This document shows, one piece after another, positions 1-64,000 of a stretch of 64,000 bases of DNA (position 1 is the stretch's first letter; every line of letters begins with the position of its first letter). Origin of the DNA: Roseococcus suduntuyensis (GTDB lineage Bacteria; Pseudomonadota; Alphaproteobacteria; Acetobacterales; Acetobacteraceae). The notes under the pieces were generated by a model. That model was not told the DNA's origin and did not search any database. It saw only the letters and a list, made by a program, of their open reading frames with translations. Location: assembly GCF_014196305.1 (NCBI RefSeq), contig NZ_JACIDJ010000005.1, positions 1 through 64,000 on the forward strand. The letters run 5' to 3'. Made by a program: the position numbers and the translations under genes.

Positions 1-60
1 CCAGAACTCGCCCGCCATGATCATGCTCCGCTCAACACAAAGCTTGAATCACACAACGCC

Positions 61-141
61 GCGTCGGAGCTAGAACTGATTGGGTTTGGAGCCTAGAGCA
101 ACATCCGACCGGATGGAATCATCCGGTCGGATGAAGCTGCT
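61..141. repeat. Composite palindromic intergenic element, copy 1
   Basis: Two perfect 12-base arms, ATCCGACCGGAT at 103-114 and ATCCGGTCGGAT at 121-132, enclose the loop GGAATC. The left flank (GAGCTAGAAC at 67-76 and CCTAGAGCAAC at 92-102) resembles the left flank of the second copy at 9537-9641, so the unit is larger than the core hairpin. It lies between the window edge and tRNA-Gln, where I see no gene. It may act as a transcript end or a nucleoid site; the function is unknown. Confidence 0.75.
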
Positions 142-234
142 CCGGGCCGGGATGCGTTGAGGAGGAACCGCCGGAGCCCGCTCTCGGCGATGGCGGGAGC
201 GGGCTGCGTGAACGCGGCATGTTCCGAAGTCAGC

Positions 235-309
235 TGGTTGGGGTGCTAGGATTCGAACCTAGGAATGGCGGTACCAAAAACCGCTGCCTTACCACTTGGC
301 TACACCCCA
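235..309 (-). tRNA. tRNA-Gln (anticodon TTG)
   Basis: Read leftward, the gene folds as a standard cloverleaf. The acceptor stem TGGGGTG (309-303) pairs with CACCCCA (245-239), followed by discriminator A (238) and an encoded CCA (237-235). The anticodon stem GCGGT/ACCGC holds the loop TTTTGGT, giving anticodon TTG for CAA/CAG glutamine codons. The T arm carries GGTTCGAATCC. Its 5' end overlaps the last ten bases of ispE on the same strand, so tRNA maturation would cut the ispE message near its stop codon. Confidence 0.97.
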
Positions 310-1190
310 ACGGCGCCGGGAGCGTGTAGCGAGGCTTCGGCCCTGCCGTAAAGCCCCCCGCCGCTGCGCCACCACTGGGCGGGAAGAAGGCCCTCCGCCG
401 CATGCGCCTCGGCGGGGGTGGCGAACAGGGCGAAGCAGGTGGCGCCGGACCCGCTCATGCGCGCGAGCAGGGCGCCGGGCAGGGCGGTCAGCGCCGCCAG
501 CACCTCGCCCACTTCGGGGCAGAGGGCGCGGGCGGGCGCCTCCAGGTCATTGGTGAGATGCGCGAGGTCGGCGGCCATGGCGGCGGCGTCGGGCCAGGCG
601 GCGGGAAGGCGGGCCTCGGCCGAGAAGCCTGGCGCGCGGGCACGGAAGACGGCGGGGGTGGCCAGTGGCACGCCCGGGTTCACCAGCAGCAGTCCACAGG
701 GGGGCAGGCGCGGCCCGGGCGAGACAAGCTCGCCCACCCCCTGCATCCGCGCGGGGGAGGAGGCCACGCAGACCGGCACATCCGCCCCCAGTGGCGCGGC
801 CAGCGCCCGCAGCGCGGCGTCATCCAGCCCCGCACCCCACATCCGGTTCAGCAGGCGCAACGCGGCCGCCGCATCGGCCGAACCACCGCCGATGCCCGAG
901 GCCACGGGCAGATGCTTGCGCAAGGTCAGCGCGGCGCGTGGCGCCACGCCGGCGGCGGCGGCCAGGGCGCGGGCGGCGCGCAGCACGAGGTTGTCGGGCT
1001 CCGCCTGGAGCGCGGCGCCGAAGGGGCCTTCCAGGGCGAGGCTCAGCCCCTCGGCGGGCGTGGCCGTCAGCAGATCGGCCGCCGGGCCGAACACCGCCAG
1101 GCTGTCCAGCAGGTGGTAGCCATCCGCCCGCCGCCCGGTGACGTGCAGGAACAGGTTCACCTTGGCCGGCGCGGCCTCTTCCAGCGTCAT
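300..1190 (-). CDS. ispE: 4-diphosphocytidyl-2-C-methyl-D-erythritol kinase
   Basis: Cytosolic GHMP-family kinase of the MEP isoprenoid pathway. It phosphorylates the 2-hydroxyl of CDP-methylerythritol using ATP. The 296-residue product starts [17 protein letters not shown], with the substrate-binding lysine of the PAKVNL motif near residue 9. It has the glycine-rich GHMP ATP loop [17 protein letters not shown] at about 94-110 and a C-terminal [13 protein letters not shown] motif, all typical of IspE. The ATG at 1190 is chosen because the reading frame farther upstream is only a shadow of the TPR gene. It follows that gene by eight bases, so the two are probably cotranscribed. The TAG stop lies inside tRNA-Gln. 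Confidence 0.95.
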
Positions 1191-1198
1191 GGGGCGGG

Positions 1199-2959
1199 TC
1201 AGCGGCTGGCGGCGCGGGGCAGGGAGGGCATGGCCAGCCCCTGGGCGAGCTTGGTGGTGAGGCGCGCGGCCTCCACCGGGCCTGGCTCCATGGCGAGCGC
1301 CCGGCTCCATTGGAAGCGGGCCTCGTTCTGGCGTCCGGCCATCCAGTAGGCATCGCCCAGATGGTCGTTGATGGTGGCGTTGCGCGGTTCCAGCTCCACC
1401 GCGCGCTCCAGCCAGAGGATGGCCGCCGGGTAGTCGCCCATGCGGAACATCGCCCAGCCCAGGCTGTCCACTATGTTGCCGTCCTCGGGGCGCAGGGCCA
1501 GGGCGCGTTCCAGCATCTCCCGCGCACGGTCGAGGTTGATGCCCTTGTCGGCCCAGCTGAAGCCCAGGTAGTTCAGCACATAGGGCTGGTCGGGCGAGAG
1601 GCTGAGCGCGCGCAGCAGGTCCTGCTCCGCGCCGGGCCAATCACCCGCGCGCTCCCGCGAGATGCCGCGGGCGTAGAAGATCTGCCAATCCTGTTCCCGC
1701 ACTTCGGGCAGGCGGGCGAGTGCCGCGTCGTATGCCCGCACCGCCTCGGCGAAGCGGCCGCGCCGGCGCAGGATGTCGCCCAGATGCAGCAGCGGCTGGG
1801 GCTGGGCGGGATGGGCCGCCGCGAGGTCCGCCAGCAGGCGCTCCGCCTCGGGCAGGCGTTCCAGGCGGTCCAGCAGGAGGGCGCGGCGCAGCTGGGCCGG
1901 GCCATGCAGGGGGTCACTGGCGGCGACACGTTCCAGCACGGTCAGCGCGGCTTCGTGGCGTTCGGCCTCCGAGAGCGTGTCGGCCAGCAGCATCAGCGCC
2001 GGGCCGAAGCTCGGCCGCAGCCGCAACGCCAGGCGCGCCAGCGTGCCCGAGAGTTCCTCCAGCCCATGGCCGCGCAGGGCGGCGCCCAGCGCCACATAGG
2101 CTTCCGCCACGCCATCGGCCGGGCTCGCGATGGCGCGGCTGCCCAGCACCTGGGCGCGGGCGGCGCCCTGCGCGGCCAGGGCCATGTCCTCGTGCGAGGC
2201 GGCCAGCCCGTCGAGCAGGCGCTGGGCCTCCGTCGTCCGACCCGCGCGGTTGAGAATGCCCGCGGCCAGCAGGCTCATCCGCAGGGTGGGGTCGGGCTGG
2301 TCCGCCATGGCGATGCGCAGGAAGCGCTCGGCGTCGCGGGGGCGGTTCGCGATGTCGGCGATCAGCGCCGCATGCAGCGCGTTCAGCGCGCGCAGCCGCC
2401 CGCCATCGGCCAGCGGGCGCAGCAGCGCCAGCGCGGCATCGGTCTGGCCGCGCCCCGCCAGGGCCCAGGCGGTGAGGACGGGCTGCAGGCTCTGCACCGC
2501 GCCGGGGCGGGGCAGGGCGCGGACACGGGCCTCGGCCCGGTCCCAGCGCGCGCCCACGATCTCGGAACCAAAGAGCACGAGTTGCGCCGAGAGGTTGTCC
2601 GGCAGGCGCCGCGCCAGGCGCAGCGCATCGGGCCGCCCATCCATCAGCGCCGCCTGGAAGGCGAGTTGCAGAACGTCGCGCTGCTCGGGCTCGGCCTGGA
2701 GCGTCAGCAGCAGCGCGTCGGCCGCGATGCCGTCATCCTGCTCCTCGGCGGCCAAGCGCCCGACCAGGAAGCGGCCGAAGGCGCTGGCCCCGGGCGGTGG
2801 CGCCGTGCTGACGACGCCAATGCGCGCGCTGCGGTCCACCGTGCCGCCCGGAAGCGCGCCGCAGCCCGCCAGCAGCCCAGCCGCGAGCAGGCCCGTGGCG
2901 AGCCATGCGGCGGGCGGGAGGCGACGGTTCTGAGGGGGGCCAGGGCGGCGGTGAGCCAT
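1199..2959 (-). CDS. TPR-repeat lipoprotein upstream of ispE
   Basis: A 586-residue protein starting [10 protein letters not shown]. Residues 16-33 form a lipoprotein signal ending in the lipobox LLAGC (Cys33), so it is probably anchored in the periplasm or outer membrane. The rest is alpha-helical tetratricopeptide sequence; the C-terminal half has clear TPR consensus such as [14 protein letters not shown] and [23 protein letters not shown] proteins scaffold protein complexes, and the partner is unknown. The start at 2959 is preferred over in-frame starts at 2983 and 3016 because only it places the signal sequence at the N terminus; no strong ribosome site is visible. ispE follows after eight bases. 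Confidence 0.85.
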
Positions 2960-3064
2960 GCATGTAATGTAGCAGCGCAGCATGGACCCGCGCCATGGTG
3001 ACGCGCCGAAATTCACACCGAATTGCCACAGTGTTGCCGGCTTGCATCAAGCGCCGACGGGCAC

Positions 3065-3733
3065 TCAACCGGGGCGGGAGATTGCCTGCGGCGAGGGGGC
3101 CAAAGGGAGGCGCAGACGCTGGCCATAGCCCTCGAACTGGTCGCGCACCGCCTCCATTTCGGCGGGCGTGAGCAGCGCCGGTTCGAGGCGCGCGGCCAGC
3201 ATGTCGAGGTATTGCCCGGCCAGGTTCTCCACCTCGCGCGCGAGGGTGGTGGCGGCGCGGATGTCCTGGCCGATGGCCACCACGCCATGATTGGCGAGCA
3301 GGCAGGCGCGGCGGCCCTCCAGCGCCTCGATCGCGGTCTCGGCCAGTTCCGGCGTGCCGAAGGTGGCGTAGCGCGCGCAGCGGATGTCGTCGCCCCCGGC
3401 CAGCGCGATCATGTAGTGGAAGGGCGGGATGTCGCGCCGCGCGCAGGACAATGCGGTAGCGCGCGGGCTGTGGGTGTGGACCACCGCCATGGCGTCGGGA
3501 CGCGCGGTGTAGATGGCCTGGTGCAGCCGCCATTCGGAAGAGGGCCGGCGCTGGCCGCCGATCACCGCGCCGGTAACGTCGAGCTCCACCAGTTCGCCCT
3601 CGGTCAGCGCCTCGTAGGGCAGGCCCGAGGGCGTGATGATGAACCCCCGGGCCGTGCGGAGCGACAGGTTGCCGGACTTGCTGGGCATGAAGCCCAGCCG
3701 GTCCAGCGCCTGCGCGGCCTCGATGAGGTTCAC
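3065..3733 (-). CDS. Class II aldolase/adducin family protein
   Basis: A 222-residue cytosolic protein of the fuculose-1-phosphate aldolase/ribulose-5-phosphate epimerase fold. Visible signatures are SGNLSLR (20-26), TPSG (34-37), catalytic Glu67 in SSEWRLH, zinc ligands His86 and His88 in VVHTHSPRATALS, and His149 in LLANHGVVAIG. These indicate a zinc-dependent enzyme that cleaves or decarboxylates a sugar phosphate or tetronate, but the substrate cannot be read from sequence. It starts at GTG 3733 and overlaps the TGA of the upstream small membrane gene (GTGA). It is therefore translationally coupled to that gene and to doxX. Confidence 0.88.
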   Translation of the reverse strand: MNLIEAAQALDRLGFMPSKSGNLSLRTARGFIITPSGLPYEALTEGELVELDVTGAVIGGQRRPSSEWRLHQAIYTARPDAMAVVHTHSPRATALSCARRDIPPFHYMIALAGGDDIRCARYATFGTPELAETAIEALEGRRACLLANHGVVAIGQDIRAATTLAREVENLAGQYLDMLAARLEPALLTPAEMEAVRDQFEGYGQRLRLPLAPSPQAISRPG

Positions 3734-3939
3734 TTGGCCTTCTCTCGCCGCTGGCGCTCCTCCGCGATGGCGCGGGCATGCGCCACCGTGCTGCGCTGGA
3801 AGCGCACGATCAGCGCCGCCCAGATCACGACCAGCAGCAGCGCCCAGAGGAAGCCGTGGTGGCGCAGCACGAGCGTCGCCGCCACGATCCAGCCCAGCGA
3901 CAGCACCATGCCCTGGCGCAGCAGCGAGAGCAGCGGCAT
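3730..3939 (-). CDS. Small two-helix membrane protein
   Basis: A 69-residue protein of no family I recognise. Two hydrophobic stretches (about residues 8-24 and 30-44) are followed by a basic, charged tail ending in RQRREKAK. The start at ATG 3939 is favoured over an earlier in-frame ATG at 3966 because it overlaps the doxX stop by one base (TGATG). Its own stop overlaps the aldolase GTG. Being wedged between two coupled genes supports a real gene of the same transcript; its role is unknown. Confidence 0.65.
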   Translation of the reverse strand: MPLLSLLRQGMVLSLGWIVAATLVLRHHGFLWALLLVVIWAALIVRFQRSTVAHARAIAEERQRREKAK

Positions 3940-4322
3940 CAGCGGCGCCGCGCGTCCAGGCTCCACGGCCCAGGGCCCGCGAAAACCAGGTAGAGGAAGA
4001 CGAAGCAGTAGAGGATGGCCGCGTCACCGCCGTTCAGCGTGGGGAAGATGCTGCGCGGCGCATGGGCGATGAAATAGGCGAAGGCCATCAGCCCCGACAG
4101 GACGAAGGCGGTAGGCCGCGTGAAGAGCCCGATGATGAGCAGCACGCCGCCCACGATCTCCAGCGCGCCCGCCACCCACAGCATCGAGAGGAAGTCCGGC
4201 ATGCGTGTGGCCGCGGGAATGCCGAGCAGCTTCTGCGTGCCGTGCAGCAGGAAGATGAAGGCGGTGACGACGCGCAGCACGCTCAACACATGCGGCGCGT
4301 AGCGGGTGAGGGAGTTGGTCAT
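3939..4322 (-). CDS. DoxX family membrane protein
   Basis: A 127-residue integral membrane protein with four predicted helices. It shows DoxX-family features: an early FLLHGTQKLLG motif, then EIVGGVLLIIGLFTRP and the closing ILYCFVFLYLVFAGPG helix. DoxX proteins are small membrane subunits linked to quinone oxidoreductases or thiol/oxidative stress, often with unclear individual function. The start is ATG 4322 with a good ribosome site (GGAAGGAC) about six bases upstream. It is the first gene of a coupled three-gene unit ending in the class II aldolase. Confidence 0.88.
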   Translation of the reverse strand: MTNSLTRYAPHVLSVLRVVTAFIFLLHGTQKLLGIPAATRMPDFLSMLWVAGALEIVGGVLLIIGLFTRPTAFVLSGLMAFAYFIAHAPRSIFPTLNGGDAAILYCFVFLYLVFAGPGPWSLDARRR

Positions 4323-4436
4323 GTGATGTCCTTCCGGCGGGCCCGGCGGCGAATCACCGGGCACATGCAGAAGCTTGTGCGTCGGGGATGCGGGGTTGCG
4401 AAGTGACGGATTGTCACAGCGCCCCCCGTGCCCGTC

Positions 4437-6065
4437 TCACATGCCGCCCGGATAGTTCGGCCCGCCGCCGCCCTCGGGCGTGCGCCAGTCGATGTTCTGG
4501 GTGGGGTCCTTGATGTCGCAGGTTTTGCAATGCACGCAGTTCTGCGCGTTGATCACCAGCGCGGGCTTGCCCTCCTCCACGCCCACCGCCTCATAGACGC
4601 CGGCGGGGCAGTAGCGGCTTTCGGGGCTCGCGAACTTCTCCCAGTTCTCGCCCAGCCACTTGCCGGGGTCCTTCAGCACCAGATGGGCGGGCTGGTTTTC
4701 CTCGTGGTTGGTGTTGGAGAGGAACACGGAGGAGAGGCGGTCGAAGGTCAGCACGCCATCGGGCTTGGGATAGGCGATGCGCGGGGCGTCGGCGGCCTTC
4801 TTGAGCGACTCATGGTCCTGGTGGTGCTTCATGGTCCAGGGCGCCTTGCCGCGGAACAGGTAGGTGTCCAGCGCCGCATTCGCCATGCCGCCCCAGAAGC
4901 CGAACTTGGCGAAGCCGTTGCGGATGTTCCGCACACCCTTCAGCTCCGTCCACACCCAGGACTGCGCCAGCTTCTCGGGATAGGCGTCCAGCACCGGCGG
5001 CCGCGCCTCCTGCGCCAGCGCCTCCGCCAGCGCCTCGGCCGCCACCATGCCGGACTTCATGGCGGTGTGCGTGCCCTTGATCTTGGGCACGTTCAGGAAG
5101 CCCGCGCCGTCGCCGATCAGGGCGCCGCCGGGGAAGACCAGCTTCGGGATGGCCTGGAACCCGCCCTCGTTCAGCGCGCGCGCGCCATAGGAGATGCGCT
5201 TGCCGCCCTCCAGCATCTTCCGCACCTCGGGGTGGGTCTTGAAGCGCTGGAACTCCTCGAAGGGCGAGAGCCAGGGGTTCGGGTAGTCCAGCCCCACCAC
5301 GAAGCCGATCGAGACCAGGTTGTCCCCCAGCATGTAGAGCCAGGAACCGCCATAGGTGTCCGACTTCAGCGGCCAGCCCGTGCTGTGCCAGATGAGGCCG
5401 GGGGTGTGCTTCTCCTTCGGGATTTCCCAAAGCTCCTTCATGCCGAGCGCATAGGTCTGCGGCTGGCAGTCGGCGCGGAGGTTGAAGGTCTCGAAGAGGC
5501 GCTTGGTCAGGCTGCCGCGGCAGCCCTCGCCGAACAGCGTGTAGGTGGCGCGCAACTCCATGCCGGGCTGGTAGTCCGGGCCCTTCTCGCCATTCTTCTG
5601 GATGCCCATGACGCCGGCCACGACGCCGCGCACCTGACCGTCCTCGATGATGGTCTCGGACGCCGCGAAGCCCGGGTAGATCTCGACACCCAGCGCCTCG
5701 GCCTTGGCACCCAGCCAGCGCGCGACATTACCCAGGCTGACGATGTAGTTGCCGTGGTTGTTCATCTGCGGCGGCGTGGGCAGCTTGAAGGCGCGCTTCT
5801 CGGTCAGCAGCATGAAGCGGTCCTCGCCGGCGGGCGTCGCCAGCGCCGGCGGGTCGTCGCGCCAGTCGGGGATGAGTTCATCCAGCGCGCGGGGTTCCAG
5901 CACGGCGCCGCTCAGGATGTGCGCGCCGACCTCGCCGCCCTTCTCCACCACGCAGACGGCGGCATCGGGATTGAGCTGCTTCAGCCGGATCGCGGCGGCC
6001 AGGCCCGCGGGCCCCGCGCCCACGATCAGGACGTCGAACTCCATGCTTTCGCGCTGCTCATCCAT
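4437..6065 (-). CDS. Electron transfer flavoprotein-ubiquinone oxidoreductase
   Basis: Monotopic inner-membrane flavoprotein (542 residues) that moves electrons from reduced ETF, generated by acyl-CoA and amino-acid dehydrogenases, to ubiquinone. The N-terminal FAD fold is DVLIVGAGPAGLAAAIRL (11-28). The C-terminal [4Fe-4S] cluster is ligated by Cys486, Cys510, Cys513 and Cys516 (CPAGVY and NCVHCKTCDIKDP). It ends in the family's usual NIDW...GGGGPNYP tail. Length matches the family. The ATG at 6065 is preferred because sequence upstream does not look coding, and AAAGGTG lies ahead of it. It is transcribed alone, divergently from the UDG gene. Confidence 0.97.
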   Translation of the reverse strand: MDEQRESMEFDVLIVGAGPAGLAAAIRLKQLNPDAAVCVVEKGGEVGAHILSGAVLEPRALDELIPDWRDDPPALATPAGEDRFMLLTEKRAFKLPTPPQMNNHGNYIVSLGNVARWLGAKAEALGVEIYPGFAASETIIEDGQVRGVVAGVMGIQKNGEKGPDYQPGMELRATYTLFGEGCRGSLTKRLFETFNLRADCQPQTYALGMKELWEIPKEKHTPGLIWHSTGWPLKSDTYGGSWLYMLGDNLVSIGFVVGLDYPNPWLSPFEEFQRFKTHPEVRKMLEGGKRISYGARALNEGGFQAIPKLVFPGGALIGDGAGFLNVPKIKGTHTAMKSGMVAAEALAEALAQEARPPVLDAYPEKLAQSWVWTELKGVRNIRNGFAKFGFWGGMANAALDTYLFRGKAPWTMKHHQDHESLKKAADAPRIAYPKPDGVLTFDRLSSVFLSNTNHEENQPAHLVLKDPGKWLGENWEKFASPESRYCPAGVYEAVGVEEGKPALVINAQNCVHCKTCDIKDPTQNIDWRTPEGGGGPNYPGGM

Positions 6066-6232
6066 GTCCGGCACCTTTCCCCACTGAGGCCGGCCCCAGG
6101 CGGGACCGGCGCAATTCTTCCCTCGCACAACGCCCGAACGGGGCCTTCCTCCGCCCGGCGCTGCAAAAAAGCCCGGGTCTGGTAGCGCGGGCGGCGGTTT
6201 CACGGAAGCCGATCAGACGCTAGAAGTGGCCG

Positions 6233-7042
6233 ATGGAGGCGGAACGCCAAGCCCTGATCGCGGCACTGGCCTGGCAGGTCGCCATGGGGGCGGATGAGGC
6301 GATCATGCCCATGGCGCTGGACCGCGCCGCCGCGCGGCCGACCCCGCCACCAGCCCCGCCCGCGCGACCACCATCAGCGCCCCTTGCCGCGCCTCCGCCC
6401 GCCGCCCCGGTGCAGGAGGAGGCCGCTTCCCTCGCCGCCGGCGCCGACAGCCTGGACGCGCTGCGCGAGGCCATGGCCCGCTTCACCGGCAGCCCGCTGC
6501 GCGAGACAGCCACCAACATGGTCTTCGCCGACGGCGTGGTGGGCGCACCTGTGATGGTGGTGGGCGAGGCGCCTGGCGCCGAGGAGGACCGGCTGGGCCG
6601 CCCCTTCGTCGGTGCCTCGGGCCGGCTGCTGGACCGGATGTTCGCCTCCATCGGGCTGGGGCGTGAGGCAAGCCTCTACATCACCAACATCCTGCCCTAC
6701 CGCCCGCCCGGAAATCGCACGCCGACGGATGCGGAGCTGAACCTCTTCCTGCCCTTCGTGCTGCGCCATGTGGCCCTGGCCCGGCCGCGTTTCCTGGTGC
6801 TGGCGGGGGGTGTGGCGGCCAAGGGACTGCTGCGCCAGCGCGAGGGCATCACCCGGCTGCGCGGTCGGTGGCACCAAGTATCGTTATTTGACGGGCAAGT
6901 CATTCCTGCGCTGCCGACACTACATCCTGCTTATATTTTGCGTAACCCGCTGGCCAAGCGAGATGCCTGGGCCGATCTGCTGTTGTTGCGACGCAGCATA
7001 GAAGATGGCGAGAATGTGGCGAATGGTCAGGGTCGGGATTAA
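6233..7042 (+). CDS. Uracil-DNA glycosylase family 4/5-like protein, cysteine-free
   Basis: A 269-residue base-excision repair protein of the SPO1/family 4 uracil-DNA glycosylase superfamily. A proline-rich linker (about 32-60) leads to the fold with motif 1 GEAPGAEEDRLGRPFVG, the YITNILPYRPPGNRTP loop, and the C-terminal LPTLHPAYILR motif. Canonical family 4 enzymes bind a [4Fe-4S] cluster through four cysteines. This protein contains no cysteine at all, and the usual position before the LRETATN stretch is serine, so the cluster appears to be lost. The last 150 bases are visibly less GC-rich than the rest. Activity on uracil is therefore inferred, not shown. Confidence 0.85.
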   Translation: MEAERQALIAALAWQVAMGADEAIMPMALDRAAARPTPPPAPPARPPSAPLAAPPPAAPVQEEAASLAAGADSLDALREAMARFTGSPLRETATNMVFADGVVGAPVMVVGEAPGAEEDRLGRPFVGASGRLLDRMFASIGLGREASLYITNILPYRPPGNRTPTDAELNLFLPFVLRHVALARPRFLVLAGGVAAKGLLRQREGITRLRGRWHQVSLFDGQVIPALPTLHPAYILRNPLAKRDAWADLLLLRRSIEDGENVANGQGRD

Positions 7043-7139
7043 CTTCACCACAGCCGCTGGTTGAATCTTCCCGTCTTCGGCTTTTCTTCAGGAATATCGC
7101 TTGCCAAGCCGGAGAACGGGTTGCTAACCCTGCCGGGCC

Positions 7140-8963
7140 ATGAGCGCGATGAGCCCTCTGGCCCGTTGCGCCATGGCCGCTTCCGCCGTCATGGCCATGG
7201 TCGTGACAATGCCCTGCGGGGCATTCGCGGAACGGGCCGCACCACAAGATACCCCCTCTCGCGTGCGGGTCGCGGCCTCTATGGAGGCGTCCTCGCTGCC
7301 GCAGCCGCTCTCCACGGCGGATGCTGCCCGGCTGCGCCGTGCCTTCGAGGCGCAGGCCCGCGGCGACAGCGCCGCCGCCCAGCGCGAGGCCGACCGCGTC
7401 GCCGATCGGCGCCTGCACGGGCACCTGCTGGCCAAGCGGCTGCTGCGCCCCGGGGGCGCGCCCTCGGCATCGGTTCTGCACGCCTGGTTGCTCGAACACG
7501 CCGATTTGCCCGATGCGCCGGCGATCCATGCCACCCTGATTGCGCGCCTGCCCAGGGGCGCCGCCGCGCCGCCGCCGCCCGCCGAGGCGGGCGAGGCCGC
7601 GCCCACCGAAATTCCGGAAGATCAGCGCCCGAGCGCGGCCCTGGTCCGCCGCGCCGCGCTGGACCGCGCCGTGCAGGGCCGCCTGGCCGAGGGCCGGCCG
7701 GACCTCGCGCTGCGCGCCGTCACCTCCGCCGCCGGCATTGGCCAGGCTTATGGCGCCCAGCTTCGCGCCGAGATCGCGCAGGTCGTCTTCCGCCAGGGCG
7801 ACCATGCCGAGGCGCGGCGCCTGTCGGAGGAGGCGTTGGGCCTCGACGGCGCCAACCCCGCGGCCGCCCACCAGGCGGGGCTCTCGGCCTGGGCGGGTGG
7901 GGACTACGCCGCCGCCTTCGCCTATTTCGAGCGCGCCGCCCGCTCCGACCGCGCCGCGTCCGCCCTGCGCGCCTCATCCGCCTATTGGGCCGCCCGCGCC
8001 GCCGTCCGCGCCCGCCGCCCGGCCCAATACGCCCCCTGGATGCTGCTGGCCGCGCAGGAGACGCGCACCTTCCATGGCATGATCGCCCGCCGCGCGCTGG
8101 GCCTGCCGCCCGGCCTGGCCTGGGAGCGCGATGTGGAGGATGGCGGCACCGCGGCCCTGCTCGCCGCGGCCATCGCCGAGACGGCGGGCGGATGGCGGGC
8201 GCTGGCTTTGTTGCAGATCGGCCAGCATGAGCGCGCGGAGGCGGAATTGCGCCTGCTGCATCGCCGCGCCCGCAACAATCCCCGCATGCTGCAAGGCATC
8301 CTGGCCGTAAGCCAGCGCGCGGGCTTCACCGAACTGGCCTCGCTGGCCGCCGAGGATCTGCCGAGCGAGGGCAGCCTCGCGCGGGATTCCGCGCGCTACC
8401 CGCTGCCCACCCTGATGCCGCCCTCCGGCTTCCGCCTCGACCCCTCGCTGCTCTACGCGCTGGCCCTGCAGGAAAGCCGCTTCAACCCGAACGCGGTCTC
8501 GCGCGCCGGGGCGCGGGGGCTGCTGCAGATCATGCCCGCCACCGCCAGCTATGTGGCGAGCGACCCCTCGCTGCGCCGGGGAGCGGGGGCACGCCGGCTG
8601 CATGACCCGGCCTTCTCGCTGGAGATCGGGCAACGCTACCTGCACTATCTGGCGCGGCAGCAGGCGGTGGGCGGCGACCTGATCCGGCTGCTGGCGGCCT
8701 ATAATGCGGGGCCGGGGAACCTGTCGCGGTGGCTGAACTCCATCGCCCATGCGGAGGACCCCATGCTCTTCATCGAGAGCATCCCCATGGCCGAGACCCG
8801 TGCCTTCGTCCGCCGTGTGCTGACCTTCTCCTGGATCTACGCGAGCCGGCTCGACCTGCCCACGCCCAGCCTGGACGCGCTGGCGGCCGGGGAGTTCCCC
8901 CGCTTCTCCGGCACCGACGAGGTCACGGCGATGTTGCGCGAGCGGCCGCGCCTCGCCAACTAG
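7140..8963 (+). CDS. Soluble lytic murein transglycosylase (Slt family)
   Basis: A 607-residue periplasmic enzyme that cleaves peptidoglycan to 1,6-anhydro-muropeptides. An N-terminal signal peptide ends around residue 30 (CGAFAER). A long alanine-rich helical superhelix of TPR-like repeats spans about 50-400. The C-terminal SLT domain carries catalytic Glu445 in ALALQESRFNPNA, GLLQIMPATA, and the AAYNAGPGN motif. Size and order match Slt70-type enzymes. The start is ATG 7140; ATG 7149 is possible. moaB follows after five bases, so the two may share a transcript. Confidence 0.93.
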   Translation: MSAMSPLARCAMAASAVMAMVVTMPCGAFAERAAPQDTPSRVRVAASMEASSLPQPLSTADAARLRRAFEAQARGDSAAAQREADRVADRRLHGHLLAKRLLRPGGAPSASVLHAWLLEHADLPDAPAIHATLIARLPRGAAAPPPPAEAGEAAPTEIPEDQRPSAALVRRAALDRAVQGRLAEGRPDLALRAVTSAAGIGQAYGAQLRAEIAQVVFRQGDHAEARRLSEEALGLDGANPAAAHQAGLSAWAGGDYAAAFAYFERAARSDRAASALRASSAYWAARAAVRARRPAQYAPWMLLAAQETRTFHGMIARRALGLPPGLAWERDVEDGGTAALLAAAIAETAGGWRALALLQIGQHERAEAELRLLHRRARNNPRMLQGILAVSQRAGFTELASLAAEDLPSEGSLARDSARYPLPTLMPPSGFRLDPSLLYALALQESRFNPNAVSRAGARGLLQIMPATASYVASDPSLRRGAGARRLHDPAFSLEIGQRYLHYLARQQAVGGDLIRLLAAYNAGPGNLSRWLNSIAHAEDPMLFIESIPMAETRAFVRRVLTFSWIYASRLDLPTPSLDALAAGEFPRFSGTDEVTAMLRERPRLAN

Positions 8964-8968
8964 GGCCC

Positions 8969-9508
8969 ATGCCCATTGATCCGAACGGCACCTTCGTGCC
9001 GGTGAACATCGCCATCCTGACGGTCTCCGACACGCGGGACCTCGCCTCCGACCGCTCGGGCGACACGCTAGCCATGCGGATCGAGGCATCGGGCCACAAG
9101 CTCGTGGACCGCGCCCTGCTGCGCGACGAGGCCGACCTCATCGCCGGGAAGCTGCGCGACTGGATCGCGGACCCGCAGGTGGATTGCGTCATCACCACGG
9201 GCGGCACCGGCATCACCGGCCGCGACGTGACGCCCGAGGCCTTCGCCCGTGTCCTGGAGAAGGAGATCACGGGCTTCGGCGAATTGTTCCGGATGCTGAG
9301 CTACCAGAAGATCGGCACCTCCACGATGCAGTCGCGCGCCATCGGCGGCGTGGCGGGGGGTACCTACCTGTTTGCCCTGCCGGGCAGCACCGGGGCGGTG
9401 AAGGATGCCTGGGATGATATCCTGGTCTGGCAGCTCGATGCGCGGCATCGCCCGTGCAACCTGGTGGAACTGATGCCGCGCCTGAAGGAGCATTTGGCTC
9501 CCGGCTGA
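8969..9508 (+). CDS. moaB: Molybdenum cofactor biosynthesis protein MoaB
   Basis: A 179-residue cytosolic protein of the MoaB/MogA family, which acts in molybdopterin adenylylation or related steps of molybdenum cofactor assembly. It shows NIAILTVSDTR (13-23), the MPT-binding TTGGTGITGRDVTPEA motif, and LPGSTGAVKDAW near the C terminus. The ATG at 8969 begins just after the transglycosylase stop and fits the family N terminus. A hairpin (9497-9517) spans its stop codon. MoaB and MogA are hard to separate by sequence; the single-domain length favours MoaB. Confidence 0.92.
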   Translation: MPIDPNGTFVPVNIAILTVSDTRDLASDRSGDTLAMRIEASGHKLVDRALLRDEADLIAGKLRDWIADPQVDCVITTGGTGITGRDVTPEAFARVLEKEITGFGELFRMLSYQKIGTSTMQSRAIGGVAGGTYLFALPGSTGAVKDAWDDILVWQLDARHRPCNLVELMPRLKEHLAPG

Positions 9509-9517
9509 ACCGGGAGC
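9497..9517. terminator. Hairpin spanning the moaB stop codon
   Basis: GCTCCCGG (9497-9504) and CCGGGAGC (9510-9517) form a perfect 8-bp stem around the loop CTGAA, which contains part of the TGA stop. No T-run follows, so it is at best a weak or rho-assisted end. It sits between convergent moaB and the leftward TerB-like gene. Confidence 0.4.
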
Positions 9518-9536
9518 TGCCGAGCGGCCGATTCAT

Positions 9537-9641
9537 GCCTTTGGCGATTCGCCAAAGGCGATCAGACGCTGCTCTAGAAGCCAAGTTTTCTAGAGCAAGA
9601 AATCCGACCGGATGATTCCATCCGGTCGGATATCGCTCTAG
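9537..9641. repeat. Composite palindromic intergenic element, copy 2
   Basis: Three nested inverted repeats lie side by side. GCCTTTGGCGA (9537-9547) faces TCGCCAAAGGC (9549-9559). GCTCTAGAA (9571-9579) faces TTCTAGAGC (9588-9596). ATCCGACCGGAT (9602-9613) faces ATCCGGTCGGAT (9620-9631), with a second outer pair CTAGAGC/GCTCTAG around the last. The core is the same as at 103-132. The stop codon of the leftward gene (9638-9640) is formed by the element's right edge. GATCAGACGCT (9560-9570) recurs at 6210-6220 upstream of the UDG gene. Confidence 0.8.
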
Positions 9642-10207
9642 CCCTCGAACACCGCCGCCAGTTCGCCCAGCAGCTTGCGCTCCACGGCCGAGACGCGGTT
9701 GCCCAGGCCCAGGAAGCCACCGGCCGCGTCGGCCACCGCCTCGGCCTGGCCCAGCACCACGTCGCGCAGGGCGTGGCGCTGCTCGAGCGGCATGTCCGCC
9801 ACCAGGGCATGGGCATAGGCCTTCCAGGCGGCCAGCAGCTCGGCGCCCGGCGGCTGGGCCAGCCATTGTTCCAGCAGCTTGTGCCCGACATCGCCGGCCT
9901 TCAGCCCCGCCTTGTGCGCGCCGGAGAGGACCGCGCTGCGCTCCTCCGAGGAAAGGGTGCCATCGGCCCAGGCCACCATCACCAGCGGCGCCAGGGCGAA
10001 GGCGGCGAAGGTCTGGGCACCGATGCCCAGGCCCGTCAGCCGGTCCAGCACCGCGGCGTCATTGATGCCGGAGGCCGCGGCGAGCGCCGCATGGGTGCTC
10101 TGCGCCGGGTCGGCCTCGCGCAGCTGGCGCAGCAGGGCCTCGTTGTGGCGTGCGAAGAAGGCCTCTTCCAGGGCCGCGCGCCGATCCTCGAAAATCCGTT
10201 CCGACAT
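9638..10207 (-). CDS. TerB-like helical protein of unknown function
   Basis: A 189-residue soluble, mostly helical protein. The centre (about 65-110) has the pattern LAPLVMVAWADGTLSSEER followed by a further helix pair, which resembles the metal-binding helix-loop of the TerB/tellurite-resistance fold (WADG..SxEE). Similarity is at motif level only, and no function is assigned. The start at ATG 10207 has a TGAGGAC ribosome site just upstream. It stands alone between a repeat element and a divergent-looking spacer. Confidence 0.7.
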   Translation of the reverse strand: MSERIFEDRRAALEEAFFARHNEALLRQLREADPAQSTHAALAAASGINDAAVLDRLTGLGIGAQTFAAFALAPLVMVAWADGTLSSEERSAVLSGAHKAGLKAGDVGHKLLEQWLAQPPGAELLAAWKAYAHALVADMPLEQRHALRDVVLGQAEAVADAAGGFLGLGNRVSAVERKLLGELAAVFEG

Positions 10208-10288
10208 GGTGTCCTCACCCTGCGTGGCGCCGCGCCCTGGATGGGCGCGGCCCGCTTCGGCGTGAACATGCCATGTTGCGGCGCGGGA

Positions 10289-11260
10289 TTACACCACCCC
10301 CGACCAATCCGCCGGCGCGAAACGGTAGCCCTGCCCGTCGCGCACCATCATGCCATTGGAAGGGAAGGGGAAATGATAGCCGGTGACGCGCATCCGTTCG
10401 CTCGACACGCGGTCCATGATGCGGCGGCGGGCGGCGGCGGCGGCGTCGCCATCCATGTCGAAGACGATCTGCCAGTCCGGGCGGCGGGCGTTCACCTCGG
10501 GCCTGTTCGTGATGTCGGCCAGGTACATCATCTGCGCGTCGCCATCGGCCACGTGATAGAGCGTGTGTCCCGGCGTATGGCCATGCGCCGCGACGGCGCG
10601 GATGCCGGGCAGCACCTCCGCCCCGTCCTCCACCTGGCGGATGCGGGCGCGGTAGGGGGCGAAGCGGCGGGTGGTGTTGGCGAAGGTGCCGCGCTGGCCC
10701 TCCGGCGCGCGGGCGGCATTGCCCTCATCGGTCCAGAAGGCCCATTCGGCGGCGGGCACGATGATCTCGGCATTGGGGAAGACCACCTCGTTCTGCGCGG
10801 TGGTCAGGCCCGTGATGTGGTCGCCATGGAAATGGCTGACCACGACGGCATTGACGCGTGCCGCATCCAGCCCTGCCGCGCGCATGTTGGCGGCCAGCAT
10901 GCCGGCCGTGGGGGCCATCTGCGCGCCCGTGCCGGCGTCGAAGACGATGAGGCCGCGCGGGGTTTCCACGAAGGTGATGGTGAAGGGGACGGTCAGCGTG
11001 TCCTGCGGCATCCCCTGTTCGGCCAGCAGGGCCTGGACATCGGCGGTGGGGGCGTTGCGGACGAAGCCCTCGACGGGGCGGCGGAAGAACCCGTCATGCA
11101 CGGTGGTGACGGTGAAGCCGCCCAGCTTGAAGCGGTAGAAGCCCGGGGCCTGCTGGGCGGCGGCCGGGGCGGCGGCGGGCGCCTGGGCCGCGGCGGGCAG
11201 CGCCAGCGCCGTGGCGAAGGCCGCCGAGCCGGCGAAGAGGGTGCGACGTTCTGCACGCAT
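10289..11260 (-). CDS. Exported MBL-fold metallo-hydrolase
   Basis: A 323-residue metallo-beta-lactamase-fold protein. The N terminus MRAERRTLFAGSAAF followed by an alanine-rich stretch and ALPAAAQA is a probable Tat signal, so it should act in the periplasm. Zinc-site motifs are VVSHFHGDHITGL, HGHTPGHTLYHV and the later YLADI aspartate. The fold serves lactonases, hydrolases and sulfatases; nothing visible fixes the substrate. The start at ATG 11260 was chosen because the signal peptide begins there and the frame upstream overlaps the divergent membrane gene. Confidence 0.88.
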   Translation of the reverse strand: MRAERRTLFAGSAAFATALALPAAAQAPAAAPAAAQQAPGFYRFKLGGFTVTTVHDGFFRRPVEGFVRNAPTADVQALLAEQGMPQDTLTVPFTITFVETPRGLIVFDAGTGAQMAPTAGMLAANMRAAGLDAARVNAVVVSHFHGDHITGLTTAQNEVVFPNAEIIVPAAEWAFWTDEGNAARAPEGQRGTFANTTRRFAPYRARIRQVEDGAEVLPGIRAVAAHGHTPGHTLYHVADGDAQMMYLADITNRPEVNARRPDWQIVFDMDGDAAAAARRRIMDRVSSERMRVTGYHFPFPSNGMMVRDGQGYRFAPADWSGVV

Positions 11261-11351
11261 GGAAGCGATCCCTGTCTTTCCTGGATGGAAAGGATATGGG
11301 CCGCAAGATGCCTTCGGACAGGGGGAGGGTTCCGCTTGGACGGGAAGGGCC

Positions 11352-11750
11352 ATGATGGCAATATGGATCAGTATGACGCGCCTCAGACCGCTCGTGGACC
11401 TGTCCATCCGGCGTGCCTGCGCCTTCGCGACGCTGGCCATCGTGCTGGTGGTGGGCTCCCTGATGTTCGACCCGGTGCTGGCCCTGCGGGTCGGTGGGGC
11501 GGCCTCCACCCTGGTGGCGATGGCCCTCTTCGTCGCGGCCTGGCGGGCGCCGCGGCGCGATGTGCGCGACACCGAGATCTACGGGTTGCTTCGCAGCGCG
11601 AACCCGCCGCTGGCCTATCTCTCCGAACCCGGCACCAAGGCGCAGATCGCGGCCGTGCTGCGGGAGCGGCTGCTGTGGCATGCCGAGCGCGCGCTCTATG
11701 TGCCCCTGGTGTTCTGGGCCCTGGCGCTGGTCCTGGCCTTGGTGACCTGA
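11352..11750 (+). CDS. Small three-helix membrane protein
   Basis: A 132-residue protein not assigned to a family. Hydrophobic segments lie at about 22-40, 48-62 and 112-131, separated by a charged loop. The start at ATG 11352 (or the adjacent ATG 11355) has GGAAGGG about five bases upstream. An earlier frame extension would overlap the divergent MBL gene. It ends six bases before the convergent argC stop. Likely an inner-membrane protein; role unknown. Confidence 0.6.
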   Translation: MMAIWISMTRLRPLVDLSIRRACAFATLAIVLVVGSLMFDPVLALRVGGAASTLVAMALFVAAWRAPRRDVRDTEIYGLLRSANPPLAYLSEPGTKAQIAAVLRERLLWHAERALYVPLVFWALALVLALVT

Positions 11751-11756
11751 CGGCCC

Positions 11757-12734
11757 TCACGGCCAGACGGGCATGCCCTCCAGTCCCAAGGTCTCGGGCA
11801 GCCCGCAGATCAGGTTCGCGTTCTGCACCGCCTGGCCGGCCGCCCCCTTGCCCAGATTGTCCACCACGCCCATCGCCATGACCAGTTCGCGCGTCGGGTC
11901 GGCCGCGTAGCTGACGAAGGCGAGGTTGGAACCGGTGGCCCATTTGGTCTGTGGCGGCTTGTCGGTCACGCGGATGAAGGGGCGCCCGGCATAGAAGCGC
12001 CGCGCCGCCTCCAGGCAATCCTGCGTGGTGGCGCGGCCACGGCAATAGATGGTGGCGAGGATGCCCCGGGTCATCGGCACCAGATGTGGCGTGAACACCA
12101 GCCCGGCCGCGCTGCCGTCGCTCAGTTGCTCGATCGTCCGCGCCATTTCGGGCATGTGGACGTGCTGGAGCAGGCCGTAGGGCACCAGGTTCTCGTTGCT
12201 TTCGGCATAGCCGAAGCCGCCGCCGCCGCCGCCCCGGCCGGCGCCCGAGATGCCGGTCTTGGCGTCGATCACGATGTTGCCGGGCGCGACTAGGCTGTTG
12301 GCCAGCAGCGGCGCCAGCGCGGTCAGCGCCGCCGCCGGGAAGCAGCCGGGGTTCGCGACACGGGTCTGGCCCTTGATCCTGTCGGGCCAGACATCGGCCA
12401 GGCCATAGGCCCAGCCTTCGGCGTCGCGGTGATCGCCGCCGATGTCCACGATCTTCACCTCGCCTGGGATGCGCGCCAGCGCCGCGGCCGAACGGCCCGT
12501 GGGCAGCGAGGCGAAGAGCAGGTCGAGGCTGGGTAGGGCGTCGGGGTCCCATGTCTCGATCACCATCCCGGCCAGCCTGGCGGGTGCGCCCGGAAAGCGG
12601 TCGCCGAGGCGGCTGCCGGCGCTGCCTTCGCCCGCCGCGTAGGTGAGTTCGAAGGCCGGGTGGCCGGCGATGAGGCGCAGGGCCTCGCCGCCGCCGAAGC
12701 CGCTGATGCCGACAATGCCGACGCGAAGGGTCAT
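11757..12734 (-). CDS. argC: N-acetyl-gamma-glutamyl-phosphate reductase
   Basis: Cytosolic NADPH-dependent enzyme of arginine biosynthesis. It reduces N-acetylglutamyl phosphate to the semialdehyde. The 325-residue product has the nucleotide loop GIVGISGFGGGEALRL, the active-site cysteine in VANPGCFPAAAL, and a C-terminal half containing HLVPMTRGILATIYCRG. The glycine-rich GRGGGGGGFGYAESNENLV stretch is where the family's substrate loop lies. Upstream is a strong terminator only about 30 bases from the ATG, preceded by an arginine-rich leader ORF, which suggests control by attenuation. Confidence 0.95.
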   Translation of the reverse strand: MTLRVGIVGISGFGGGEALRLIAGHPAFELTYAAGEGSAGSRLGDRFPGAPARLAGMVIETWDPDALPSLDLLFASLPTGRSAAALARIPGEVKIVDIGGDHRDAEGWAYGLADVWPDRIKGQTRVANPGCFPAAALTALAPLLANSLVAPGNIVIDAKTGISGAGRGGGGGGFGYAESNENLVPYGLLQHVHMPEMARTIEQLSDGSAAGLVFTPHLVPMTRGILATIYCRGRATTQDCLEAARRFYAGRPFIRVTDKPPQTKWATGSNLAFVSYAADPTRELVMAMGVVDNLGKGAAGQAVQNANLICGLPETLGLEGMPVWP

Positions 12735-12760
12735 GGTGCTGTCCTGCTGCTGGAAATGGG

Positions 12761-12798
12761 CAAAGAAAAACCCCCGAAGCCAGGGGCTGCGGGGGTTT
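12761..12798 (-). terminator. Rho-independent terminator/attenuator before argC
   Basis: On the minus strand AAACCCCCG (12798-12790) pairs with CGGGGGTTT (12776-12768). An inner AGCC/GGCT extends the stem, and TTTTTC follows. It lies 26-34 bases before the argC ATG, leaving no room for a promoter in between, so it should regulate argC itself. An upstream ACCCCCGA at about 12821-12828 (minus-strand sense) can pair perfectly with the terminator's TCGGGGGT arm and would make a competing antiterminator. Confidence 0.7.
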
Positions 12799-12848
12799 CG
12801 AGATGCGGGCCGGTGCCGCCTCGGGGGTGGGCCGCTAGGGCGCGGCGC

Positions 12849-12944
12849 TCACCGGGGAGGGGCTTGTCTGCACGCAGCCACGAAAGCCGCCGCTGGGAAG
12901 CAGCAACGGCGTCGGTTCGCGGTGCGGAGGCGGAGCCCGTTCAT
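12849..12944 (-). CDS. Candidate arginine-rich leader peptide of argC
   Basis: A 31-codon ORF, MNGLRLRTANRRRCCF followed by an alanine-rich part and ending PPR-stop. Five of the first thirteen residues are arginine, including three consecutive codons CGA-CGC-CGT. It sits about 50 bases before the argC terminator and on the same strand. That layout resembles classical amino-acid attenuators. Cautions: the ribosome site is weak and arginine codons are common in such GC-rich DNA. Confidence 0.35.
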   Translation of the reverse strand: MNGLRLRTANRRRCCFPAAAFVAACRQAPPR

Positions 12945-12989
12945 GGGTGGAAGCCTATGGGCGGCACGCGACGACTGTCAACGCGCGGT

Positions 12990-14672
12990 CTATGCCGCGT
13001 CCAGCAGGCTCGGAAGAAGCGCCGCGTCCGGGTCCTCCGGCGAAAGCGGGTCGCGCGGCAGCACGCGGTGGCGCAGCACCATGGCGGCAAGTGCGGCGCG
13101 GTTGGCATCGCTGGTGCGCGCGGCCTCCCAATTCATCGCGGCCGCGCTGGTGAGGTGATAGAGCGCACCCGCCGCCGCCCGGGCCAGCGCCTCGTCCCCG
13201 CCCGCGCGTTCGGCCAGCGCCACCGCACGCGCCCAGGCCTGCGCCGCGCCGTCCAGCGGCGCCTCGGCCAGCAGCGCGGCCACATGGGCGGAGAGGGCCT
13301 CCAGCGACCCCTCGCGCTTGGCGGCCCGCAGCACATCGAGTGCGACGATGTTGCTCGTGCCCTCCCAGATGCTGCCGAGATGCGCATCGCGCAGCAGCTT
13401 GGCCTCGGGCCATTCCTCGATGTAGCCGCAGCCGCCGCGCACCTCCATCGCATCGCCGGTCACGGCGCGCGCGTCGCGGCAGGCGCGGTATTTCAGCAGG
13501 GGGGTCAGGATGCGGAGGAGGGGTCGCGCCGCCTCCTCGCCGGCATCGCTGCGGCGCAGGGCCTCGGCGGTCTGGAAGACCATGGTGCGGGCCTGCTCCG
13601 CGCGCATGAGCATCTTCGCCAGCTGCCTGCGCATCAGCGGCATCTCGACGAGGCGCCGGCCGAAGGCCTGGCGGTTGCGGGCGACATGCAGCGCCTCGGC
13701 CACCGCGCGGCGCATCATGCCCGCGGCCCGCACCCCGTTCGACAGGCGGGAGTTGTTCACCATGTCGGCCATCTGCTTGAAGCCGGCCTCGGGGTCGCCG
13801 ATGAGCCAGGCGCGCGCGCCCTCCATCCGCACCTCGCCACTCGCCATGCTGCGCGTGCCGAGCTTGTCCTTCAGCCGCACGATGCGAAGGCTGTTGGGCG
13901 TGCCGTCGGGCAGGGTGCGCGGCAGGAGAAACAGGCCCACGCCCTTCAGGCCGGGCGGCCCGCCCTCGATTCGCGCCAGCACCAGGGCGAGCTCCGCATC
14001 GGGGTTGGAGCAGAACCACTTGTCGCCATGCAGCGCGTGGGTGCCGTCATTGCGCGGGGCGGCCGTGACGGCGGTGTTGGCGATGTCGCTGCCCGCGCCC
14101 TGCTCGGTCATGAACATGGCACCCTGGTGCAGCGCGTCCATGTCCTGGCTGGTCAGCAGCGGCAGATAGCGTTCCACCAGCTCCGGCTGGCCGTAGCGGC
14201 GCAGCGTGCGCGCCAGGCTGTCGGTCATGGAGAGCGGGCAGAGCAGCCCGAATTCCGCCTGGGCGAACAGGAAGGTGAGCGCGTATTTGGCGGCCGGCGG
14301 CAGGGGCGTGGCCCAGCCGAACACGCCCGCGCGGTGGCTCATCGCGGCCAGGCCGAATTCGCCGAAGGCCAGGCGCTCCATCTCGCGATAGGCGGGGTGG
14401 TATTCGATGTGCTGCGCGTCCTCGCCGCGCCGGCTGCGGTGGTGCAGCTCGGGCGGGTTGCGGTCGGCGGTGGCGGAGAGCCCGTCCAGCGCGCCGCCGG
14501 CCAGGGCGCCCAGCTGGTCCAGGCGCGGCTCCAGCACCGCGCGCAGATCGGCGGGCAGATAGAGCGGCAGCAGCCGCGCGAAGGCCGGGTCTGCCCGCCA
14601 GAGGTTGGTGCCGGCCGAATCCGGCACCGCCTCGGGGCCGATTGGCGCGCGGCCGATGGGAGTGATGTGCAT
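12990..14672 (-). CDS. Acyl-CoA dehydrogenase, AidB-like
   Basis: A 560-residue FAD-dependent dehydrogenase, longer than standard acyl-CoA dehydrogenases, as is usual for the AidB/ACAD11-like subgroup. Signatures are MFMTEQGAGSDIANT (flavin/substrate loop), the R.AFGRRL region around the central helices, GGCGYIEEWPEAKLLRDAH, and the catalytic-region SIWEGTSNI. It probably oxidises an acyl-CoA thioester and passes electrons to ETF, fitting the ETF-QO at 4.4 kb. AidB itself has been linked to alkylation stress and DNA binding, so a non-catabolic role is possible. The start is ATG 14672. Confidence 0.9.
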   Translation of the reverse strand: MHITPIGRAPIGPEAVPDSAGTNLWRADPAFARLLPLYLPADLRAVLEPRLDQLGALAGGALDGLSATADRNPPELHHRSRRGEDAQHIEYHPAYREMERLAFGEFGLAAMSHRAGVFGWATPLPPAAKYALTFLFAQAEFGLLCPLSMTDSLARTLRRYGQPELVERYLPLLTSQDMDALHQGAMFMTEQGAGSDIANTAVTAAPRNDGTHALHGDKWFCSNPDAELALVLARIEGGPPGLKGVGLFLLPRTLPDGTPNSLRIVRLKDKLGTRSMASGEVRMEGARAWLIGDPEAGFKQMADMVNNSRLSNGVRAAGMMRRAVAEALHVARNRQAFGRRLVEMPLMRRQLAKMLMRAEQARTMVFQTAEALRRSDAGEEAARPLLRILTPLLKYRACRDARAVTGDAMEVRGGCGYIEEWPEAKLLRDAHLGSIWEGTSNIVALDVLRAAKREGSLEALSAHVAALLAEAPLDGAAQAWARAVALAERAGGDEALARAAAGALYHLTSAAAMNWEAARTSDANRAALAAMVLRHRVLPRDPLSPEDPDAALLPSLLDAA

Positions 14673-14735
14673 GGCGCCCTCCGGATGTCTTGGCCCCGAG
14701 TGTGCGCCCGATGCCCACCTGCCGCCAAGCCGCGC

Positions 14736-15818
14736 TCAGCGCCCCGCCACCGTCGCGGATGGGGCGGCGGCGGGCCTGGCGCGGCGGTCCAGCCGCGCGG
14801 CGAAGCCCGCCAGCACCAGGGTGCCGCTGGCCAGCAGCAGGGGCTCCAGCCAGGGTTGCGCGCCAGGCATTTCGGCCAGGGCGAGGCTGGCCAGGTAGGA
14901 CAGGAAGAGGCCCAGGCTGAACACCGGCAGGCTCTGCCGCCCGATGGCGCCGAGCACGCGGCCCAACCGCCCCCGCGCCCAGCCCACGCCGATCGGCACC
15001 AGGGCGGCCACCAGCCAGGCGAGGGCCACCGCATGCAGCAGCCGCAGCGGGGCCAGCTGTTCCTTGCCGGTGAGGACGAGCGGCAATCTGTCCGTCACCC
15101 GCATCCACAGCCCCAGCCCCAGGATGGCGAGCGCCGCGGCCAGCAGTGCCGGGTGGAAGCGGACGGCCCGCCCATGCCGCAGGGCCTGGCGCCCGAACCA
15201 GGCGCCCAGCAGGAACAGCGCGACCCAGGCGGGCGGGCTGAAGGCCAGCGTGGTGCCGCCCAGCCCCGGCCAGTCGGCCGGAAGGAACTGCGCCGCCACA
15301 TACATCGCGGCCGGCAGCCAGAGCGCCCGCGCGCCATGCCGCGCCGCCAGCCAGGAGAAGACCGGCAGCACCGCCATCGCCATCAGGAAGACCGGCAGGA
15401 TGCCCATGAAGGGCGGTTGGCAGAGCAGCACCGCGCCGCCCAGCAGCGCCTCCCACGGGCGTTTGATGGCGTGCGGCCAGACCTCGACATCGAAGCGGGT
15501 GGAGGCCAGCGCCACCATCAGCCCGAAGCTGATGAAGACCAGCATGTGCATGCGCCACAGCCGTGCCATGCGGGTGGCCAGGTCACGGCAGGCCTGGGCG
15601 AAGCCGTGCCGTGCCTGCTTCCAGAGAAAGACCGAGCCCAGGCCGAAGCCCGAGAGGAAGACGAACTGTTCGGAACTGTCCGACAGGCCCCAGGCAGGGT
15701 GGATCATCCAGGCGGCCGCCACGCTGCCGGAGATGTGCGAGATGAAGATCGTCACCTGCAGCCAGCCGCGCAGCGCGTCGAGCCGCGCATCGCGCGCCGG
15801 CGACGCCAGGGCGTTCAT
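14736..15818 (-). CDS. OpgC-domain membrane protein
   Basis: A 360-residue integral membrane protein with about ten hydrophobic segments. The N terminus RLDALRGWLQVTIFISHISG matches the OpgC/acyltransferase-3-like entry motif, and SEQFVFLSGFGLG follows. OpgC proteins add succinyl groups to osmoregulated periplasmic glucans; the exact acceptor here is unknown. Its ATG overlaps the stop of the upstream DoxX-like gene (ATGA), so the two are coupled. Confidence 0.85.
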   Translation of the reverse strand: MNALASPARDARLDALRGWLQVTIFISHISGSVAAAWMIHPAWGLSDSSEQFVFLSGFGLGSVFLWKQARHGFAQACRDLATRMARLWRMHMLVFISFGLMVALASTRFDVEVWPHAIKRPWEALLGGAVLLCQPPFMGILPVFLMAMAVLPVFSWLAARHGARALWLPAAMYVAAQFLPADWPGLGGTTLAFSPPAWVALFLLGAWFGRQALRHGRAVRFHPALLAAALAILGLGLWMRVTDRLPLVLTGKEQLAPLRLLHAVALAWLVAALVPIGVGWARGRLGRVLGAIGRQSLPVFSLGLFLSYLASLALAEMPGAQPWLEPLLLASGTLVLAGFAARLDRRARPAAAPSATVAGR

Positions 15819-16249
15819 GCCGCGGCGCCACGCGGGACCAGGCGCGGCAGGTCGCTCCGGTGCGCCACCACCAGGAAGACGCCCATGGCGAGGGTGAACA
15901 GCGCCTCCTTGAACAGCATCGCGCCATCACCGTAGGGGTCTATGCCGATGGGCCCCAGCACGTGCAGGAAGATGGCCCCGCCCATCAGCCCCACCGTCAT
16001 CAGCCCGCCCAGGAGGCGCGTGGGCTGGTTCAGCACCAGTGCCGCCGCCACGATCTCCAGCAGCACCACGCCCCAGCGCAGCTGCGGCTCCAGCGCCGGC
16101 GCGCCGATCCAGTTGGCAAGCGGCAGGAAGACGCCCTCGATGGAGCCCTCCGCGCCATTCAGCTTGAACTGGGAATAGTAGAAGAACTCCCAGGCGATCC
16201 ATCCGGCGGCGAGCCAGGAGAGGGCCCAGAAGAGGCGGCTGCGCGACAT
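15815..16249 (-). CDS. DoxX-like membrane protein
   Basis: A 144-residue membrane protein with four hydrophobic segments, resembling the DoxX-like superfamily (FKLNG early, a central WGVVLLEIVAAALVL helix, and FTLAMGVFLVVAHR last). The start at ATG 16249 is supported by GGAAGG nine bases upstream; the ATG at 16258 sits right on that site. Translationally coupled to the OpgC gene. Probable inner-membrane accessory subunit, partner unknown. Confidence 0.75.
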   Translation of the reverse strand: MSRSRLFWALSWLAAGWIAWEFFYYSQFKLNGAEGSIEGVFLPLANWIGAPALEPQLRWGVVLLEIVAAALVLNQPTRLLGGLMTVGLMGGAIFLHVLGPIGIDPYGDGAMLFKEALFTLAMGVFLVVAHRSDLPRLVPRGAAA

Positions 16250-16351
16250 GCGGGGCATCCTTCCCGGGTCCATGCGGCCCGGCTGGCTGGTTTTCGCCAG
16301 GGGTGCATGCGAGGTTACGGGGCTGATGCCCGCCTCTCTCCAACTGGCCGC

Positions 16352-17571
16352 ATGAGCCATTCCCACTCCCGCCGGCCGGCTGGCCTTGGCGCGGCGCTGG
16401 CCGTCACGGGCCTCGCGCAGTCGCTCGCCACGCTGGCGGTCTTCGCGCTGCCCGTGCTGGTGGCCCAGGCCGCGCCGGATTTCGGGGTGGGGGTGGCGGT
16501 GATCGGCTACCAGGTGGGGCTGGTCTACGTCTTCGCGGCGCTGACCTCGGCGCGGGGCGGGGCGGTGCGGTGCTGCGGCGGGTGGGGCCGCTGCGCACCA
16601 CGCAGCTCGCATTGGTCTGCGCGGGCTGTGGCGCGGCGCTGCTGGCCAGTGCCAGCCCCTGGATCGCCATCGTCGCCTCGGCCCTGCTGGGCGGTGCCTA
16701 TGGGCTGACCAACCCCGCCGCCTCGCAATTGCTGGGGCGGCTGGCGCCGGCCTCGCGCCGGAACCTCGTCTTCGCGGTGAAGCAGATGGGCGTGCCGCTG
16801 GGCGTCGCGCTGGGGGGCCTCATCCTGCCGCGCGTGGCCGAGGCGGCGGGCTGGCGCGTGGGTCTTCTGGGGGCCGGGGCGGTGCTGGTGCTGCTGGCGT
16901 TGGCCATCCAGCCGCTGCGCGCGGGGTGGGATGCGGGGCATGGCGTGGCGTCTGCGGCGCTTGCGCGCTTCCGGCTGCGCGACGCGCCGGCGCTGCACGC
17001 GCTGGCGGTGACGGGCGGTGCCTATGCGCTGGTCCAGATCGCGCTGGGCGCGCACATGGTGGCCATGCTGGTGCTGGATTTCGGTTGGGACCCGGTCTCG
17101 GCCGGGCTGATGGTGGGGCTGTCCCAGGCGGTGGGGGCGTTTTCGCGCATCGGCTGGGCGGTGCTGGCGGATGCCTGGCAGGGCGGGCTGCGCGTGCTGG
17201 TGCTGATCGGCGTGTTCGCCACGCTGTTCTTCGCGCTGCTGCCGCTGGCGCCGGGTGCGGCCACCTGGAAGATCGTGCTGTTGTTCGTGCTGCTGGGCGC
17301 GACCTCGACCGGCTGGAACGGCGTGCTGGTGGCGGAATCGGTGCGGCTGGCGCCGGAGGGCGCGCAGGGGGCGGCCTCCGGCGCGGTGCTCTCGCTCACC
17401 TTCACCGGCGCGGTGATCGGGCCCACCGCGCTGGCGCTGCTGAGCACCGGCATGGGTGGCTACACCACGGCCTTCGCGCTGGCCGGCATGCTCTCATTGG
17501 CCGGGGCCGGCGTGGCATGGTGGTCACGGCGCTTCGCGCCAACTGGTCAGGCCGCGCGGCCTGGGGGATGA
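16352..17571 (+). pseudogene. MFS transporter interrupted by a frameshift
   Basis: The first 70 or so codons (from ATG 16352, MSHSHSRRPAG) give the first two membrane segments up to FAALTSARGGAV. The remaining ten segments continue in another frame from about 16570 (VLRRVGPLRTTQLALV to the TGA at 17571). One missing base in the G-rich tract 16551-16570 explains the shift: the span is 1220 bases, one short of an exact codon multiple. The rebuilt protein would be about 406 residues, a normal MFS length. Either a recent inactivating mutation or a sequencing error. A GTG at 16570 could start a truncated product lacking two helices. Confidence 0.8.
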
Positions 17572-17600
17572 TCCGCGCAAATCTGTTGAGGAACGCCCCG

Positions 17601-18965
17601 ATGTCGCATGCCCGGCCAGGCCAGATGGCCCTTGTCGCCTTCTTGCAAGCGCAGAACTGCTCGAACTACCCGGGGTCCTGGCGGCATCCGGCCACGATGC
17701 AGGACTACCTCAGCCCCGAATACTACCAGCGCATCGCGCGCACGCTGGAGGCGGGGCGCTTCCACATGGCCTTCTTCGACGACCGCCTGGCCATGCCGGA
17801 CATCCTCAACCATGACCATGGCGAGGCGGTGCGGCACGGCATCCGGGTGGTGAAGCTGGACCTCGTTTCCATTCTGACGGCGATGGGGCTGGCGACGACG
17901 CGTCTCGGTCTCGGCGCCACCTATTCCACCACCTATTACGAGCCCTTCCATGTGGCCCGCGTCTTCGCCACGCTCGACCACATGCTGGGCGGGCGCGTGG
18001 CGTGGAACGTCGTCACCTCGCTGAACGACAGCGAGGCGCACAACATGGGCGCCACCACGCACCTGGAGCACGACCTGCGCTATGACCGCGCGGATGAGTT
18101 CCTGGAGGTGGTGCTGTCGCACTGGGACAGCTGGGCGGATGACGCCATCGTGCAGGATCGCGAGAGCGGCATCTTCGCGGACCCGGCGAAGGTGAAGCGC
18201 CTGGACCATGTGGGGAAGTACTTCCGCTCGCGCGGGCCCTTCACCGTGCCGCGCACGCCACAGGGAAGGCCGGTGCTGATCCAGGCGGGGCAGTCGGGGC
18301 GTGGCCAGCAATTCGCGGCGCATTGGGGTGATCTGGTCTTCGTGATCTCGCCGGACATCGCGGCCGCCCAGCTTTCCTATGCGAGCTTCAAGGACCAGGT
18401 GGCCAAGTCGGGCCGTGATCCTGCCAGCGTGCGCCTCTGCCCCGCCGTCTATTGCGTGGTGGGCGAGACCGAGGAAGAGGCGGCCGAGAAGCGTGCGCTG
18501 ATCGAGGGGCTGGCCAAGCCCATTGATGGCCTGGCCCTGCTGTCGGAGGTGCTGAACTACGACTTCGGCGCCAAGGGCATGGACGAGGCCTTCACCGATG
18601 ACGAGCTGGCCGGCATCAAGGGCCTGCAGGCGCTGCGCGACCGCGTGGTGCGCATCAGCGGCAAGACCAACCCCACCTTGCGCGACTTCGTGGAGATCAG
18701 CCGCCGCGGCACCATCCACGAATTCACCTGCTTCAGCGGTACGCCCACCCAGGTGGCCGACCAGATGCAGGCATGGTTCGAGGGGGGCGCCTGCGACGGC
18801 TTCGTGCTGGCGGCGACCCACATGCCGGGCAGCTACGAGGATTTCGTGCGCCTCGTGGTGCCGGAATTGCAGAGGCGCGGCCTGTTCCGGCGCGAGTTCG
18901 ACGGGGTCACGCTGCGCGACAACCTCGGCCTGCCGCGCGCGGAACCCTTCGACTGGCGGCGCTGA
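17601..18965 (+). CDS. LLM-class flavin-dependent monooxygenase (NtaA/SnaA/DszA type)
   Basis: A 454-residue bacterial-luciferase-fold oxygenase that uses reduced FMN supplied by a partner reductase. Family features: FHMAFFDDRLAM, TRLGLGATYSTTYYEPFHVAR, GGRVAWNVVTSLNDSEAHN, and RPVLIQAGQSGRGQQFAA. This subgroup (nitrilotriacetate, dibenzothiophene-sulfone and pristinamycin oxygenases) breaks C-N or C-S bonds or oxidises ring nitrogens; the substrate is not evident. The start at ATG 17601 has GAGGAA upstream. Its TGA abuts the convergent arsJ stop with no spacer (TGATCA). Confidence 0.9.
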   Translation: MSHARPGQMALVAFLQAQNCSNYPGSWRHPATMQDYLSPEYYQRIARTLEAGRFHMAFFDDRLAMPDILNHDHGEAVRHGIRVVKLDLVSILTAMGLATTRLGLGATYSTTYYEPFHVARVFATLDHMLGGRVAWNVVTSLNDSEAHNMGATTHLEHDLRYDRADEFLEVVLSHWDSWADDAIVQDRESGIFADPAKVKRLDHVGKYFRSRGPFTVPRTPQGRPVLIQAGQSGRGQQFAAHWGDLVFVISPDIAAAQLSYASFKDQVAKSGRDPASVRLCPAVYCVVGETEEEAAEKRALIEGLAKPIDGLALLSEVLNYDFGAKGMDEAFTDDELAGIKGLQALRDRVVRISGKTNPTLRDFVEISRRGTIHEFTCFSGTPTQVADQMQAWFEGGACDGFVLAATHMPGSYEDFVRLVVPELQRRGLFRREFDGVTLRDNLGLPRAEPFDWRR

Positions 18966-20252
18966 TCAGGCCGCCCCTGGTCGTGCGTGGTGCGGCTGGC
19001 GCGTGGGCAGCGCCAGCGTGACCAGCCAGCAGATGGCCAGCATGGCGGCGGCCCCCAGGAGGCAGGCCACCAGCCCGCCCGCCATGTAGAGCAGGCCCGA
19101 CAGCAGCGTGCCCATGAACCGCCCGGCGGCATTGGCGGCGTAGTAGAAGCCCACATCCTCGGCCGCCTTCTCGCTGCCCGCATAGGCCAGCACGAGGTAG
19201 GAATGCACCGAGGAATTCACCGCAAACAGCGCGCCGAAGACGCACAGGCCGATGGGCACGAAGAGGTCGGCGCGCGGCACGCCGCCCAGCATCATCGCGG
19301 CCAGGATCGCCGGCACCAGCGCCAGCGCCAGCGACCAGCTCCGCGCGGCGGGCACCTCGGTGGAGAGGCCGTCCGCGCTGCGCCGCACCACCGCGGGTGC
19401 CGCCGCCTGGATGATGCCGTAGCCGATGGTCCAGACCGCGAGGAACCCACCCACCATCGTGAAGGTCCAGCCGCTGGCGTAGAGGAACACCGGCAGCCCC
19501 ACCACGAACCACACGTCGCGCGCGCCGAAGAGGAAGACGCGCGCGGCGGCCAGCAGGTTCACGCCCGCATTCTTCGCGAAGAGTTCCTTCGCGGATTTCG
19601 AGGCGCGCGCCTTGCCCATCATCGGTGGCAGGCTCAGCAGCACGAAGGCCAGCACCAGCAGCAGCGCCGCCGCCATGGCCCAGAGCGCGCCGCGGAAGCC
19701 CAAAGCTTCCAGCAGCAGCCCGCCCAGGAAGAAGCCCAGGCCCTTCATGGCGTTCTTGCTGCCGGTGAAGAAGGCGACCCATCGGAAAAGCTGGCTTTCG
19801 CCGCCAGCCGGCGTCCGATCGCTGGAAGGCGAAGCCTGGAGGCGTGAATCGGCCGCCGTACGAAGTGCTTCGTCATGCGTGATCTTGATGGCCGATTTGC
19901 TGGCCGTCTTGGTCAGGTCCTTCGCCACGCCGCAGACGCCCTGCGCCACCACCACCCACGCCACCGACAGCGCCGCCCCCCAGGAGGGCGATACCGCCGA
20001 CAGCAGCAGGAAGCCCGACACCTGCGCCGACAACCCCACCGCCAGCATCCGCGCGATGCCGAAGCGCGTGGCGAGCCACCCGCCGATCAGGTTCGCGCCG
20101 ATGCCCGCCGCCTCATAGAGCAGGAAGAGGAAGGCCAGTGTGAAGGGCGAGTAGCCCAGCTGGAAGAAATGCAGCAGCACCAGCATCCGCAAGGCGCCAT
20201 CGGTCAGCGTGAAACCCCAATAGGCGGCGGTGACGGTGGCGTAGTTCCTCAC
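18966..20252 (-). CDS. arsJ: ArsJ organoarsenical efflux permease
   Basis: A 428-residue, 12-helix MFS protein. ArsJ exports 1-arseno-3-phosphoglycerate made by the neighbouring GAPDH, so arsenate leaves the cell as an unstable organic ester. The stretch [16 protein letters not shown] and [16 protein letters not shown] are hallmark ArsJ sequences, and GAPDH lies immediately upstream. Between these two motifs the protein carries about 20 residues more than I expect for the family, encoded by a hairpin-rich segment (19794-19873). It starts at GTG 20252, overlapping the GAPDH stop (GTGA). Last gene of the ars unit. Confidence 0.92.
19794..19873. repeat. Hairpin-forming segment inserted in frame within arsJ
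   Basis: GCTTTCGCC at 19794-19802 faces GGCGAAGC at 19828-19835, with CCAGC/GCTGG inside. Further right ACGAAG (19860-19865) faces CTTCGT (19868-19873). Together they encode the extra [12 protein letters not shown]...PAGG loop of ArsJ. The structure resembles a small palindromic repeat that landed in a cytoplasmic loop without breaking the frame. Confidence 0.5.
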
Positions 20253-21289
20253 AGCCCGACGGACTCCATATGGCAGGCCAGATCCACCATACGGCAGGCA
20301 TAGCCCATCTCGTTGTCATACCAGGCGTAGATCTTCAGCAGCGTGCCGTCGGTGACCATGGTGGACAGCGCGTCCACGATGGCGCTGCGGGTGTCGCGGG
20401 CATAGTCGGCGCTGACCAGGGGGCGCGTCTCATAGCCCAGGATGCCGGCGAGCGGCCCGGCGGCGGCCTCGGCGAAGAGGGCGTTCACCTCCTCTACCGT
20501 GACCTCGCGGCGCATCTCGAACACGCAGTCGGTCAACGACGCATTCAGAACCGGCGCGCGCACGGCGTGCCCGTTCAGCTTGCCCTTCAGCTCCGGATAG
20601 ATCAGCGCGATGGCCGTGGCGCTGCCCGTGGTGGTGGGCTGGAGCGACAGCATGGCCGAGCGCGCGCGCCGCAGATCCTTGTGCGGCGCGTCCACCACGA
20701 CATTGGTGTTGGTGGGGTCATGGATGGTCGTGATCTGCCCGTGGCGGATGCCGATGGCCTCATGCACCACCTTCACCACGGGGGCGAGGCAGTTGGTGGT
20801 GCAGGAAGCGGCCGTCACGATGGGGTGGCGCGCGGGGTCATAGAGGGTCTCGTTCACCCCCACCACCACGTTCAGCACGCTGTCGAACTTCACAGGGGCG
20901 GCCACGATCACGCGCTTGGCGCCGCGGTCGAGATGGCCCTGGAGGGTCTCGGGGCTGAGGAATTTTCCGGTGCATTCCAGCACGACCTCCACGCCGAGAT
21001 CCCCCCAGGGAATGTCGCCAGGCTTGCCGTGCTCGGAGAAGGTCATGCGCCGGTCGTTGACGCGCAGGGCACTGTCATCGGCCGCGAAATCCGCGCGCCA
21101 GCGGCCCTGCACGCTGTCGAATTCCAGCAGATGCGCGGTGGCGGCGATGCCGCCCTTCACCTCGTTCAGATGGACCACGTCCAGGCGGTTGCCGGCGCGC
21201 GGGTCGCTGTTCTGGCGCTCGGCCGCACCCAGCGCCGCGCGCAGCGCGAGCCGCCCGATGCGGCCCATCCCGTTGATGCCGACTTTCAT
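20249..21289 (-). CDS. Ars-operon glyceraldehyde-3-phosphate dehydrogenase
   Basis: A 346-residue GAPDH with the Rossmann loop [20 protein letters not shown], catalytic cysteine in [16 protein letters not shown], and [20 protein letters not shown]. In ars operons this dedicated GAPDH accepts arsenate instead of phosphate, yielding 1-arseno-3-phosphoglycerate for ArsJ. Direct coupling to arsJ (GTGA overlap) and position behind ArsR-ArsC support this over a glycolytic role. The start at ATG 21289 is fixed by the family N terminus. Its ribosome site and start lie within a short tandem repeat. Confidence 0.93.
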
Positions 21290-21353
21290 GCGCACGTCTC
21301 CGACATGACTTTCATGCGCATGTCTCCCAACATGACCTTCATGCCCGGGCTCC
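21281..21353. repeat. Tandem repeat of the GAPDH translation start
   Basis: A 21-base unit at 21281-21301 recurs at 21307-21327 with one base changed, and imperfectly at 21334-21353, where it overlaps the arsR-arsC stop. On the minus strand each copy carries ATG-AA(A/G)-GTC; the first two are preceded by GGAGAC. The outermost copy would give an ATGA overlap with arsR-arsC, so the inner ones look like later duplications. Confidence 0.7.
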
Positions 21354-22199
21354 CGCCGGATGCGCCAGCTCATTCAGCCGTGCCTTCAATGCGATGCGAT
21401 CGAGCGCCGCGATGGGCAGGCTCGTGAAGATGCCGATGCGGCGGTGCAGCCCGGCATAGAGTTCGTTCAGCAGGCTGGCGCGCTCGGCGGCGTTGCCACT
21501 GAACTTGGCGGGGTCGGGCAGGGGCCAGGCGGCGGTGATCATGGTCTCGCCGAAATCGGGGCAGGACTGGCCGGCCAGGATGTCGCAGAGGGTGATGACG
21601 AAATCCATCCGCGGCGCGTCCGGCTCCATGAACAGGTTCCAGGATTTGCTCGACAGACCCGACACGTCATGGCCGAGCGCGCTGAGTTGCGCCACCACCT
21701 CGGGCATGGGGCCTTCCGGAGAAGGCTCGGAGCCCGCGGAGAAGGCGCGGAAGCGGCCCTCGCCCAGCTTGTTCAGGATGGCCTCCGCCATGATGGAGCG
21801 CGCGGAGTTGCGGCTGCACAGGAAGAGCACGTTGAAGGCGGGCATCATGGCCTCCTTGGCCCGATGGGGGGCCGTGGTGGGGAGAAGGGTCGCGAGGTCG
21901 CCGCAGCGCGCGGCCGTGCCGTCGCAGCAGGGTTCGGTGAGGTAGGCGAGCAGGTCGCGCAGCGCCGCGACCTGCGCCGCATAGACGAGGCTGCGCCCGA
22001 TGCGGGTGGGGCGGATCAGCCCCGCCTGTTCCAGCGCGCGCAGATGGAAGGAGAGGGTGGAGGGCGTGGCGCCCAGCGCCGCCGCGATCTCGCCGGCCGC
22101 GAGCCCGGTGGGGCCGCGGCCGAGCAGCAGGCGCATCAGCTCCAGCCGGGTGGTCTGTCCCAGCGCGGTGAAGCCGAGGGCGGCGCGTTCACTCTCCAT
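21339..22199 (-). CDS. ArsR-ArsC fusion: arsenic-responsive repressor joined to arsenate reductase
   Basis: A 286-residue two-domain protein. Residues 1-105 form an ArsR-type winged helix ([26 protein letters not shown]) with a trailing [13 protein letters not shown] whose cysteines could bind arsenite. The second half is a low-molecular-weight phosphatase-like arsenate reductase: CSRNSARS gives the C-x5-R loop, and [13 protein letters not shown] supplies further redox cysteines. It would both sense As(III) and reduce As(V). The start at ATG 22199 is preferred over TTG 22208. A palindromic operator candidate lies just upstream, and phnE ends 53 bases away. Confidence 0.9.
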
Positions 22200-22233
22200 G
22201 GCGGGCAAGCTAGCCCGCCACGCAGCGCTTCAG

Positions 22234-22257
22234 TTTGATATTTCGATGACAGTCAAA
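22234..22257 (-). promoter_or_regulatory. Candidate ArsR operator
   Basis: TTTGATATTTCGATGACAGT continues to TCAAA, so TTTGA at 22234-22238 faces TCAAA at 22253-22257. The AT-rich core TATTTCGAT resembles ArsR-family boxes. It lies 35-58 bases before the arsR-arsC start and overlaps the phnE stop codon, as expected for autoregulation of an internal promoter. Confidence 0.4.
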
Positions 22258-23071
22258 TGATGGCGTGCCGCACCCGCGCCGAGAGCCATTCGCTGACCGC
22301 GACCATCCCCAGGATCAGGATGAAGATCATCGTCACCTGCGGCCAGGCCAGCGTGTTGATGGAGGCTTCGAGCTGCATGCCGATGCCCCCCGCGCCCACC
22401 AGCCCCAGCACCGTCGCCTCGCGGATGTTGATGTCCCAGCGGAAGACGCTGATGCCCGCGAAGGCCGGCATCACCTGCGGCACCATGCCCCAGGCCAGCA
22501 CCTGCGGGTTGCTGGCGCCCGAGGCGCGCAGGGCCTCGACCTGGCTGGGGTCGATCTCCTCGATCGCCTCATAGAGCAGCTTCGCGATGAAGCCGATGGA
22601 GCGCAGCGCGATGGCGAGGATGCCCGCCAGCACGCCCGGCCCCAGGATGATGACCAGGATCAGCGCCCAGATCAGCGCGTTGATGGACCGGCTGGCCACG
22701 ATGATGAACAGCACCACCGGCCGCACGAACAGCACCGACGGCGTGGTGTTGTGCGCCGCCAGGAAGGCGAGCGGCACGCCGAACAGGATGGCAATGAGCG
22801 TGCCCAGGGTCGCGATATTGATCGTGTCCCACAGCGGCTTCCACAGCTGGTCCGCATACGACCAGCGCGGCGGGAACATGCGCGACACCAGGTCCGCGCC
22901 CTGTTGCGGCGCGTCCCAGACGAAGGCCCAGATGGTGCGGTCCGAGATGAACTGGAAACAGGCCACGGCCAGCGCCACGCCGGCCAGCCATCCCGTCCAG
23001 ACCATCAGGTCCTGCGCCGTGGTCCGACGCTTCCATTCGGGCGTGCCGCCCGCGCGTTCGAGGATGGGCAT
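22253..23071 (-). CDS. phnE: Phosphonate/phosphate-type ABC transporter permease (second)
   Basis: A 272-residue inner-membrane permease of the PhnE family with six hydrophobic segments and the cytoplasmic coupling motif EALRASGASNPQVLAWGMVPQ, which docks onto the ATPase. It forms the channel with the preceding PhnE. The start is ATG 23071, one base after the stop of the first permease (TAG-C-ATG). Followed after 53 bases by the ars genes on the same strand. Confidence 0.9.
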   Translation of the reverse strand: MPILERAGGTPEWKRRTTAQDLMVWTGWLAGVALAVACFQFISDRTIWAFVWDAPQQGADLVSRMFPPRWSYADQLWKPLWDTINIATLGTLIAILFGVPLAFLAAHNTTPSVLFVRPVVLFIIVASRSINALIWALILVIILGPGVLAGILAIALRSIGFIAKLLYEAIEEIDPSQVEALRASGASNPQVLAWGMVPQVMPAFAGISVFRWDINIREATVLGLVGAGGIGMQLEASINTLAWPQVTMIFILILGMVAVSEWLSARVRHAII

Positions 23072-23072
23072 G

Positions 23073-23902
23073 CTATTGCACCTTCCGTCGGATCCAGCCG
23101 CTCGTGTATTCGCAGACGAGGACAATCGCGATGATGATGAGCAGCACGGCGGCCGCCGTGTCGAACTCGTAGCGGTCGAAGGCGGTGTTCAGCGTGTCGC
23201 CGATGCCGCCGGCACCCACCAGGCCCAGCACCGCGCTCTCGCGGAAATTGATGTCGAGGCGATAGGCCGAAAGCCCGATGAGCCGCGGCTTCACCTGGGG
23301 CAGCACGGACCACGCGATCCAGGAGAACCACCCGGCGCCGGTGGCGCGCACGGCCTCGGCCTGGGCGGCCTCGATGTCCTCGATGTCCTCCGCCAGGAGC
23401 TTCGCCATGAAGCCCACGGTGGCGAAGGTCAGCGTCAGCATGCCGGCCAGCGGCCCGAAGCCCACCATCGCCACGAAGACGATGGCGATGATGATTTCCT
23501 GGAAGGTGCGGCTGACGGCGATGATGGCGCGGCAGAACAGGTAGATGGGCAGGGGTGCGAGGTTGCGCGAGGCGCCCAGTGCTACCGGGATGGACAGCGC
23601 GATGCCGAGTGCGGTCGAGACCACCGTCATCGTCAGGCTTTCCATCAGCCCTTCGAAGATGTCATCGCCCTTGGAAACGAAATCGGGCGGAAAGAAGCCC
23701 GAGAGGAAACCCGCCGCGCGGCCCATGCCCTCGGCCGCGCGCGTCCAGTTCACCTCGACGGTGACGACGCCCAGCACGACATAGAGCAGCGCGCCCAGAT
23801 AGACGGCATAGCGCAGCAGCGGGCTCTCGATCAGCGGAGGCGGGCGCCAGGCGCGTGCGGCGGCGGCGGCGTCGAAACCCGCCGTGCCGGCATTCGTGGC
23901 GC

Positions 23903-23906
<4 letters not shown>
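23073..23906 (-). CDS. phnE: Phosphonate/phosphate-type ABC transporter permease (first)
   Basis: A 277-residue PhnE-family permease. Hydrophobic segments at about 33-52, 85-108, 126-150 and toward the C terminus flank the coupling motif [21 protein letters not shown]. Two permease genes per transporter is normal for PhnE/PtxC-type systems. It starts at GTG 23906 overlapping the phnC stop (GTGA), so translation is coupled. Confidence 0.9.
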
Positions 23907-24721
<815 letters not shown>

Positions 24722-24745
24722 GGCGGTGTGTCCGGTCAAAGGAAA

Positions 24746-24780
24746 GCCGCCGCCCGGCGCCTTTGGGGCGCGGGCGGCGG
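24746..24780 (-). terminator. Intercistronic hairpin between phnD and phnC
   Basis: CCGCCGCCCG (minus strand, 24780-24771) pairs with CGGGCGGCGG (24756-24747), and TTTCCTTT follows. It is positioned to stop part of the transcripts after phnD, giving more binding protein than transporter, a common arrangement in ABC importers. Confidence 0.55.
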
Positions 24781-24796
24781 CGGCAGGTTCAGCCGG

Positions 24797-25777
24797 TCAG
24801 CGGCAGGTGTAGGAAACGTCCATCGCCGCGTCGATCTGGCGCACCACTTCCCAATGCTGGCGGTAGGTGATGGGGATGAACACCTCCTGCGGCGGCTGCG
24901 CCGAGGCGAATTCGCGCTGCAGGCCGGTGCCTTCCCAGTTGAAGTTGAAGAAGGCGCCGCGGATGCGCTCGGCCAGCTGCGGGTTCAGGTTGTGCGCGTG
25001 GCCATAGCCCGTGGTGGGGAAGGAGGCGCTGCGGTAGATGGTGCGGATGCGCGCGGGGTCCACGGCGTTGCGCGCCACCATGCGCGTCATCACCGAGTTG
25101 GCGATGGCGGCCGCGTCATAGTCGCGGTTGGCCACGCCCAGGATGCTGTTGTCGTGCCGGCCCGAGAAGGCGGTGCGGAAGTCGCGGTCGGCCACGAGGT
25201 TGAACTGGCTGGCCAGCAGCGCGGAAGGCGCCTTGAAGCCCGAATTGGAGGTCTGCGACGTGAACGCCACCAGGCGGCCGCGCAGGTCCTCGAGGCGCTG
25301 CAGCGGGCCATCGGCCTGGACGATGATCTCCATCTCGTAGCCGAAGCGGCCATCGCGCGCGGCCATCATGGCGAAGGGCACGAAGCCCGCGCAGTTCACG
25401 GCCAACGGGTTGGAGCCGGTGTTGAAGCCGGCCACATGCAGGCGGCCGGCGCGCATCGCCTCGATCTGCGCGGCGTTGGACTGCACGGCGAAGAACTGCA
25501 CGCGCTTGCCCGTCTCGCGCGCCAGGTGGTCCAGGAATTCCTGCCACACGCGGCGATAGACGGCGGGGTCTTCCACCGGGGTATAGGCGAAGACCAGCGT
25601 GGCGGGGTCCACCAGCTCACGCGCATTGGTGGGCGCATCGGCGACCAGGTCGCCGTCGCGGTCGCAGAAGCGCGCGTCCAGCGTGCCGCGCGGGCAGTCC
25701 TGTGTCTGCGCGGCGGCGGGGAGGGAGAAGCCGGCCGCGACCAGCGCGGCGGCGGCGAACATGCGGCGGAGCAACAT
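24797..25777 (-). CDS. phnD: PhnD/PtxB-like periplasmic binding protein
   Basis: A 326-residue secreted solute-binding protein with a signal peptide ending around AAAQTQ (residue 24). Family motifs are LVFAYTPVEDPAVYRRVW, GKRVQFFAVQSNAAQIEAM, TSQTSNSGFKAPSALL and the SASFPTTGYGHAHNL loop. PhnD-like proteins bind phosphonates, phosphite or phosphate; the ligand cannot be settled here. It is the first gene of a leftward unit that runs through phnCEE into the ars genes. Confidence 0.9.
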   Translation of the reverse strand: MLLRRMFAAAALVAAGFSLPAAAQTQDCPRGTLDARFCDRDGDLVADAPTNARELVDPATLVFAYTPVEDPAVYRRVWQEFLDHLARETGKRVQFFAVQSNAAQIEAMRAGRLHVAGFNTGSNPLAVNCAGFVPFAMMAARDGRFGYEMEIIVQADGPLQRLEDLRGRLVAFTSQTSNSGFKAPSALLASQFNLVADRDFRTAFSGRHDNSILGVANRDYDAAAIANSVMTRMVARNAVDPARIRTIYRSASFPTTGYGHAHNLNPQLAERIRGAFFNFNWEGTGLQREFASAQPPQEVFIPITYRQHWEVVRQIDAAMDVSYTCR

Positions 25778-25835
25778 CAGACCTCCTGGGGAATTGTCCG
25801 GTCGGCGCTTAGCCGAACATCCCCAGGGGCGTCTG

Positions 25836-25851
25836 TTTCACTTCGGTGAAA
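25836..25851. other. Hairpin between amidohydrolase and phnD
   Basis: TTTCAC (25836-25841) and GTGAAA (25846-25851) flank a TTCG tetraloop. This stable hairpin sits in the 104-base gap before phnD. It may end the upstream amidohydrolase transcript or serve as an operator for phnD. No T-run follows on the minus strand. Confidence 0.4.
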
Positions 25852-25881
25852 TCATGTCCGGGTGTTCACCCGACGTTGATC

Positions 25882-27255
25882 TCAGCCGAGAAAGCACTCG
25901 CCATGCTGGCGCGGCACGAAGCGGCCGGTGCCGGGCTTGGCGAGCACGGCCTTGCCGTCCCAGATGCGGCCGCCGCGCAGATAGGTGGAGGCCACGCGCG
26001 CCGTCATCTCCATCCCCTCATAGGGCGACCAGCGGGCATCCTCGCGGTCCTGGATGGTGGCGGGGTCGAAGGGGAAGCGGCCGCGCTCCATCACGACCAT
26101 GTCCGCGTCGCAGCCGATGCGGATGGCGCCCTTCTTAGGGAACAGGCCATGGAAGCGCGCGGGGCGCTCGGCGCAGAGGCTCGCCATGTGGGTCAGTGGC
26201 AGGCCGCGCTTCTCCAGCAGGGTGAACATCAGCGGCGCGAAGGACTGCATGCCGGTCAGCCCGGCACCCACCGTGAAGATGTCGCCGCGGTAGACCTTGC
26301 GGTCGCGCGGCCAGGGGGCGTGGTCGGTGGAGACATAGGCGATCTTGCCGGCCGCCAACGCCGCCCACATGCGCTCGACTTCCTCGGCGCTGCGGAAGGG
26401 CGGGTTGCACTTGCCGAAGCCTTCGAGGCGCAGCAGGTCCTCCTCGGTCATGCAGAGATACTGGATGCAGGCCTCGCCCGAGGTGCGGGCGCCCTGCTTG
26501 CGGAAGATCTCGGCCAGGTCGAAGCCGCGCGCCAGCGAGGAATGCGCGATGTGGACGTGGCAGCCCGTCTCCAGCGCCATCTCGAAGATCTCGAGGTCCG
26601 CCATCGTCTCGCACAGCGGCGGGCGCGTGCGGCAATGCATGATGGGGTGGGTTTCACCGGCGGCGCGGGCCTGCTCGGTCAGGCGCACCACCAGCTCCTG
26701 GTCCTCGTTGTGGATCGCGACCATGAGGTTGGACTTCGCGATCTCGGCGAAGGCGCGCAGCATGGTGGGGTGGTCGATGCGGGGGAAGCGCACCGGGTCG
26801 TATTCATAGGTGGACAGCTTGAAGGAGCAGACGCCCCCCGCCACCAGCCCCGCGATGTCCTCGACATTCCCATCCTTCCGGATGGTGCCGTAAAGCGCCA
26901 TGTCCACATGCGACAGCCGGTGCACATGCTCGATCTTGTCGCGCAGGATGGCGGCATCCGTCACCGGCGTCGGCACGTCATAGGGCATGTCCACGCAGGT
27001 GGTGACGCCGCCGGCGGCGGCCGTCCTGGACGCGCCCTCGATGCCCGGCCAGCCGGTGGAACTGCTAGTGTGCATGTGCCCGTCCACCAGGCCCGGGAAG
27101 ACCAGCATGCCGGAATGATCGACCGTCTCGGCCGCGGCGGGCGGCGCCCCCTGGCCGATGGCGGCGATCACGCCCCCCCGCACCGCGACATAGCCGCCTT
27201 CCAGAATGCCGTCCGACAGCACCAGATCGCCGCGGACCACCAGATCGAACGCCAT
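25882..27255 (-). CDS. Dihydropyrimidinase/allantoinase-type amidohydrolase
   Basis: A 457-residue cyclic amidohydrolase. Metal-site motifs are [12 protein letters not shown], the lysine (normally carboxylated) in [10 protein letters not shown], histidines in IHNEDQ and VHIAHSS, and the catalytic aspartate in [12 protein letters not shown]. These enzymes open hydantoin, dihydropyrimidine or allantoin rings. The absence of other purine or pyrimidine genes nearby leaves the substrate open. The start at ATG 27255 matches the family N terminus [16 protein letters not shown]. Transcribed away from the PrpD gene. Confidence 0.88.
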
Positions 27256-27389
27256 TTCGGCTTGCCCCCAGAGTTGCCATGCGCGGGGCGGCCGATACAC
27301 TCCGCCCGCGCGATATTCAGCAGGCTAGGCGCGGGCGCACGCATCGCCAAGCGTTGACCTGCCTGCTTTTCGGAAGGAAATGCTTGTCC

Positions 27390-28931
27390 ATGCAGACGCA
27401 TACGGTAAAGGTCCACCCCTCCAAGGCGCTGCTGCCGCGCGAGGAGCAGCTCGCCTGGAAGATTGCGGGCGTGGCCACCGACAAGGTGGCGGTGGAGAAG
27501 GCCGTCTCCGCCATGATCATCAACCGCATCATCGACAACGCGGCGGTGGCGATCGCGGCCATCAACCGCCGCCCGGTCGTCTCGGCCCGCGGCATGGCGC
27601 TGGGCCACAAGAAGAAGGAGGGCGGGGCCACGGTGTTCGGCATGCCCGCCGGCACCACCGTCAGCCCCGAATGGGCGGCCTGGGCGAACGGGACCGCGGT
27701 GCGTGAACTGGACATGCACGACACCTTCCTGGCGGCCGACTACTCCCACCCCGGCGACAACATCCCGCCCGTGCTGGCCGTCGCCCAGGCGATGGGCCGT
27801 TCGGGCCGCGACCTGATCCGGGGCCTCGCCACCGGCTACGAGATCCACATCAACCTGGTGCGCGCCATCTGCCTGCACGAGCACAAGGTGGACCACATCG
27901 CGCACCTGTGCCCCGCGAGCGCGGCCGGTATCGGCACGCTGCTCGGCCTCAAGCAGGAGGTGATCTTCCAGTCCGTGCAGCAGGCGCTGCACACCAGCAT
28001 CTCCTTCCGCCAGTCGCGCAAGGGCGAGATCAGCTCCTGGAAGGCCTATGCCCCCGCCCATGCCGGCAAGCTGGCCGTGGAGGCCGTGGACCGCTGCATG
28101 CGCGGCGAGGGTGCCCCCAGCCCCATCTATGAGGGCGAGGACAGCGTCATCGCCTGGGTCCTGGCCGGCCGCACGCAGGCCGACAGCAAGGGCCGCAAGA
28201 CCGTCTACGACCCCGACTACTACCAGGTGCCGATGCCCGGCGCGGGCGAGCCCAAGCGCGCCATCCTGGACAGCTACACCAAGGAGCACAGCGCGGAGTA
28301 CCAGTCCCAGGCGCTGATCGACCTGGCCTTCCGCATGCGCGAGGGCATCGAGGATTGGGACAGCATCGAGAAGATCATCATCCACACCAGCCACCACACC
28401 CATTACGTGATCGGTACCGGTGCCAACGACCCGCAGAAGATGGACCCCAAGGCCAGCCGCGAGACGCTGGACCATTCCATCATGTACATCTTCGCCGTCG
28501 CCCTGCAGGACGGCAGCTGGCACCATGTGGACAGCTACGCGCCCAAGCGCGCGGGCCGCGCCGACACCGTGCGGCTGTGGCACAAGATCGAGACGCGCGA
28601 GGCCCCGGAATGGACCGAGCGCTACCACTCGAAGGACCCCGACACGCTGGCCTTCGGCGGGCGCGTGGAAATCCTGTTCAAGGACGGCACGAAGAAGGTG
28701 GATGAGCTGGGCGTGGCCAATGCCCACCCGCGCGGCGCCAAGCCCTTCGGCCGGGCGGACTACATCCGCAAGTTCCTGACGCTGACGGATGGCATCATCA
28801 CCACGCGCGAGGCCAACCGCTTCATCGAGGCCGCCGAGGGCGTGCTGAGCCTGAAGGCAGGCGAGCTTTCCGCGCTGAATGTGGCCCTGCCGAAAGGGAC
28901 GCTGGCGGAGAGCAAGCCCGGCATCTTCTGA
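27390..28931 (+). CDS. MmgE/PrpD family protein
   Basis: A 513-residue cytosolic protein of the MmgE/PrpD fold, which includes 2-methylcitrate dehydratase and aconitate decarboxylase-like enzymes. Conserved stretches: [24 protein letters not shown] in the helical domain (about 95-120), [21 protein letters not shown], and [16 protein letters not shown] in the second domain. Reaction inferred as a hydratase/dehydratase or decarboxylase on a tricarboxylate-like substrate. No prpB or prpC neighbours are present. The start at ATG 27390 is supported by GGAAGGAAA ten bases upstream. Confidence 0.9.
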
Positions 28932-28940
28932 GGCACGCCA

Positions 28941-30356
28941 TTGGCCCGTGACCTGCGCCTTTGCGTCACCGGCCTCTCGCGGGCGGGCAAGACCGCCTTC
29001 ATCACGGGGCTGGTGCATGCGCTGTGCATCGCCCCGCGAGTGCCCCAGGCCTTCCCGGCCTGGGGGGCGGCGCGGACGGGCCGCCTGGTGCATGCGCGGC
29101 CCGTGCCACCGCAGGGCGCGGTGCAGGCCATCGAGGCCTTTCCCTATGAGGCCAACCTCGCCGCGCTGCGAGCCGAAAGCCCGCATTGGCCGGAAGCGAC
29201 CAACAGCGTCCGCGCCATCACCCTCGAACTGACGCTGGAGAACCCGCCCGGATTGGCGCTGCGCGCGTTGGATCGGGTGCTGCGCCGCGCTGACGCGAAA
29301 CAGCGCGAGACGCGCCGCGTCACCATCCTGGACTATCCGGGGGAATGGGCGCTGGACCTGCCCATGCTCGACCAGGATTTCGCGGCCTGGAGCCAGGCCA
29401 CGCTGGCCGCCATGGCACGCCCGCCGCGTGCCGCGCTGGCCGGTTCCGCCCTGGCCGCGATCAACGCCATCAACCCCGCCCAACCCTATTCGGACGAGGC
29501 GGCGCGGGCCGCGCACCTGGCCTTCGTGGAATTCCTGGAGGCGGCCCGAACCCAGGGTCGCCTCGCCCTGCTGCAGCCCGGCCTGTTCCTGCGGCCGGAG
29601 AAGGTGGGCGGGCGCGCGGCCATCCTGGCGCAGGAGGAATTCCGCTTCTTCCCCCTGCCGGCCTCCGCGAAGCGCGTCCCCGCGGGCAGCTTCGCCGCGG
29701 TGCTGGGGCGCCGCTACCAGGCCTATCGGCGTGACCATGTGCGCGGCTTCTTCGACAGCCTGCGCGGCCCTGGCACCACGCGCCAGGTGGTCCTGTTCGA
29801 CCTGCTGGGCGCTCTCTCCTCCGGGCCGGAAGGCTATGCCGACGCGAGCGCGGCGCTGACACAGGTGGCCCAGGCCATGCGGCCGCGCATGGGCGTCCTG
29901 GCGCGATTTTTTGGCGGCGCGGTGCGGGTGCTCTATGCCGCCACCAAGGCCGACTATTTGCCCCCGAAAGGCCGGCAGCGGCTGCGTGCCCATCTCGACA
30001 TGCTGCTGGGTGGCCTCGCCGGCACCCAGGGCGAGCGTGAGCAGGCCCGCAGCCTGGCGCTCTCCGCCATCGCCGCCACGCGGGACGGCAAGGATGCGGA
30101 GGGCCGCCCCCTGGTGGCCGGCTGCGTGCGCGACCGCGCGACCGGCGCGCTGGACTGCGGCGTGACCTTCCGCTTCCCCGCCCCGCCCGCCGGCCCGCCC
30201 ACCGCGCGCGACTGGGCGGCCTGGGAGGCGGCGGGGCTGGTGGGCTTCGACTGGCCCGAATTCCTGCCCGACCCCGAATCGCTCCGCGCGCGGCACGACC
30301 TGCCGCATCTGGGCCTCGACGAGGCGCTGGAATTCCTGCTGGACGGCCATGCCTGA
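28941..30356 (+). CDS. YcjX-like P-loop GTPase (DUF463)
   Basis: A 471-residue predicted GTP-binding protein. The P-loop GLSRAGKTAF (11-20) and a downstream ILDYPGEWALDL switch region are typical of YcjX, a stress-associated protein of unknown mechanism found with YcjF. It begins with TTG 28941, where the family N terminus (RDLRLCVTGL) lies. Its last codons overlap the start of the YcjF gene by eight bases, so the pair is coupled. Confidence 0.9.
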   Translation: MARDLRLCVTGLSRAGKTAFITGLVHALCIAPRVPQAFPAWGAARTGRLVHARPVPPQGAVQAIEAFPYEANLAALRAESPHWPEATNSVRAITLELTLENPPGLALRALDRVLRRADAKQRETRRVTILDYPGEWALDLPMLDQDFAAWSQATLAAMARPPRAALAGSALAAINAINPAQPYSDEAARAAHLAFVEFLEAARTQGRLALLQPGLFLRPEKVGGRAAILAQEEFRFFPLPASAKRVPAGSFAAVLGRRYQAYRRDHVRGFFDSLRGPGTTRQVVLFDLLGALSSGPEGYADASAALTQVAQAMRPRMGVLARFFGGAVRVLYAATKADYLPPKGRQRLRAHLDMLLGGLAGTQGEREQARSLALSAIAATRDGKDAEGRPLVAGCVRDRATGALDCGVTFRFPAPPAGPPTARDWAAWEAAGLVGFDWPEFLPDPESLRARHDLPHLGLDEALEFLLDGHA

Positions 30357-31377
30357 CCCTGAAGTCTTCCGCCCCGAGACCGGGCGCGCTGAACACGCCG
30401 TGCCGCCCGTTTCGCCCGCAGAACCTGTGTTTGCGCCCGAACTCGGCCACGCCGCCTTCACGCCCGCGCCGCCGGTGCCGGCCCTGTTGCCCGCCGAACC
30501 CGTCCGACCCGCACGCCGGGGCCTGGGGGGTGTCGGGCTGGTGCTGGCCGGTGCCGGCACGCTGGGCTTCGCCTGGCTGGCGGAGACGCTGTGGCGTTGG
30601 CTGGGCGAAGGCGGGCCGGGCGCATGGGTGGGCGTGGCCGGCGGCGCGCTGCTGGCGCTGGGCGTCGGGCGCATCGTGCAGCGCGAGTTGTCGGCGCTGC
30701 GCGCGCTCGACGAGGCCGAGGCGATCCGCGCCGAACAGGTGGCCCAGGCGCGCGACATGGCGGGCATGGCGCGCAGCCTGGAGCGGCTGGCGGCCTCCCT
30801 CCAGGCCCGTGGCGCCACCGACGCCGCGGCGCTGGCGCGGTGGCGCGAGGCGGCCGCGGGTGCCTCCGACGCCGCCCAGATCCAGGCGGCCTTCGTGTGC
30901 GAGGTGCTGGGCCCGGTGGATGAACCCGCGCTGCGCGCCATCGCCGAGGCGGCGCGCGGGGCCGCGGTCCTGGGCATGGTCAGCCCCACGCCCCTGGCCG
31001 ACCTGCTGCTGTTCGTCGGCCGCGCGGTGCTTCTGCTGCGTCGGCTGGCCGCGCTCTACGGGCTGCGGCCCGGCCGGATCGCGGAGTGGCGCCTGATGCG
31101 GCGCGTGGTGGCCGATGCCGCGCTGGTGGCGGGCGTGGATGCGGCGGGGGATGCGATGGCCTCGGCCGGGGGCCATTGGTTGGGCTATGTGCTGGGCCGC
31201 GCCGCCGAGGCCGGCGTGACCGGCCAGCGCATGGCCCGCTTCGGCCTCCTGGCCATGACGGCCTGCCGCCCGGTGCCCTTCGACCCCGCCACATCGCCTG
31301 GGCTGCGCGATGTGCTGCGGGGCGGCTTCGCCAACTCGGCCGAAGGGGCTTCCGCCCCGGGCGGGCGGCACCTATAA
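30349..31377 (+). CDS. YcjF-like membrane protein (DUF697)
   Basis: A 342-residue inner-membrane protein. After a proline-rich N-terminal tail (1-58), two hydrophobic helices (about 60-77 and 87-104) precede a long helical region, then a DUF697-like domain near [21 protein letters not shown]. YcjF is the usual partner of YcjX. Both are implicated in envelope or phage-shock-type stress elsewhere; I see no psp genes here. Its stop comes nine bases before tRNA-Arg. Confidence 0.88.
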
Positions 31378-31386
31378 GCAGGTCAG

Positions 31387-31463
<77 letters not shown>

Positions 31464-31477
31464 GCTCTATCCCCTGG

Positions 31478-33106
31478 TCATGCCTGCCGCCGGCGCGCCG
31501 AAGCTCCGGCCAGCGCCATCCCCAGCCGGTTCATCCGGTGTTCCACCAGCGAATCCTTGCCGTTCCACACCGGCAGCTTCTCACCGATGCGGGTGAAGCT
31601 GTCGCACAGGATGAATCGCGCCAGGTCATCCTCGGCACCCCGGGCGGACCAGATCATCTGTGCCGGAAAGGCCAGGCTGCCCAGGAAGGGCACCAGCCCC
31701 ACCAGCAGGGCCACCCAGGGTGGGGACCGCCTTGCGGCGATCGCCCTCGCACTCCGCCACAGCGTATAGACCGAGCGGTAGATCGGCCCGTCGAGCACCA
31801 GGATCAGCCCCAGCATCAGCCAGGGCACGCCCAGCAGGCCCAGCCCGCCCAGCAGCAGCAGCTCCAGCAGGAGGAAGGTGCCCTTCAGCCCGAGATGCGC
31901 GCCGAAGTCCGAGATGTAGCTCCCGGCCTCGTCCATCCGCGCGAGGTCGCGCCGCAGCGCCGCCGCATCCCCCGCCGACAGCTGCCCGCGTTCCTGCCAG
32001 GCCCCGATGCGGCCCTCGACATAGCGGCGGCCGATCTCGTGCCTGTAATCCTGCGAGGTCACGAAGCCGCGCAGATTGGCCGCCCAGCCGCGCGCCCTTT
32101 CGCCCAGGCCAGGCCCTCGCCGCCGCCTGGGAGTCAGGGCCGTGCGAAGCCAGGCCGAGGCCTTGGCGAGCCCACGCCCGGCCTCGCGCCCGCGCCACTG
32201 CCAGGGGTGGGTGCGGAAATGTTCCGCCTGGGCGTTGGTCAGGCGGCATTTGGAGTGGTGATAGGCCACGGCACGCTCCGTGCGCGACAGGGCGCGCCAA
32301 CGGATCTGGTGTTCCCCAAGGCGCGCGCTGCGCTCCCGCAACTCCCGCAGGCGGTCGGTCCCCAGGGCGGCGGCGAGGGGGCCGGCCTCGTGCTCCAGGT
32401 AGTGTCGCAGCCGGGGCAGGTCCACATCGTCGAACAGCACCCGTCGCATCCGCAGCGAATGCGGCAGGTAGAAGCTGAGCATGCGGAACGGGTCCAGCGG
32501 CGCCACGGCCGGAATGCCGGATTCCGCGTCGATGAAGACGAAGCGCCCGGGCTCCGTCATCAGGAAATTGTTGAGCGCGACGGGGTTGCCCTTGCCCGCC
32601 TGCCAGGTGGTGCCGATGAACCCAGCCTCGACCAGATGCGCATGGAGGGGTGCCATCACCTCGTGCGTCAGCACGCGCAGATTGGCGTCGTCCGGGCGCA
32701 GGGGGTGCAGCAGCGGCACCGTCCGCCCCTCGACGAAGCGCGTGCCCAGTTCCCAGACCATCCGCTCCGGGTTCCAGCCGACCGAGACCGCGTCGGACAT
32801 CGTCAACCGATCGCCGAGCCAGAAGGGGATCAGGATGTGCAGCAGACGACGCCGCTCAAAGGCCGTCCGCACCGCGTCCTCGTTCCAGATGTAGGGGTTG
32901 GGCGCGCCGGTCAGGACGTAGTGGATCAAATTGCCCAAGGTGCCGCCCACAAAGACCTTGGTGGCGATGCGCCCCTCGGGCGTCTCGGCCAGCCAGACCT
33001 CGCCCGACTGCCCACGGCCAATGCGCCGGCTGCCACCGCGTGGCGTCCCCGCCGGCTGGGCCTCTTTGGAAGAGGGTCGGCCGAGGGCATCCGTACAATT
33101 GTCCAT
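31478..33106 (-). CDS. Kinase-fold protein with C-terminal membrane helices
   Basis: A 542-residue protein without a clear family name. Residues about 27-55 carry a glycine loop and lysine ([13 protein letters not shown], then IATKVF), as in protein or Kdo kinases. Later, [10 protein letters not shown] and FVFIDAESG occupy the places of the catalytic-loop asparagine and the metal-binding aspartate. The canonical HRD histidine is not obvious. Two hydrophobic stretches near 400-440 and 465-490 suggest membrane anchoring. It lies next to, and is transcribed away from, the tRNA and just outside the gas vesicle locus. Confidence 0.7.
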
Positions 33107-33275
33107 CTGGCGGAAACGCCGCGGTGCGGCGAAGGCTGCCGGCTGGCGTGGTGATGGCCACAGCGAGGCGACGAACCGCTATGCGGAATGTGGTGGCGCC
33201 CGTGTTTCCCCAGTTTGGCCCATGCCCTTGATGGCGCGAAGGGCATGGGCCGCCCGGGTGAAGCGTGCGCCGCGC

Positions 33276-34046
33276 TCAGGCGGTCTCGCGCGCCGCGGCG
33301 ATCCAGCCCTCGACATTGACAAGACGGCTGATGGGACCGAGGGCGCGGCGCAGCGCCTCCGGATCGGCTTCGGCCATCTGGGCGGTGCTCTCGATGCCGA
33401 GGTGCCGCAGGCGCAGCACCATGCCGGGCCCCATGCCGGGGAGAGGGAGGGCAGGGGGCGCGGCGGGCTCCACGTCTTGCATGGCTTCCTCGGCCACCGC
33501 CATGGCGGGCGGCGCTTCCTCCGCGGGAGGGAGATCGGGCGGCGCATCCTGGGCCATCACGGCAGCGAGGATCGGTGCGGCAGGCTCCTCTTCTTCGTCC
33601 GGCGGGAGGTCGGCCGCAGCGGCTTCGACAAGCGGTTCGAGCTCAGGCTCCGGCGCCTCGGGCTCCGGCGCCTCGGGTTCCGGGGCTTCGGGTTCCGGGG
33701 GCGCGGGTTCCGGGGGCGCGGGTTCCGCCTCGGGCGGTGCCGCGTCGGTGATGAGCTGGCCGAAGACGGTGCATTCCACCTCGGCTGGCGGGTGGATCTC
33801 GGCGGGCGTGGGTTCGTTGGGCAGGGGTGCGGCTTGGGGCGGCGGCAGCGAGGTGGCTTCCACCTCGACCGGCTCCTCAGGTGACGTGGCGGGGGGCAGG
33901 CGGCGCAGCCGCGCCCGCTCCTCCCGCAGTTTCTCGCGCAGGCCCGCGCGCATCTGGCGCCGCGCGGCGCGGTTCGCCTGGATCGCCGCGACGCCGCCCA
34001 GGGTATGGGTTTCGCTTGTGCTGCCGGTCAGCCCGTCGGTCATCAT
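33276..34046 (-). CDS. Acidic Pro/Glu-rich protein with C-terminal helix-hairpin-helix domain
   Basis: A 256-residue protein of three parts. A basic N terminus (about 20-50, ANRAARRQMRAGLREKL) comes first. A long acidic proline/glutamate region (50-200) contains a five-residue EAPEP repeat. The C-terminal domain has PLPGMGPGMVLRLRHLGIES, a helix-hairpin-helix pattern, followed by a helical tail. HhH units usually bind DNA or mediate protein contacts. It follows gvpA on the same strand with only a hairpin between, so a structural or assembly role in gas vesicles is a reasonable guess. I do not recognise a gvp family. Confidence 0.7.
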   Translation of the reverse strand: MMTDGLTGSTSETHTLGGVAAIQANRAARRQMRAGLREKLREERARLRRLPPATSPEEPVEVEATSLPPPQAAPLPNEPTPAEIHPPAEVECTVFGQLITDAAPPEAEPAPPEPAPPEPEAPEPEAPEPEAPEPELEPLVEAAAADLPPDEEEEPAAPILAAVMAQDAPPDLPPAEEAPPAMAVAEEAMQDVEPAAPPALPLPGMGPGMVLRLRHLGIESTAQMAEADPEALRRALGPISRLVNVEGWIAAARETA

Positions 34047-34078
34047 GGTCCTCGCTGGCCGTGGAAACAGAGGGGCCC

Positions 34079-34096
34079 GGGGGGCGCCTGCCCCCC
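34079..34096 (-). terminator. Hairpin just downstream of gvpA
   Basis: On the minus strand GGGGGGC and GCCCCCC form a 7-bp GC stem around AGGC in the gap between gvpA and the HhH gene. There is no T-run. A hairpin here could protect the gvpA message from 3' decay and raise its level above that of the downstream gene, as is common for gvpA. Confidence 0.45.
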
Positions 34097-34110
34097 AGGC
34101 GGGCGCCGCA

Positions 34111-34323
34111 TCAGGCCGCGGCGGGGTCGGTGGTCAGGCCCACGGCCTCGGCATACTTCAGGTAGGTCTCCACCGAGGCGACGACCGCGCGGATCTCGAT
34201 CGCGATCAGCTCGATGCCGACCAGCGCCACGCGGATGAAGGCGTCCACGACGACGCCCTTGTCCAGGATGCGGTCGATCACTTCCGCCAGGCTGCTCGAT
34301 GCCAGGCTCTTGTTGATGGTCAC
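34111..34323 (-). CDS. gvpA: Gas vesicle major structural protein GvpA
   Basis: A 70-residue amphipathic protein that polymerises into the gas vesicle shell. The family core is intact: [18 protein letters not shown], then [21 protein letters not shown] and the [10 protein letters not shown] tail. It starts at GTG 34323 with a strong GGAGGA site eight bases upstream. It is leftward, opposite to the assembly genes, and downstream of pcl by 87 bases. That gap contains an inverted repeat GGTCAT/ATGACC (34361-34374), so gvpA may have its own promoter. No adjacent gvpC is seen. Confidence 0.98.
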
Positions 34324-34410
34324 GTATGGGTCCTCCGTCTTGGAACGAGAAATCGGTTGCGGTCATTCATGACCCTGGAAGACCCCGCCGGCGGCGGCTG
34401 ACCTCCCTGG

Positions 34411-35670
34411 TCACGCGGCAGCATCGCGGCTGTTGGTAAAAACTCCCTCAAGCGCGACATCTTCTTCGTCACGATTCCAGTCGCGCGGCTTGCCCATCGC
34501 ACTGCGTGGCAGGGCGGGGCCATGGGCGATGCGGACGGGCCGTTCGGGCGCGGACCAGTGGCTGCGGCAATGGGCCTCCACCTCCGCCACCAGCGCCGCA
34601 CCCTGTGCCGGCTGCGCGGGCACGACGAAGGCCTTGAGCCGCGGCTCCGGCAGCGAGGTGTCCAACCGCAGCGCGCAATCGGCCACGCCGGGCAGCGCGC
34701 GCAGCCGCGCCTCCAGCTCACGCGGAAATATGTTGACGCCGCCAACCTGCACCGCCTCGTCCTTGCGGCCGTTCAGGTGCAGGGCGCGCGCCGATGGCCA
34801 GGTGGCGCGGTCGGGCAGTGGGAATTCGCGCCCGGTGGCGCGTTCAACCACCGATGCGTCTTCCTCCGCGCCGCCGGCACGCCAGCGTGGCAGCAGGTGG
34901 AACGGGCCCTCCGCGGTGGTGCGCGTGGCGATGCCCGCGGTCTCGGAACTTCCGTAGATCTCCATGATCTCCGCGGCTCCCATCGCGCGCATGGCGGCGT
35001 GCAGCGTCGCGGGCAGCGGCGCGGTGGAACTGGTCACGAGGAGCCCGTTCGGCAGCCCGCCCAGGCTGCGCTGCAGCACCAGCAGCGAGGTCGGGTGCGC
35101 CACCAGAAGGTCATCGCCGCGCAGCGCGCGCCGCAGGGCACCGGCCGAAAGGCCGCGCGCATCGAGCAACGGCACGTCCAGCCGGCGCGGCAGCAGCACG
35201 GTGAAGAGGAAGCCATAAATGTGATGCGGCGGCACCAGCGCCACCACGCGCCCGCGCCCGGCGAAGCGCCCGGCGAAGAAGGCGACTTCCTCCTCCAGCG
35301 TCGCGATGTCGTGGGTGCAGGGCTTGGGCGTGCCCGTGCTGCCCGAGGTGGTGAAGGTAAGGCGCGCGAAGCCTTCCTGCTGCGCGCGGTGCACGAGGCC
35401 GGCCCAGCCGGCGATGGTCCGCTCCAGCAGCAGCATGTCCTCGATGCCGCTCTCGTGCAGGTGGAAGAAGGCGTTCACCGCGGCGCCGCAGGCCAGCAGC
35501 TCCAGGCTGTCCAGGGCCAGGCCCTCCGCGTCCAGCCGTTGCGCGCCATCCCAGCGCGCGACCTCCGCGCCGTTCAGCCGGCGCCCGCCGGCATTCAGCT
35601 CGGCGGCGATCAGCGCGGCGACCAGGCGTTCCAGCGCGGGCAGGGGAAGTGGCGCGGCCATGCTGTCCAT
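34411..35670 (-). CDS. pcl: p-Hydroxycinnamoyl-CoA ligase for the PYP chromophore
   Basis: A 419-residue ANL-superfamily adenylating enzyme. It has the P-loop LTFTTSGSTGTPKP, the A5 motif IMEIYGSSETAGIA, the hinge NGRKDEAVQVGGVNIFP, and the catalytic lysine in LPRSAMGKPRDW. An N-terminal section with LALDSLELL resembles that of short cinnamate-type ligases. The neighbouring pyp gene makes p-coumarate activation the obvious job: p-coumaroyl-CoA is the donor that loads the PYP cysteine. It starts at ATG 35670 (second in-frame ATG four codons later) and runs divergently from the PYP module. The substrate is inferred from context. Confidence 0.85.
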   Translation of the reverse strand: MDSMAAPLPLPALERLVAALIAAELNAGGRRLNGAEVARWDGAQRLDAEGLALDSLELLACGAAVNAFFHLHESGIEDMLLLERTIAGWAGLVHRAQQEGFARLTFTTSGSTGTPKPCTHDIATLEEEVAFFAGRFAGRGRVVALVPPHHIYGFLFTVLLPRRLDVPLLDARGLSAGALRRALRGDDLLVAHPTSLLVLQRSLGGLPNGLLVTSSTAPLPATLHAAMRAMGAAEIMEIYGSSETAGIATRTTAEGPFHLLPRWRAGGAEEDASVVERATGREFPLPDRATWPSARALHLNGRKDEAVQVGGVNIFPRELEARLRALPGVADCALRLDTSLPEPRLKAFVVPAQPAQGAALVAEVEAHCRSHWSAPERPVRIAHGPALPRSAMGKPRDWNRDEEDVALEGVFTNSRDAAA

Positions 35671-35827
35671 GATGGAGTCCTCCTACACCTGACCTTGGCC
35701 GCCTGCCCGTTGACGCACGGTTAAGGCGGGGGCGCGCGCGGGCTTAACCGCATCTTCACGGCGGCCATGCGAAGAGGTGGGCGGCCCTGGCGCCCCGCGC
35801 GGTGCCAAAACACGGAGACCCTCCATC
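35671..35827. promoter_or_regulatory. Divergent promoter region with TTAACC inverted repeat
   Basis: This 157-base gap separates leftward pcl from the rightward PYP module. CGGTTAAG (35718-35725) and CTTAACCG (35743-35750) form an inverted repeat with 17 bases between. Each arm contains TTAACC, the CtrA half-site core, and the right one reads TTAACCGCAT. TTGACG (35710-35715) could serve as a -35 element for the rightward transcript. Ribosome sites GGAGTCC (for pcl) and GGAGACC (for the rightward gene) lie at the edges. Confidence 0.5.
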
Positions 35828-36310
35828 ATGAGTGCCGCCCACGCCGTGCCGCATGACGCGCCCGATCCCGCCCCGGCGCGCGGGCTGAAGCGCAAGCCGC
35901 AATCGGTCACGCTGCAGGTCAGCGGCGGCCGTCCGCTTCGCCTGCGCGGGGAGTTGCTGGCCGAGGGCAACAGCTGGGCGCCAGGCACCGAGGCCTGGCA
36001 CGAGATCGCCCTCTATCGCCACGATCAGGAGGAGGTGGCGGTCGCGCTGCGGACCTTCCGCAAGGCCGAGGGCAGCACCGACATCCACCGCGCCGAGCTC
36101 TTTCCCAACCTGGAGGAGGCCATGGCCTGGCTCATCGCCTTCGACCCGACGGCGGACCTCCAGGTGGACCTCGACTGCGCGGACCGCACGCTCAGCACCG
36201 CCATGATCACGCTGCGCGCGGCCACGCTGCGCCAGCGGGCGGATGACATCACCCGTCAGTACCAGTCGCTGCTGGGCGAGATGCTGCTGCACCTCGACCA
36301 GGGCGCCTGA
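35828..36310 (+). CDS. PYP-flanking WHE-family protein 1
   Basis: A 160-residue soluble protein, first of three paralogues around pyp. The shared core is RPLRLRGELL, then EAWHEIALYRHDQEEVAVALRTFRK (given in pieces: EAWHEIALY and VAVALRTFRK), a DxxEEAMAWL helix, and a C-terminal helix ending QYQSLLGEMLLHL. I know no function for the family. Position one gene upstream of a photoreceptor, with paralogues directly downstream, suggests binding to PYP or relaying its signal. The start at ATG 35828 has GGAG upstream. pyp follows after 28 bases. Confidence 0.75.
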   Translation: MSAAHAVPHDAPDPAPARGLKRKPQSVTLQVSGGRPLRLRGELLAEGNSWAPGTEAWHEIALYRHDQEEVAVALRTFRKAEGSTDIHRAELFPNLEEAMAWLIAFDPTADLQVDLDCADRTLSTAMITLRAATLRQRADDITRQYQSLLGEMLLHLDQGA

Positions 36311-36338
36311 ACCCCATCCACGCAAGGAACCCAGGACC

Positions 36339-36713
36339 ATGGAACTCATCAAGTTCGGCAATGACCATGTGGACAACCTCGTCTCGCAGGACCCCGCGCG
36401 CCTCGACCGCCTGCCCTTCGGCGCCATCCTCGTGGACCGCACGGGGCGGGTGCTGAAGTATAACAACATGCAGGCGGGCCTGACCGGCCGCACCTCGGGC
36501 GAGGTGGTGGGCAAGAACTTCTTCAACGACGTGGCGCCCTGCACCAAGGGCCACCTCTTCCAGGGCCGCTTCCAGCAGGGCGTGGCGCAGGGCTCGATCA
36601 ACGCGATGTTCGAATACGCCTTCGACTACAAGATGCAGCCCTCCAAGGTGCGGGTGCACATGAAGTCCACCTCGATCGACGAGGGCATCTGGATCTTCAT
36701 CAAGCGCCTCTGA
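36339..36713 (+). CDS. pyp: Photoactive yellow protein
   Basis: A 124-residue PAS-fold blue-light sensor carrying a covalently bound p-coumaric acid. Aligned from memory to the Halorhodospira protein, the chromophore cysteine is Cys68 (NDVAPCTKG), the hydrogen-bonding tyrosine is Tyr41, Thr49 and Arg51 match T50 and R52, and Met99 (FDYKMQP) matches M100. The residue matching Glu46 is Gln45, so the buried proton donor is absent. A natural E46Q-like state implies altered colour and photocycle. It starts at ATG 36339 and is flanked by three WHE-family genes inside the gas vesicle locus. Confidence 0.96.
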   Translation: MELIKFGNDHVDNLVSQDPARLDRLPFGAILVDRTGRVLKYNNMQAGLTGRTSGEVVGKNFFNDVAPCTKGHLFQGRFQQGVAQGSINAMFEYAFDYKMQPSKVRVHMKSTSIDEGIWIFIKRL

Positions 36714-36718
36714 CCGCC

Positions 36719-37234
36719 ATGCTCCAGGACCGCATCGCCGTCCGGTTGACGCCGGAACCGCCCCCACCACCGCCCGAGCCCAGCGGCTTCCTGCACATGC
36801 TGCTGCCCAGGCACGGCCAGCGGCCGCTGGGCTTCGCCGGACGCCTGCTGTTCAGCGCCGGCAATCGCGGCACGGCGCCGCGCTGCTGGCACGAGGTGGC
36901 GGTCTATGAGCGGGAGGATGGCGGGCTGGTCGCCGCCATCCGCCAGGGCGCCCGCCTCGATGGCCTGGCCGAGCGCAGCTGGGCCTTCCCCTGCGAAACC
37001 CCGGAGGAGGCGCGCGCCGCCTTCGCCGCGCACGACCCCCTGCCGCCCCTGCCGCTGGACGCGCTGACCGACGCGCCCAATGCGGGGCACAACGCGGCCG
37101 CGCTGCTGGAGGCCGCCGCCGCCCAGCGTCGCCTGTGGCACGCCCTGCTGGAGGCCGTGCTCGGCCCCGCGCCCCATCCGCACCACACCCCCGCCGGCAC
37201 CGCGCCCGGCCCTGACCGAGGAGACCACCCGTGA
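36719..37234 (+). CDS. PYP-flanking WHE-family protein 2
   Basis: A 171-residue paralogue of the genes at 35828 and 37231. A proline-rich N terminus leads to RPLGFAGRLLFS, CWHEVAVYEREDGGLVAAIR, an EEARAAFAAHDP helix, and a C-terminal helix AAALLEAAAAQRRLWHALLE. This copy is the most diverged, with a proline- and histidine-rich tail. It starts five bases after the pyp stop and overlaps the next paralogue (GTGA), so all are on one message. Function unknown; candidate PYP partner. Confidence 0.72.
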   Translation: MLQDRIAVRLTPEPPPPPPEPSGFLHMLLPRHGQRPLGFAGRLLFSAGNRGTAPRCWHEVAVYEREDGGLVAAIRQGARLDGLAERSWAFPCETPEEARAAFAAHDPLPPLPLDALTDAPNAGHNAAALLEAAAAQRRLWHALLEAVLGPAPHPHHTPAGTAPGPDRGDHP

Positions 37235-37728
37235 ACGTCATGAACGTCTATGAGCCCGTGGGCGACCGCCCCACCATGCCCATCGCCGCCGATCCGCGGC
37301 TCTCGGCCCGTGTCTCGGGCGGGAGCATGTTCACCCTGCGAAAGTCGGGGGCGCGGCCCATCTCCTTCTCCGGCCGGCAGCTCGGCTTCCAGAGCAACTA
37401 CCGCATGGGCACGCCGCTCTGGCACGAGCTGAACCTCTACCAGACCGAGGATGGCCGCTTCGTCGCCGATATCCGCGTCTTCCAGAAGGGCGAGGGCGCG
37501 CGCGACCAGTTCCACGTGGCCGTGGTGGACAGCCTGGACGAGGCGCTGGCCTTCTTCGAGGGCTATGACCCGCGCATGGACCTGACGGCCGGTTTCTCGC
37601 TGGACGATCCCGACCTTTCGCCCGCCGAGCTGATCGTCCACGCCGCCAAGCTGAAATACGAGATCAACGAGACGGTGAACCAGTACAAGGCCGTGCTCTC
37701 GGCCTTCCTGCACGAGCTGAACGGCTGA
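37231..37728 (+). CDS. PYP-flanking WHE-family protein 3
   Basis: A 165-residue paralogue with the clearest family core: RPISFSGRQLGFQS, PLWHELNLYQTEDGRFVADIR, VFQKGEG, SLDEALAFFEGYDP, and a C-terminal amphipathic helix KLKYEINETVNQYKAVLSAF. The pattern of a beta-rich front half and helical tail is conserved across all three copies. It starts at GTG 37231 with a strong GAGGAG site. It is last in the PYP transcript, 27 bases before a textbook terminator. Confidence 0.75.
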   Translation: MNVMNVYEPVGDRPTMPIAADPRLSARVSGGSMFTLRKSGARPISFSGRQLGFQSNYRMGTPLWHELNLYQTEDGRFVADIRVFQKGEGARDQFHVAVVDSLDEALAFFEGYDPRMDLTAGFSLDDPDLSPAELIVHAAKLKYEINETVNQYKAVLSAFLHELNG

Positions 37729-37754
37729 CGCGGTCCGCATCGGCGCGCGCCTGG

Positions 37755-37784
37755 GGGCACCGGTTCGCCGGTGCCCTTTTTTTT
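37755..37784 (+). terminator. Rho-independent terminator of the PYP module
   Basis: GGGCACCGG (37755-37763) and CCGGTGCCC (37768-37776) form a perfect 9-bp stem on a TTCG tetraloop, followed by eight T residues. It separates the four-gene PYP transcript from the downstream gas vesicle assembly operon. Confidence 0.95.
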
Positions 37785-37799
37785 GGCCGGGCGTCAGCT

Positions 37800-37859
37800 T
37801 CACCGGCCGTTAAGGAGCCCGCTGCTAGGTCTTCTGCTAGCAGGACAGGACGTTCCGCC
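37800..37859 (+). promoter_or_regulatory. Putative promoter region of the gvp assembly operon
   Basis: The gap between the PYP terminator and the AbrB-like gene holds CCGTTAAGG (37807-37815). It shares GTTAAGG with the inverted repeat at 35718 and reads TTAACGG on the other strand. A nearby CTGCTAG direct repeat (37822-37828 and 37834-37840) runs into the palindrome CTGCTAGCAG. A common regulator for both rightward units is possible. AGGACAGGA precedes the start codon. Confidence 0.35.
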
Positions 37860-38576
37860 ATGGAGCTTGGCACCCGCCGAATCAGATCCGCCGGACATGG
37901 CACCGGCAGCGTGGAGGTGACCCTCCCGACCCGGTTCCGGGAATTGGTGGGCGTGCCGCTGCGCGTGCGCCTGCGCGATGGGCTGCGGCCCGAGATCGTG
38001 CTGCAACCCGAGATGCAGGCCGCGCATGCGGCGCTGGAGCGTCTCTGGACGGCGCTCGCGCAGGCCACGGGGCTGGTGGCGCCCCCAGCCTTCCCCGCGG
38101 CGGATTTCGTCTTCGCCCTCTTCGCCCCCTGCGAGGATGCGTCGGAGGCCCCCTTGCGCCCCGGGATCGCCTGGTCTGACGCGCAGGCGCTCGCCGGCGC
38201 CGCGCCGCATTCGCCGGTGGTGCTGGCGCGGCTGCTGCGGGCCTTGGGCGCGCGGCTCGCGGCGCCGCTGGGTGTCGCGTCGGCCCAGGCCTACGGCTTC
38301 GGCGCCGCCCTGGCCTTCGCCGCCACGGGCCAGGTCACCCGCGCCACCGAGCAGCAGGAATGCGACATCGCCGGCGCGGTGCTGGGGGCCGCGCCCGGCC
38401 TCGCCTTCAACGAGGCGGGCGAGGATGCCTGGGCACCGGCCCTCTGGGCCGCGCTGGCGCCGGGCTTCGCCCGCATCACCGACATTCACCGGCAATGGAC
38501 GGCGGAGCCCGCCCTGCTGGCCCGGTCGCGCGCCGCCTGGCGCCGCGGCGTCACCCTCGAACTCGGCGGAGCCTGA
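37860..38576 (+). CDS. Gas vesicle locus protein with AbrB-like N terminus
   Basis: A 238-residue protein. Residues 4-50 (RRIRSAGHGTGSVEVTLP, LRVRLRDGLRPEIVLQP) have the swapped-hairpin pattern of AbrB/SpoVT DNA-binding domains. The remaining helical part has no family I recognise. As first gene of the downstream gvp operon it may be a local regulator, or an assembly factor that uses the fold for oligomerisation. The ATG at 37860 has AGGACAGGA upstream. Confidence 0.65.
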   Translation: MELGTRRIRSAGHGTGSVEVTLPTRFRELVGVPLRVRLRDGLRPEIVLQPEMQAAHAALERLWTALAQATGLVAPPAFPAADFVFALFAPCEDASEAPLRPGIAWSDAQALAGAAPHSPVVLARLLRALGARLAAPLGVASAQAYGFGAALAFAATGQVTRATEQQECDIAGAVLGAAPGLAFNEAGEDAWAPALWAALAPGFARITDIHRQWTAEPALLARSRAAWRRGVTLELGGA

Positions 38577-38581
38577 GCGCC

Positions 38582-39607
38582 ATGTCCCTGCGTCCTTCCC
38601 CGCTTGCCCGGCCGCGTGCCGTCATGCCCCCGCCGCCGCCGCGTGATGCGCTCGAGAATGAGAGCGAGACGACGCTGCAACTGCGCGCGGGCGCGGAATT
38701 CGTCAGCACCGATGCCACCGAGGCCTTGGTGCAGCGCAGCCTGCGCTACCTCGAAGGTGGCTATCCCGTGCATTTCCGGGGGCCGGCGGGCAGCGGCAAG
38801 ACCACGCTGTCGCTGCACCTCGCCGAACGGCTGGAACGTCCGGTCGTGCTGCTGGTGGGCGATGACAGCTTCGACACGCGCCGCCTGGTGGGCGGCGAGA
38901 GCGGCACGCGAAGCCGCCGCGTCGTGGACCGCTACATCACCAGCGTGACCAAGGTGGAGAGCGAGAGCGAGCCCATGTGGCTCGACCGCGCGCTGACCGT
39001 CGCCTGCACCGAGGGCTGCACGCTGGTCTATGACGAGTTCAACCGCGCGCCGCCCGCCGCCAACAACGTGCTGCTGACGGTGCTGGAAGAACGCATGCTG
39101 GTGCTGCCCAAGGCCGGCCGCGGCGAGACCTACACGCGCGTGCATCCCGAATTCCGCGCCATCTTCACCTCCAACCCCGTGGACCATGTGGGCGCGCACG
39201 AGGCGCAGAACGCCCTGCTGGACCGCATGGTGACGCTCGACCTCGACGGCTTCGACCGCGGCACGGAGGTGGCCGTCACCGCCGCGCGCTCGGGCCTGCC
39301 TTTGGCCGATGCGGCGGCCATCGTGGACATGGTGCGCGACTTCCGCCGCTCCCGCGAATACACGCAGCGCCCCACGCTGCGCGCCAGCCTGATGATCGCG
39401 CGGATGACGGCGGTGCAGGGCCTCGCCGTCAGCGCCGATGACCCGGACTTCGTGCAGCTCTGCCTCGACCTTCTGGGCAGCCGCCTCAAGCCCGGGGTGG
39501 GCGGCCAGCCCGATGCGCGCCATCGGCAGATGCTCATCAAGCTCATCGAGCACTTCTGCCCGCCCACGACGACACGGCGCGATGCCCGCTTCGGGGGTGT
39601 GGCATGA
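38582..39607 (+). CDS. gvpN: Gas vesicle AAA+ ATPase GvpN
   Basis: A 341-residue AAA+ ATPase of the MoxR-like branch needed for gas vesicle enlargement. Walker A is RGPAGSGKTTLS, Walker B LVYDEFNRAPP, and the sensor region AIFTSNPVDHVG. An N-terminal extension (1-35) is proline-rich. The ATG at 38582 follows the previous stop by five bases, and its own stop overlaps the next gene (ATGA). Confidence 0.97.
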   Translation: MSLRPSPLARPRAVMPPPPPRDALENESETTLQLRAGAEFVSTDATEALVQRSLRYLEGGYPVHFRGPAGSGKTTLSLHLAERLERPVVLLVGDDSFDTRRLVGGESGTRSRRVVDRYITSVTKVESESEPMWLDRALTVACTEGCTLVYDEFNRAPPAANNVLLTVLEERMLVLPKAGRGETYTRVHPEFRAIFTSNPVDHVGAHEAQNALLDRMVTLDLDGFDRGTEVAVTAARSGLPLADAAAIVDMVRDFRRSREYTQRPTLRASLMIARMTAVQGLAVSADDPDFVQLCLDLLGSRLKPGVGGQPDARHRQMLIKLIEHFCPPTTTRRDARFGGVA

Positions 39608-39903
39608 GGCCCCGCCCGCTGCGCGTGAACGCGCGGCGCGGCACGCGCCTCGCCCGCCACGACACGCATGAATTCCGGCTGGAGGCGGTGGCCGCCGAAT
39701 TCGCGCTGAACGCGCAACGCCGCGCGCGGCTGACCCGCCAGATCGAATTGCTGGAACGCCAGCGCGCGGGGGCCATGAGCAGCCTCGCGCAGGTGGAGGC
39801 GCGCATGGTCGTCCTGCAGCGGCGCATGCGCGGCGCCGAGGACGCACCGGCCGTCCCCGCGCCCGCCCCCACGCACCGCCCCCGCATCATCCTCGAATAC
39901 TGA
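39604..39903 (+). CDS. Small basic coiled-coil protein of the gvp operon
   Basis: A 99-residue protein with a basic N terminus and one long predicted coiled coil (about 25-75), RQIELLERQRAGAMSSLAQV being the clearest heptad stretch. A proline-rich tail ends HRPRIILEY. I do not assign it to a known Gvp family. ATGA overlap with gvpN and position before gvpO argue that it is a genuine operon member, perhaps an assembly or cargo-binding factor. Confidence 0.65.
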   Translation: MRPRPLRVNARRGTRLARHDTHEFRLEAVAAEFALNAQRRARLTRQIELLERQRAGAMSSLAQVEARMVVLQRRMRGAEDAPAVPAPAPTHRPRIILEY

Positions 39904-39917
39904 CCCGGAGCACGCCC

Positions 39918-40172
39918 ATGGACCTCACCGAGATCATCGAGCGCACCAAGCGCGACATGGCGGCCATCACGGGGCTGCCGCCCGACACGGTCAGCCGCCT
40001 CGATCCGGGCGAGCATGGCTGGACCATCGGCATCGACATGATCGAGCACAAATCCATCCCGCGCACCCAGGACCTGATCGCGAGCTTCGAGGTGCTGCTC
40101 GACCATGAGGGCAAGATCCAGCGCTGGCGCCGCACGGGCCGCTTCCACCGCGCCCAGGGCGGGGAGGGCTGA
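39918..40172 (+). CDS. gvpO: Gas vesicle protein GvpO
   Basis: An 84-residue GvpO-family protein. The pattern GWTIGIDMIEHKSIPRTQDL, then ASFEVLLDHEGKIQRWRRTGRF matches the family (W-x-V/I-E, xRIPxTxDxxAxYEVxLD). GvpO is needed for gas vesicle formation, and in haloarchaea it affects gvp expression. The start at ATG 39918 has GGAGCACG upstream. gvpJ follows after three bases. Confidence 0.9.
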   Translation: MDLTEIIERTKRDMAAITGLPPDTVSRLDPGEHGWTIGIDMIEHKSIPRTQDLIASFEVLLDHEGKIQRWRRTGRFHRAQGGEG

Positions 40173-40175
40173 GCC

Positions 40176-40478
40176 ATGGCCATGCAGCATTCCGTGGCGG
40201 GCTCGGGCCTGGCTGACATCCTGGAGCGCATCCTGGACAAGGGCATCGTGGTGGCGGGCGACATCTCCGTCAGCCTGGTGGGCGTGGAGCTGCTGACGGT
40301 GCGGCTGCGCCTCGTCATCGCCTCGGTGGACCGCGCGCTGGAAATGGGCATCCGCTGGTGGGAGGCCGATGCGGCCTTGTCGCAGGATGCGGCGAAGCTG
40401 CGCGCGGAAAACGCGGCGCTGACCGAGCGGCTGGCGCGCCTCGAAGCGGCACTGCTGCCGGAGGGTGCGCGGCCATGA
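40176..40478 (+). CDS. gvpJ: Gas vesicle minor structural protein GvpJ
   Basis: A 100-residue GvpA-like protein. The shared core is LADILERILDKGIVVAGDIS and SLVGVELLTVRLRLVIASVD. The GDIS variant, the MGIRWWEAD segment after the core, and a C-terminal coiled coil point to GvpJ rather than the shell protein GvpA. GvpJ probably nucleates or caps the cone tip. Its stop overlaps the next ATG. Confidence 0.88.
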   Translation: MAMQHSVAGSGLADILERILDKGIVVAGDISVSLVGVELLTVRLRLVIASVDRALEMGIRWWEADAALSQDAAKLRAENAALTERLARLEAALLPEGARP

Positions 40479-40690
40479 GGCGGCCCGTCTCGCTCTCGCG
40501 CCGGCTTAGCGAACGCGCCCGCGCCGTCGTGCCGCAAGAAGTCGCGCAGGACCTCCCGCGCGTGGATGGCGATGCCCAGGCCAGCCTGATCATCGGCTAC
40601 TCGGTGCGGGTGGGCCTCGGGGACGGGACGGAGCACCGCCAGGACGCCACGCTGGAAATGCGGCTGCGGCGCGAGGAGGCCGGGGAATGA
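40475..40690 (+). CDS. Small unrecognised protein of the gvp operon
   Basis: A 71-residue protein. A basic N terminus (MRRPVSLSRRLSERAR) precedes a region likely to form beta strands (ASLIIGYSVRVGLGDG, TLEMRLRRE). No family recognised. ATGA overlaps on both sides (gvpJ stop and the next GvpF/L start) show it is translated as part of the operon. Confidence 0.6.
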   Translation: MRRPVSLSRRLSERARAVVPQEVAQDLPRVDGDAQASLIIGYSVRVGLGDGTEHRQDATLEMRLRREEAGE

Positions 40691-41442
40691 GCGCGGGCCT
40701 CTATATCTACGGCATCGCGCCGGGCGCGCTCTCGGCCGAGGGGCTGGGCCCCGGCCTTGCCGGCGGCCAGGTGACGGCGCTGCACGCCGCGGGCTTCACC
40801 GCGCTGCTGGGCGAGGCTCCGCCCGCGCCCATCGAGGCCACGCGCCGCTTCATGCTGGCCCACACCGCCGTGCTGGAACGCGCCATGCGCCTCTCCGACG
40901 TGCTGCCCATGCGCTTCGGCACCGTGGCGCCGGACGAGGCCGCGCTGCATCGCTGCCTCGTCGCCCACGCGCCCGCCTTCCGCGAGGCCCTGGAGGGCAT
41001 CGCGGGCCGCGTCGAACTCGGCGTGAAGGCGCAATGGCATGAGGGGCTGATCTGGCGCGAGATCGTGGAGGGCGATGCCGAACTCCGCGCCCTGCGCGAC
41101 CGGCTCAAGACCCGCCCCGCGCAGGAGACCTACTACGAGCGCATCGAACTCGGCCGCCGCGTGGAAGCCGCACTCGCCCGCCGGCGCGAGGCCGATGGCG
41201 CGGCCATCGCCGCCACCCTCGCCCCTTTGGCGGAGCGCGAGGTGGAACTCCGCAGCGTGGAAGAGGACATGATCCTCAGCCGCGCCTTCCTTGTGCGGCG
41301 CGAGGCGGAGTCCCAGTTCGACGCCGGCATGGAGGCGCTGGCCGAGCGCTTCGGCGAGCGTGTCACGTTCAAATATGTCGGCCCCGCTCCCCCGTACAAT
41401 TTCGTGACGCTGCGCGCCGATTGGCTGCGGGAGGCGGCATGA
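40687..41442 (+). CDS. GvpL/GvpF family protein (copy 1)
   Basis: A 251-residue gas vesicle assembly protein. Family hallmarks are GLYIYGI (4-10), LPMRFGTVAPDE (about 74-85), the central KAQWHEG strand, and the C-terminal FKYVGPAPPYNFV motif. GvpF/L proteins bind GvpA monomers and are needed for shell nucleation. F and L cannot be told apart here. Overlaps both neighbours by four bases. Confidence 0.95.
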   Translation: MSAGLYIYGIAPGALSAEGLGPGLAGGQVTALHAAGFTALLGEAPPAPIEATRRFMLAHTAVLERAMRLSDVLPMRFGTVAPDEAALHRCLVAHAPAFREALEGIAGRVELGVKAQWHEGLIWREIVEGDAELRALRDRLKTRPAQETYYERIELGRRVEAALARRREADGAAIAATLAPLAEREVELRSVEEDMILSRAFLVRREAESQFDAGMEALAERFGERVTFKYVGPAPPYNFVTLRADWLREAA

Positions 41443-41693
41443 GCATGCTCGGCACCCTGCTTGGCCTGCCCGTGATGGGCCCGCTGGGCGGCGTCTCCTG
41501 GATCGCGGGCAAGCTGCGCGAGGCGGTGATGGCCGAGGCGCTGGACCCCGCGCGCATCGAGGCGGGGCTGCGAAAGCTCGAAAAGCGGCTCGATGCCGGC
41601 GAAATCACCGAGGAGGAATATGACGTGGCCGAGGCCGAGCTGCTCGCGGAACTGCGCGCCATCCGCGCCGCCCTGGCGGAGGGCGCGCCATGA
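41439..41693 (+). CDS. gvpG: Gas vesicle protein GvpG
   Basis: An 84-residue helical protein matching GvpG: the hydrophobic LLGLPVMGPLGGVSWIAGKL N terminus, then the acidic coiled coil LRKLEKRLDAGEITEEEYDV. GvpG is a chaperone-like assembly factor that interacts with GvpF/L. The start at ATG 41439 overlaps the upstream stop (ATGA); its own stop overlaps the next gene. Confidence 0.93.
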   Translation: MSMLGTLLGLPVMGPLGGVSWIAGKLREAVMAEALDPARIEAGLRKLEKRLDAGEITEEEYDVAEAELLAELRAIRAALAEGAP

Positions 41694-42673
41694 CCCCGCA
41701 ACTGACCCTGCTGGGCGTGGCCGAGGCGGCCATGGCCCCCGCGCTGGAAGCCGCCCTGGCCGCCCTGCCTGGCCCGGCCTTGCGGCTGTGCCGGGTGGGT
41801 GGGCTGCTGGGCGTGGCGCAGAGCGCGCCGCGCACCGCCTTCCCGGCTGGCCGCAGCGCGATGTTCAAGCGCCTGCACGCCGTGCAACGGCGGCTGGAAA
41901 TCGCCTGCCAGGTGGGGCCCTTCCTGCCGGCGGATCCCGCTGCCGCCCTGTGTCCCGCCAGCGAGTTCGCGGCCTTGATCGAGGCCGCCGCACCGGCCCT
42001 CGGCGCCGCGCTGGCGCGCGAGGGCGGGCGCCACCAGTGGCAGGTCACGCTGCGCTGGGCGCCGGAGGCCATCCTGGCGGCGCGACGGGACGCGGTGCGC
42101 CGCCTCGCCGCCAGCGAGCGCCCGAAGGATGTGGCCGATGCCGTGGCCGCCATCCTGGCCGAGGCGCGGGCCGAGCGCGCCATGGCCCTGCGCGCCGCGC
42201 TGCTGCCCCTCGTGGTCGCCCTCTCGCCCGAGAATGTCTCGGGGGGCGAGGGCGAGACCTCGCTGACCATCCTCGTGCCCGCGGGGGGCGAGGCCGCCAT
42301 CGAGGCCGGGCTCGGCGCCATGCCGCCCGCGCTGACCCAGGGCATGTCCTGTGACCTGACGGGCCCGCTGCCGCCGCTTTCCTTCAGCGCCTTCCGCGTG
42401 GTGGAGGACGAGGCCGGCCGGCTCAACGGCGCCTGGCGCCTGCTGGGCCTGCCCGCCCGCGCCGATGGCAGGTCGCTCGCGCGGCGCTGGCGGGAGGTGG
42501 CGGGCACGCTGCATCCCGACCGTGCCGGCGGCAGCGCCACCGGCTTCGCCGCCGCCAGCGAGGCCCATCGGCTGCTGCGCGGCGCCCTGCCGGCGGATGG
42601 GCAGGGCCTTGCGCAACAGGATCTCGCCACCCGCGCCGCACGGCGCATCATCCTGCCGGAGCTCGCCGCATGA
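41690..42673 (+). CDS. GvpF/L-like protein fused to a C-terminal J domain
   Basis: A 327-residue two-part protein. Residues 1-235 look like a diverged GvpF/L fold (central SAMFKRLHAVQRRLEIACQV and HQWQVTLRW strands). Residues about 245-300 form a J domain: AWRLLGLPARADG, then RRWREVAGTLHPDRAGG with an intact HPD motif, and SEAHRLLRG. J domains stimulate Hsp70 ATPase, so this protein could deliver GvpA or the assembly complex to DnaK. Coupled at both ends by four-base overlaps. Confidence 0.85.
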   Translation: MTPQLTLLGVAEAAMAPALEAALAALPGPALRLCRVGGLLGVAQSAPRTAFPAGRSAMFKRLHAVQRRLEIACQVGPFLPADPAAALCPASEFAALIEAAAPALGAALAREGGRHQWQVTLRWAPEAILAARRDAVRRLAASERPKDVADAVAAILAEARAERAMALRAALLPLVVALSPENVSGGEGETSLTILVPAGGEAAIEAGLGAMPPALTQGMSCDLTGPLPPLSFSAFRVVEDEAGRLNGAWRLLGLPARADGRSLARRWREVAGTLHPDRAGGSATGFAAASEAHRLLRGALPADGQGLAQQDLATRAARRIILPELAA

Positions 42674-43425
42674 GCCTCGCCCTCTACGCCTATGCCGCGC
42701 TTCCCGCCGGCGTGCCCGTGCCGGATATGCCGGGGCTGGAGGGGGCGGGGCCGCTTGCCCTGGTCACGGAGGGCGCGGTGGTCGCCCTGGTCAGCCCCGT
42801 GCCCGCCGCCTGGTTCGCCGAGGGTGGGCTGGCCAGCGACCCGGAATGGGTCTCCCGCCAGGCGCTGCGGCACCATGCGGTGTGCGGCGTGCTGGCGGGC
42901 ACGGCCCTGCCGCTCGCCTTCGGCGCGGTGTTTTCCAGCGAGGCGCCGCTGCGGCTCTGGCTGGCCGAGCGCGCGGGCCCGCTCGCCACCGCCCTGACCC
43001 ACGCCCAGGGCTGCGCGGAATGGACGCTGCTGCTGCGCGAGGATACGCCGCGGCTGGAGGCCTGGCTCGCCGCCCATGACACGGAGCTCGCGCGGCTGAG
43101 CGGCGCGGCCGCGGTGGCCGGGCCCGGCACGCGCTTCCTGCTGGAGCGCCGGCTGGAACGCGCGCGGGAGGAGGCGCGGGCCCGCCATCTCGACGCCGCC
43201 GCCACCCGTCTCCAGGTCGCGCTGGCCGATCATGCGCGCGCGCTGATCCCCGCCCGCACCCGCGCCGGGATGCTGGGCGTCAATGTGCTGCTGCCCGGCG
43301 CCCCGCCCCCGTCGCTGGAGAACATGGCGAGCGAGCTGGACGCGACGGGTGTCTCCCTCACCCTCAGCGGCCCCTGGCCGCCCTATGCCTTCGCGCGGGA
43401 GGCGCTGGCCCATGCCCATGGCTGA
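42670..43425 (+). CDS. GvpL/GvpF family protein (copy 3)
   Basis: A 251-residue assembly protein with ALYAYAALPAG at the N terminus, LPLAFGAVFSSEAPLR in the middle, EWTLLLRED, and the closing LSGPWPPYAFA motif that corresponds to GPWPPYxF of the family. It is the third F/L-type gene in this operon; two are usual in bacteria. Overlaps the J-domain gene by four bases and the next gene by fourteen. Confidence 0.93.
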   Translation: MSLALYAYAALPAGVPVPDMPGLEGAGPLALVTEGAVVALVSPVPAAWFAEGGLASDPEWVSRQALRHHAVCGVLAGTALPLAFGAVFSSEAPLRLWLAERAGPLATALTHAQGCAEWTLLLREDTPRLEAWLAAHDTELARLSGAAAVAGPGTRFLLERRLERAREEARARHLDAAATRLQVALADHARALIPARTRAGMLGVNVLLPGAPPPSLENMASELDATGVSLTLSGPWPPYAFAREALAHAHG

Positions 43426-43660
43426 ACCGCGCGGGCTGGCGCCCCAGCCGCAGGCGCCCCAGCCGCAGGCGCTGGTGCCCCAGCCGCAGGCGTTGGTAGA
43501 CGTGCTGGACCGGCTGCTGGACACCGGCGTGGTGCTGGACGGCCAGCTCGTGATTTCCGTGGCGGGCGTGGACCTGGTCCATGTCGGGCTGCGGGCGCTG
43601 CTCGCCTCGGTCGAGACCGCCGCGCGCCTGGCGCAGGTTCGGCCGGAGACCCGGCCATGA
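43412..43660 (+). CDS. GvpA-like minor protein (GvpS/GvpM type)
   Basis: An 82-residue GvpA-family protein with LVDVLDRLLDTGVVLDGQLV and SVAGVDLVHVGLRALLASVE. It matches the GvpM/GvpS branch by the LDGQLVIS element and by its position between GvpF/L and gvpK. The N-terminal extension repeats APQPQ/VPQPQ four times, which is unusual. The start at ATG 43412 is preferred because GGAGG lies nine bases upstream; ATG 43418 is possible. Confidence 0.82.
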   Translation: MPMAEPRGLAPQPQAPQPQALVPQPQALVDVLDRLLDTGVVLDGQLVISVAGVDLVHVGLRALLASVETAARLAQVRPETRP

Positions 43661-43977
43661 TCGCCATGGCCGATGACGCCCAGCACGCGCTGGCCGCGGC
43701 CGCGGCCCCGGTGGCCATGCGGCTCGCCCTCGCCCCCGAGAACATGGAGCAGGACCTCTCGCGCCTCGTGCTGACGCTGGTGGAATTCCTCCGGCGGCTG
43801 CTGGAGGCGCAGGCGGTGCGGCGCATGGAAGGCGGCGGCCTGGACGCCGAGGAAGCCGAGCGCCTGGGCCTCGGCCTGATGCGCGCGCGCGAGGCGGTGG
43901 TGAGCCTCTGCGGCAAGCTCGGCATCGCGCCGGAAACCCTCAACCTCGATCTCGGCCCGCTCGGCCGGCTCATGTGA
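43657..43977 (+). CDS. gvpK: Gas vesicle protein GvpK
   Basis: A 106-residue helical protein. It shows the GvpK pattern NMEQDLSRLVLTLVEFLRRL, then LLEAQAVRRMEGGGL and the terminal LNLDLGPLGRLM. GvpK is required for assembly in several bacteria; its exact role is unresolved. The start at ATG 43657 overlaps the preceding stop (ATGA). ATG 43666 is a minor alternative. Confidence 0.92.
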   Translation: MIAMADDAQHALAAAAAPVAMRLALAPENMEQDLSRLVLTLVEFLRRLLEAQAVRRMEGGGLDAEEAERLGLGLMRAREAVVSLCGKLGIAPETLNLDLGPLGRLM

Positions 43978-44005
43978 TCCGCGCCCGCGCGGAAAGGAGG
44001 ACATG

Positions 44006-46144
44006 ATGTCCCGGAACCAGTTCACGGCCCTCATGGCCCTGGCCGTCGCGGCGCTGCTGGCGGCGGGTGCCGCGCTCTGGCTCGGCACGCGCCCCGTGAT
44101 GCCGCTGCCCGCGCCCGCGCCGCTGCAGCCCGAATGGGAGGCCGCGCTGGCGCAGCTCGACCGCGCGCAGTCCGGCGAGGCCGCGGCCTTGCCCGAACTC
44201 CGCCGTCGCCTGCTGGCCCTGGCGGAGTTGCAGGACCGCGCGGGCGAACCGCTGCGGGTGGAGGCCATGCTGCAGGGCCTCGCCGGCCGCATCGAGGGCA
44301 CGCTGGCCACGCTGCCCGCCGGCACGCCAACCGCCCCGCTGGAGGCGGCCCTGCCGCTGGCGGCGCTTGCCATGGGCGCGCTGGGGCTGCTCGGCCTGCT
44401 GCTGGCCGCGCGCCGCCGCCCGCCCGCCGAGGCTGGCCCGCCCGCCTGGAGCGAGAGCCTGCGGGAGGAGGTGCAGGCGGCGTTGGGTTCCGCCCGCCAG
44501 GCGCAGGAGGAGGTGGCGCGCGCCACGGCCCGCGCCGGCGACCAGCAGGACCGCCTGGCGCATCGCGTGCGCCTTCTCTCCGAACGGCTGGAAACCCTGC
44601 CGACTGGCGAGGCCGATCCCCGCCTCGCCTCCCTGCTGGACCGCGTGGAGACGCTGGGCGCCACGCTCGGCCAGCTTGCCGGGCGCGCCGAGGCGACGCT
44701 GGAGCGCGAGGCGCGCGGACTGGAGCGGCTGGAGGTGGCGGTGGACAACCTGCATGCGGCGCCCGCTGCGCCGTCCGATCCCGCGCCCTTCGCCGCGCTG
44801 CTGCCCGCCTTCGAGAATGCCGCCGCCGAATGCCGCGCCACCGCCCCCCTGCTGGGTGAGCTGGCCTCGCTGGCGCAGCAGGCCATGACCCGCGTGACCG
44901 ATGAGGCGGTGGTGCGGATCGGTGTGGCGGCGGAACGCGTCTCCACCGCCGGCCAGGAGGCCCTGGCCGAGGCCCAGTCCGCCCTGGCGGCCGCGGCGGA
45001 GCGGGTGTCGGCCCTGACCCCCACCGAGCCGCCCGCCCTGCCGCTGGAACGGCTGGAGGCCCTGGCCGCCCGGCTGGAGGAGGGTGCGGCCACCGCGCAG
45101 CCCCTCGCCGGCCTGCCGGCCGAGGTGGCGCGTGTCGCGGCCCTGGCGGCCGAGATGGACCGCGTGGCCCAGGGCCTGGGCTCGGTCATCCCGGTGGCCG
45201 ACCTCGCCGCCCAGGTGGACCGCGTCACCGCCGCCGCGATCCATGTGCAGAGCGCGGCCGAGCGGCTGGAAAGCGGGCTGCCCGTGCTGGAACTGACCAC
45301 CCAGATCGCGCGCATGGACGCCGCGGCCGGGGCGGTGGAGCAGGCCGCGGGCAAGATCCCCGTGACCGAGATGGCGGGCCAGCTGGACCGGCTGACCACC
45401 GTGCTGGCCGCGCAGCTCTCCCAGGTCACGGGCGGGGTGGCGGCGCTGGAGCAGGGGGCGCGGCAGATGGTCCATGCCCTGCCGCTCGCGGCGCTGGACG
45501 TCCAGGTGGCGCGGGTGGAGGCCGTCGCCGTCGCGCTGGAGGAGGGCGCCCAGCACCTGGGCGAGGCCCTGCCGCTGGAGAGCCTGGCGAACCACGTCAC
45601 GCGGCTGGAGGCCCTGGTGGAGGGCGGCGCCAGGCTGGGCGAGACCGCGCAGGAACTGGCGGGTGCCGCGGCCGCGGTGCGCGAGGCCGGGGCGGCGCTG
45701 GAGACCTCCGCCCGCGCCATGCCCGATGCGCGCGCCGCGCTGGGCCCGATCATCGCCGAGCTTCAGGCCGCATTGCCGACGCGGGCCGAACCCCTGGCAC
45801 CCCGTCGCGCCCCCAGCCTGCCCGAGCCGCGCGGTTCTATCGCGGCCTCGCTGGTGGCGGAGCTCACCCCACGGCACGCGCCGCTCTCGGGCGCGCTGCG
45901 CCGGGTGGGGCAGGTGGAGGCGGAGGTCGCCGAACTCCTCGGCGAGGCCGAGAGCCTGGCCGAGCAGGCCGTACAGCGCCCGGGCGAGGCCTGGCCCGCC
46001 CCCGTGTCGGGCCGGGTGGGCGAGGTGCTGGGGAGCATCCAATCCACCATAGACCGGCTGCAGACGGTGGCGACCGCGCTCGCCCTGGCCGCCGATGCGC
46101 CCGGGCAGGAGCCCATGGACGGCGAGGCGCGGGGCGCGGCCTGA
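44006..46144 (+). CDS. Membrane-anchored repeat protein closing the gvp operon
   Basis: A 712-residue alanine-rich protein. Two hydrophobic helices (about 8-26 and 112-133) flank a 75-residue domain, and an arginine patch (ARRRPP) follows. The remaining 570 residues are almost wholly helical. At about 390-555 a unit of roughly 30-40 residues recurs five times, each beginning IPV/LPV/LPL and carrying the pattern Q-V-x-R-V/M/L. It resembles a coiled-coil scaffold or tether. The start at ATG 44006 is preferred (AGGAGG five bases upstream); ATG 44003 is adjacent. No known Gvp family recognised. Confidence 0.7.
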   Translation: MSRNQFTALMALAVAALLAAGAALWLGTRPVMPLPAPAPLQPEWEAALAQLDRAQSGEAAALPELRRRLLALAELQDRAGEPLRVEAMLQGLAGRIEGTLATLPAGTPTAPLEAALPLAALAMGALGLLGLLLAARRRPPAEAGPPAWSESLREEVQAALGSARQAQEEVARATARAGDQQDRLAHRVRLLSERLETLPTGEADPRLASLLDRVETLGATLGQLAGRAEATLEREARGLERLEVAVDNLHAAPAAPSDPAPFAALLPAFENAAAECRATAPLLGELASLAQQAMTRVTDEAVVRIGVAAERVSTAGQEALAEAQSALAAAAERVSALTPTEPPALPLERLEALAARLEEGAATAQPLAGLPAEVARVAALAAEMDRVAQGLGSVIPVADLAAQVDRVTAAAIHVQSAAERLESGLPVLELTTQIARMDAAAGAVEQAAGKIPVTEMAGQLDRLTTVLAAQLSQVTGGVAALEQGARQMVHALPLAALDVQVARVEAVAVALEEGAQHLGEALPLESLANHVTRLEALVEGGARLGETAQELAGAAAAVREAGAALETSARAMPDARAALGPIIAELQAALPTRAEPLAPRRAPSLPEPRGSIAASLVAELTPRHAPLSGALRRVGQVEAEVAELLGEAESLAEQAVQRPGEAWPAPVSGRVGEVLGSIQSTIDRLQTVATALALAADAPGQEPMDGEARGAA

Positions 46145-46156
46145 GCGCGCCGCGCC

Positions 46157-47629
46157 TCAGGTGCCGCAGAAGGTCTGGTAGACGCGGTCGCTCGGCTCGG
46201 GCGGAAGGGTGTAGCGGGCGGGCGGCGCCTCGAAGGGGCGCAGCAGCACGGCCAGCAGCGCGTCGAAGGGGGCGAGGTCCAGGTCGCGCGTGGCGGCCTC
46301 CAGCGCCTCCTCCACCAGATGATTGCGCGGGATCACCTGCGGGTTGGCGGCGGCCAGGCGTTCGGCCACGCCGGGTTCGGTGGCGATGCGCGCGCGCCAA
46401 TCCTTGGCCCAGGGCAGGATGGCGTCGGTGCCGGTGACTTGCGCGGCGAGCGGGGCATCATCGCCGGCGGCGGCCTCGGTCAGCGCGCGGAAGCTGTTCG
46501 TGAAATCGGCGCGGCCCGCCTTCATGGCGTCGAGCAGGCCCATGGCCAGCGCGTCATCGCCCTCGCGCGGCGCGCCGATGCCGAGCTTGGCCAGCAGCCC
46601 CGCCCGGTAATGGCCCTCGAAGCGCGGGCCGAAGGTGGCGATGGCGGATTTCGCCCAATCCAGCGCCGCGTCCTCGTTCGTGTCGAAGAGCGGCAGCATC
46701 GCCTCCGCCAGCCGCGCCAGGTTCCACTGCATCACGCGCGGCTGGTTGCCATAGGCGTAGCGGCCGCCATGGTCGATGGAGCTGAACACCGTCTCGGGGT
46801 CGTAGGCGTCCATGAAGGCGCAGGGGCCGTAGTCGATGGTCTCGCCCGAGATGGTGGTGTTGTCGGTGTTCATCACGCCATGGATGAAGCCCAGCAGCAT
46901 CCAGCGCGCGACCAGCGCGGCCTGGCGCTCCAGCACGCCTTCATAGAGCGCGCGATAGGGGTGCTCGGCCCGCGCCGCCTCGGGGTCGTGGCGGGCGATG
47001 GCGTGGTCGGCCAGCAGGCGCAGCCCCTCCGCGTCGCCCCGCGCGGCGAAGAACTGGAAGCTGCCCACGCGGATATGGCTGGACGCCACGCGCGTCAGCA
47101 CGGCGCCGGGCAGGGGGCCGGGTTCGCGCAGCACCATCTCGCCGGTCAGCGCGGCGGCGAGCGTCCGGGTGCTGGGCACGCCGAGCGCCGTCATCGCCTC
47201 GCTGATGAGGTATTCACGCAGCACCGGCCCCAGCGCCGCGCGCCCATCGGCGCGGCGCGAGAAGGGGGTGGGGCCCGAGCCCTTCAGCTGGATGTCGCGG
47301 CGGCGCCCTTCGCGGTCCAGCACCTCGCCCAGCAGGATGGCGCGGCCATCGCCTAGCTGCGGCGTGAAGCCGCCGAACTGGTGGCCGGCATAGGCCATGG
47401 CGATGGGCTCGGCATCGGCGGGCAGGGCGCTGCCGGCGAAGATGGCGGCACCGGCGGGCCCGGTCAGCGCCTGAGCGTCCAGCCCCAGCTCGGCCGCCAG
47501 CGGGGCGTTCAGCCGCAACAGCCGCGGCCCGGCCACCGGCGTGGGTTCCACGCGCGCGAAAAATCGCTCCGGCAGGCGGGCATAAGAATGGTCGAAGCCG
47601 AAGCGGATGTCGCTGAGCGTGTCTGGCAT
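46157..47629 (-). CDS. selO: Protein adenylyltransferase SelO (YdiU)
   Basis: A 490-residue pseudokinase-fold enzyme that transfers AMP to protein hydroxyl residues in redox regulation. Conserved stretches: [61 protein letters not shown], and the C-terminal YQTFCGT, where the cysteine takes the place of selenocysteine in animal homologues. Length is typical. Convergent with the gvp operon (13-base gap) and divergent from the PfkB gene. Confidence 0.96.
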
Positions 47630-47691
47630 GCGGAAGAGATCGAACCGCGCGGGTTCCGCGACAAGGGGCGGCTGGGGCTAGAATGCCTGCC

Positions 47692-48645
47692 ATGACCCAG
47701 GCCGAACGCATCCTCACCCTGACGCTCAACCCCTCGGTGGACTTGTCCGCCGAGGCGGAAACCGTGCGCGCCGTCCGCAAGACCCGCACCTTCCACGAAC
47801 GCTATGATCCGGGCGGCGGCGGGGTGAATGTCTCGCGCGTGGTGCGGGAATTGGGCGGGGACACGCTGGCGCTGGTCACCTCGGGCGGGGTGGCGGGGCG
47901 CTTCCTGGAGGAATTGCTGGCCGAGGGCGAAACGCCCTACCGGGCGCTCCCCATCGCGGGCCGCACGCGCATCGCCCAGGTGATCCATGAGATTTCGAGC
48001 GGCCTCGAATATCGCTTCATCCCCGAGGGCCCGCTGCTGGCCGAGGCCGAATGGCAGGCCGCGCTGGACGCCCTGAACCGCGAGGAAGGCGGCTGGGTGG
48101 TGCTCAGCGGCAGCCTGGCCCGCGGCGTGCCGGCCGATTTCTTCGCCCGCGCGCTGCGCCAGGCCAAGGCGGCGGGGCGGCGCGTGGTGCTGGACACCTC
48201 CGGCGCCGCGCTGAAGGCCGCGCTGGATGTGGGCGGGCTCGCGCTGGTGAAGCCCAGCCTCGGCGAGTTCGAGGCGCTGGTGGGCCGCGAACTTCGCGAG
48301 ACACCCGCCCTGATCGCGGCCGCGAAGGAGCTGGCGGCCTCGGGCGCGGCGCGGCTGGTGGCGGTGACGCTGGGCAGCCGCGGCGCCCTCCTGGTCAGCG
48401 CCGAGGGGCAATGCTGGCGCCTGCCCGCGCCCGATGTGGTGGTGCGCGGCGCCTCCGGCGCGGGGGACAGCTTCGTGGCCGCGATGACCCTGGCGCTGGC
48501 GCGGGGCGAGAGCGTGGAGGAGGCCTTCCTCTGGGGCAGCGCGGCCGGCGGCGCCACCGTGGCGGCGGAGGGCACCGCCCATGCGCGCCGCGCCGATGTG
48601 GAGGCCATCCATGACGCGCTGCGGCCGATGCTGAAGGGCGCCTGA
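47692..48645 (+). CDS. PfkB-family sugar kinase (6-phosphofructokinase II/1-phosphofructokinase type)
   Basis: A 317-residue ribokinase-fold enzyme. LTLTLNPSVDLSAEA at the N terminus and DPGGGGVNVSRVVRELG match PfkB and FruK. The ATP site and catalytic base are in RGASGAGDSFVAAM. Likely phosphorylates fructose-6-phosphate or a related sugar phosphate. No fru phosphotransferase genes are adjacent, which favours the PfkB-type reaction. The start at ATG 47692 fits the family; ATG 47683 adds three residues. Confidence 0.87.
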   Translation: MTQAERILTLTLNPSVDLSAEAETVRAVRKTRTFHERYDPGGGGVNVSRVVRELGGDTLALVTSGGVAGRFLEELLAEGETPYRALPIAGRTRIAQVIHEISSGLEYRFIPEGPLLAEAEWQAALDALNREEGGWVVLSGSLARGVPADFFARALRQAKAAGRRVVLDTSGAALKAALDVGGLALVKPSLGEFEALVGRELRETPALIAAAKELAASGAARLVAVTLGSRGALLVSAEGQCWRLPAPDVVVRGASGAGDSFVAAMTLALARGESVEEAFLWGSAAGGATVAAEGTAHARRADVEAIHDALRPMLKGA

Positions 48646-48681
48646 GTGAGCGGCTGATGAGCAGCCGCCCCGGACCAGGCG

Positions 48682-48999
48682 CTACACCAGCATCGCCACC
48701 AGCAGCGTGGCCGCCAGCCCGGCCATCAGGGGCGCGAAGAGCCCGCCCCGCCAGGCCAGCACGCCCATGGCCGCGCAGAAGCCCGCGACCCGCCCCTGCC
48801 AGGGAATGAGGGTGAGCGAGCCGGTGGGCGCCACCACCGCCAGCGTCACGAAGGCCGCCAGCGTGGCCATCGCGACACTGGCGGCCCAGCGCACGAAGGG
48901 GTGGTCCGCCCCCAGGCGCCCCGCCACGAAAAGCCCCGCGCCCCGCATGGCGGCGCAGGCCGCCACCAGCAGCGCCAAGGCCAGGTCATCGGCCGACAT
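48682..48999 (-). CDS. azlD: AzlD-type branched-chain amino acid exporter subunit
   Basis: A 105-residue protein with four hydrophobic helices and the family's short loop pattern (FVRWAASVAMATLAAFV). AzlD is the small partner of AzlC in LIV-E-type amino acid exporters. The ATG at 48999 overlaps the end of azlC by fourteen bases, so the two are coupled. Confidence 0.85.
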   Translation of the reverse strand: MSADDLALALLVAACAAMRGAGLFVAGRLGADHPFVRWAASVAMATLAAFVTLAVVAPTGSLTLIPWQGRVAGFCAAMGVLAWRGGLFAPLMAGLAATLLVAMLV

Positions 49000-49660
49000 G
49001 GCGGCTCCAGAGGAAGGCCAGCGTGCCGCCCACCAGCCCCGCCCCCAGCAGGGCCCAGGCGGCGGGCAGCACGAAGGCGAGGGGGGCCGCCGCCACACCC
49101 AGGATGGCCGCGCGGCGGACGAAGGGCTGGCCGAGGTCACTTGCCAGGATCAGCCCGAAATACAGGGGGTTCACGAAAAGCAAGGCCGCCAGGAACCAGA
49201 TGTCCAGCAGCGGCGCCACCAGATGCCCCACCAGCGTGGACAGCCCCGCCACCGTCCAGGAGGTGAGGCCGAAGCCCAGGAACCAGGCCAGCCGCCGTTC
49301 CACCGGCACGGCGGGCAGCCGGCGCATGGCCATGGCCCAAGGGGTGACGGCGATGAAGGGCAGCGCGAGGAAGCGTCGTGGCCCCCCGCCCAGCCAGGGG
49401 GCCAGCGCCACCGCCATGGGCACGAAGCGCGCATTGGCCGCGACGGCGCCGGCCACGGCCGGCAGCGCGCCACCCGGCGTGCCGAGTGCCGCGAGCAGGA
49501 CGAGCTGCCCCGGCATTCCATAGACGAACAGCGATGCGGCGATGGCCCAGCCCAGCCCGAACCCCGCCGCCTGCACCGCCGCGCCGAAGGCCAGGAAGGT
49601 GGCGGCCATGGCCAGGGCGGGCACGCCCAGGGCCTCGCGGCAGGCGGGGCGGAAACTCAT
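48986..49660 (-). CDS. azlC: AzlC-type branched-chain amino acid exporter subunit
   Basis: A 224-residue inner-membrane protein of the AzlC family: FGAAVQAAGFGLGWAIAASL with the following GMPGQLVLLA segment, then ANARFVPMAVAL. It pairs with AzlD to export branched-chain or related amino acids. The start at ATG 49660 was chosen by family length; starts at 49696 or farther add a charged tail. Divergent from the Bug receptor gene. Confidence 0.85.
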   Translation of the reverse strand: MSFRPACREALGVPALAMAATFLAFGAAVQAAGFGLGWAIAASLFVYGMPGQLVLLAALGTPGGALPAVAGAVAANARFVPMAVALAPWLGGGPRRFLALPFIAVTPWAMAMRRLPAVPVERRLAWFLGFGLTSWTVAGLSTLVGHLVAPLLDIWFLAALLFVNPLYFGLILASDLGQPFVRRAAILGVAAAPLAFVLPAAWALLGAGLVGGTLAFLWSRHVGR

Positions 49661-49841
49661 GCCGGCATGTTGGCCCCGCCCGGGGGGCGCGTCCATGGCG
49701 GGTGCCCCCTCCATGGCGTTTGGCGGCCATGATGAGGCATGATGGGCCCAGCATGGCCCGCAGAGGCCGGCGGGGAGAAACGCAGGGCCCCTTCGGCGCA
49801 CTCTGTTCCAGGCTTGAAACAGACACGGAGGAGGAGACAGA

Positions 49842-50837
49842 ATGTTACAATTTTCGCGCCGCGATATTCTTCGCGCGCCCGTCCTGGCGGTGCCACTCCT
49901 GGCCGCGCCCGGAATTCTTCGCGCGCAGACGGCCGCGCTCAACCGTCCGGCGCGCATCCTGGTGGGCTTCCCCGCCGGTGGCACGGTGGACTTCACCGCG
50001 CGCCAGCTGGCCGAGCGGTTGCGGGGCGTCTGGGCGCCGCAGGTGGTCGTCGAGAACCGGGCGGGTGCCACGGGCCGGCTTGCCATCGAGGAGGTCATGC
50101 GCGCCGAGCCCGATGGCGCCACCATCCTGCTGACGCCGGCCAGCATGATCTCGATCTACCCGCACCTCTATGGCGAGCGGCTGCGCTACAGCCCCCTGCG
50201 GGACCTCAGCCCCATTTCGCCGGTGGTGGTCTATCCCTTCGCCATGGCCGTGGGGCCTGGCGCGCCGGGGGTCACGAACCTCGCGGAATTCCTGGCGCTG
50301 GCGCGGCAGCGCGGGGGCCTGGCCTATGCTTCGCCGGCCGCGGGCTCGGTGCCGCATTTCACGGGGGTGATGCTGGCCCGGGCGGCGGGGGTGGAGCTGA
50401 ACCACGTGCCCTATCGCGGGGCGGCGCCGGCCATCACCGACCTGCTGGGCGGCCAGGTGCCGGCCTCCATCAACGTGATCGGCGACATCGTGCCCCAGAT
50501 GGAAGGCGGGCGGCTGCGCGTGATCGCGACCACGGCCGCGCAGCGCATCCCGCGCTTCCCGGATTTCCAGACCTTCGCGGAGCAGGGCTTTCCGGCGCTG
50601 ACCGCCGATGAATGGTTCGGTGTCTTTCTGCCGGCACGCGCCCCGCAGGCGGTGGCGACGGCCCTGAGCGAGGCGCTGCGCACGGCCAACGGCAATGCAT
50701 CCTTCCGCGCGGCCCTGGAGCAGCGCGAGTTCACGCCGGCCCATGAGGACATCGCGCGCTTCACAGCACGGATCCGCGAGGAGACGGAGAAGTGGGGTCC
50801 GGTGGTGGAGGCCTCGGGCTTCAGGCCCGAAGCCTGA
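49842..50837 (+). CDS. Bug/TctC-type tricarboxylate-binding receptor
   Basis: A 331-residue periplasmic binding protein. The N terminus MLQFSRRDILRAPVLAV is a likely Tat signal. Family features are ILVGFPAGGTVDFTARQLAERL, VVVENRAGATGRLAIEEV, and HVPYRGAAPAITDLLGGQV. Such orphan Bug receptors are plentiful in this bacterial group and may serve a TctAB permease encoded elsewhere, for example the tctBA pair at 53.2 kb. A GGAGGAGACAGA ribosome site precedes ATG 49842. Confidence 0.92.
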   Translation: MLQFSRRDILRAPVLAVPLLAAPGILRAQTAALNRPARILVGFPAGGTVDFTARQLAERLRGVWAPQVVVENRAGATGRLAIEEVMRAEPDGATILLTPASMISIYPHLYGERLRYSPLRDLSPISPVVVYPFAMAVGPGAPGVTNLAEFLALARQRGGLAYASPAAGSVPHFTGVMLARAAGVELNHVPYRGAAPAITDLLGGQVPASINVIGDIVPQMEGGRLRVIATTAAQRIPRFPDFQTFAEQGFPALTADEWFGVFLPARAPQAVATALSEALRTANGNASFRAALEQREFTPAHEDIARFTARIREETEKWGPVVEASGFRPEA

Positions 50838-50852
50838 CCCCAGGCATGGGAT

Positions 50853-50886
50853 CGCGGCGTGATCCGTAGCGGAGGATCACGCCGCG
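50853..50886. terminator. Bidirectional hairpin between convergent genes
   Basis: CGCGGCGTGATCC (50853-50865) and GGATCACGCCGCG (50874-50886) form a perfect 13-bp stem with an 8-base loop. It lies between the Bug receptor stop and the leftward XRE gene stop. There is no T-run on either side, so it may need Rho or only block read-through. Confidence 0.6.
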
Positions 50887-50905
50887 GTTGAAGGCGGCGC
50901 CGCGG

Positions 50906-51451
50906 TCAGCGACGGGGCGTCGAGGCTGGCATGCTGCCGGACTCACCGGCGGGCAGGCGCGCCAGGCGGTCCGCCAGGTTCAGCACCATCTCGCGCAGTT
51001 CGCCGTGGTCGATCAGCGCGAAGCTCTGCATGAGGGCGCAGCTCTCGGCATGGCGCTGGGCACGCTCCAGCGCGGGCTCGGCCGTGCCGTCCTGCTCGCC
51101 CAGACCGTCGATCAGCACGGGCAGCGGGGTTTCGAGCAGCGCTGCCAGCCGGACCAACCGACCGATGGACAGGCGGTCCTGGCCCAGCTCATATTTCTGG
51201 ACCTGCTGCGCGGTGACGCCGAGGCGTTCGGCGGCCTCGCGGCGGGTGACGCCGCGGTGCAGCCGGAGCTGCCACAGGCGCTGGCCCAGTTCGATATCGG
51301 TCTCATCGGCGCGGCGCGCCCCGCGGGTCGCTTCCGCGGCGGGGCGGCGGGCCCGCTGCACCCGGCCCGGCCCGGCGGCATTCCGCGTGGGGGGCACGGC
51401 GTTGCGCGAGCCAACCGCGGACGAAGCGCCAGGTGAGGTGGAATCGGCCAT
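50906..51451 (-). CDS. XRE-family transcriptional regulator
   Basis: A 181-residue DNA-binding protein. After a disordered N terminus (1-50) the helix-turn-helix lies at about 53-110: LGQRLWQLRLHRGVTRREAA, ERLGVTAQQVQKYELGQDRL. A C-terminal helical region with a LIDHGELREMVLNLADRLA stretch follows. Targets unknown. The ATG at 51451 has AGGAGTGA upstream, which decides against a frame start at 51520. Confidence 0.88.
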   Translation of the reverse strand: MADSTSPGASSAVGSRNAVPPTRNAAGPGRVQRARRPAAEATRGARRADETDIELGQRLWQLRLHRGVTRREAAERLGVTAQQVQKYELGQDRLSIGRLVRLAALLETPLPVLIDGLGEQDGTAEPALERAQRHAESCALMQSFALIDHGELREMVLNLADRLARLPAGESGSMPASTPRR

Positions 51452-51811
51452 GGTCGTCTCACTCCTGTTCAGGGAACCTGACGGCGCATCCGACGAGATG
51501 GTGCGGATGAGGTGGAACACCCTGAACCACCGCCAAGCAACATGAGATCAACCTGCCAGATGCCCAGCGGTTGCACAACTAGAACGTGCATAATGACAAA
51601 AGAACGACCGCCATGATTTTGTTTTTAACGAAATTTCAGGTGACGCGGCGTAAAATTTACATGCACCGGTGAATCCTGACCGGGTGTTCCAGAAAGCGGC
51701 CACGCGGAAGGGTGGCGGCCGTGCAGAGGCACGGCCGACTTGCGCATGCAAAGACGAATGCCAATCCAGGGTTTTTCCGGCCGGCACAAAGGCCGGCACG
51801 GGGCCCTTGTT
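51452..51811. other. Non-coding spacer, relatively AT-rich
   Basis: No convincing ORF or RNA gene is visible. The segment 51590-51665 is clearly more AT-rich than its surroundings (TTTTGTTTTTAACG and GTAAAATTTACATG; TAAAATTTA is palindromic) and probably contains the leftward promoter and operator of the XRE gene. The right part is the end of the OYE-gene transcript; no terminator hairpin is obvious. Confidence 0.6.
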
Positions 51812-52924
51812 TCAGAGCGGCGGCATGGGCGCGCCGACCGCACGGTTGATCCGCATCGGGCCCATGCCGCCCCAACCGCGCTCATATTGCGGCGGCACGG
51901 ACAGGGCCTCGGTGGCGCCCAGCGCCACGGCGGCGTTCAGCACCCAGTAGGGGTCGCGCAGGAAGGCGCGGGCCAGCAGGATCATGTCGGCCTTGCCCTC
52001 GGCCAGCACCGCCTCGGCCTGCGCCGCCTCGGTCAGCAGGCCCACCGCCATCACGGGGATGCCCGCGCCGCGCCGCACCGCATCGGCACCCGGCACCTGG
52101 TAGCCTGGGCCGAGCGGAATCTGCTGCCCGGCATCGAGCCCGCCGGAGCTGACATCCACCACATCCACGCCCAGCGCCTTGAGGTGGCGGGAGAGTTCCA
52201 CGCTCTCCTCCGTGCTCCAGCCACCCTCCACCCAGTCGGTGTGGGAGATGCGGACGCCCAGCACCACCTCCTCGGGGATGGCGGCGCGCGTGGCGGCCGC
52301 GATGTCGCGCAGCAGCCGGGTGCGGCCCTCGAAATCCCCACCCCAGCCGTCATTGCGCCGGTTCGACAGCGGCGAGAGGAAGTTGTGCAGCAGGTAGCCA
52401 TGCGCCGCATGGATCTCGATCAGCCGGTAGCCGGCCGACACGGCCCGGCGCGCGGCGGCCACGAAGGCGTCGCGCGTGGCCAGGATGTCCGCCTCGGTCA
52501 TGGCGCGGGGTGTCGCGTAGTTGCCGAAAGGCACGGCCGAGGGGCCCAGCGCCTCCCAGCCCGGCACGGCCGCACCCGAATCCCAGGCCGGCAGGCGGCT
52601 GCCCTTGCGGCCCGAATGCGCCAGCTGGATGGCGGGCACCGAGCCCGCGGCGGCGATGGCGGCCGCGAGCTTCGTATGGCCCTCCAGATGGGCGTCGCTC
52701 CAGATGCCCAGGTCGCCGGGGCTGATCCTGCCCTCGGGGGTCACCGCCGCAGCCTCGGTCATCACCATGCCCGGCCCCGCCACGGCGCGCGAGACGAGGT
52801 GGGCCAGGTGCCATTGCGTGGGCAGCCCGTCCTCGGCGCAGCAATACTGGCACATGGGCGAGACGCCGATGCGGTTGCGGAAGGTGACGCCGCGAAGCGT
52901 CCAGGGGGAGAAGAGATGGGTCAT
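51812..52924 (-). CDS. NADH:flavin oxidoreductase, Old Yellow Enzyme family (YqjM-like)
   Basis: A 370-residue FMN enzyme that reduces activated C=C bonds with NAD(P)H. Features: FRNRIGVSPMCQYCCAEDG (thermophilic-like OYE cysteine region), AIQLAHSGRKGS, IHAAHGYLLHNFLSPLSNRR with the histidine pair, and SSGGLDAGQQIP. The C-terminal RGWGGMGPMRINRA loop is typical of YqjM. Physiological substrate unknown. The start at ATG 52924 fits the family length. Confidence 0.93.
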   Translation of the reverse strand: MTHLFSPWTLRGVTFRNRIGVSPMCQYCCAEDGLPTQWHLAHLVSRAVAGPGMVMTEAAAVTPEGRISPGDLGIWSDAHLEGHTKLAAAIAAAGSVPAIQLAHSGRKGSRLPAWDSGAAVPGWEALGPSAVPFGNYATPRAMTEADILATRDAFVAAARRAVSAGYRLIEIHAAHGYLLHNFLSPLSNRRNDGWGGDFEGRTRLLRDIAAATRAAIPEEVVLGVRISHTDWVEGGWSTEESVELSRHLKALGVDVVDVSSGGLDAGQQIPLGPGYQVPGADAVRRGAGIPVMAVGLLTEAAQAEAVLAEGKADMILLARAFLRDPYWVLNAAVALGATEALSVPPQYERGWGGMGPMRINRAVGAPMPPL

Positions 52925-53183
52925 GGACGGGATGATCCATGGAAAGCGCCGGCTTGGCAGCCCCCCGTAGGGGTTTCGCCGCCGTGCCGCCCACAAACCC
53001 CTGGTTTCACTCCATTTTGCGAATGTGGCCCTTGCCGGGCCGCCTTACGCGCGCGCAATATTCAGAAAGCTATGCCGCGTTACGCTTATTAAATGAGTCA
53101 CCTGGGGCGCGCGCCCCTTGCGTCCAGGCTTGGCGCCTTCGTAGTGTCGCGCGCCTTGCGATAATGATGGGGAGTGCTTCCGG

Positions 53184-53636
53184 GTGAAAACCAAGAGGGA
53201 TTATGTGGACATCATAGGAGGGGCCGTGATGATCGCGGTCGGCCTATGGTTCATGAATCATGCAATGGAATCGTATTCGATCGGCACGCTGCGCCGCATG
53301 GGCCCGGGTTTCTTCCCGGCGGTGCTGGGCGGGCTGATCGCGGTGTTCGGTGTGCTGATCGCGCTGCCGGCCTTTTTCCGCGAAGGTGACCCGCTGGGCT
53401 TCGAGGGACGGCCGTTCCTCATGGTCTGCCTCTCGATCGGCGTCTTCGCCTTCGTGCTTGAGCGGCTGGGCATGGTGCCCGCCATCTTCGCCCTGGTGTT
53501 CTGCGCGGCCTTCGCCAAGCCTGGCGCCAACCTGATCGAGAACCTCGCCCTCAGCGTGTTCCTCGCCATCTCGGCGGTCGCGGTGTTCATCTGGGGCCTT
53601 GGCATCCCCATCCAAGCCTTCCGGTGGAACATCTGA
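53184..53636 (+). CDS. tctB: Tripartite tricarboxylate transporter small subunit TctB
   Basis: A 150-residue inner-membrane protein with four helices, the usual TctB shape. The YSIGTLRRMGPGFFPAVLGG motif is the clearest family mark. It partners TctA and a periplasmic Bug protein for carboxylate uptake. It begins at GTG 53184 with GGGGAG eight bases upstream; its stop overlaps the tctA ATG (TGATG). Confidence 0.92.
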   Translation: MKTKRDYVDIIGGAVMIAVGLWFMNHAMESYSIGTLRRMGPGFFPAVLGGLIAVFGVLIALPAFFREGDPLGFEGRPFLMVCLSIGVFAFVLERLGMVPAIFALVFCAAFAKPGANLIENLALSVFLAISAVAVFIWGLGIPIQAFRWNI

Positions 53637-55144
53637 TGGAAGTTTTCGGCGATCTCCTCTTCGGGTTCCAGACGGCGTTTTCGCTGCAGAACCTGATGTA
53701 CTGCTTCATCGGCGTGTTCCTGGGCACCTTCGTGGGCGTGCTGCCGGGCATCGGCGCGCTGGCCACGATCTCGATGCTGCTGCCGTTGACCTTCTACGTG
53801 CCGCCGACCACCGCGCTCATCATGCTGGCCGGCATCTACTACGGCACGCAGTATGGCGGCTCGACGGCCTCGATCCTGATGAACCTGCCGGGCACCCCCT
53901 CCTCGGCGGTCACCTGCCTCGACGGCTACCCGATGTCGAACAACGGGCGCGCGGGTGTGGCACTCTTCGTCACCACGCTCGCCTCCTTCATCGGCGGCAG
54001 CATCGGCATCATCATCCTGACGCTGTTCTCGCCCGCGCTGGCCGAGGTGGCGCTGGCCTTCGGGCCGGCGGAATACTTCGCCATGATGCTGCTGGGCCTG
54101 GTCGCGGCCTCCACCCTCTCCCAGGGCTCGCCCGTGAAGGGCATCGCCATGGTGCTGGTGGGTCTGTGCCTGGGCATGGTCGGCACCGACGTGCAGACGG
54201 GCCAGCAGCGCTACACCTTCGGCATCCCGGAACTGTCGGACGGCTTCAACCTGGTCGCCATCGCGATGGGTCTGTTCGGCGTGGGCGAGGTGATCGCCAG
54301 CGTGAACAAGATCCGCGACCAGAAGGCCGACCAGCGCCAGAAGATCACCTTCCGCTCCATGGTCCCCACCAAGGATGACTGGAGCCGCTTCTGGTGGCCC
54401 ATGCTCCGCGGCACGGGCGTCGGCTCCTTCTTCGGCGCGCTGCCGGGCACGGGCACGACCATCTCGGCCTTCATGGCCTATGCGGTCGAGAAGAAGATCT
54501 CCAAGACGCCCGAGCGCTTCGGCAAGGGCGCGGTGGAGGGCGTGGTCTCGCCCGAGGCCGCGAACAACGCCGCCTCGCAGACGGCCTTCATCCCCACGCT
54601 CACCCTGGGCATCCCGGGTGACGCGGTGATGGCGCTGATGCTGGGTGCCATGATCATCGCGGGCGTCCAGCCTGGGCCCCGCCTGATCACGGAGCATCCG
54701 GAAATCTTCTGGGGCCTCGTTGCCAGCTTCTGGATCGGCAACGTGCTGCTGGTCATCCTCAACCTGCCGCTCATCGGCATGTGGGTGAAGCTGCTGCAGA
54801 TCCCCTACCGCTTCCTGTTCCCCTCGATCCTGATGTTCATCGCGATCGGCGTGTTCAGCGTGAACAACAACACCTTCGACATCTTCATGGTGCTGATCTT
54901 CGGGGTGTTCGGCTACTTCCTGATGCTGCTGCGCTTCGAACCCGCGCCGCTGCTGCTGGGCTACATCCTGGGCCCACTGATGGAGGAGCACCTGCGCCGG
55001 GCCATGCTGCTCTCGCGCGGGGACGCCACGGTGTTCGTGACGCGCCCGATCAGCGCGGCCTTCATCTTCGTGACGACGGCCCTGCTGCTCTGGGCGATCT
55101 ATGCGGCGATCAAGGGCAAGATCAACCCGAAGATCGACGACTGA
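53636..55144 (+). CDS. tctA: Tripartite tricarboxylate transporter large subunit TctA
   Basis: A 502-residue membrane protein with about twelve helices. The two family repeats are visible: VLPGIGALATISMLLPLTF with GTQYGGSTASILMNLPGTPS, and ALPGTGTTISAFMAYAVEKK with SPEAANNAASQTAFIPTLTL. It is the transport channel for tricarboxylates or related acids driven by ion gradients. Overlaps tctB, and is followed by a strong terminator. Confidence 0.97.
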   Translation: MEVFGDLLFGFQTAFSLQNLMYCFIGVFLGTFVGVLPGIGALATISMLLPLTFYVPPTTALIMLAGIYYGTQYGGSTASILMNLPGTPSSAVTCLDGYPMSNNGRAGVALFVTTLASFIGGSIGIIILTLFSPALAEVALAFGPAEYFAMMLLGLVAASTLSQGSPVKGIAMVLVGLCLGMVGTDVQTGQQRYTFGIPELSDGFNLVAIAMGLFGVGEVIASVNKIRDQKADQRQKITFRSMVPTKDDWSRFWWPMLRGTGVGSFFGALPGTGTTISAFMAYAVEKKISKTPERFGKGAVEGVVSPEAANNAASQTAFIPTLTLGIPGDAVMALMLGAMIIAGVQPGPRLITEHPEIFWGLVASFWIGNVLLVILNLPLIGMWVKLLQIPYRFLFPSILMFIAIGVFSVNNNTFDIFMVLIFGVFGYFLMLLRFEPAPLLLGYILGPLMEEHLRRAMLLSRGDATVFVTRPISAAFIFVTTALLLWAIYAAIKGKINPKIDD

Positions 55145-55171
55145 CCCACCCCCCTTCGCGGGGAAGACCAG

Positions 55172-55201
55172 GCCGGCCACCCTCGGGTGGCCGGCTTTTT
55201 T
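55172..55201 (+). terminator. Rho-independent terminator after tctA
   Basis: GCCGGCCACCC (55172-55182) faces GGGTGGCCGGC (55185-55195), and six T residues follow. With a realistic four-base loop (CTCG) the stem is ten base pairs. Confidence 0.93.
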
Positions 55202-55294
55202 CATGCCCGCCCGGTTGCCGGCCCACCGCCGCGCTGTAGCCTCGACCACCGGGAGGGACATGATGGCCAGCGCTGCCAGCGGACGACGAGACGC

Positions 55295-56518
55295 ATGAGC
55301 GCGGCCGATACCCAAGGTCGCGGCGCCATCCGGCGCCTCTTCGCCACGCCGGATTTCCGGCGCATCTGGCTGCTGGGCGGCATCGCCAACACCATGCGCT
55401 GGCTGGAGCTGCTGGCCGCCACGCTCTGGACCTACGAGGCCACGGGCTCCGCCTTCATGGTGGCCGCCGTCGCCATGATGCGCGCTTTGCCCATGCTGCT
55501 GCTGGGCGCCGTGGCCGGCGCGCTGGCCGAGCGGTTGGACCGGCGGCGGCTGCTGATCGCGCTGCAGGCCAGTTCGGCCGTGGGCGCGGGGCTGGTGGCG
55601 CTGCTGGCGGCGCTGGGCTGGATCGCGCCCTGGCACCTGATGGCGCAGGGGTTGCTGGCCGGCCTCGCATGGGCGGGTGAGATGGCCACGCGCCGCCGCA
55701 TGGCCGCCGATGCCGCCCCGCCCGAGGACCTGGTGCAGGCCGTGGCGCTGGACACCATGACGGGCAGCACCACGCGTGCCATCGGCCCGCTGCTGGGGGG
55801 CGCGTTGTTCCAGCTGACCGGCCTTGCCCCTGCCGCCGCCATCGCCTGCGGCTTCCACCTGCTGGCGTTGTTCCTCGCCTGGCGCGTGACGCCGCCGCGC
55901 ATGGTGGTCCGCGCGCCGCAATCGGCGCTGTCGGGCATCGTGGAGGCGGCCCGATTCGCTCTGGCGGAACCCCGGCTTCGCATGGTGCTGGGGGTGACGC
56001 TCATCATGAACGTCTTCGCCTTCTGCTATGCGGGCATCCTGCCGGCCTTCGGGGCGGCGGCCTTCGGCGCGTCAGGCGCGGCCATCGGGTTGCTGGCCGC
56101 GGCCGAGCCCTTCGGCGCGCTGCTGGGCGGGCTCTGGATGGCGCTGCGCCGGCGCGCGCCGCCGGGGCTGTTTCCCTTCGTGGCGGGCAGCCTGCTCTTC
56201 TTCGCCTGCCTGTTGCTGGTGGTGTCCAGCCCCTACTACATCCTGGCCTGGGCGCTGCTGGTGCTGGGCGGGCTGGGCACGGCGCGTTTCGCGGCCATGC
56301 AGACCTCGCTGGTCATGACCCATGCGCCGCCCGAAATCCGCTCGCGCGTGCTGGGGCTGGTCACGACCTGCATCGGCGCGGGCCCCGCGGGCGTGCTGCT
56401 GGTGGGCGCGCTGGCGGAACGGCTGGGCCCCCACGCCGCGCTCTACAGCATGGCCACGCTGGGTCTCGTGCTGTTGCTGGCGCTGCTGCTTCGCGAATGG
56501 TGGGTCAGCCGGGGGTGA
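55295..56518 (+). CDS. MFS transporter (EntS-like drug/siderophore exporter type)
   Basis: A 407-residue, 12-helix major facilitator. FRRIWLLGGIANTMRWLELL at the first helix, the loop AERLDRRRLLIAL, and AVALDTMTGSTTRAIGPLLGG match the EntS/MFS_3 exporter group. Substrate unknown. The start at ATG 55295 is chosen because the frame upstream has no transporter-like sequence. It overlaps the convergent ridA-like gene by fourteen bases. Confidence 0.87.
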   Translation: MSAADTQGRGAIRRLFATPDFRRIWLLGGIANTMRWLELLAATLWTYEATGSAFMVAAVAMMRALPMLLLGAVAGALAERLDRRRLLIALQASSAVGAGLVALLAALGWIAPWHLMAQGLLAGLAWAGEMATRRRMAADAAPPEDLVQAVALDTMTGSTTRAIGPLLGGALFQLTGLAPAAAIACGFHLLALFLAWRVTPPRMVVRAPQSALSGIVEAARFALAEPRLRMVLGVTLIMNVFAFCYAGILPAFGAAAFGASGAAIGLLAAAEPFGALLGGLWMALRRRAPPGLFPFVAGSLLFFACLLLVVSSPYYILAWALLVLGGLGTARFAAMQTSLVMTHAPPEIRSRVLGLVTTCIGAGPAGVLLVGALAERLGPHAALYSMATLGLVLLLALLLREWWVSRG

Positions 56519-56897
56519 AGGCCTCGGCTTCCACTTCCACCAGGAAGCGCGGGTCGGCGAGGCCGGCCACGATCAGCAGGGTGGAGGTGGGCGCATGGCC
56601 TTCCAGCGCGGCGTCGCGCAGTTCGCGCCAGGGCTGGATCAGCGCGGGGTCGGTCAGGAACACCGTCACCTTCACGATGTCGCGCGGCCCCATGCCATGC
56701 GCGGCCAGGATGGTGGTGAGGTTGGCGAGGCTCTGCCGGATTTGCGCGGGGCCATCGGCCGGCACGCTGCCGTCCGGCGCCACGCCCACCTGGCCCGAGA
56801 TGACGAGGCGCTGTCCCGGCCCCTGCACCAGGCAGGCCAGGGAATAGCGCGAGGCCGGGGCGCGCACGCCGTCGGAGTTGGAGAAGGTCAGGCTCAT
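56505..56897 (-). CDS. RidA/YjgF family protein
   Basis: A 130-residue small trimer-forming protein. RidA members hydrolyse reactive enamine/imine intermediates of amino acid metabolism. Features: LVISGQVGVAPDG, the arginine-helix segment NLTTILAAHGMGPRDIVKVT and VFLTDP; the usual RidA terminal E is within VEVEAEAF. Its ATG overlaps the lipoprotein stop (ATGA), making it third in a coupled unit with hslO. Confidence 0.9.
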   Translation of the reverse strand: MSLTFSNSDGVRAPASRYSLACLVQGPGQRLVISGQVGVAPDGSVPADGPAQIRQSLANLTTILAAHGMGPRDIVKVTVFLTDPALIQPWRELRDAALEGHAPTSTLLIVAGLADPRFLVEVEAEAFTPG

Positions 56898-57511
56898 GTC
56901 CGGGGAAGCTCCTCGCGTGCGACGGGCGGCGGCGGGGCGGCGCGCTCGCCCTCCACCAGATAGGCGCGCAGGGCGCGGCGCAGCTGGAACTCGAACTCGG
57001 TGTTCAGGTCGAACATGGCCTGGCGGAGCATGGTCTCCGCCACGGCCATGCGGCCCATGGGGTCGCTGTCAAGCGTCTGCATGCGGGTGGCGCTGGCCTC
57101 CGCGAAGCCCAGGCGCAGCCCCGTGGGGTTGCGGATTTCCAGGCGGCAGGTGAGGCGCAGGTCCAGCCGGTCCTGCGGCTGGGCGAAGAGGCCCTGCCCG
57201 GGCGGACCCGGCTCGCGCAGGATCTGCGCGCGGGTCACGACGAAGCGCGCGCTGTTCTGGGTGCCGAAGGCGAAGAGGCGGTCCTGGCCCATGGTCCGCA
57301 CCGCTTCGGCCGCGCTGGGGCGCAGTTCGCGGCCCAGGTCGTTGGGGCCGGCGAAGGCCAGTTCCTCCTCGATGGCGATGGTGGCGACATCCAGGCGCAG
57401 CGGCGTCAGGTGCCGGTAGCCGATGGGCGGGCCTTCCACCCGCGGGATGGCGGGGGCCGCGCAGGCGGCAAGGCCCGCGGGCAGGGCGAGCAGGGCGCGG
57501 CGGGCGATCAT
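56894..57511 (-). CDS. Lipoprotein of the hslO-ridA unit
   Basis: A 205-residue predicted lipoprotein. The signal MIARRALLALPAGLAACAAP has its lipobox cysteine at residue 17. The mature part resembles ABC-type transport auxiliary lipoproteins only loosely; conserved-looking segments are VATIAIEEELAF and LRLTCRLEIRNPTG. Cellular role unknown. Four-base overlaps with hslO (upstream) and ridA (downstream) show tight coupling. Confidence 0.75.
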   Translation of the reverse strand: MIARRALLALPAGLAACAAPAIPRVEGPPIGYRHLTPLRLDVATIAIEEELAFAGPNDLGRELRPSAAEAVRTMGQDRLFAFGTQNSARFVVTRAQILREPGPPGQGLFAQPQDRLDLRLTCRLEIRNPTGLRLGFAEASATRMQTLDSDPMGRMAVAETMLRQAMFDLNTEFEFQLRRALRAYLVEGERAAPPPPVAREELPRT

Positions 57512-58446
57512 GCCTGCGCCCCCCGCAGGCTTTCCCGCGCGAAGCGGAAATCCACGTTGCAGAATTCGCAGGTCATGGTGATGGTCCCGTCCTCCGCCAT
57601 GTGGTCGAGGTCCTCGACCGGAAAGCCCTCCAGCACGCCCGCGAGGCGCGAGCGCGAGCACCGGCAGCCATAGGCCAGCGCCCGGGGCTGGTCGAGCATC
57701 AGCCCCTCCTGGTGGAACAGCCGGTGCAGCAGGCGGTCGGCCGGCAGGGCGTCGTCCAGCATCTCGGCCTCGGTGAGGGTGTGGGCCAGGGCCAGCGCCG
57801 TGTCCCAGGCATCGTCATCGCCCGCGCTGTCGGCGATGCCGCCCTCCACCGCCACGCGCTCCATGATGAAGGCGGCCGCGCGCCACCCCTCCTCGGTGCG
57901 GGCGCAGGCGAGGCGCACGAAGCTGCGCAGCTGTTCGGAGGTGGCGAAGTAGTTGGCCGTCATCTCCGACAGGGTGGCGCCCTCGATGGCGACGATGCCC
58001 TGGTAGCGCTCCATGTCCGGACCCTGGTCGCAGGTGAAGGCCAGGTAGCCCTTGCCCAGCAGCGCGCGGGCCGAGGGGTTGCGGCCATAGCGGGCCAGCT
58101 TCTCCGCGTCCACGCGGGCATAGCCGCGCAAGCCGCCCATGTCGGTGCAGTCGGTCACGAGCATGGGGATGGGGCCGTCGCCCTTCGCCTGGATCGAGAA
58201 GGAGCCCTTGTATTTCAGCGCGGAAGCCAGGCCCGCGGTCAGCGCCATGGCCTCGCCCATCAGCCGTGCCACGGCCTCCGGGTGGTCGTGGCGGGAGAGC
58301 AGCGCCTCGGCGAGCGGGCCCAGGCGCAGCAGGCGGCCGCGCACGGGCTTCTGCGCCAGGTGGAAGGGCACGACGCCGCGCGGCACCACGAGGTCGGGCA
58401 CGGGGGGGCGGTCATGGTCGAGGAAGTTGGGCTTGGGCTGGGTCAC
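57508..58446 (-). CDS. hslO: Redox-regulated chaperone Hsp33
   Basis: A 312-residue chaperone activated by oxidation. The zinc-binding C-terminal switch is complete: GCRCSRSRL and TCEFCNVDF supply the four cysteines. The N-terminal fold has LTAGLASALKYKGSFSIQ and GDGPIPMLVTDCTDMGGLRG. It starts at GTG 58446. First gene of a coupled unit with the lipoprotein and RidA, consistent with a stress theme. Confidence 0.96.
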   Translation of the reverse strand: MTQPKPNFLDHDRPPVPDLVVPRGVVPFHLAQKPVRGRLLRLGPLAEALLSRHDHPEAVARLMGEAMALTAGLASALKYKGSFSIQAKGDGPIPMLVTDCTDMGGLRGYARVDAEKLARYGRNPSARALLGKGYLAFTCDQGPDMERYQGIVAIEGATLSEMTANYFATSEQLRSFVRLACARTEEGWRAAAFIMERVAVEGGIADSAGDDDAWDTALALAHTLTEAEMLDDALPADRLLHRLFHQEGLMLDQPRALAYGCRCSRSRLAGVLEGFPVEDLDHMAEDGTITMTCEFCNVDFRFARESLRGAQA

Positions 58447-58482
58447 GCCCTTCAGATAGCGTGCCCGGCCGCCCAGCGCACC

Positions 58483-58578
58483 CTACCCGACCACCAGGAG
58501 CATGATCTGCACCACCGCGGCCAGGACCATCGCCGCGATGACATAGGGGGCGAGCTGGTGCGGATCGGGGATCTTCAC
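58483..58578 (-). CDS. Possible 31-residue single-helix membrane peptide
   Basis: A short ORF, GTG-initiated, starting MKIPDPHQLAPYVIAAM and continuing as one uninterrupted hydrophobic helix that ends QIMLLVVG. It begins eleven bases after the marR stop on the same strand. The sharply hydrophobic composition is unlike random GC-rich shadow frames. No clear ribosome site. It could be a small membrane regulator or a chance ORF. Confidence 0.4.
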   Translation of the reverse strand: MKIPDPHQLAPYVIAAMVLAAVVQIMLLVVG

Positions 58579-58588
58579 CGGCGCCGCG

Positions 58589-59053
58589 TCACGCCGCGAC
58601 GGCGCGGCGCCCCCGCCCGGGGCGCGTCATCATGGCGCGCAGCAGCTGCTTGAAGGCGGCCGGGTCCATGTCGGGGAAGCGGGCCAGCACCTGTGCCTCG
58701 TGCTGGCGGGCGGCCACCAGAAGGTCCTGCACCAGGGCCTGGCCGCGTTCCGTGGCCTCGATGCGGACCACGCGGCGGTCCCGCGCATCGGGCAGGCGCT
58801 GGACGAGGCCATCGCGCACCATCCGGTCGAGCAGCTTGGTCATGGTGGGCTGTTGCAGCAGGCAGGCCTCGGCCAGGCCCGTCACCGTCTCGGGGGTGCT
58901 GCCCGAGAGGGTGGCCAGCACCCGCCACACCGGCACCGAGACGCCGGCGCGGCGCAGCGTGGCATGGAACTCTGCCGAAAGAGTGTGCGAGGCACGGGCC
59001 AGCAGGTACAGCAGGTAGTCGTCAACGAATCGCGAGTTGGTGCGCCCGTCCAT
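58589..59053 (-). CDS. MarR-family transcriptional regulator
   Basis: A 154-residue winged-helix regulator. The HTH is SVPVWRVLATLSG, TGLAEACLLQQPTMTKLLDR, and the wing RDRRVVRIEATERGQAL is textbook MarR. Ligands and targets are not evident; the neighbouring efflux genes at 60.1 kb and the small membrane ORF are candidates. ATG 59053 is preferred because AGGA lies upstream; ATG 59083 is possible. Confidence 0.9.
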   Translation of the reverse strand: MDGRTNSRFVDDYLLYLLARASHTLSAEFHATLRRAGVSVPVWRVLATLSGSTPETVTGLAEACLLQQPTMTKLLDRMVRDGLVQRLPDARDRRVVRIEATERGQALVQDLLVAARQHEAQVLARFPDMDPAAFKQLLRAMMTRPGRGRRAVAA

Positions 59054-59155
59054 GGAGTGGTCCTGATTCCGTAAAATGTTCATGCCGCACACTGACAAGT
59101 ATATTCACGGGCACGCAATTAGGGAGAACTACGCATACCTTGTGGGAAGGTTCGT

Positions 59156-60088
59156 TCAGGGCAGACGTTGGGCCGCCCGCCGCTGCTCATAGGCGCGGGC
59201 ATGCAGCGCCGCCGCGGCGTGCCAATGGGCCTCGACCCCGGCGCGGTGCGCGGCCTCCAGCAGGAAGCCCAGGATGTGTTCGCCCTCGCTGCGGTGGCCC
59301 GCCTCGATGTCGCGCAGCAGGGAGGTGGCGTAGGCGCTGGCGGGGTCCGCGAAGAGCTGGCCGTATTCGGCCATGAAGCTCTCCGGCATGGGGTGGCCGT
59401 GATGCGCGGCGATGGCGGCGTTGCGCGCCAGCACTTCGGCCAGGAAGGGCGCGCCGCCCGCGCGCACCACCTCGCCCACATTGGCGCGCATCAGCACGGT
59501 GCCGATGGCGGCACTGCCCAGGTGCACCAGCTTCTCCCACATGCGCTGGCCGATATCGGGCACGGCCTGGGCCACCATGCCGCGGGCAGGGGCGAAGGCG
59601 GCGGCGATGGCCTCCACGCGCGGCGACATCGTGCCGTCCTGCTCGCCAAAGGTCAGCCAGCGCCAGTCGTTCAGGTGCCGCACCACCCCCTCGGGCGAGA
59701 GCGTCGCCTGGATCTTGCACAGGCCGCCCAGCACCCGCTCCGCGCCGAAGGCGTGACCAAGTGTCTCCACATGCGACAAACCATTGAGCACGGGCAGGAT
59801 GGCGGTGCGCCCATCCACCGCCGGGCGGATGGCGGCCATGGCCTCGTCCAGGTCATAGGCCTTGCAGGCCAGCAGGATCACGTCCCAGCCCGGCCCCAGC
59901 GCCTCGGCCGTCACGGTCTTCACCTGTAGCCGGGCCTCGCCGAAGGGGCTTTCGATCCGCAGCCCGTCTTCGGCCAGTTGCGCCGCGCGGCGCGGGCGCA
60001 CCAGGAAGGTGGCGTCGCCGCCGGCCTCGGCCAGCCGGCCCCCGAAGTAACCCCCCAGCGCGCCGGCCCCGAGCACGAGCAACCGCAT
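59156..60088 (-). CDS. Ketopantoate reductase family protein (PanE/ApbA)
   Basis: A 310-residue NADPH-dependent 2-dehydropantoate reductase-like enzyme. The nucleotide loop is MRLLVLGAGALGGYFGGRLA. VILLACKAYDLDEAM holds the conserved lysine, and WEKLVHLGSAAIGTVLMRAN the second catalytic lysine region. It may serve pantothenate synthesis or reduce a related 2-keto acid; paralogues are common in this group. The start at ATG 60088 is fixed by the nucleotide loop. Divergent from the efflux operon. Confidence 0.88.
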   Translation of the reverse strand: MRLLVLGAGALGGYFGGRLAEAGGDATFLVRPRRAAQLAEDGLRIESPFGEARLQVKTVTAEALGPGWDVILLACKAYDLDEAMAAIRPAVDGRTAILPVLNGLSHVETLGHAFGAERVLGGLCKIQATLSPEGVVRHLNDWRWLTFGEQDGTMSPRVEAIAAAFAPARGMVAQAVPDIGQRMWEKLVHLGSAAIGTVLMRANVGEVVRAGGAPFLAEVLARNAAIAAHHGHPMPESFMAEYGQLFADPASAYATSLLRDIEAGHRSEGEHILGFLLEAAHRAGVEAHWHAAAALHARAYEQRRAAQRLP

Positions 60089-60151
60089 GGTCTTTTCCCC
60101 CTGATCCGTCGCAACATCGGCGTTACACCCGCATGCCATGTTACAGGAGCC

Positions 60152-61744
60152 ATGCGCAAAGCCCTCCCCCTGCTGATCCTTGCCGCTGCCCTCATCGGGG
60201 GTGGCTATCTCTATGGAGGCCAGGCGCTGGCCACCCTCGGCTGGGGCACGGGCGAATCCGCCGGGCCACGCGTGCGCGCCGCCCCGGTGGACCGCGGGCC
60301 CATCACCGCCATCGTCTCGGCCACCGGCACGGTGAACCCCGTGGTCTCGGTCATCGTGGGCAGCCAGCTCTCGGGCCAGGTCCGCCAGGTGGAGGGCGAC
60401 TTCAACCAGCGCGTGACGGCGGGGCAGCTTCTCGCGCGGCTCGACACGCAGCAGCTGGAGGCCACGCGCGCGGCGGCGGCGGCGGAACTCAGCTCCGCCC
60501 AGGCGGCGGTGGCCGTCGCGGAAACCTCCGCCCAACGCGCCGATGCCGAGGCATTGCGCGCCGCCGCGCAGCTCGCCTCCGCCCGCGCCAACATCACCCG
60601 CGTGGCGGCCCAGGCGCAGGATGCCGAGTTCGAGGCCCAGCGCACCGAGCAACTGCGCCGCAGCGGCGTGGGCGCGGTGCGTGACGCCACGCGCGCGGGT
60701 TTCACCGTGGACGGCGCGCGCGCCCAGGTGGCCGCCGCCGAGGCCGACGCCGCCCAGGCCGAGGCGCAGCTCGCCGCCGCCGCGGCCGCGGCCCGCACCG
60801 CGCATGCCCAGATCACCGCCGCGCAGGCCACGCTGGCGCAGCGCACCGCGCAACTGCGGCAGGTGGATGTGAGCCTCTCCTTCGCCGTGATCCGCAGCCC
60901 CATTGACGGCATCATCGTCTCGCGCAGCGTGGATCTGGGGCAGACGGTGGCGGCCTCGCTGCAGGCGCCCACGCTCTTCACCATCGCGGCCAACCTCGAT
61001 GAGATGGAGGTCTGGGCGACGGTGGACGAGGCCGATATCGGCCGCATCCAGCCCGGCCAGAACGTGACCTTCACCGTCGCCGCGCACCCGCAGGTGAATC
61101 TGCGCGGCCGGGTGAAGGACATCCGCCTCAGCCCCACCACGGTGAACAACGTGGTCACCTACACGGTGGTGGTGACGGCGGGGAACCCCGAGGGCCGCAT
61201 GCTGCCCGGCATGACCGCCACGCTGCGCATCGTGACCGACGCAAGGCCCGAGGCGCTGCGCGTGCCCAATGCCGCCCTGCGCTGGCGCCCGCCGGGTGCC
61301 GCCGGCGCCACCGCCGCGCCCGCCAACCCCATGGAGGCCGCGCTGCGCGAGATGGAGGACCTGACGCCCGCCCAGCGCCAGGCCATCGAGGCCGCGCAGT
61401 CCGAGTTCCGCGCCGCCATGGACGCGCTGCCCGCCGATGCCGAGGCGCGGCGCCGCGGCGCCCAGGCGGCCCGCCAGCGCCTGCAGGCGGCCATGACGGC
61501 CAGCCTCACGCCCGACCAGCGCGCGCGCCTCGCTTCCGCGCGCGGCCAGCGCGGCGGCGCCGCCGGCACCGTGCATGTGCTGGAGGCGAACGGGACCACG
61601 CGCACCATCTCCCTCCGCACCGGCCTGACCGACGGCCAGATGACGGAGGTGGTGGGCGGCGCGCTGGAGGAAGGCATGCAGGTGGTGGTCGGCACCGAGC
61701 GCGCCGGCGCTGTGCGCGCGCCAACCGGGAGGGGGCTGTTTTGA
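60152..61744 (+). CDS. MacA-like periplasmic adaptor with LTxxQ insert
   Basis: A 530-residue membrane-fusion protein. An N-terminal anchor (about 5-22) is followed by the lipoyl half-motif, a long alanine-rich coiled coil (100-240), FAVIRSPIDGIIVSRSVDLG, and the beta-barrel LPGMTATLRIVT. Between the barrel and the last domain lies a helical insert with LTPAQRQ at residue 404 and LTPDQRA at 452. These are LTxxQ motifs as in Spy/CpxP chaperones. It should link the MacB-like pump to an outer-membrane channel. ATG 60152 has AGGAG upstream. Confidence 0.88.
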   Translation: MRKALPLLILAAALIGGGYLYGGQALATLGWGTGESAGPRVRAAPVDRGPITAIVSATGTVNPVVSVIVGSQLSGQVRQVEGDFNQRVTAGQLLARLDTQQLEATRAAAAAELSSAQAAVAVAETSAQRADAEALRAAAQLASARANITRVAAQAQDAEFEAQRTEQLRRSGVGAVRDATRAGFTVDGARAQVAAAEADAAQAEAQLAAAAAAARTAHAQITAAQATLAQRTAQLRQVDVSLSFAVIRSPIDGIIVSRSVDLGQTVAASLQAPTLFTIAANLDEMEVWATVDEADIGRIQPGQNVTFTVAAHPQVNLRGRVKDIRLSPTTVNNVVTYTVVVTAGNPEGRMLPGMTATLRIVTDARPEALRVPNAALRWRPPGAAGATAAPANPMEAALREMEDLTPAQRQAIEAAQSEFRAAMDALPADAEARRRGAQAARQRLQAAMTASLTPDQRARLASARGQRGGAAGTVHVLEANGTTRTISLRTGLTDGQMTEVVGGALEEGMQVVVGTERAGAVRAPTGRGLF

Positions 61745-62466
61745 ACGCGCCCCTGATCGAGACGCATGACCTTACGCGCCACTACCCTTCGGGCGAGGGC
61801 GTGGTGGCGGCGCTGGACGGCGTGGACGTCACCATCCAGCCCGGCGAGTTCGTGGCGGCGATGGGCCCCTCGGGCTCGGGCAAGTCCACCTTCCTGAACC
61901 TGATCGGCTGCCTGGACACGCCCACGCGCGGAACCTATCGCCTGGCGGGCGAGGATGTGGCGCATCTCTCCACCGAGGCGTTGGCCGCCCTGCGCGGCGA
62001 GCGCATCGGCTTCGTGTTCCAGTCCTTCCATCTGCTGCCGCGCCTCGATGCCCTGGCGAACGTGGCGATGCCCATGCTGTATCGCGGTGTGTCGCGCGCG
62101 GTGCGCGAGGCGCGCGCGGCCGAGGCGCTGGCGCGGGTCGGCCTCGCGGGGCGGATGCGGCACCGGCCCAACCAGCTCTCGGGCGGGCAGCAACAGCGCG
62201 TGGCCATCGCGCGCGCCCTGGTGAACGGCCCGGAATTGCTGCTGGCGGACGAGCCCACGGGCGCGCTGGACAGCCGCACGGGCATCGAGATCATGGCGCT
62301 GTTCCAGGCGCTGAACGCGGCGGGGGTGGCGGTGCTCTGCGTCACGCATGATGCGAGCGTGGCGGCCTATGCGGCGCGCACCCTGCGCTTCAAGGATGGC
62401 AAGATGGTCGAGGACAGGCGCCACACGCCGGTGGATGCGGCCGCGCTGCTGAGGGAATTGGCATGA
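61741..62466 (+). CDS. MacB-like ABC exporter ATPase
   Basis: A 241-residue ATPase of the LolD/MacB group. Walker [11 protein letters not shown]-loop [12 protein letters not shown], signature [12 protein letters not shown], Walker [13 protein letters not shown], and switch histidine VTHDASV are all intact. In this system the ATPase and permease are separate chains. It starts at TTG 61741, overlapping the adaptor stop (TTGA). Confidence 0.93.
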
Positions 62467-63773
62467 ACGCGCCGCATCTGGCCCCCGTGGCGCCGCCCGC
62501 GGTCAGCGCGCTGGCACCCCTGCCGCGCGGGCGGGGCGGGCTGTCCTTCACCGAGGCGCTGTCGGCCGCGCTGGGCGCGCTGAACGCGAACAAGCTGCGC
62601 GCGGCGCTGACGGCACTCGGCATCTTCATCGGCGTGGCCGCCGTGATGGTGACGGTGGCCGTGGGGGCGGGCGCGCGCCAGCAGGTGCTGTCGCAGATCC
62701 AGTCGTTGGGTGCGAACCTGCTGCTGGTCTGGGGCGGCAATGTGCGGATGGGCGGCGTCTCGCTCGGCGCCGGGCAGCGGGCGAACATGAGCTGGGACGA
62801 CGCCCAGGCCATTCCGCGCGAAATCTATGCCGTGCAGGTGGCCGCCGGCGCCATTCGCCAGCAGCAGCAGGTGGTGGCGGGCAACCAGAACTGGGCCACG
62901 ACGGTCACGGCCACGGACCCGGACTGGTTCGTGGCGCATGACTGGACCCTGGCGGAAGGCCGCTTCTTCACGGTCGAGGAGAACATGGCCGGCCGCAAGG
63001 TCGTGCTGTTGGGCGCCACCGTGGCCGAGGCGCTGTTCGGCGAGGAAAATCCCGTGGGCCGCGAGGTCCGCATCGGCGCGACACCCTTCGAGGTGATCGG
63101 CGTGCTGGGCCGCAAGGGCCAGAACCCCATGGGCCAGGACCAGGACGACGCGGTGGTCATGCCCTACTGGACCGCGCGGCGCAGCGTGATGGGGTCCTCG
63201 CGTGCCTTCGCCCGCGCCGTCAGCACCATCAGCGTGAAGGTGCATGAGGGCGAGGACATGGCCCTGGTCGAGGATGAGCTTCGCGCCCTGTTCCGCCAGC
63301 GCCACCGCGTGGCGGCGAACGAGCCCGACACGGTGCAGATCAGGAACCTCAGCGAGATCGCGGCGACGCGCGACGCCTCGGCGCGCACGCTGTCCATGCT
63401 GCTGGCCTCGGTGGCGGCGGTGTCGCTGCTGGTGGGCGGTATCGGGGTGATGAACATCATGCTGGTGAGTGTCACCGAACGCACGAAGGAGATCGGGCTG
63501 CGCCTGGCCGTGGGCGCCCGCCCCGCCGACATCCTGAAGCAGTTCCTGCTGGAGGCGGTGCTGCTGGCACTCATCGGCGGCGCGGCGGGCGTGGCCGCGG
63601 GCTTCGCGCTGGCGCATCTGCTGGGCGGGCTCGCGGGGTGGCCCGTGCTGGTGCAATGGGATGCGGTGGCGCTGGCCGTGGCCGTCTCGGGGCTGACGGG
63701 GCTGTTCTTCGGCTATTGGCCGGCACGGCGGGCGGCGCGGCTCGACCCCATCGCGGCGCTGCGTTCCGAGTAG
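62463..63773 (+). CDS. MacB-like ABC exporter permease
   Basis: A 436-residue permease of the MacB/FtsX type. One helix follows LRAALTALGIFIGVAAVM at the N terminus; a large periplasmic domain (about 75-300) contains the MacB-core region. Three C-terminal helices include VGGIGVMNIMLVSVTERTKE (the FtsX signature) and the GLFFGYWPARRAARLDPI tail. With the adaptor it exports a toxin, peptide, lipopeptide or drug; the cargo is unknown. ATGA overlap with the ATPase. Confidence 0.94.
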   Translation: MNAPHLAPVAPPAVSALAPLPRGRGGLSFTEALSAALGALNANKLRAALTALGIFIGVAAVMVTVAVGAGARQQVLSQIQSLGANLLLVWGGNVRMGGVSLGAGQRANMSWDDAQAIPREIYAVQVAAGAIRQQQQVVAGNQNWATTVTATDPDWFVAHDWTLAEGRFFTVEENMAGRKVVLLGATVAEALFGEENPVGREVRIGATPFEVIGVLGRKGQNPMGQDQDDAVVMPYWTARRSVMGSSRAFARAVSTISVKVHEGEDMALVEDELRALFRQRHRVAANEPDTVQIRNLSEIAATRDASARTLSMLLASVAAVSLLVGGIGVMNIMLVSVTERTKEIGLRLAVGARPADILKQFLLEAVLLALIGGAAGVAAGFALAHLLGGLAGWPVLVQWDAVALAVAVSGLTGLFFGYWPARRAARLDPIAALRSE

Positions 63774-63836
63774 CGGGCTCGGAGTGACAGGCGGCCTCCG
63801 GCGCGGCACCATGCGTGCCACCTCGGAGGAACCGCC

Positions 63837-64000
63837 ATGGCCAAGAAAGTCATCATCACCTGCGCCGTCACGGGGGCCATCCACACCCCCTCCATGTCGC
63901 CGCACCTGCCCATCACGCCCGCCGAGATCGCGGAGCAATCCATCGCGGCGGCGGAGGCCGGCGCCTCCATCATCCATCTGCACGCGCGCGACCCGAATGA
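63837..64000 (+). CDS. BKACE-family beta-keto acid cleavage enzyme, partial at the edge
   Basis: The first 54 codons of a gene running off the right end. KKVIITCAVTGAIHTPSMSP and AEAGASIIHLHARDP are hallmark sequences of the 3-keto-5-aminohexanoate cleavage enzyme family (DUF849), which condense a beta-keto acid with acetyl-CoA using zinc. The HLHARD histidines are metal ligands. ATG 63837 has a strong GGAGGA site. The specific substrate cannot be told. Confidence 0.92.
   Translation, partial: MAKKVIITCAVTGAIHTPSMSPHLPITPAEIAEQSIAAAEAGASIIHLHARDPN

Follow-up and report, generated by a model that had tools for sequence, protein, structure and literature searches.

Kyndt et al. reportedly described, in 2004, the gene of photoactive yellow protein (PYP) near gas-vesicle genes. 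Such proximity is on record for Rhodobacter capsulatus and Loktanella sp. SE-62 in a passage of PMC3646047, in keeping with what the sequence-only reading had stated for Rhodobacter, and a table entry in PMC6273459 lists gas vesicles and buoyancy as a PYP function. PYP is a much studied photoreceptor; nonetheless, according to a passage of PMC9664959, the downstream partner of Halorhodospira halophila PYP has never been identified, and a passage of PMC13250908 says likewise of the PYP partner. The nearness of pyp to gvp genes is already published, and what differs here is a set of three flanking genes, X1, X2 and X3. We think that this small family around pyp, overlooked by the sequence-only reading, is the main point of the locus. 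One of its members follows pyp through three changes of state.

The DNA that we analyzed, hereafter the window, is a stretch of 64,000 nucleotides from Roseococcus suduntuyensis, and the Acetobacteraceae host surmised from its letters was the right one. Judged by gene content, which is how we know it here, the window holds a gas-vesicle gene cluster, with gvpA and the assembly genes F/L, G, J, K, M, N and O all present (N by its AAA domain and position). On the reverse strand lie gvpA, which encodes the main shell protein (34111..34323; NF006874, 122.9 bits, cut-off 100), and a Pro/Glu-rich ORF with a C-terminal helix-hairpin-helix-like stretch, here HHH (33276..34046; HHH_5, 21.6 bits, below the cut-off of 27), which is found near gvpA in other loci also. 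On the forward strand, an unnamed ORF that recurs in many X-type gvp clusters (37860..38576) precedes an AAA ATPase (38618..39607; PF07728, 69.7 bits) that we take, from its position, to be GvpN. These are followed, on the same strand, by gvpO (39918..40172; PF05800, 67.4 bits), a gvpA/J-type gene, here gvpJ (40176..40478; PF00741, 60.4 bits), gvpL/gvpF (40687..41442; PF06386, 218.3 bits), gvpG (41421..41693; PF05120, 71.2 bits), a diverged gvpL/gvpF (41690..42673; PF06386, 52.2 bits), a further gvpL/gvpF (42670..43425; PF06386, 128.9 bits), a gvpA/M-type gene, here gvpM, whose true start is probably internal (43283..43660; PF00741, 54.2 bits; gvpJ and gvpM being told apart by position only), and gvpK (43657..43977; PF05121, 100.6 bits).

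Between gvpA and this assembly operon, just where the sequence-only reading had put it, lies pyp (36339..36713, forward strand, ATG start), predicted to encode a protein of 124 amino acids. The product scored 162.9 bits against TIGR02373, above the curated cut-off of 143.05, and carries Tyr42 and Cys69, with Gln rather than Glu at position 46; by its score and these two residues it is, as predicted from the gene, a member of the PYP family. The residue numbers (42, 46, 69) follow the H. halophila scheme. The conserved residues given in a passage of PMC12826048 (section 5) agree with this numbering, and the same passage reports Gln46 in 2.6% of 984 PYPs, so Glu46 is no strict requirement. In H. 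halophila PYP, the E46Q exchange causes a red shift (a passage of PMC9664959). Across 80 PYP loci from named genomes that we compared, Cys69 was found in all 80 and Tyr42 in 79, the remaining locus having a stop at this position. The PYP of G044, a genome of the same genus, is 98% identical to that of the window.

The span 34411-37728 comprises pyp, the three X genes and, divergent from the X1-pyp-X2-X3 operon, a gene for an ANL enzyme of the p-coumarate:CoA ligase (pCL) type (34411..35670, reverse strand; PF00501 and PF13193 above cut-off). That this ligase is of the type that activates the PYP chromophore holds insofar as TIGR02372 (4-coumarate-CoA ligase) is the top model among the 69 listed as matching it; its score of 311.4 bits, however, falls below the curated cut-off of 334.7. 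A homologue is present in 75 of the 80 PYP loci, and the sole aromatic lyase found in the genome adjoins an imidazolonepropionase-like ORF and resembles, by eye, HutH. The divergent intergenic region (35671..35827) presumably holds the promoters of both pCL and X1-pyp-X2-X3, and no sigma-70 type site was found within 34000-38000. The PYP transcript is closed by its own predicted intrinsic terminator after X3 (37753..37778, forward strand), with a stem of 11 pairs followed by a T run, as had been claimed, and a terminator-like stem with a weak T run follows gvpA (34075..34100, reverse strand). These were the 2 sites returned by a scan of 4 kb, for which shuffled sequence led us to expect 1.2, so the terminator call after X3 rests on its strength and place and not on the number of sites.

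X1 (35828..36310), the first gene of the pyp operon, X2 (36719..37234) and X3 (37231..37728, from a GTG at 37231 or a later ATG), all on the forward strand, encode small paralogous proteins of an unnamed family, X2 and X3 being 28% and 29% identical to X1. None of the three matched a Pfam or NCBIfam family above any cut-off; when 23 X members were searched against Pfam, the best single match had an E of 0.0026, in one member only, and a search against PDB sequences returned none at E 10. The predicted models of X1 and X3 (pLDDT 89.7 and 89.0) have the same fold, that of X3 consisting of five strands, a helix and a long C-terminal helix. Foldseek found no match to either model in the PDB at E 1e-3, and PUR-alpha (3nm7), considered as a sign of a PUR-alpha/Whirly-like nucleic-acid-binding fold, recurred for both but short of that threshold (E 0.08-0.4).

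We then examined where the family occurs, using a sample of 397 Acetobacteraceae genomes (G codes) alongside the 80 PYP loci (L codes). X was found in 15 of the 397 genomes, all of them among the 20 with a GvpA-type match; within the family sample, X is thus restricted to gvp-positive genomes. The X genes have pyp next to them in 8 of these 15 genomes, seven of which carry it between X1 and X2, while G207 has two pyp genes before X2-X3 and no X1 beside them. The other seven have no pyp at the X locus, which led us to reject X as a PYP-only family. Among the 80 loci, X was present in all 8 with gvp matches and in one of the 72 without, namely L064, a metagenome-assembled genome (MAG) with pyp, X3 and pCL in which GvpA was not found; this locus, together with the pyp-less X loci, ruled out X being confined to loci where pyp adjoins gvp. 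The two samples overlap, as six of the 8 gvp-linked loci, L053-L058, also occur as records in the family sample; the new ones are L063, L064 and L070. X was not found with the PYPs, 64-68% identical, of Belnapia (L060, L061), a Craurococcus MAG (L059) and a Rhodospirillales MAG (L062). In a class-level scan of 385 genomes, six had a PYP above cut-off; in viral contigs, 8 stretches fit a PYP pattern and 0 were relatives. The adjacency of pyp and gvp genes is not confined to one strain: judged by group code, six genera of Acetobacteraceae show it, as do three loci from beyond that family, L063, L070 and L165. This recurrence supports a putative functional connection of blue-light sensing with gas vesicles.

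On a tree of the core gvp genes, three changes of pyp state were required, and a single clade of pyp-bearing loci was rejected (p-AU 2.8e-22, with G348 only 25% filled in the alignment). We compared the distances of 16 genes with those predicted from the core, using one genome per lineage (6 pyp-bearing and 4 pyp-less, with G175, G044, G195, G318 and G212 left out). X3 alone was closer among pyp-bearing loci than the core distance predicts, at 1.09 versus 2.22 times the prediction (n=9, as G332 has no X3), ranking 1 of 84 labelings, which corresponds to an uncorrected p of about 0.012 that would fail strict correction, X3 having been chosen after the 16 genes were viewed. As pyp-tracking genes, X1 (rank 35 of 56, the G207 row, a stray X1-like ORF, being left out) and X2 (91 of 210) received no support from this test. 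The branch-length ratios of X3 between pyp-less and pyp-bearing loci, drawn from only three pyp-less lineages, were 3.47 (the highest of 16 genes), 7.65 and 8.16 (each the highest of 14). A column-counting rate test, weaker than the tree-based one, gave X3 p values of 0.013-0.43, below 0.05 in 4 of 10, and X3 was not unique in it: HHH of G393 reached 0.0013, and X1, X2 and the ORF at 41690 also had some values below 0.05.

In the X family tree (G175 and G044 being left out here and in the core-gene comparison), X3 of the pyp-less G195 and G393 has a longer branch and is still sister to X3 of the pyp-bearing G356 (support 100/95), which fits inheritance followed by faster change. In pyp-less G332, X2 was found and X1 and X3 were not. 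In two of the three pyp-less lineages, G178 and G212/G274/G318, X3 has diverged so far that we assign it as an orthologue by position; as these lineages are sisters on the core tree, they count as one change. The identity of X3 in L063, L064 and L070 has moderate tree support (85/86). Asn66, Lys84 and Asp90 are invariant in nine aligned pyp-linked X3 proteins, of which three come from outside the family (the alignment leaves out near copies, a third X in L063 and a distant one in G655), and are altered in both G195 and G393; Lys84 is retained in pyp-less G274. Taken together, X3 tracks pyp, being conserved where pyp is present and fast-changing or not found where it is absent, a pattern recognized post hoc and in few lineages, part of which could be explained by hitch-hiking of X3 with pyp.

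Thus, we arrived at the tentative proposal, which we favor without holding it firmly, that X3 may be the protein partner of the window PYP and couple blue light to gas vesicles, so that a blue-light input module would have been incorporated into the gas-vesicle locus of an Acetobacteraceae genome. The ligase would activate p-coumarate and load it onto PYP, as is established for these families, and blue light would drive the PYP photocycle. One form of PYP would then bind X3; acting probably in concert with X1 and X2, X3 would change gas-vesicle expression or assembly. Its two paralogues would be members of the gas-vesicle cluster, mostly retained without pyp, and X3 the member specialized for PYP. 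Comparative genomics, the basis of this proposal, establishes the genes with their order, the X family, its confinement to gvp-positive genomes in the family sample and the evolutionary tie between X3 and pyp; we infer that the operon is co-transcribed and that PYP binds X3, and likewise in which direction the system responds to light and with what output. It is possible, if somewhat doubtful, that X3 is a direct, previously unknown signaling partner of PYP, representing an effector of a new class, whose fold has no confident match and which makes gas-vesicle formation switchable by blue light, with the contact formed by the loop bearing Phe82, Lys84 and Asp90 and the strand bearing Asn66.

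Alternatively, PYP could control the gvp genes through another protein, be it X1, X2, HHH or some kinase or regulator not linked to the locus, with X3 a gas-vesicle accessory whose rate differs by chance. X1, X2 and HHH do lie within the same cluster, the HHH of one pyp-less genome is fast-changing too by column count, and the PYP neighbors in passages of PMC12826048 (section 8) and PMC9664959 are mostly kinases, GGDEF/EAL proteins and chemoreceptors; yet 0 of the other 15 genes track pyp in the distance test, and the L064 MAG pairs pyp with X3 where GvpA was not found. We hold this explanation rather unlikely. We consider it less likely still that pyp and X are only loosely tied to gas vesicles, with gvp loci gathering accessory genes, pyp inherited along with the cluster and the light response serving, e.g., phototaxis or photoprotection. 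That the gvp tree requires pyp to change state three times would suit such a loose tie, as would the 6 of 15 Acetobacteraceae genomes with a PYP above cut-off that have no GvpA-type match, and pyp is broken in one Roseococcus sister strain; this, however, is the one Roseococcus strain in which gvpA was not found either, and the adjacency recurs across the genera listed above.

The view that the locus is a mobile light-controlled buoyancy cassette, moving between bacteria as a unit, found no support, and we regard it as very unlikely. Presence is patchy (a PYP match in 3 of 14 listed Roseococcus genomes), and a tRNA-Arg gene (31387-31463) lies to the left of the gvp cluster. Against this, GC is even (0.68-0.78 along 24-54 kb, with no break at the cassette), a Pfam scan of 19 ORFs lying between 31478 and 46144 gave no transposase or integrase, and core gvp genes are no closer among pyp-bearing loci than between groups. 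Plasmids yielded no match to X3 or X1, and only PYP relatives at 43-50% identity, in 4 records. No empty site was definable in Roseococcus, as the flanks examined in 10 gvp-less genomes were not syntenic (left-flank protein in 2, right-flank in 9, never on the same contig), and the distribution of pyp over the gvp tree is as compatible with repeated loss as with transfer. We likewise dropped the idea that X belongs to mobile elements, plasmids having given no match to X3 or X1; four Microbacterium phage records match X3 weakly. Of these phages, the hypothetical proteins A3Wally gp103 and Pumpernickel gp100 have ~40 residues in common with the X domain (35-37 bits against the X profile) and lie beside a primase/helicase gene, and the four features examined in each include neither PYP nor gvp.

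The proposed X3 tie supplies a named protein, named residues and, in the pyp-less sister loci, natural controls for binding; if true, it would also connect blue light with gas vesicles, structures that serve as imaging reporters, through a genetically encoded link. Compared with known systems, no X-type gene stands beside pyp in the literature passages, and the supplementary tables of PMC9664959 and PMC12826048 may list such genes as hypothetical proteins. Among PYPs with GGDEF/EAL, kinase or chemoreceptor neighbors, which include one on a Caballeronia plasmid, single-domain PYP is thought to signal to a neighbor-encoded protein (PMC12826048, section 8; PMC9664959). The same may apply in the window, where the neighbor is X3, a protein that is not among the recurring ones of Table 2 of PMC12826048. 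The H. halophila pyp-pCL-TAL operon (a passage of PMC12826048, section 8) pairs PYP with its chromophore-loading ligase, as does the window, in which, by contrast, the ligase is divergent and TAL does not adjoin. Finally, as in the passages on Rhodobacter capsulatus and Loktanella sp. SE-62, the PYP gene of the window is close to a gvp cluster, but here it stands within an X1-pyp-X2-X3 run of a nameless family.

From the left, the gas vesicle region of the window (host a Roseococcus with the genus code of G044; genome 4.14 Mb, 17 contigs) carries on the minus strand a Pro/Glu-rich ORF (HHH, 33276-34046), gvpA and a gene of p-coumarate ligase type (34411-35670). It continues on the plus strand with X1 (35828-36310), pyp (36339-36713), X2 (36719-37234), X3 (37231-37728) and a terminator, followed on the same strand by an unnamed ORF, gvpN, O, J, L and G, two further F/L genes, gvpM and gvpK. 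Every element of the pyp and gas vesicle arrangement described by the sequence-only reading was found. The PYP scored 162.9 bits against TIGR02373, above the cut-off of 143.05, and the ligase 311.4 bits against TIGR02372, below the cut-off of 334.7; the nearest named relative of this PYP is that of R. thiosulfatophilus RB-3 (98%). A tRNA-Arg gene (31387-31463) lies left of the region. The diverged gvpL/gvpF gene (41690-42673) carries an HPD-like stretch in its C-terminal part, J domain-like by eye, which Pfam at E 0.01 did not report. The operon closes with a 713 aa ORF (44003-46144), by eye a membrane-anchored coiled coil, which had no match in Pfam; it occurs at the operon end in the three pyp-bearing Roseococcus, with weak matches only elsewhere.

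X2 and X3 share 28% and 29% identity with X1, and none of the three reached any cut-off in Pfam or NCBIfam. Likewise, X1, X3 and two relatives had no match in PHROG, nor did an X profile among PDB sequences. The predicted models of X3 (mean pLDDT 89.0, 23-sequence alignment) and X1 (89.7, 18-sequence alignment) share an order of five strands, a helix and a long C-terminal helix; a Foldseek search of the PDB returned nothing for either at E 1e-3, with PUR-alpha as a recurrent but weak match for both. Two hypothetical proteins of Microbacterium phages (L271:1567-2037 and L272:1501-1971), each adjoining a primase/helicase gene, match the initial stretch of the X domain at 35-37 bits.

PYP, X and GvpA were each looked for in one and the same draw of 397 Acetobacteraceae genomes. 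PYP exceeded its cut-off in 15/397 (41/397 at E 1e-3), X was found in 15/397, and the GvpA model matched 20/397 at E 1e-3 (16/397 above cut-off). These 20 include all 15 X genomes and 9 of the 15 PYP genomes; no X was found in the other five gvp-type genomes (G033, G076, G167, G306 and G395), and the fetched gvp stretches of G076, G306 and G395 also show neither HHH nor the unnamed ORF ahead of gvpN. Pyp lies beside X in 8 of the 15 X genomes (G000, the window's own, G044, G175, G207, G209, G326, G348 and G356), spanning six genera by group code, in the order X1-pyp-X2 in seven and as two pyp genes ahead of X2 and X3 in G207. A tandem pyp pair was seen within one gas vesicle locus at L057:6220-6594 and 6906-7280. 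The other seven (G178, G195, G212, G274, G318, G332 and G393) have X and gvp genes without pyp at the locus; G393 encodes a PYP on a different contig, and the remaining six gave no PYP match at E 1e-3. In a class-wide draw of 385 genomes, X was found in three (one weak, with stops) and PYP above cut-off in six, with both in G000 and G655.

A second sample comprised the 80 best PYP loci, out of 241 confirmed, from named genomes, with stretches of at most 10 kb per side, often shorter, and gvp matches judged against the window's proteins. Such matches were found in 8 of these best 80 (L053-L058, L063 and L070), all eight of which carry X, as does L064; among ORFs of at least 60 aa, X was not found in the remaining 71. 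The samples overlap, as L053-L058 are the same records as six family-draw genomes; only the Sphingomonadales MAGs L063 and L064 and the Parvularculaceae MAG L070 are new. L064 reads pyp, coiled-coil-like ORF, X3, ligase, and no GvpA was found in this MAG (3.1 Mb, completeness not stated). L063 (3993-4364) and L064 (10332-10778) both have such a small coiled-coil-like ORF separating pyp from the X genes. In Belnapia (L061:7282-8655), a related PYP and ligase stand with no X or gvp matches, next to an ORF that is chemoreceptor-like by eye; this is possibly the same sensor with a different output.

A core tree of 12 concatenated gvp-cluster proteins from 13 genomes requires three changes of pyp state, losses and gains not being distinguished, and rejects all pyp-bearing loci as one group (p-AU 2.8e-22). 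We then asked, for 16 genes, whether pyp-bearing pairs are closer than core distance predicts. X3, singled out after the fact among the 16 genes on a small sample, gave an X3/core distance of 1.09 among pyp-bearing pairs vs 2.22 among the remaining pairs, which ranks first of 84 labelings; fold values for the other 15 genes ranged from 0.86 to 1.10. Mean X3 identity was 62% within the pyp-bearing group vs 41% between groups, compared with 68/66 for gvpN, 54/54 for gvpL, 40/35 for X2 and 40/45 for X1, the last depressed by one doubtful row. With branch lengths fitted on the core tree, the amount of X3 change in the pyp-less G393/G195 pair was 3.47x that in pyp-bearing G356 (next gene, gvpM, 2.15). 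Against pyp-bearing G207, in comparisons excluding X1, the ratio for X3 was 7.65x in G178 and 8.16x in G274 (next, gvpA at 3.29, on tiny lengths, and gvpM at 2.38). The G195/G393 X3 was not swapped for another X, because it is sister to the G356 X3 in the family tree (support 100/95). A cruder column-count test was less selective, with p of 0.013-0.43 for X3 (below 0.05 in 4/10) and low values also for HHH of G393 (to 0.0013), X1, X2 and the 41690 ORF; on the X3 tree alone, placing all pyp-bearing loci in one clade is not rejected (p-AU 0.274). In pyp-less G332, X2 is the sole X gene found; a transposase-like ORF was seen by eye upstream.

Eight X3 positions are invariant across six pyp-bearing sequences and altered in both G195 and G393. 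Three of these (Asn66, Lys84 and Asp90, model numbering) are also conserved in three distant pyp-linked X3, and Lys84 in pyp-less G274 too. Position 82 is aromatic in these nine pyp-linked X3, non-aromatic in G195, G393 and G178, and Trp in G274. As the window's X1 also carries the Phe/Lys/Asp loop, this loop may be common to the family, with a tendency for X3 to lose it without pyp.

In the sister strain R. thiosulfatophilus RB-3 (G044/L053), the Tyr42 codon of pyp (L053:10001-10369) is a TAA stop, homology to the window ends within the ligase at 35622, leaving it cut off after its first codons (L053:9281), and the assembly yielded J and M types only, with no gvpA found. This locus looks decayed; the sensor gene is disrupted in an assembly in which the shell gene was not found, a single case that proves little.

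In these protein families it is established that the ligase activates p-coumarate, that this chromophore attaches to Cys69 and that blue light triggers the photocycle. The host genome has one aromatic ammonia-lyase match, probably HutH, since an imidazolonepropionase-like ORF (by eye) adjoins it. No dedicated tyrosine ammonia-lyase was found in this genome, and p-coumarate may be supplied from outside. An ammonia-lyase-like ORF was seen by eye between gvpA and pyp in L063. The window's PYP is of the rare Gln46 type: position 46 is Glu in 78, Gln in one and Asp in one of the 80 named loci (best 80 of 241), and Gln46 makes up 2.6% of 984 PYPs according to section 5 of PMC12826048. By analogy with E46Q (PMC9664959), Gln46 suggests a red-shifted, faster photocycle.

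We propose that PYP would bind X3, which, together with X1/X2, would act on the expression or assembly of gas vesicles. Light-controlled buoyancy is a plausible idea and not new. The proximity of pyp to gvp genes is already published for Loktanella sp. SE-62 and R. capsulatus (PMC3646047, which cites Kyndt 2004), and gas vesicles are listed as a PYP function in a table (PMC6273459). The mobile cassette put forward by the sequence-only reading found no support. In a PYP operon survey (PMC12826048), "vesicle" and "gvp" are absent from the main text, and the entries of Table 2 include no small unnamed protein. As far as literature searches reach, the X family and its X3-pyp tie are new. The partner of H. 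halophila PYP is described as never identified in PMC9664959 and as unidentified in the abstract of PMC13250908; X3, chosen post hoc from a small sample, is a testable candidate for the missing PYP partner.
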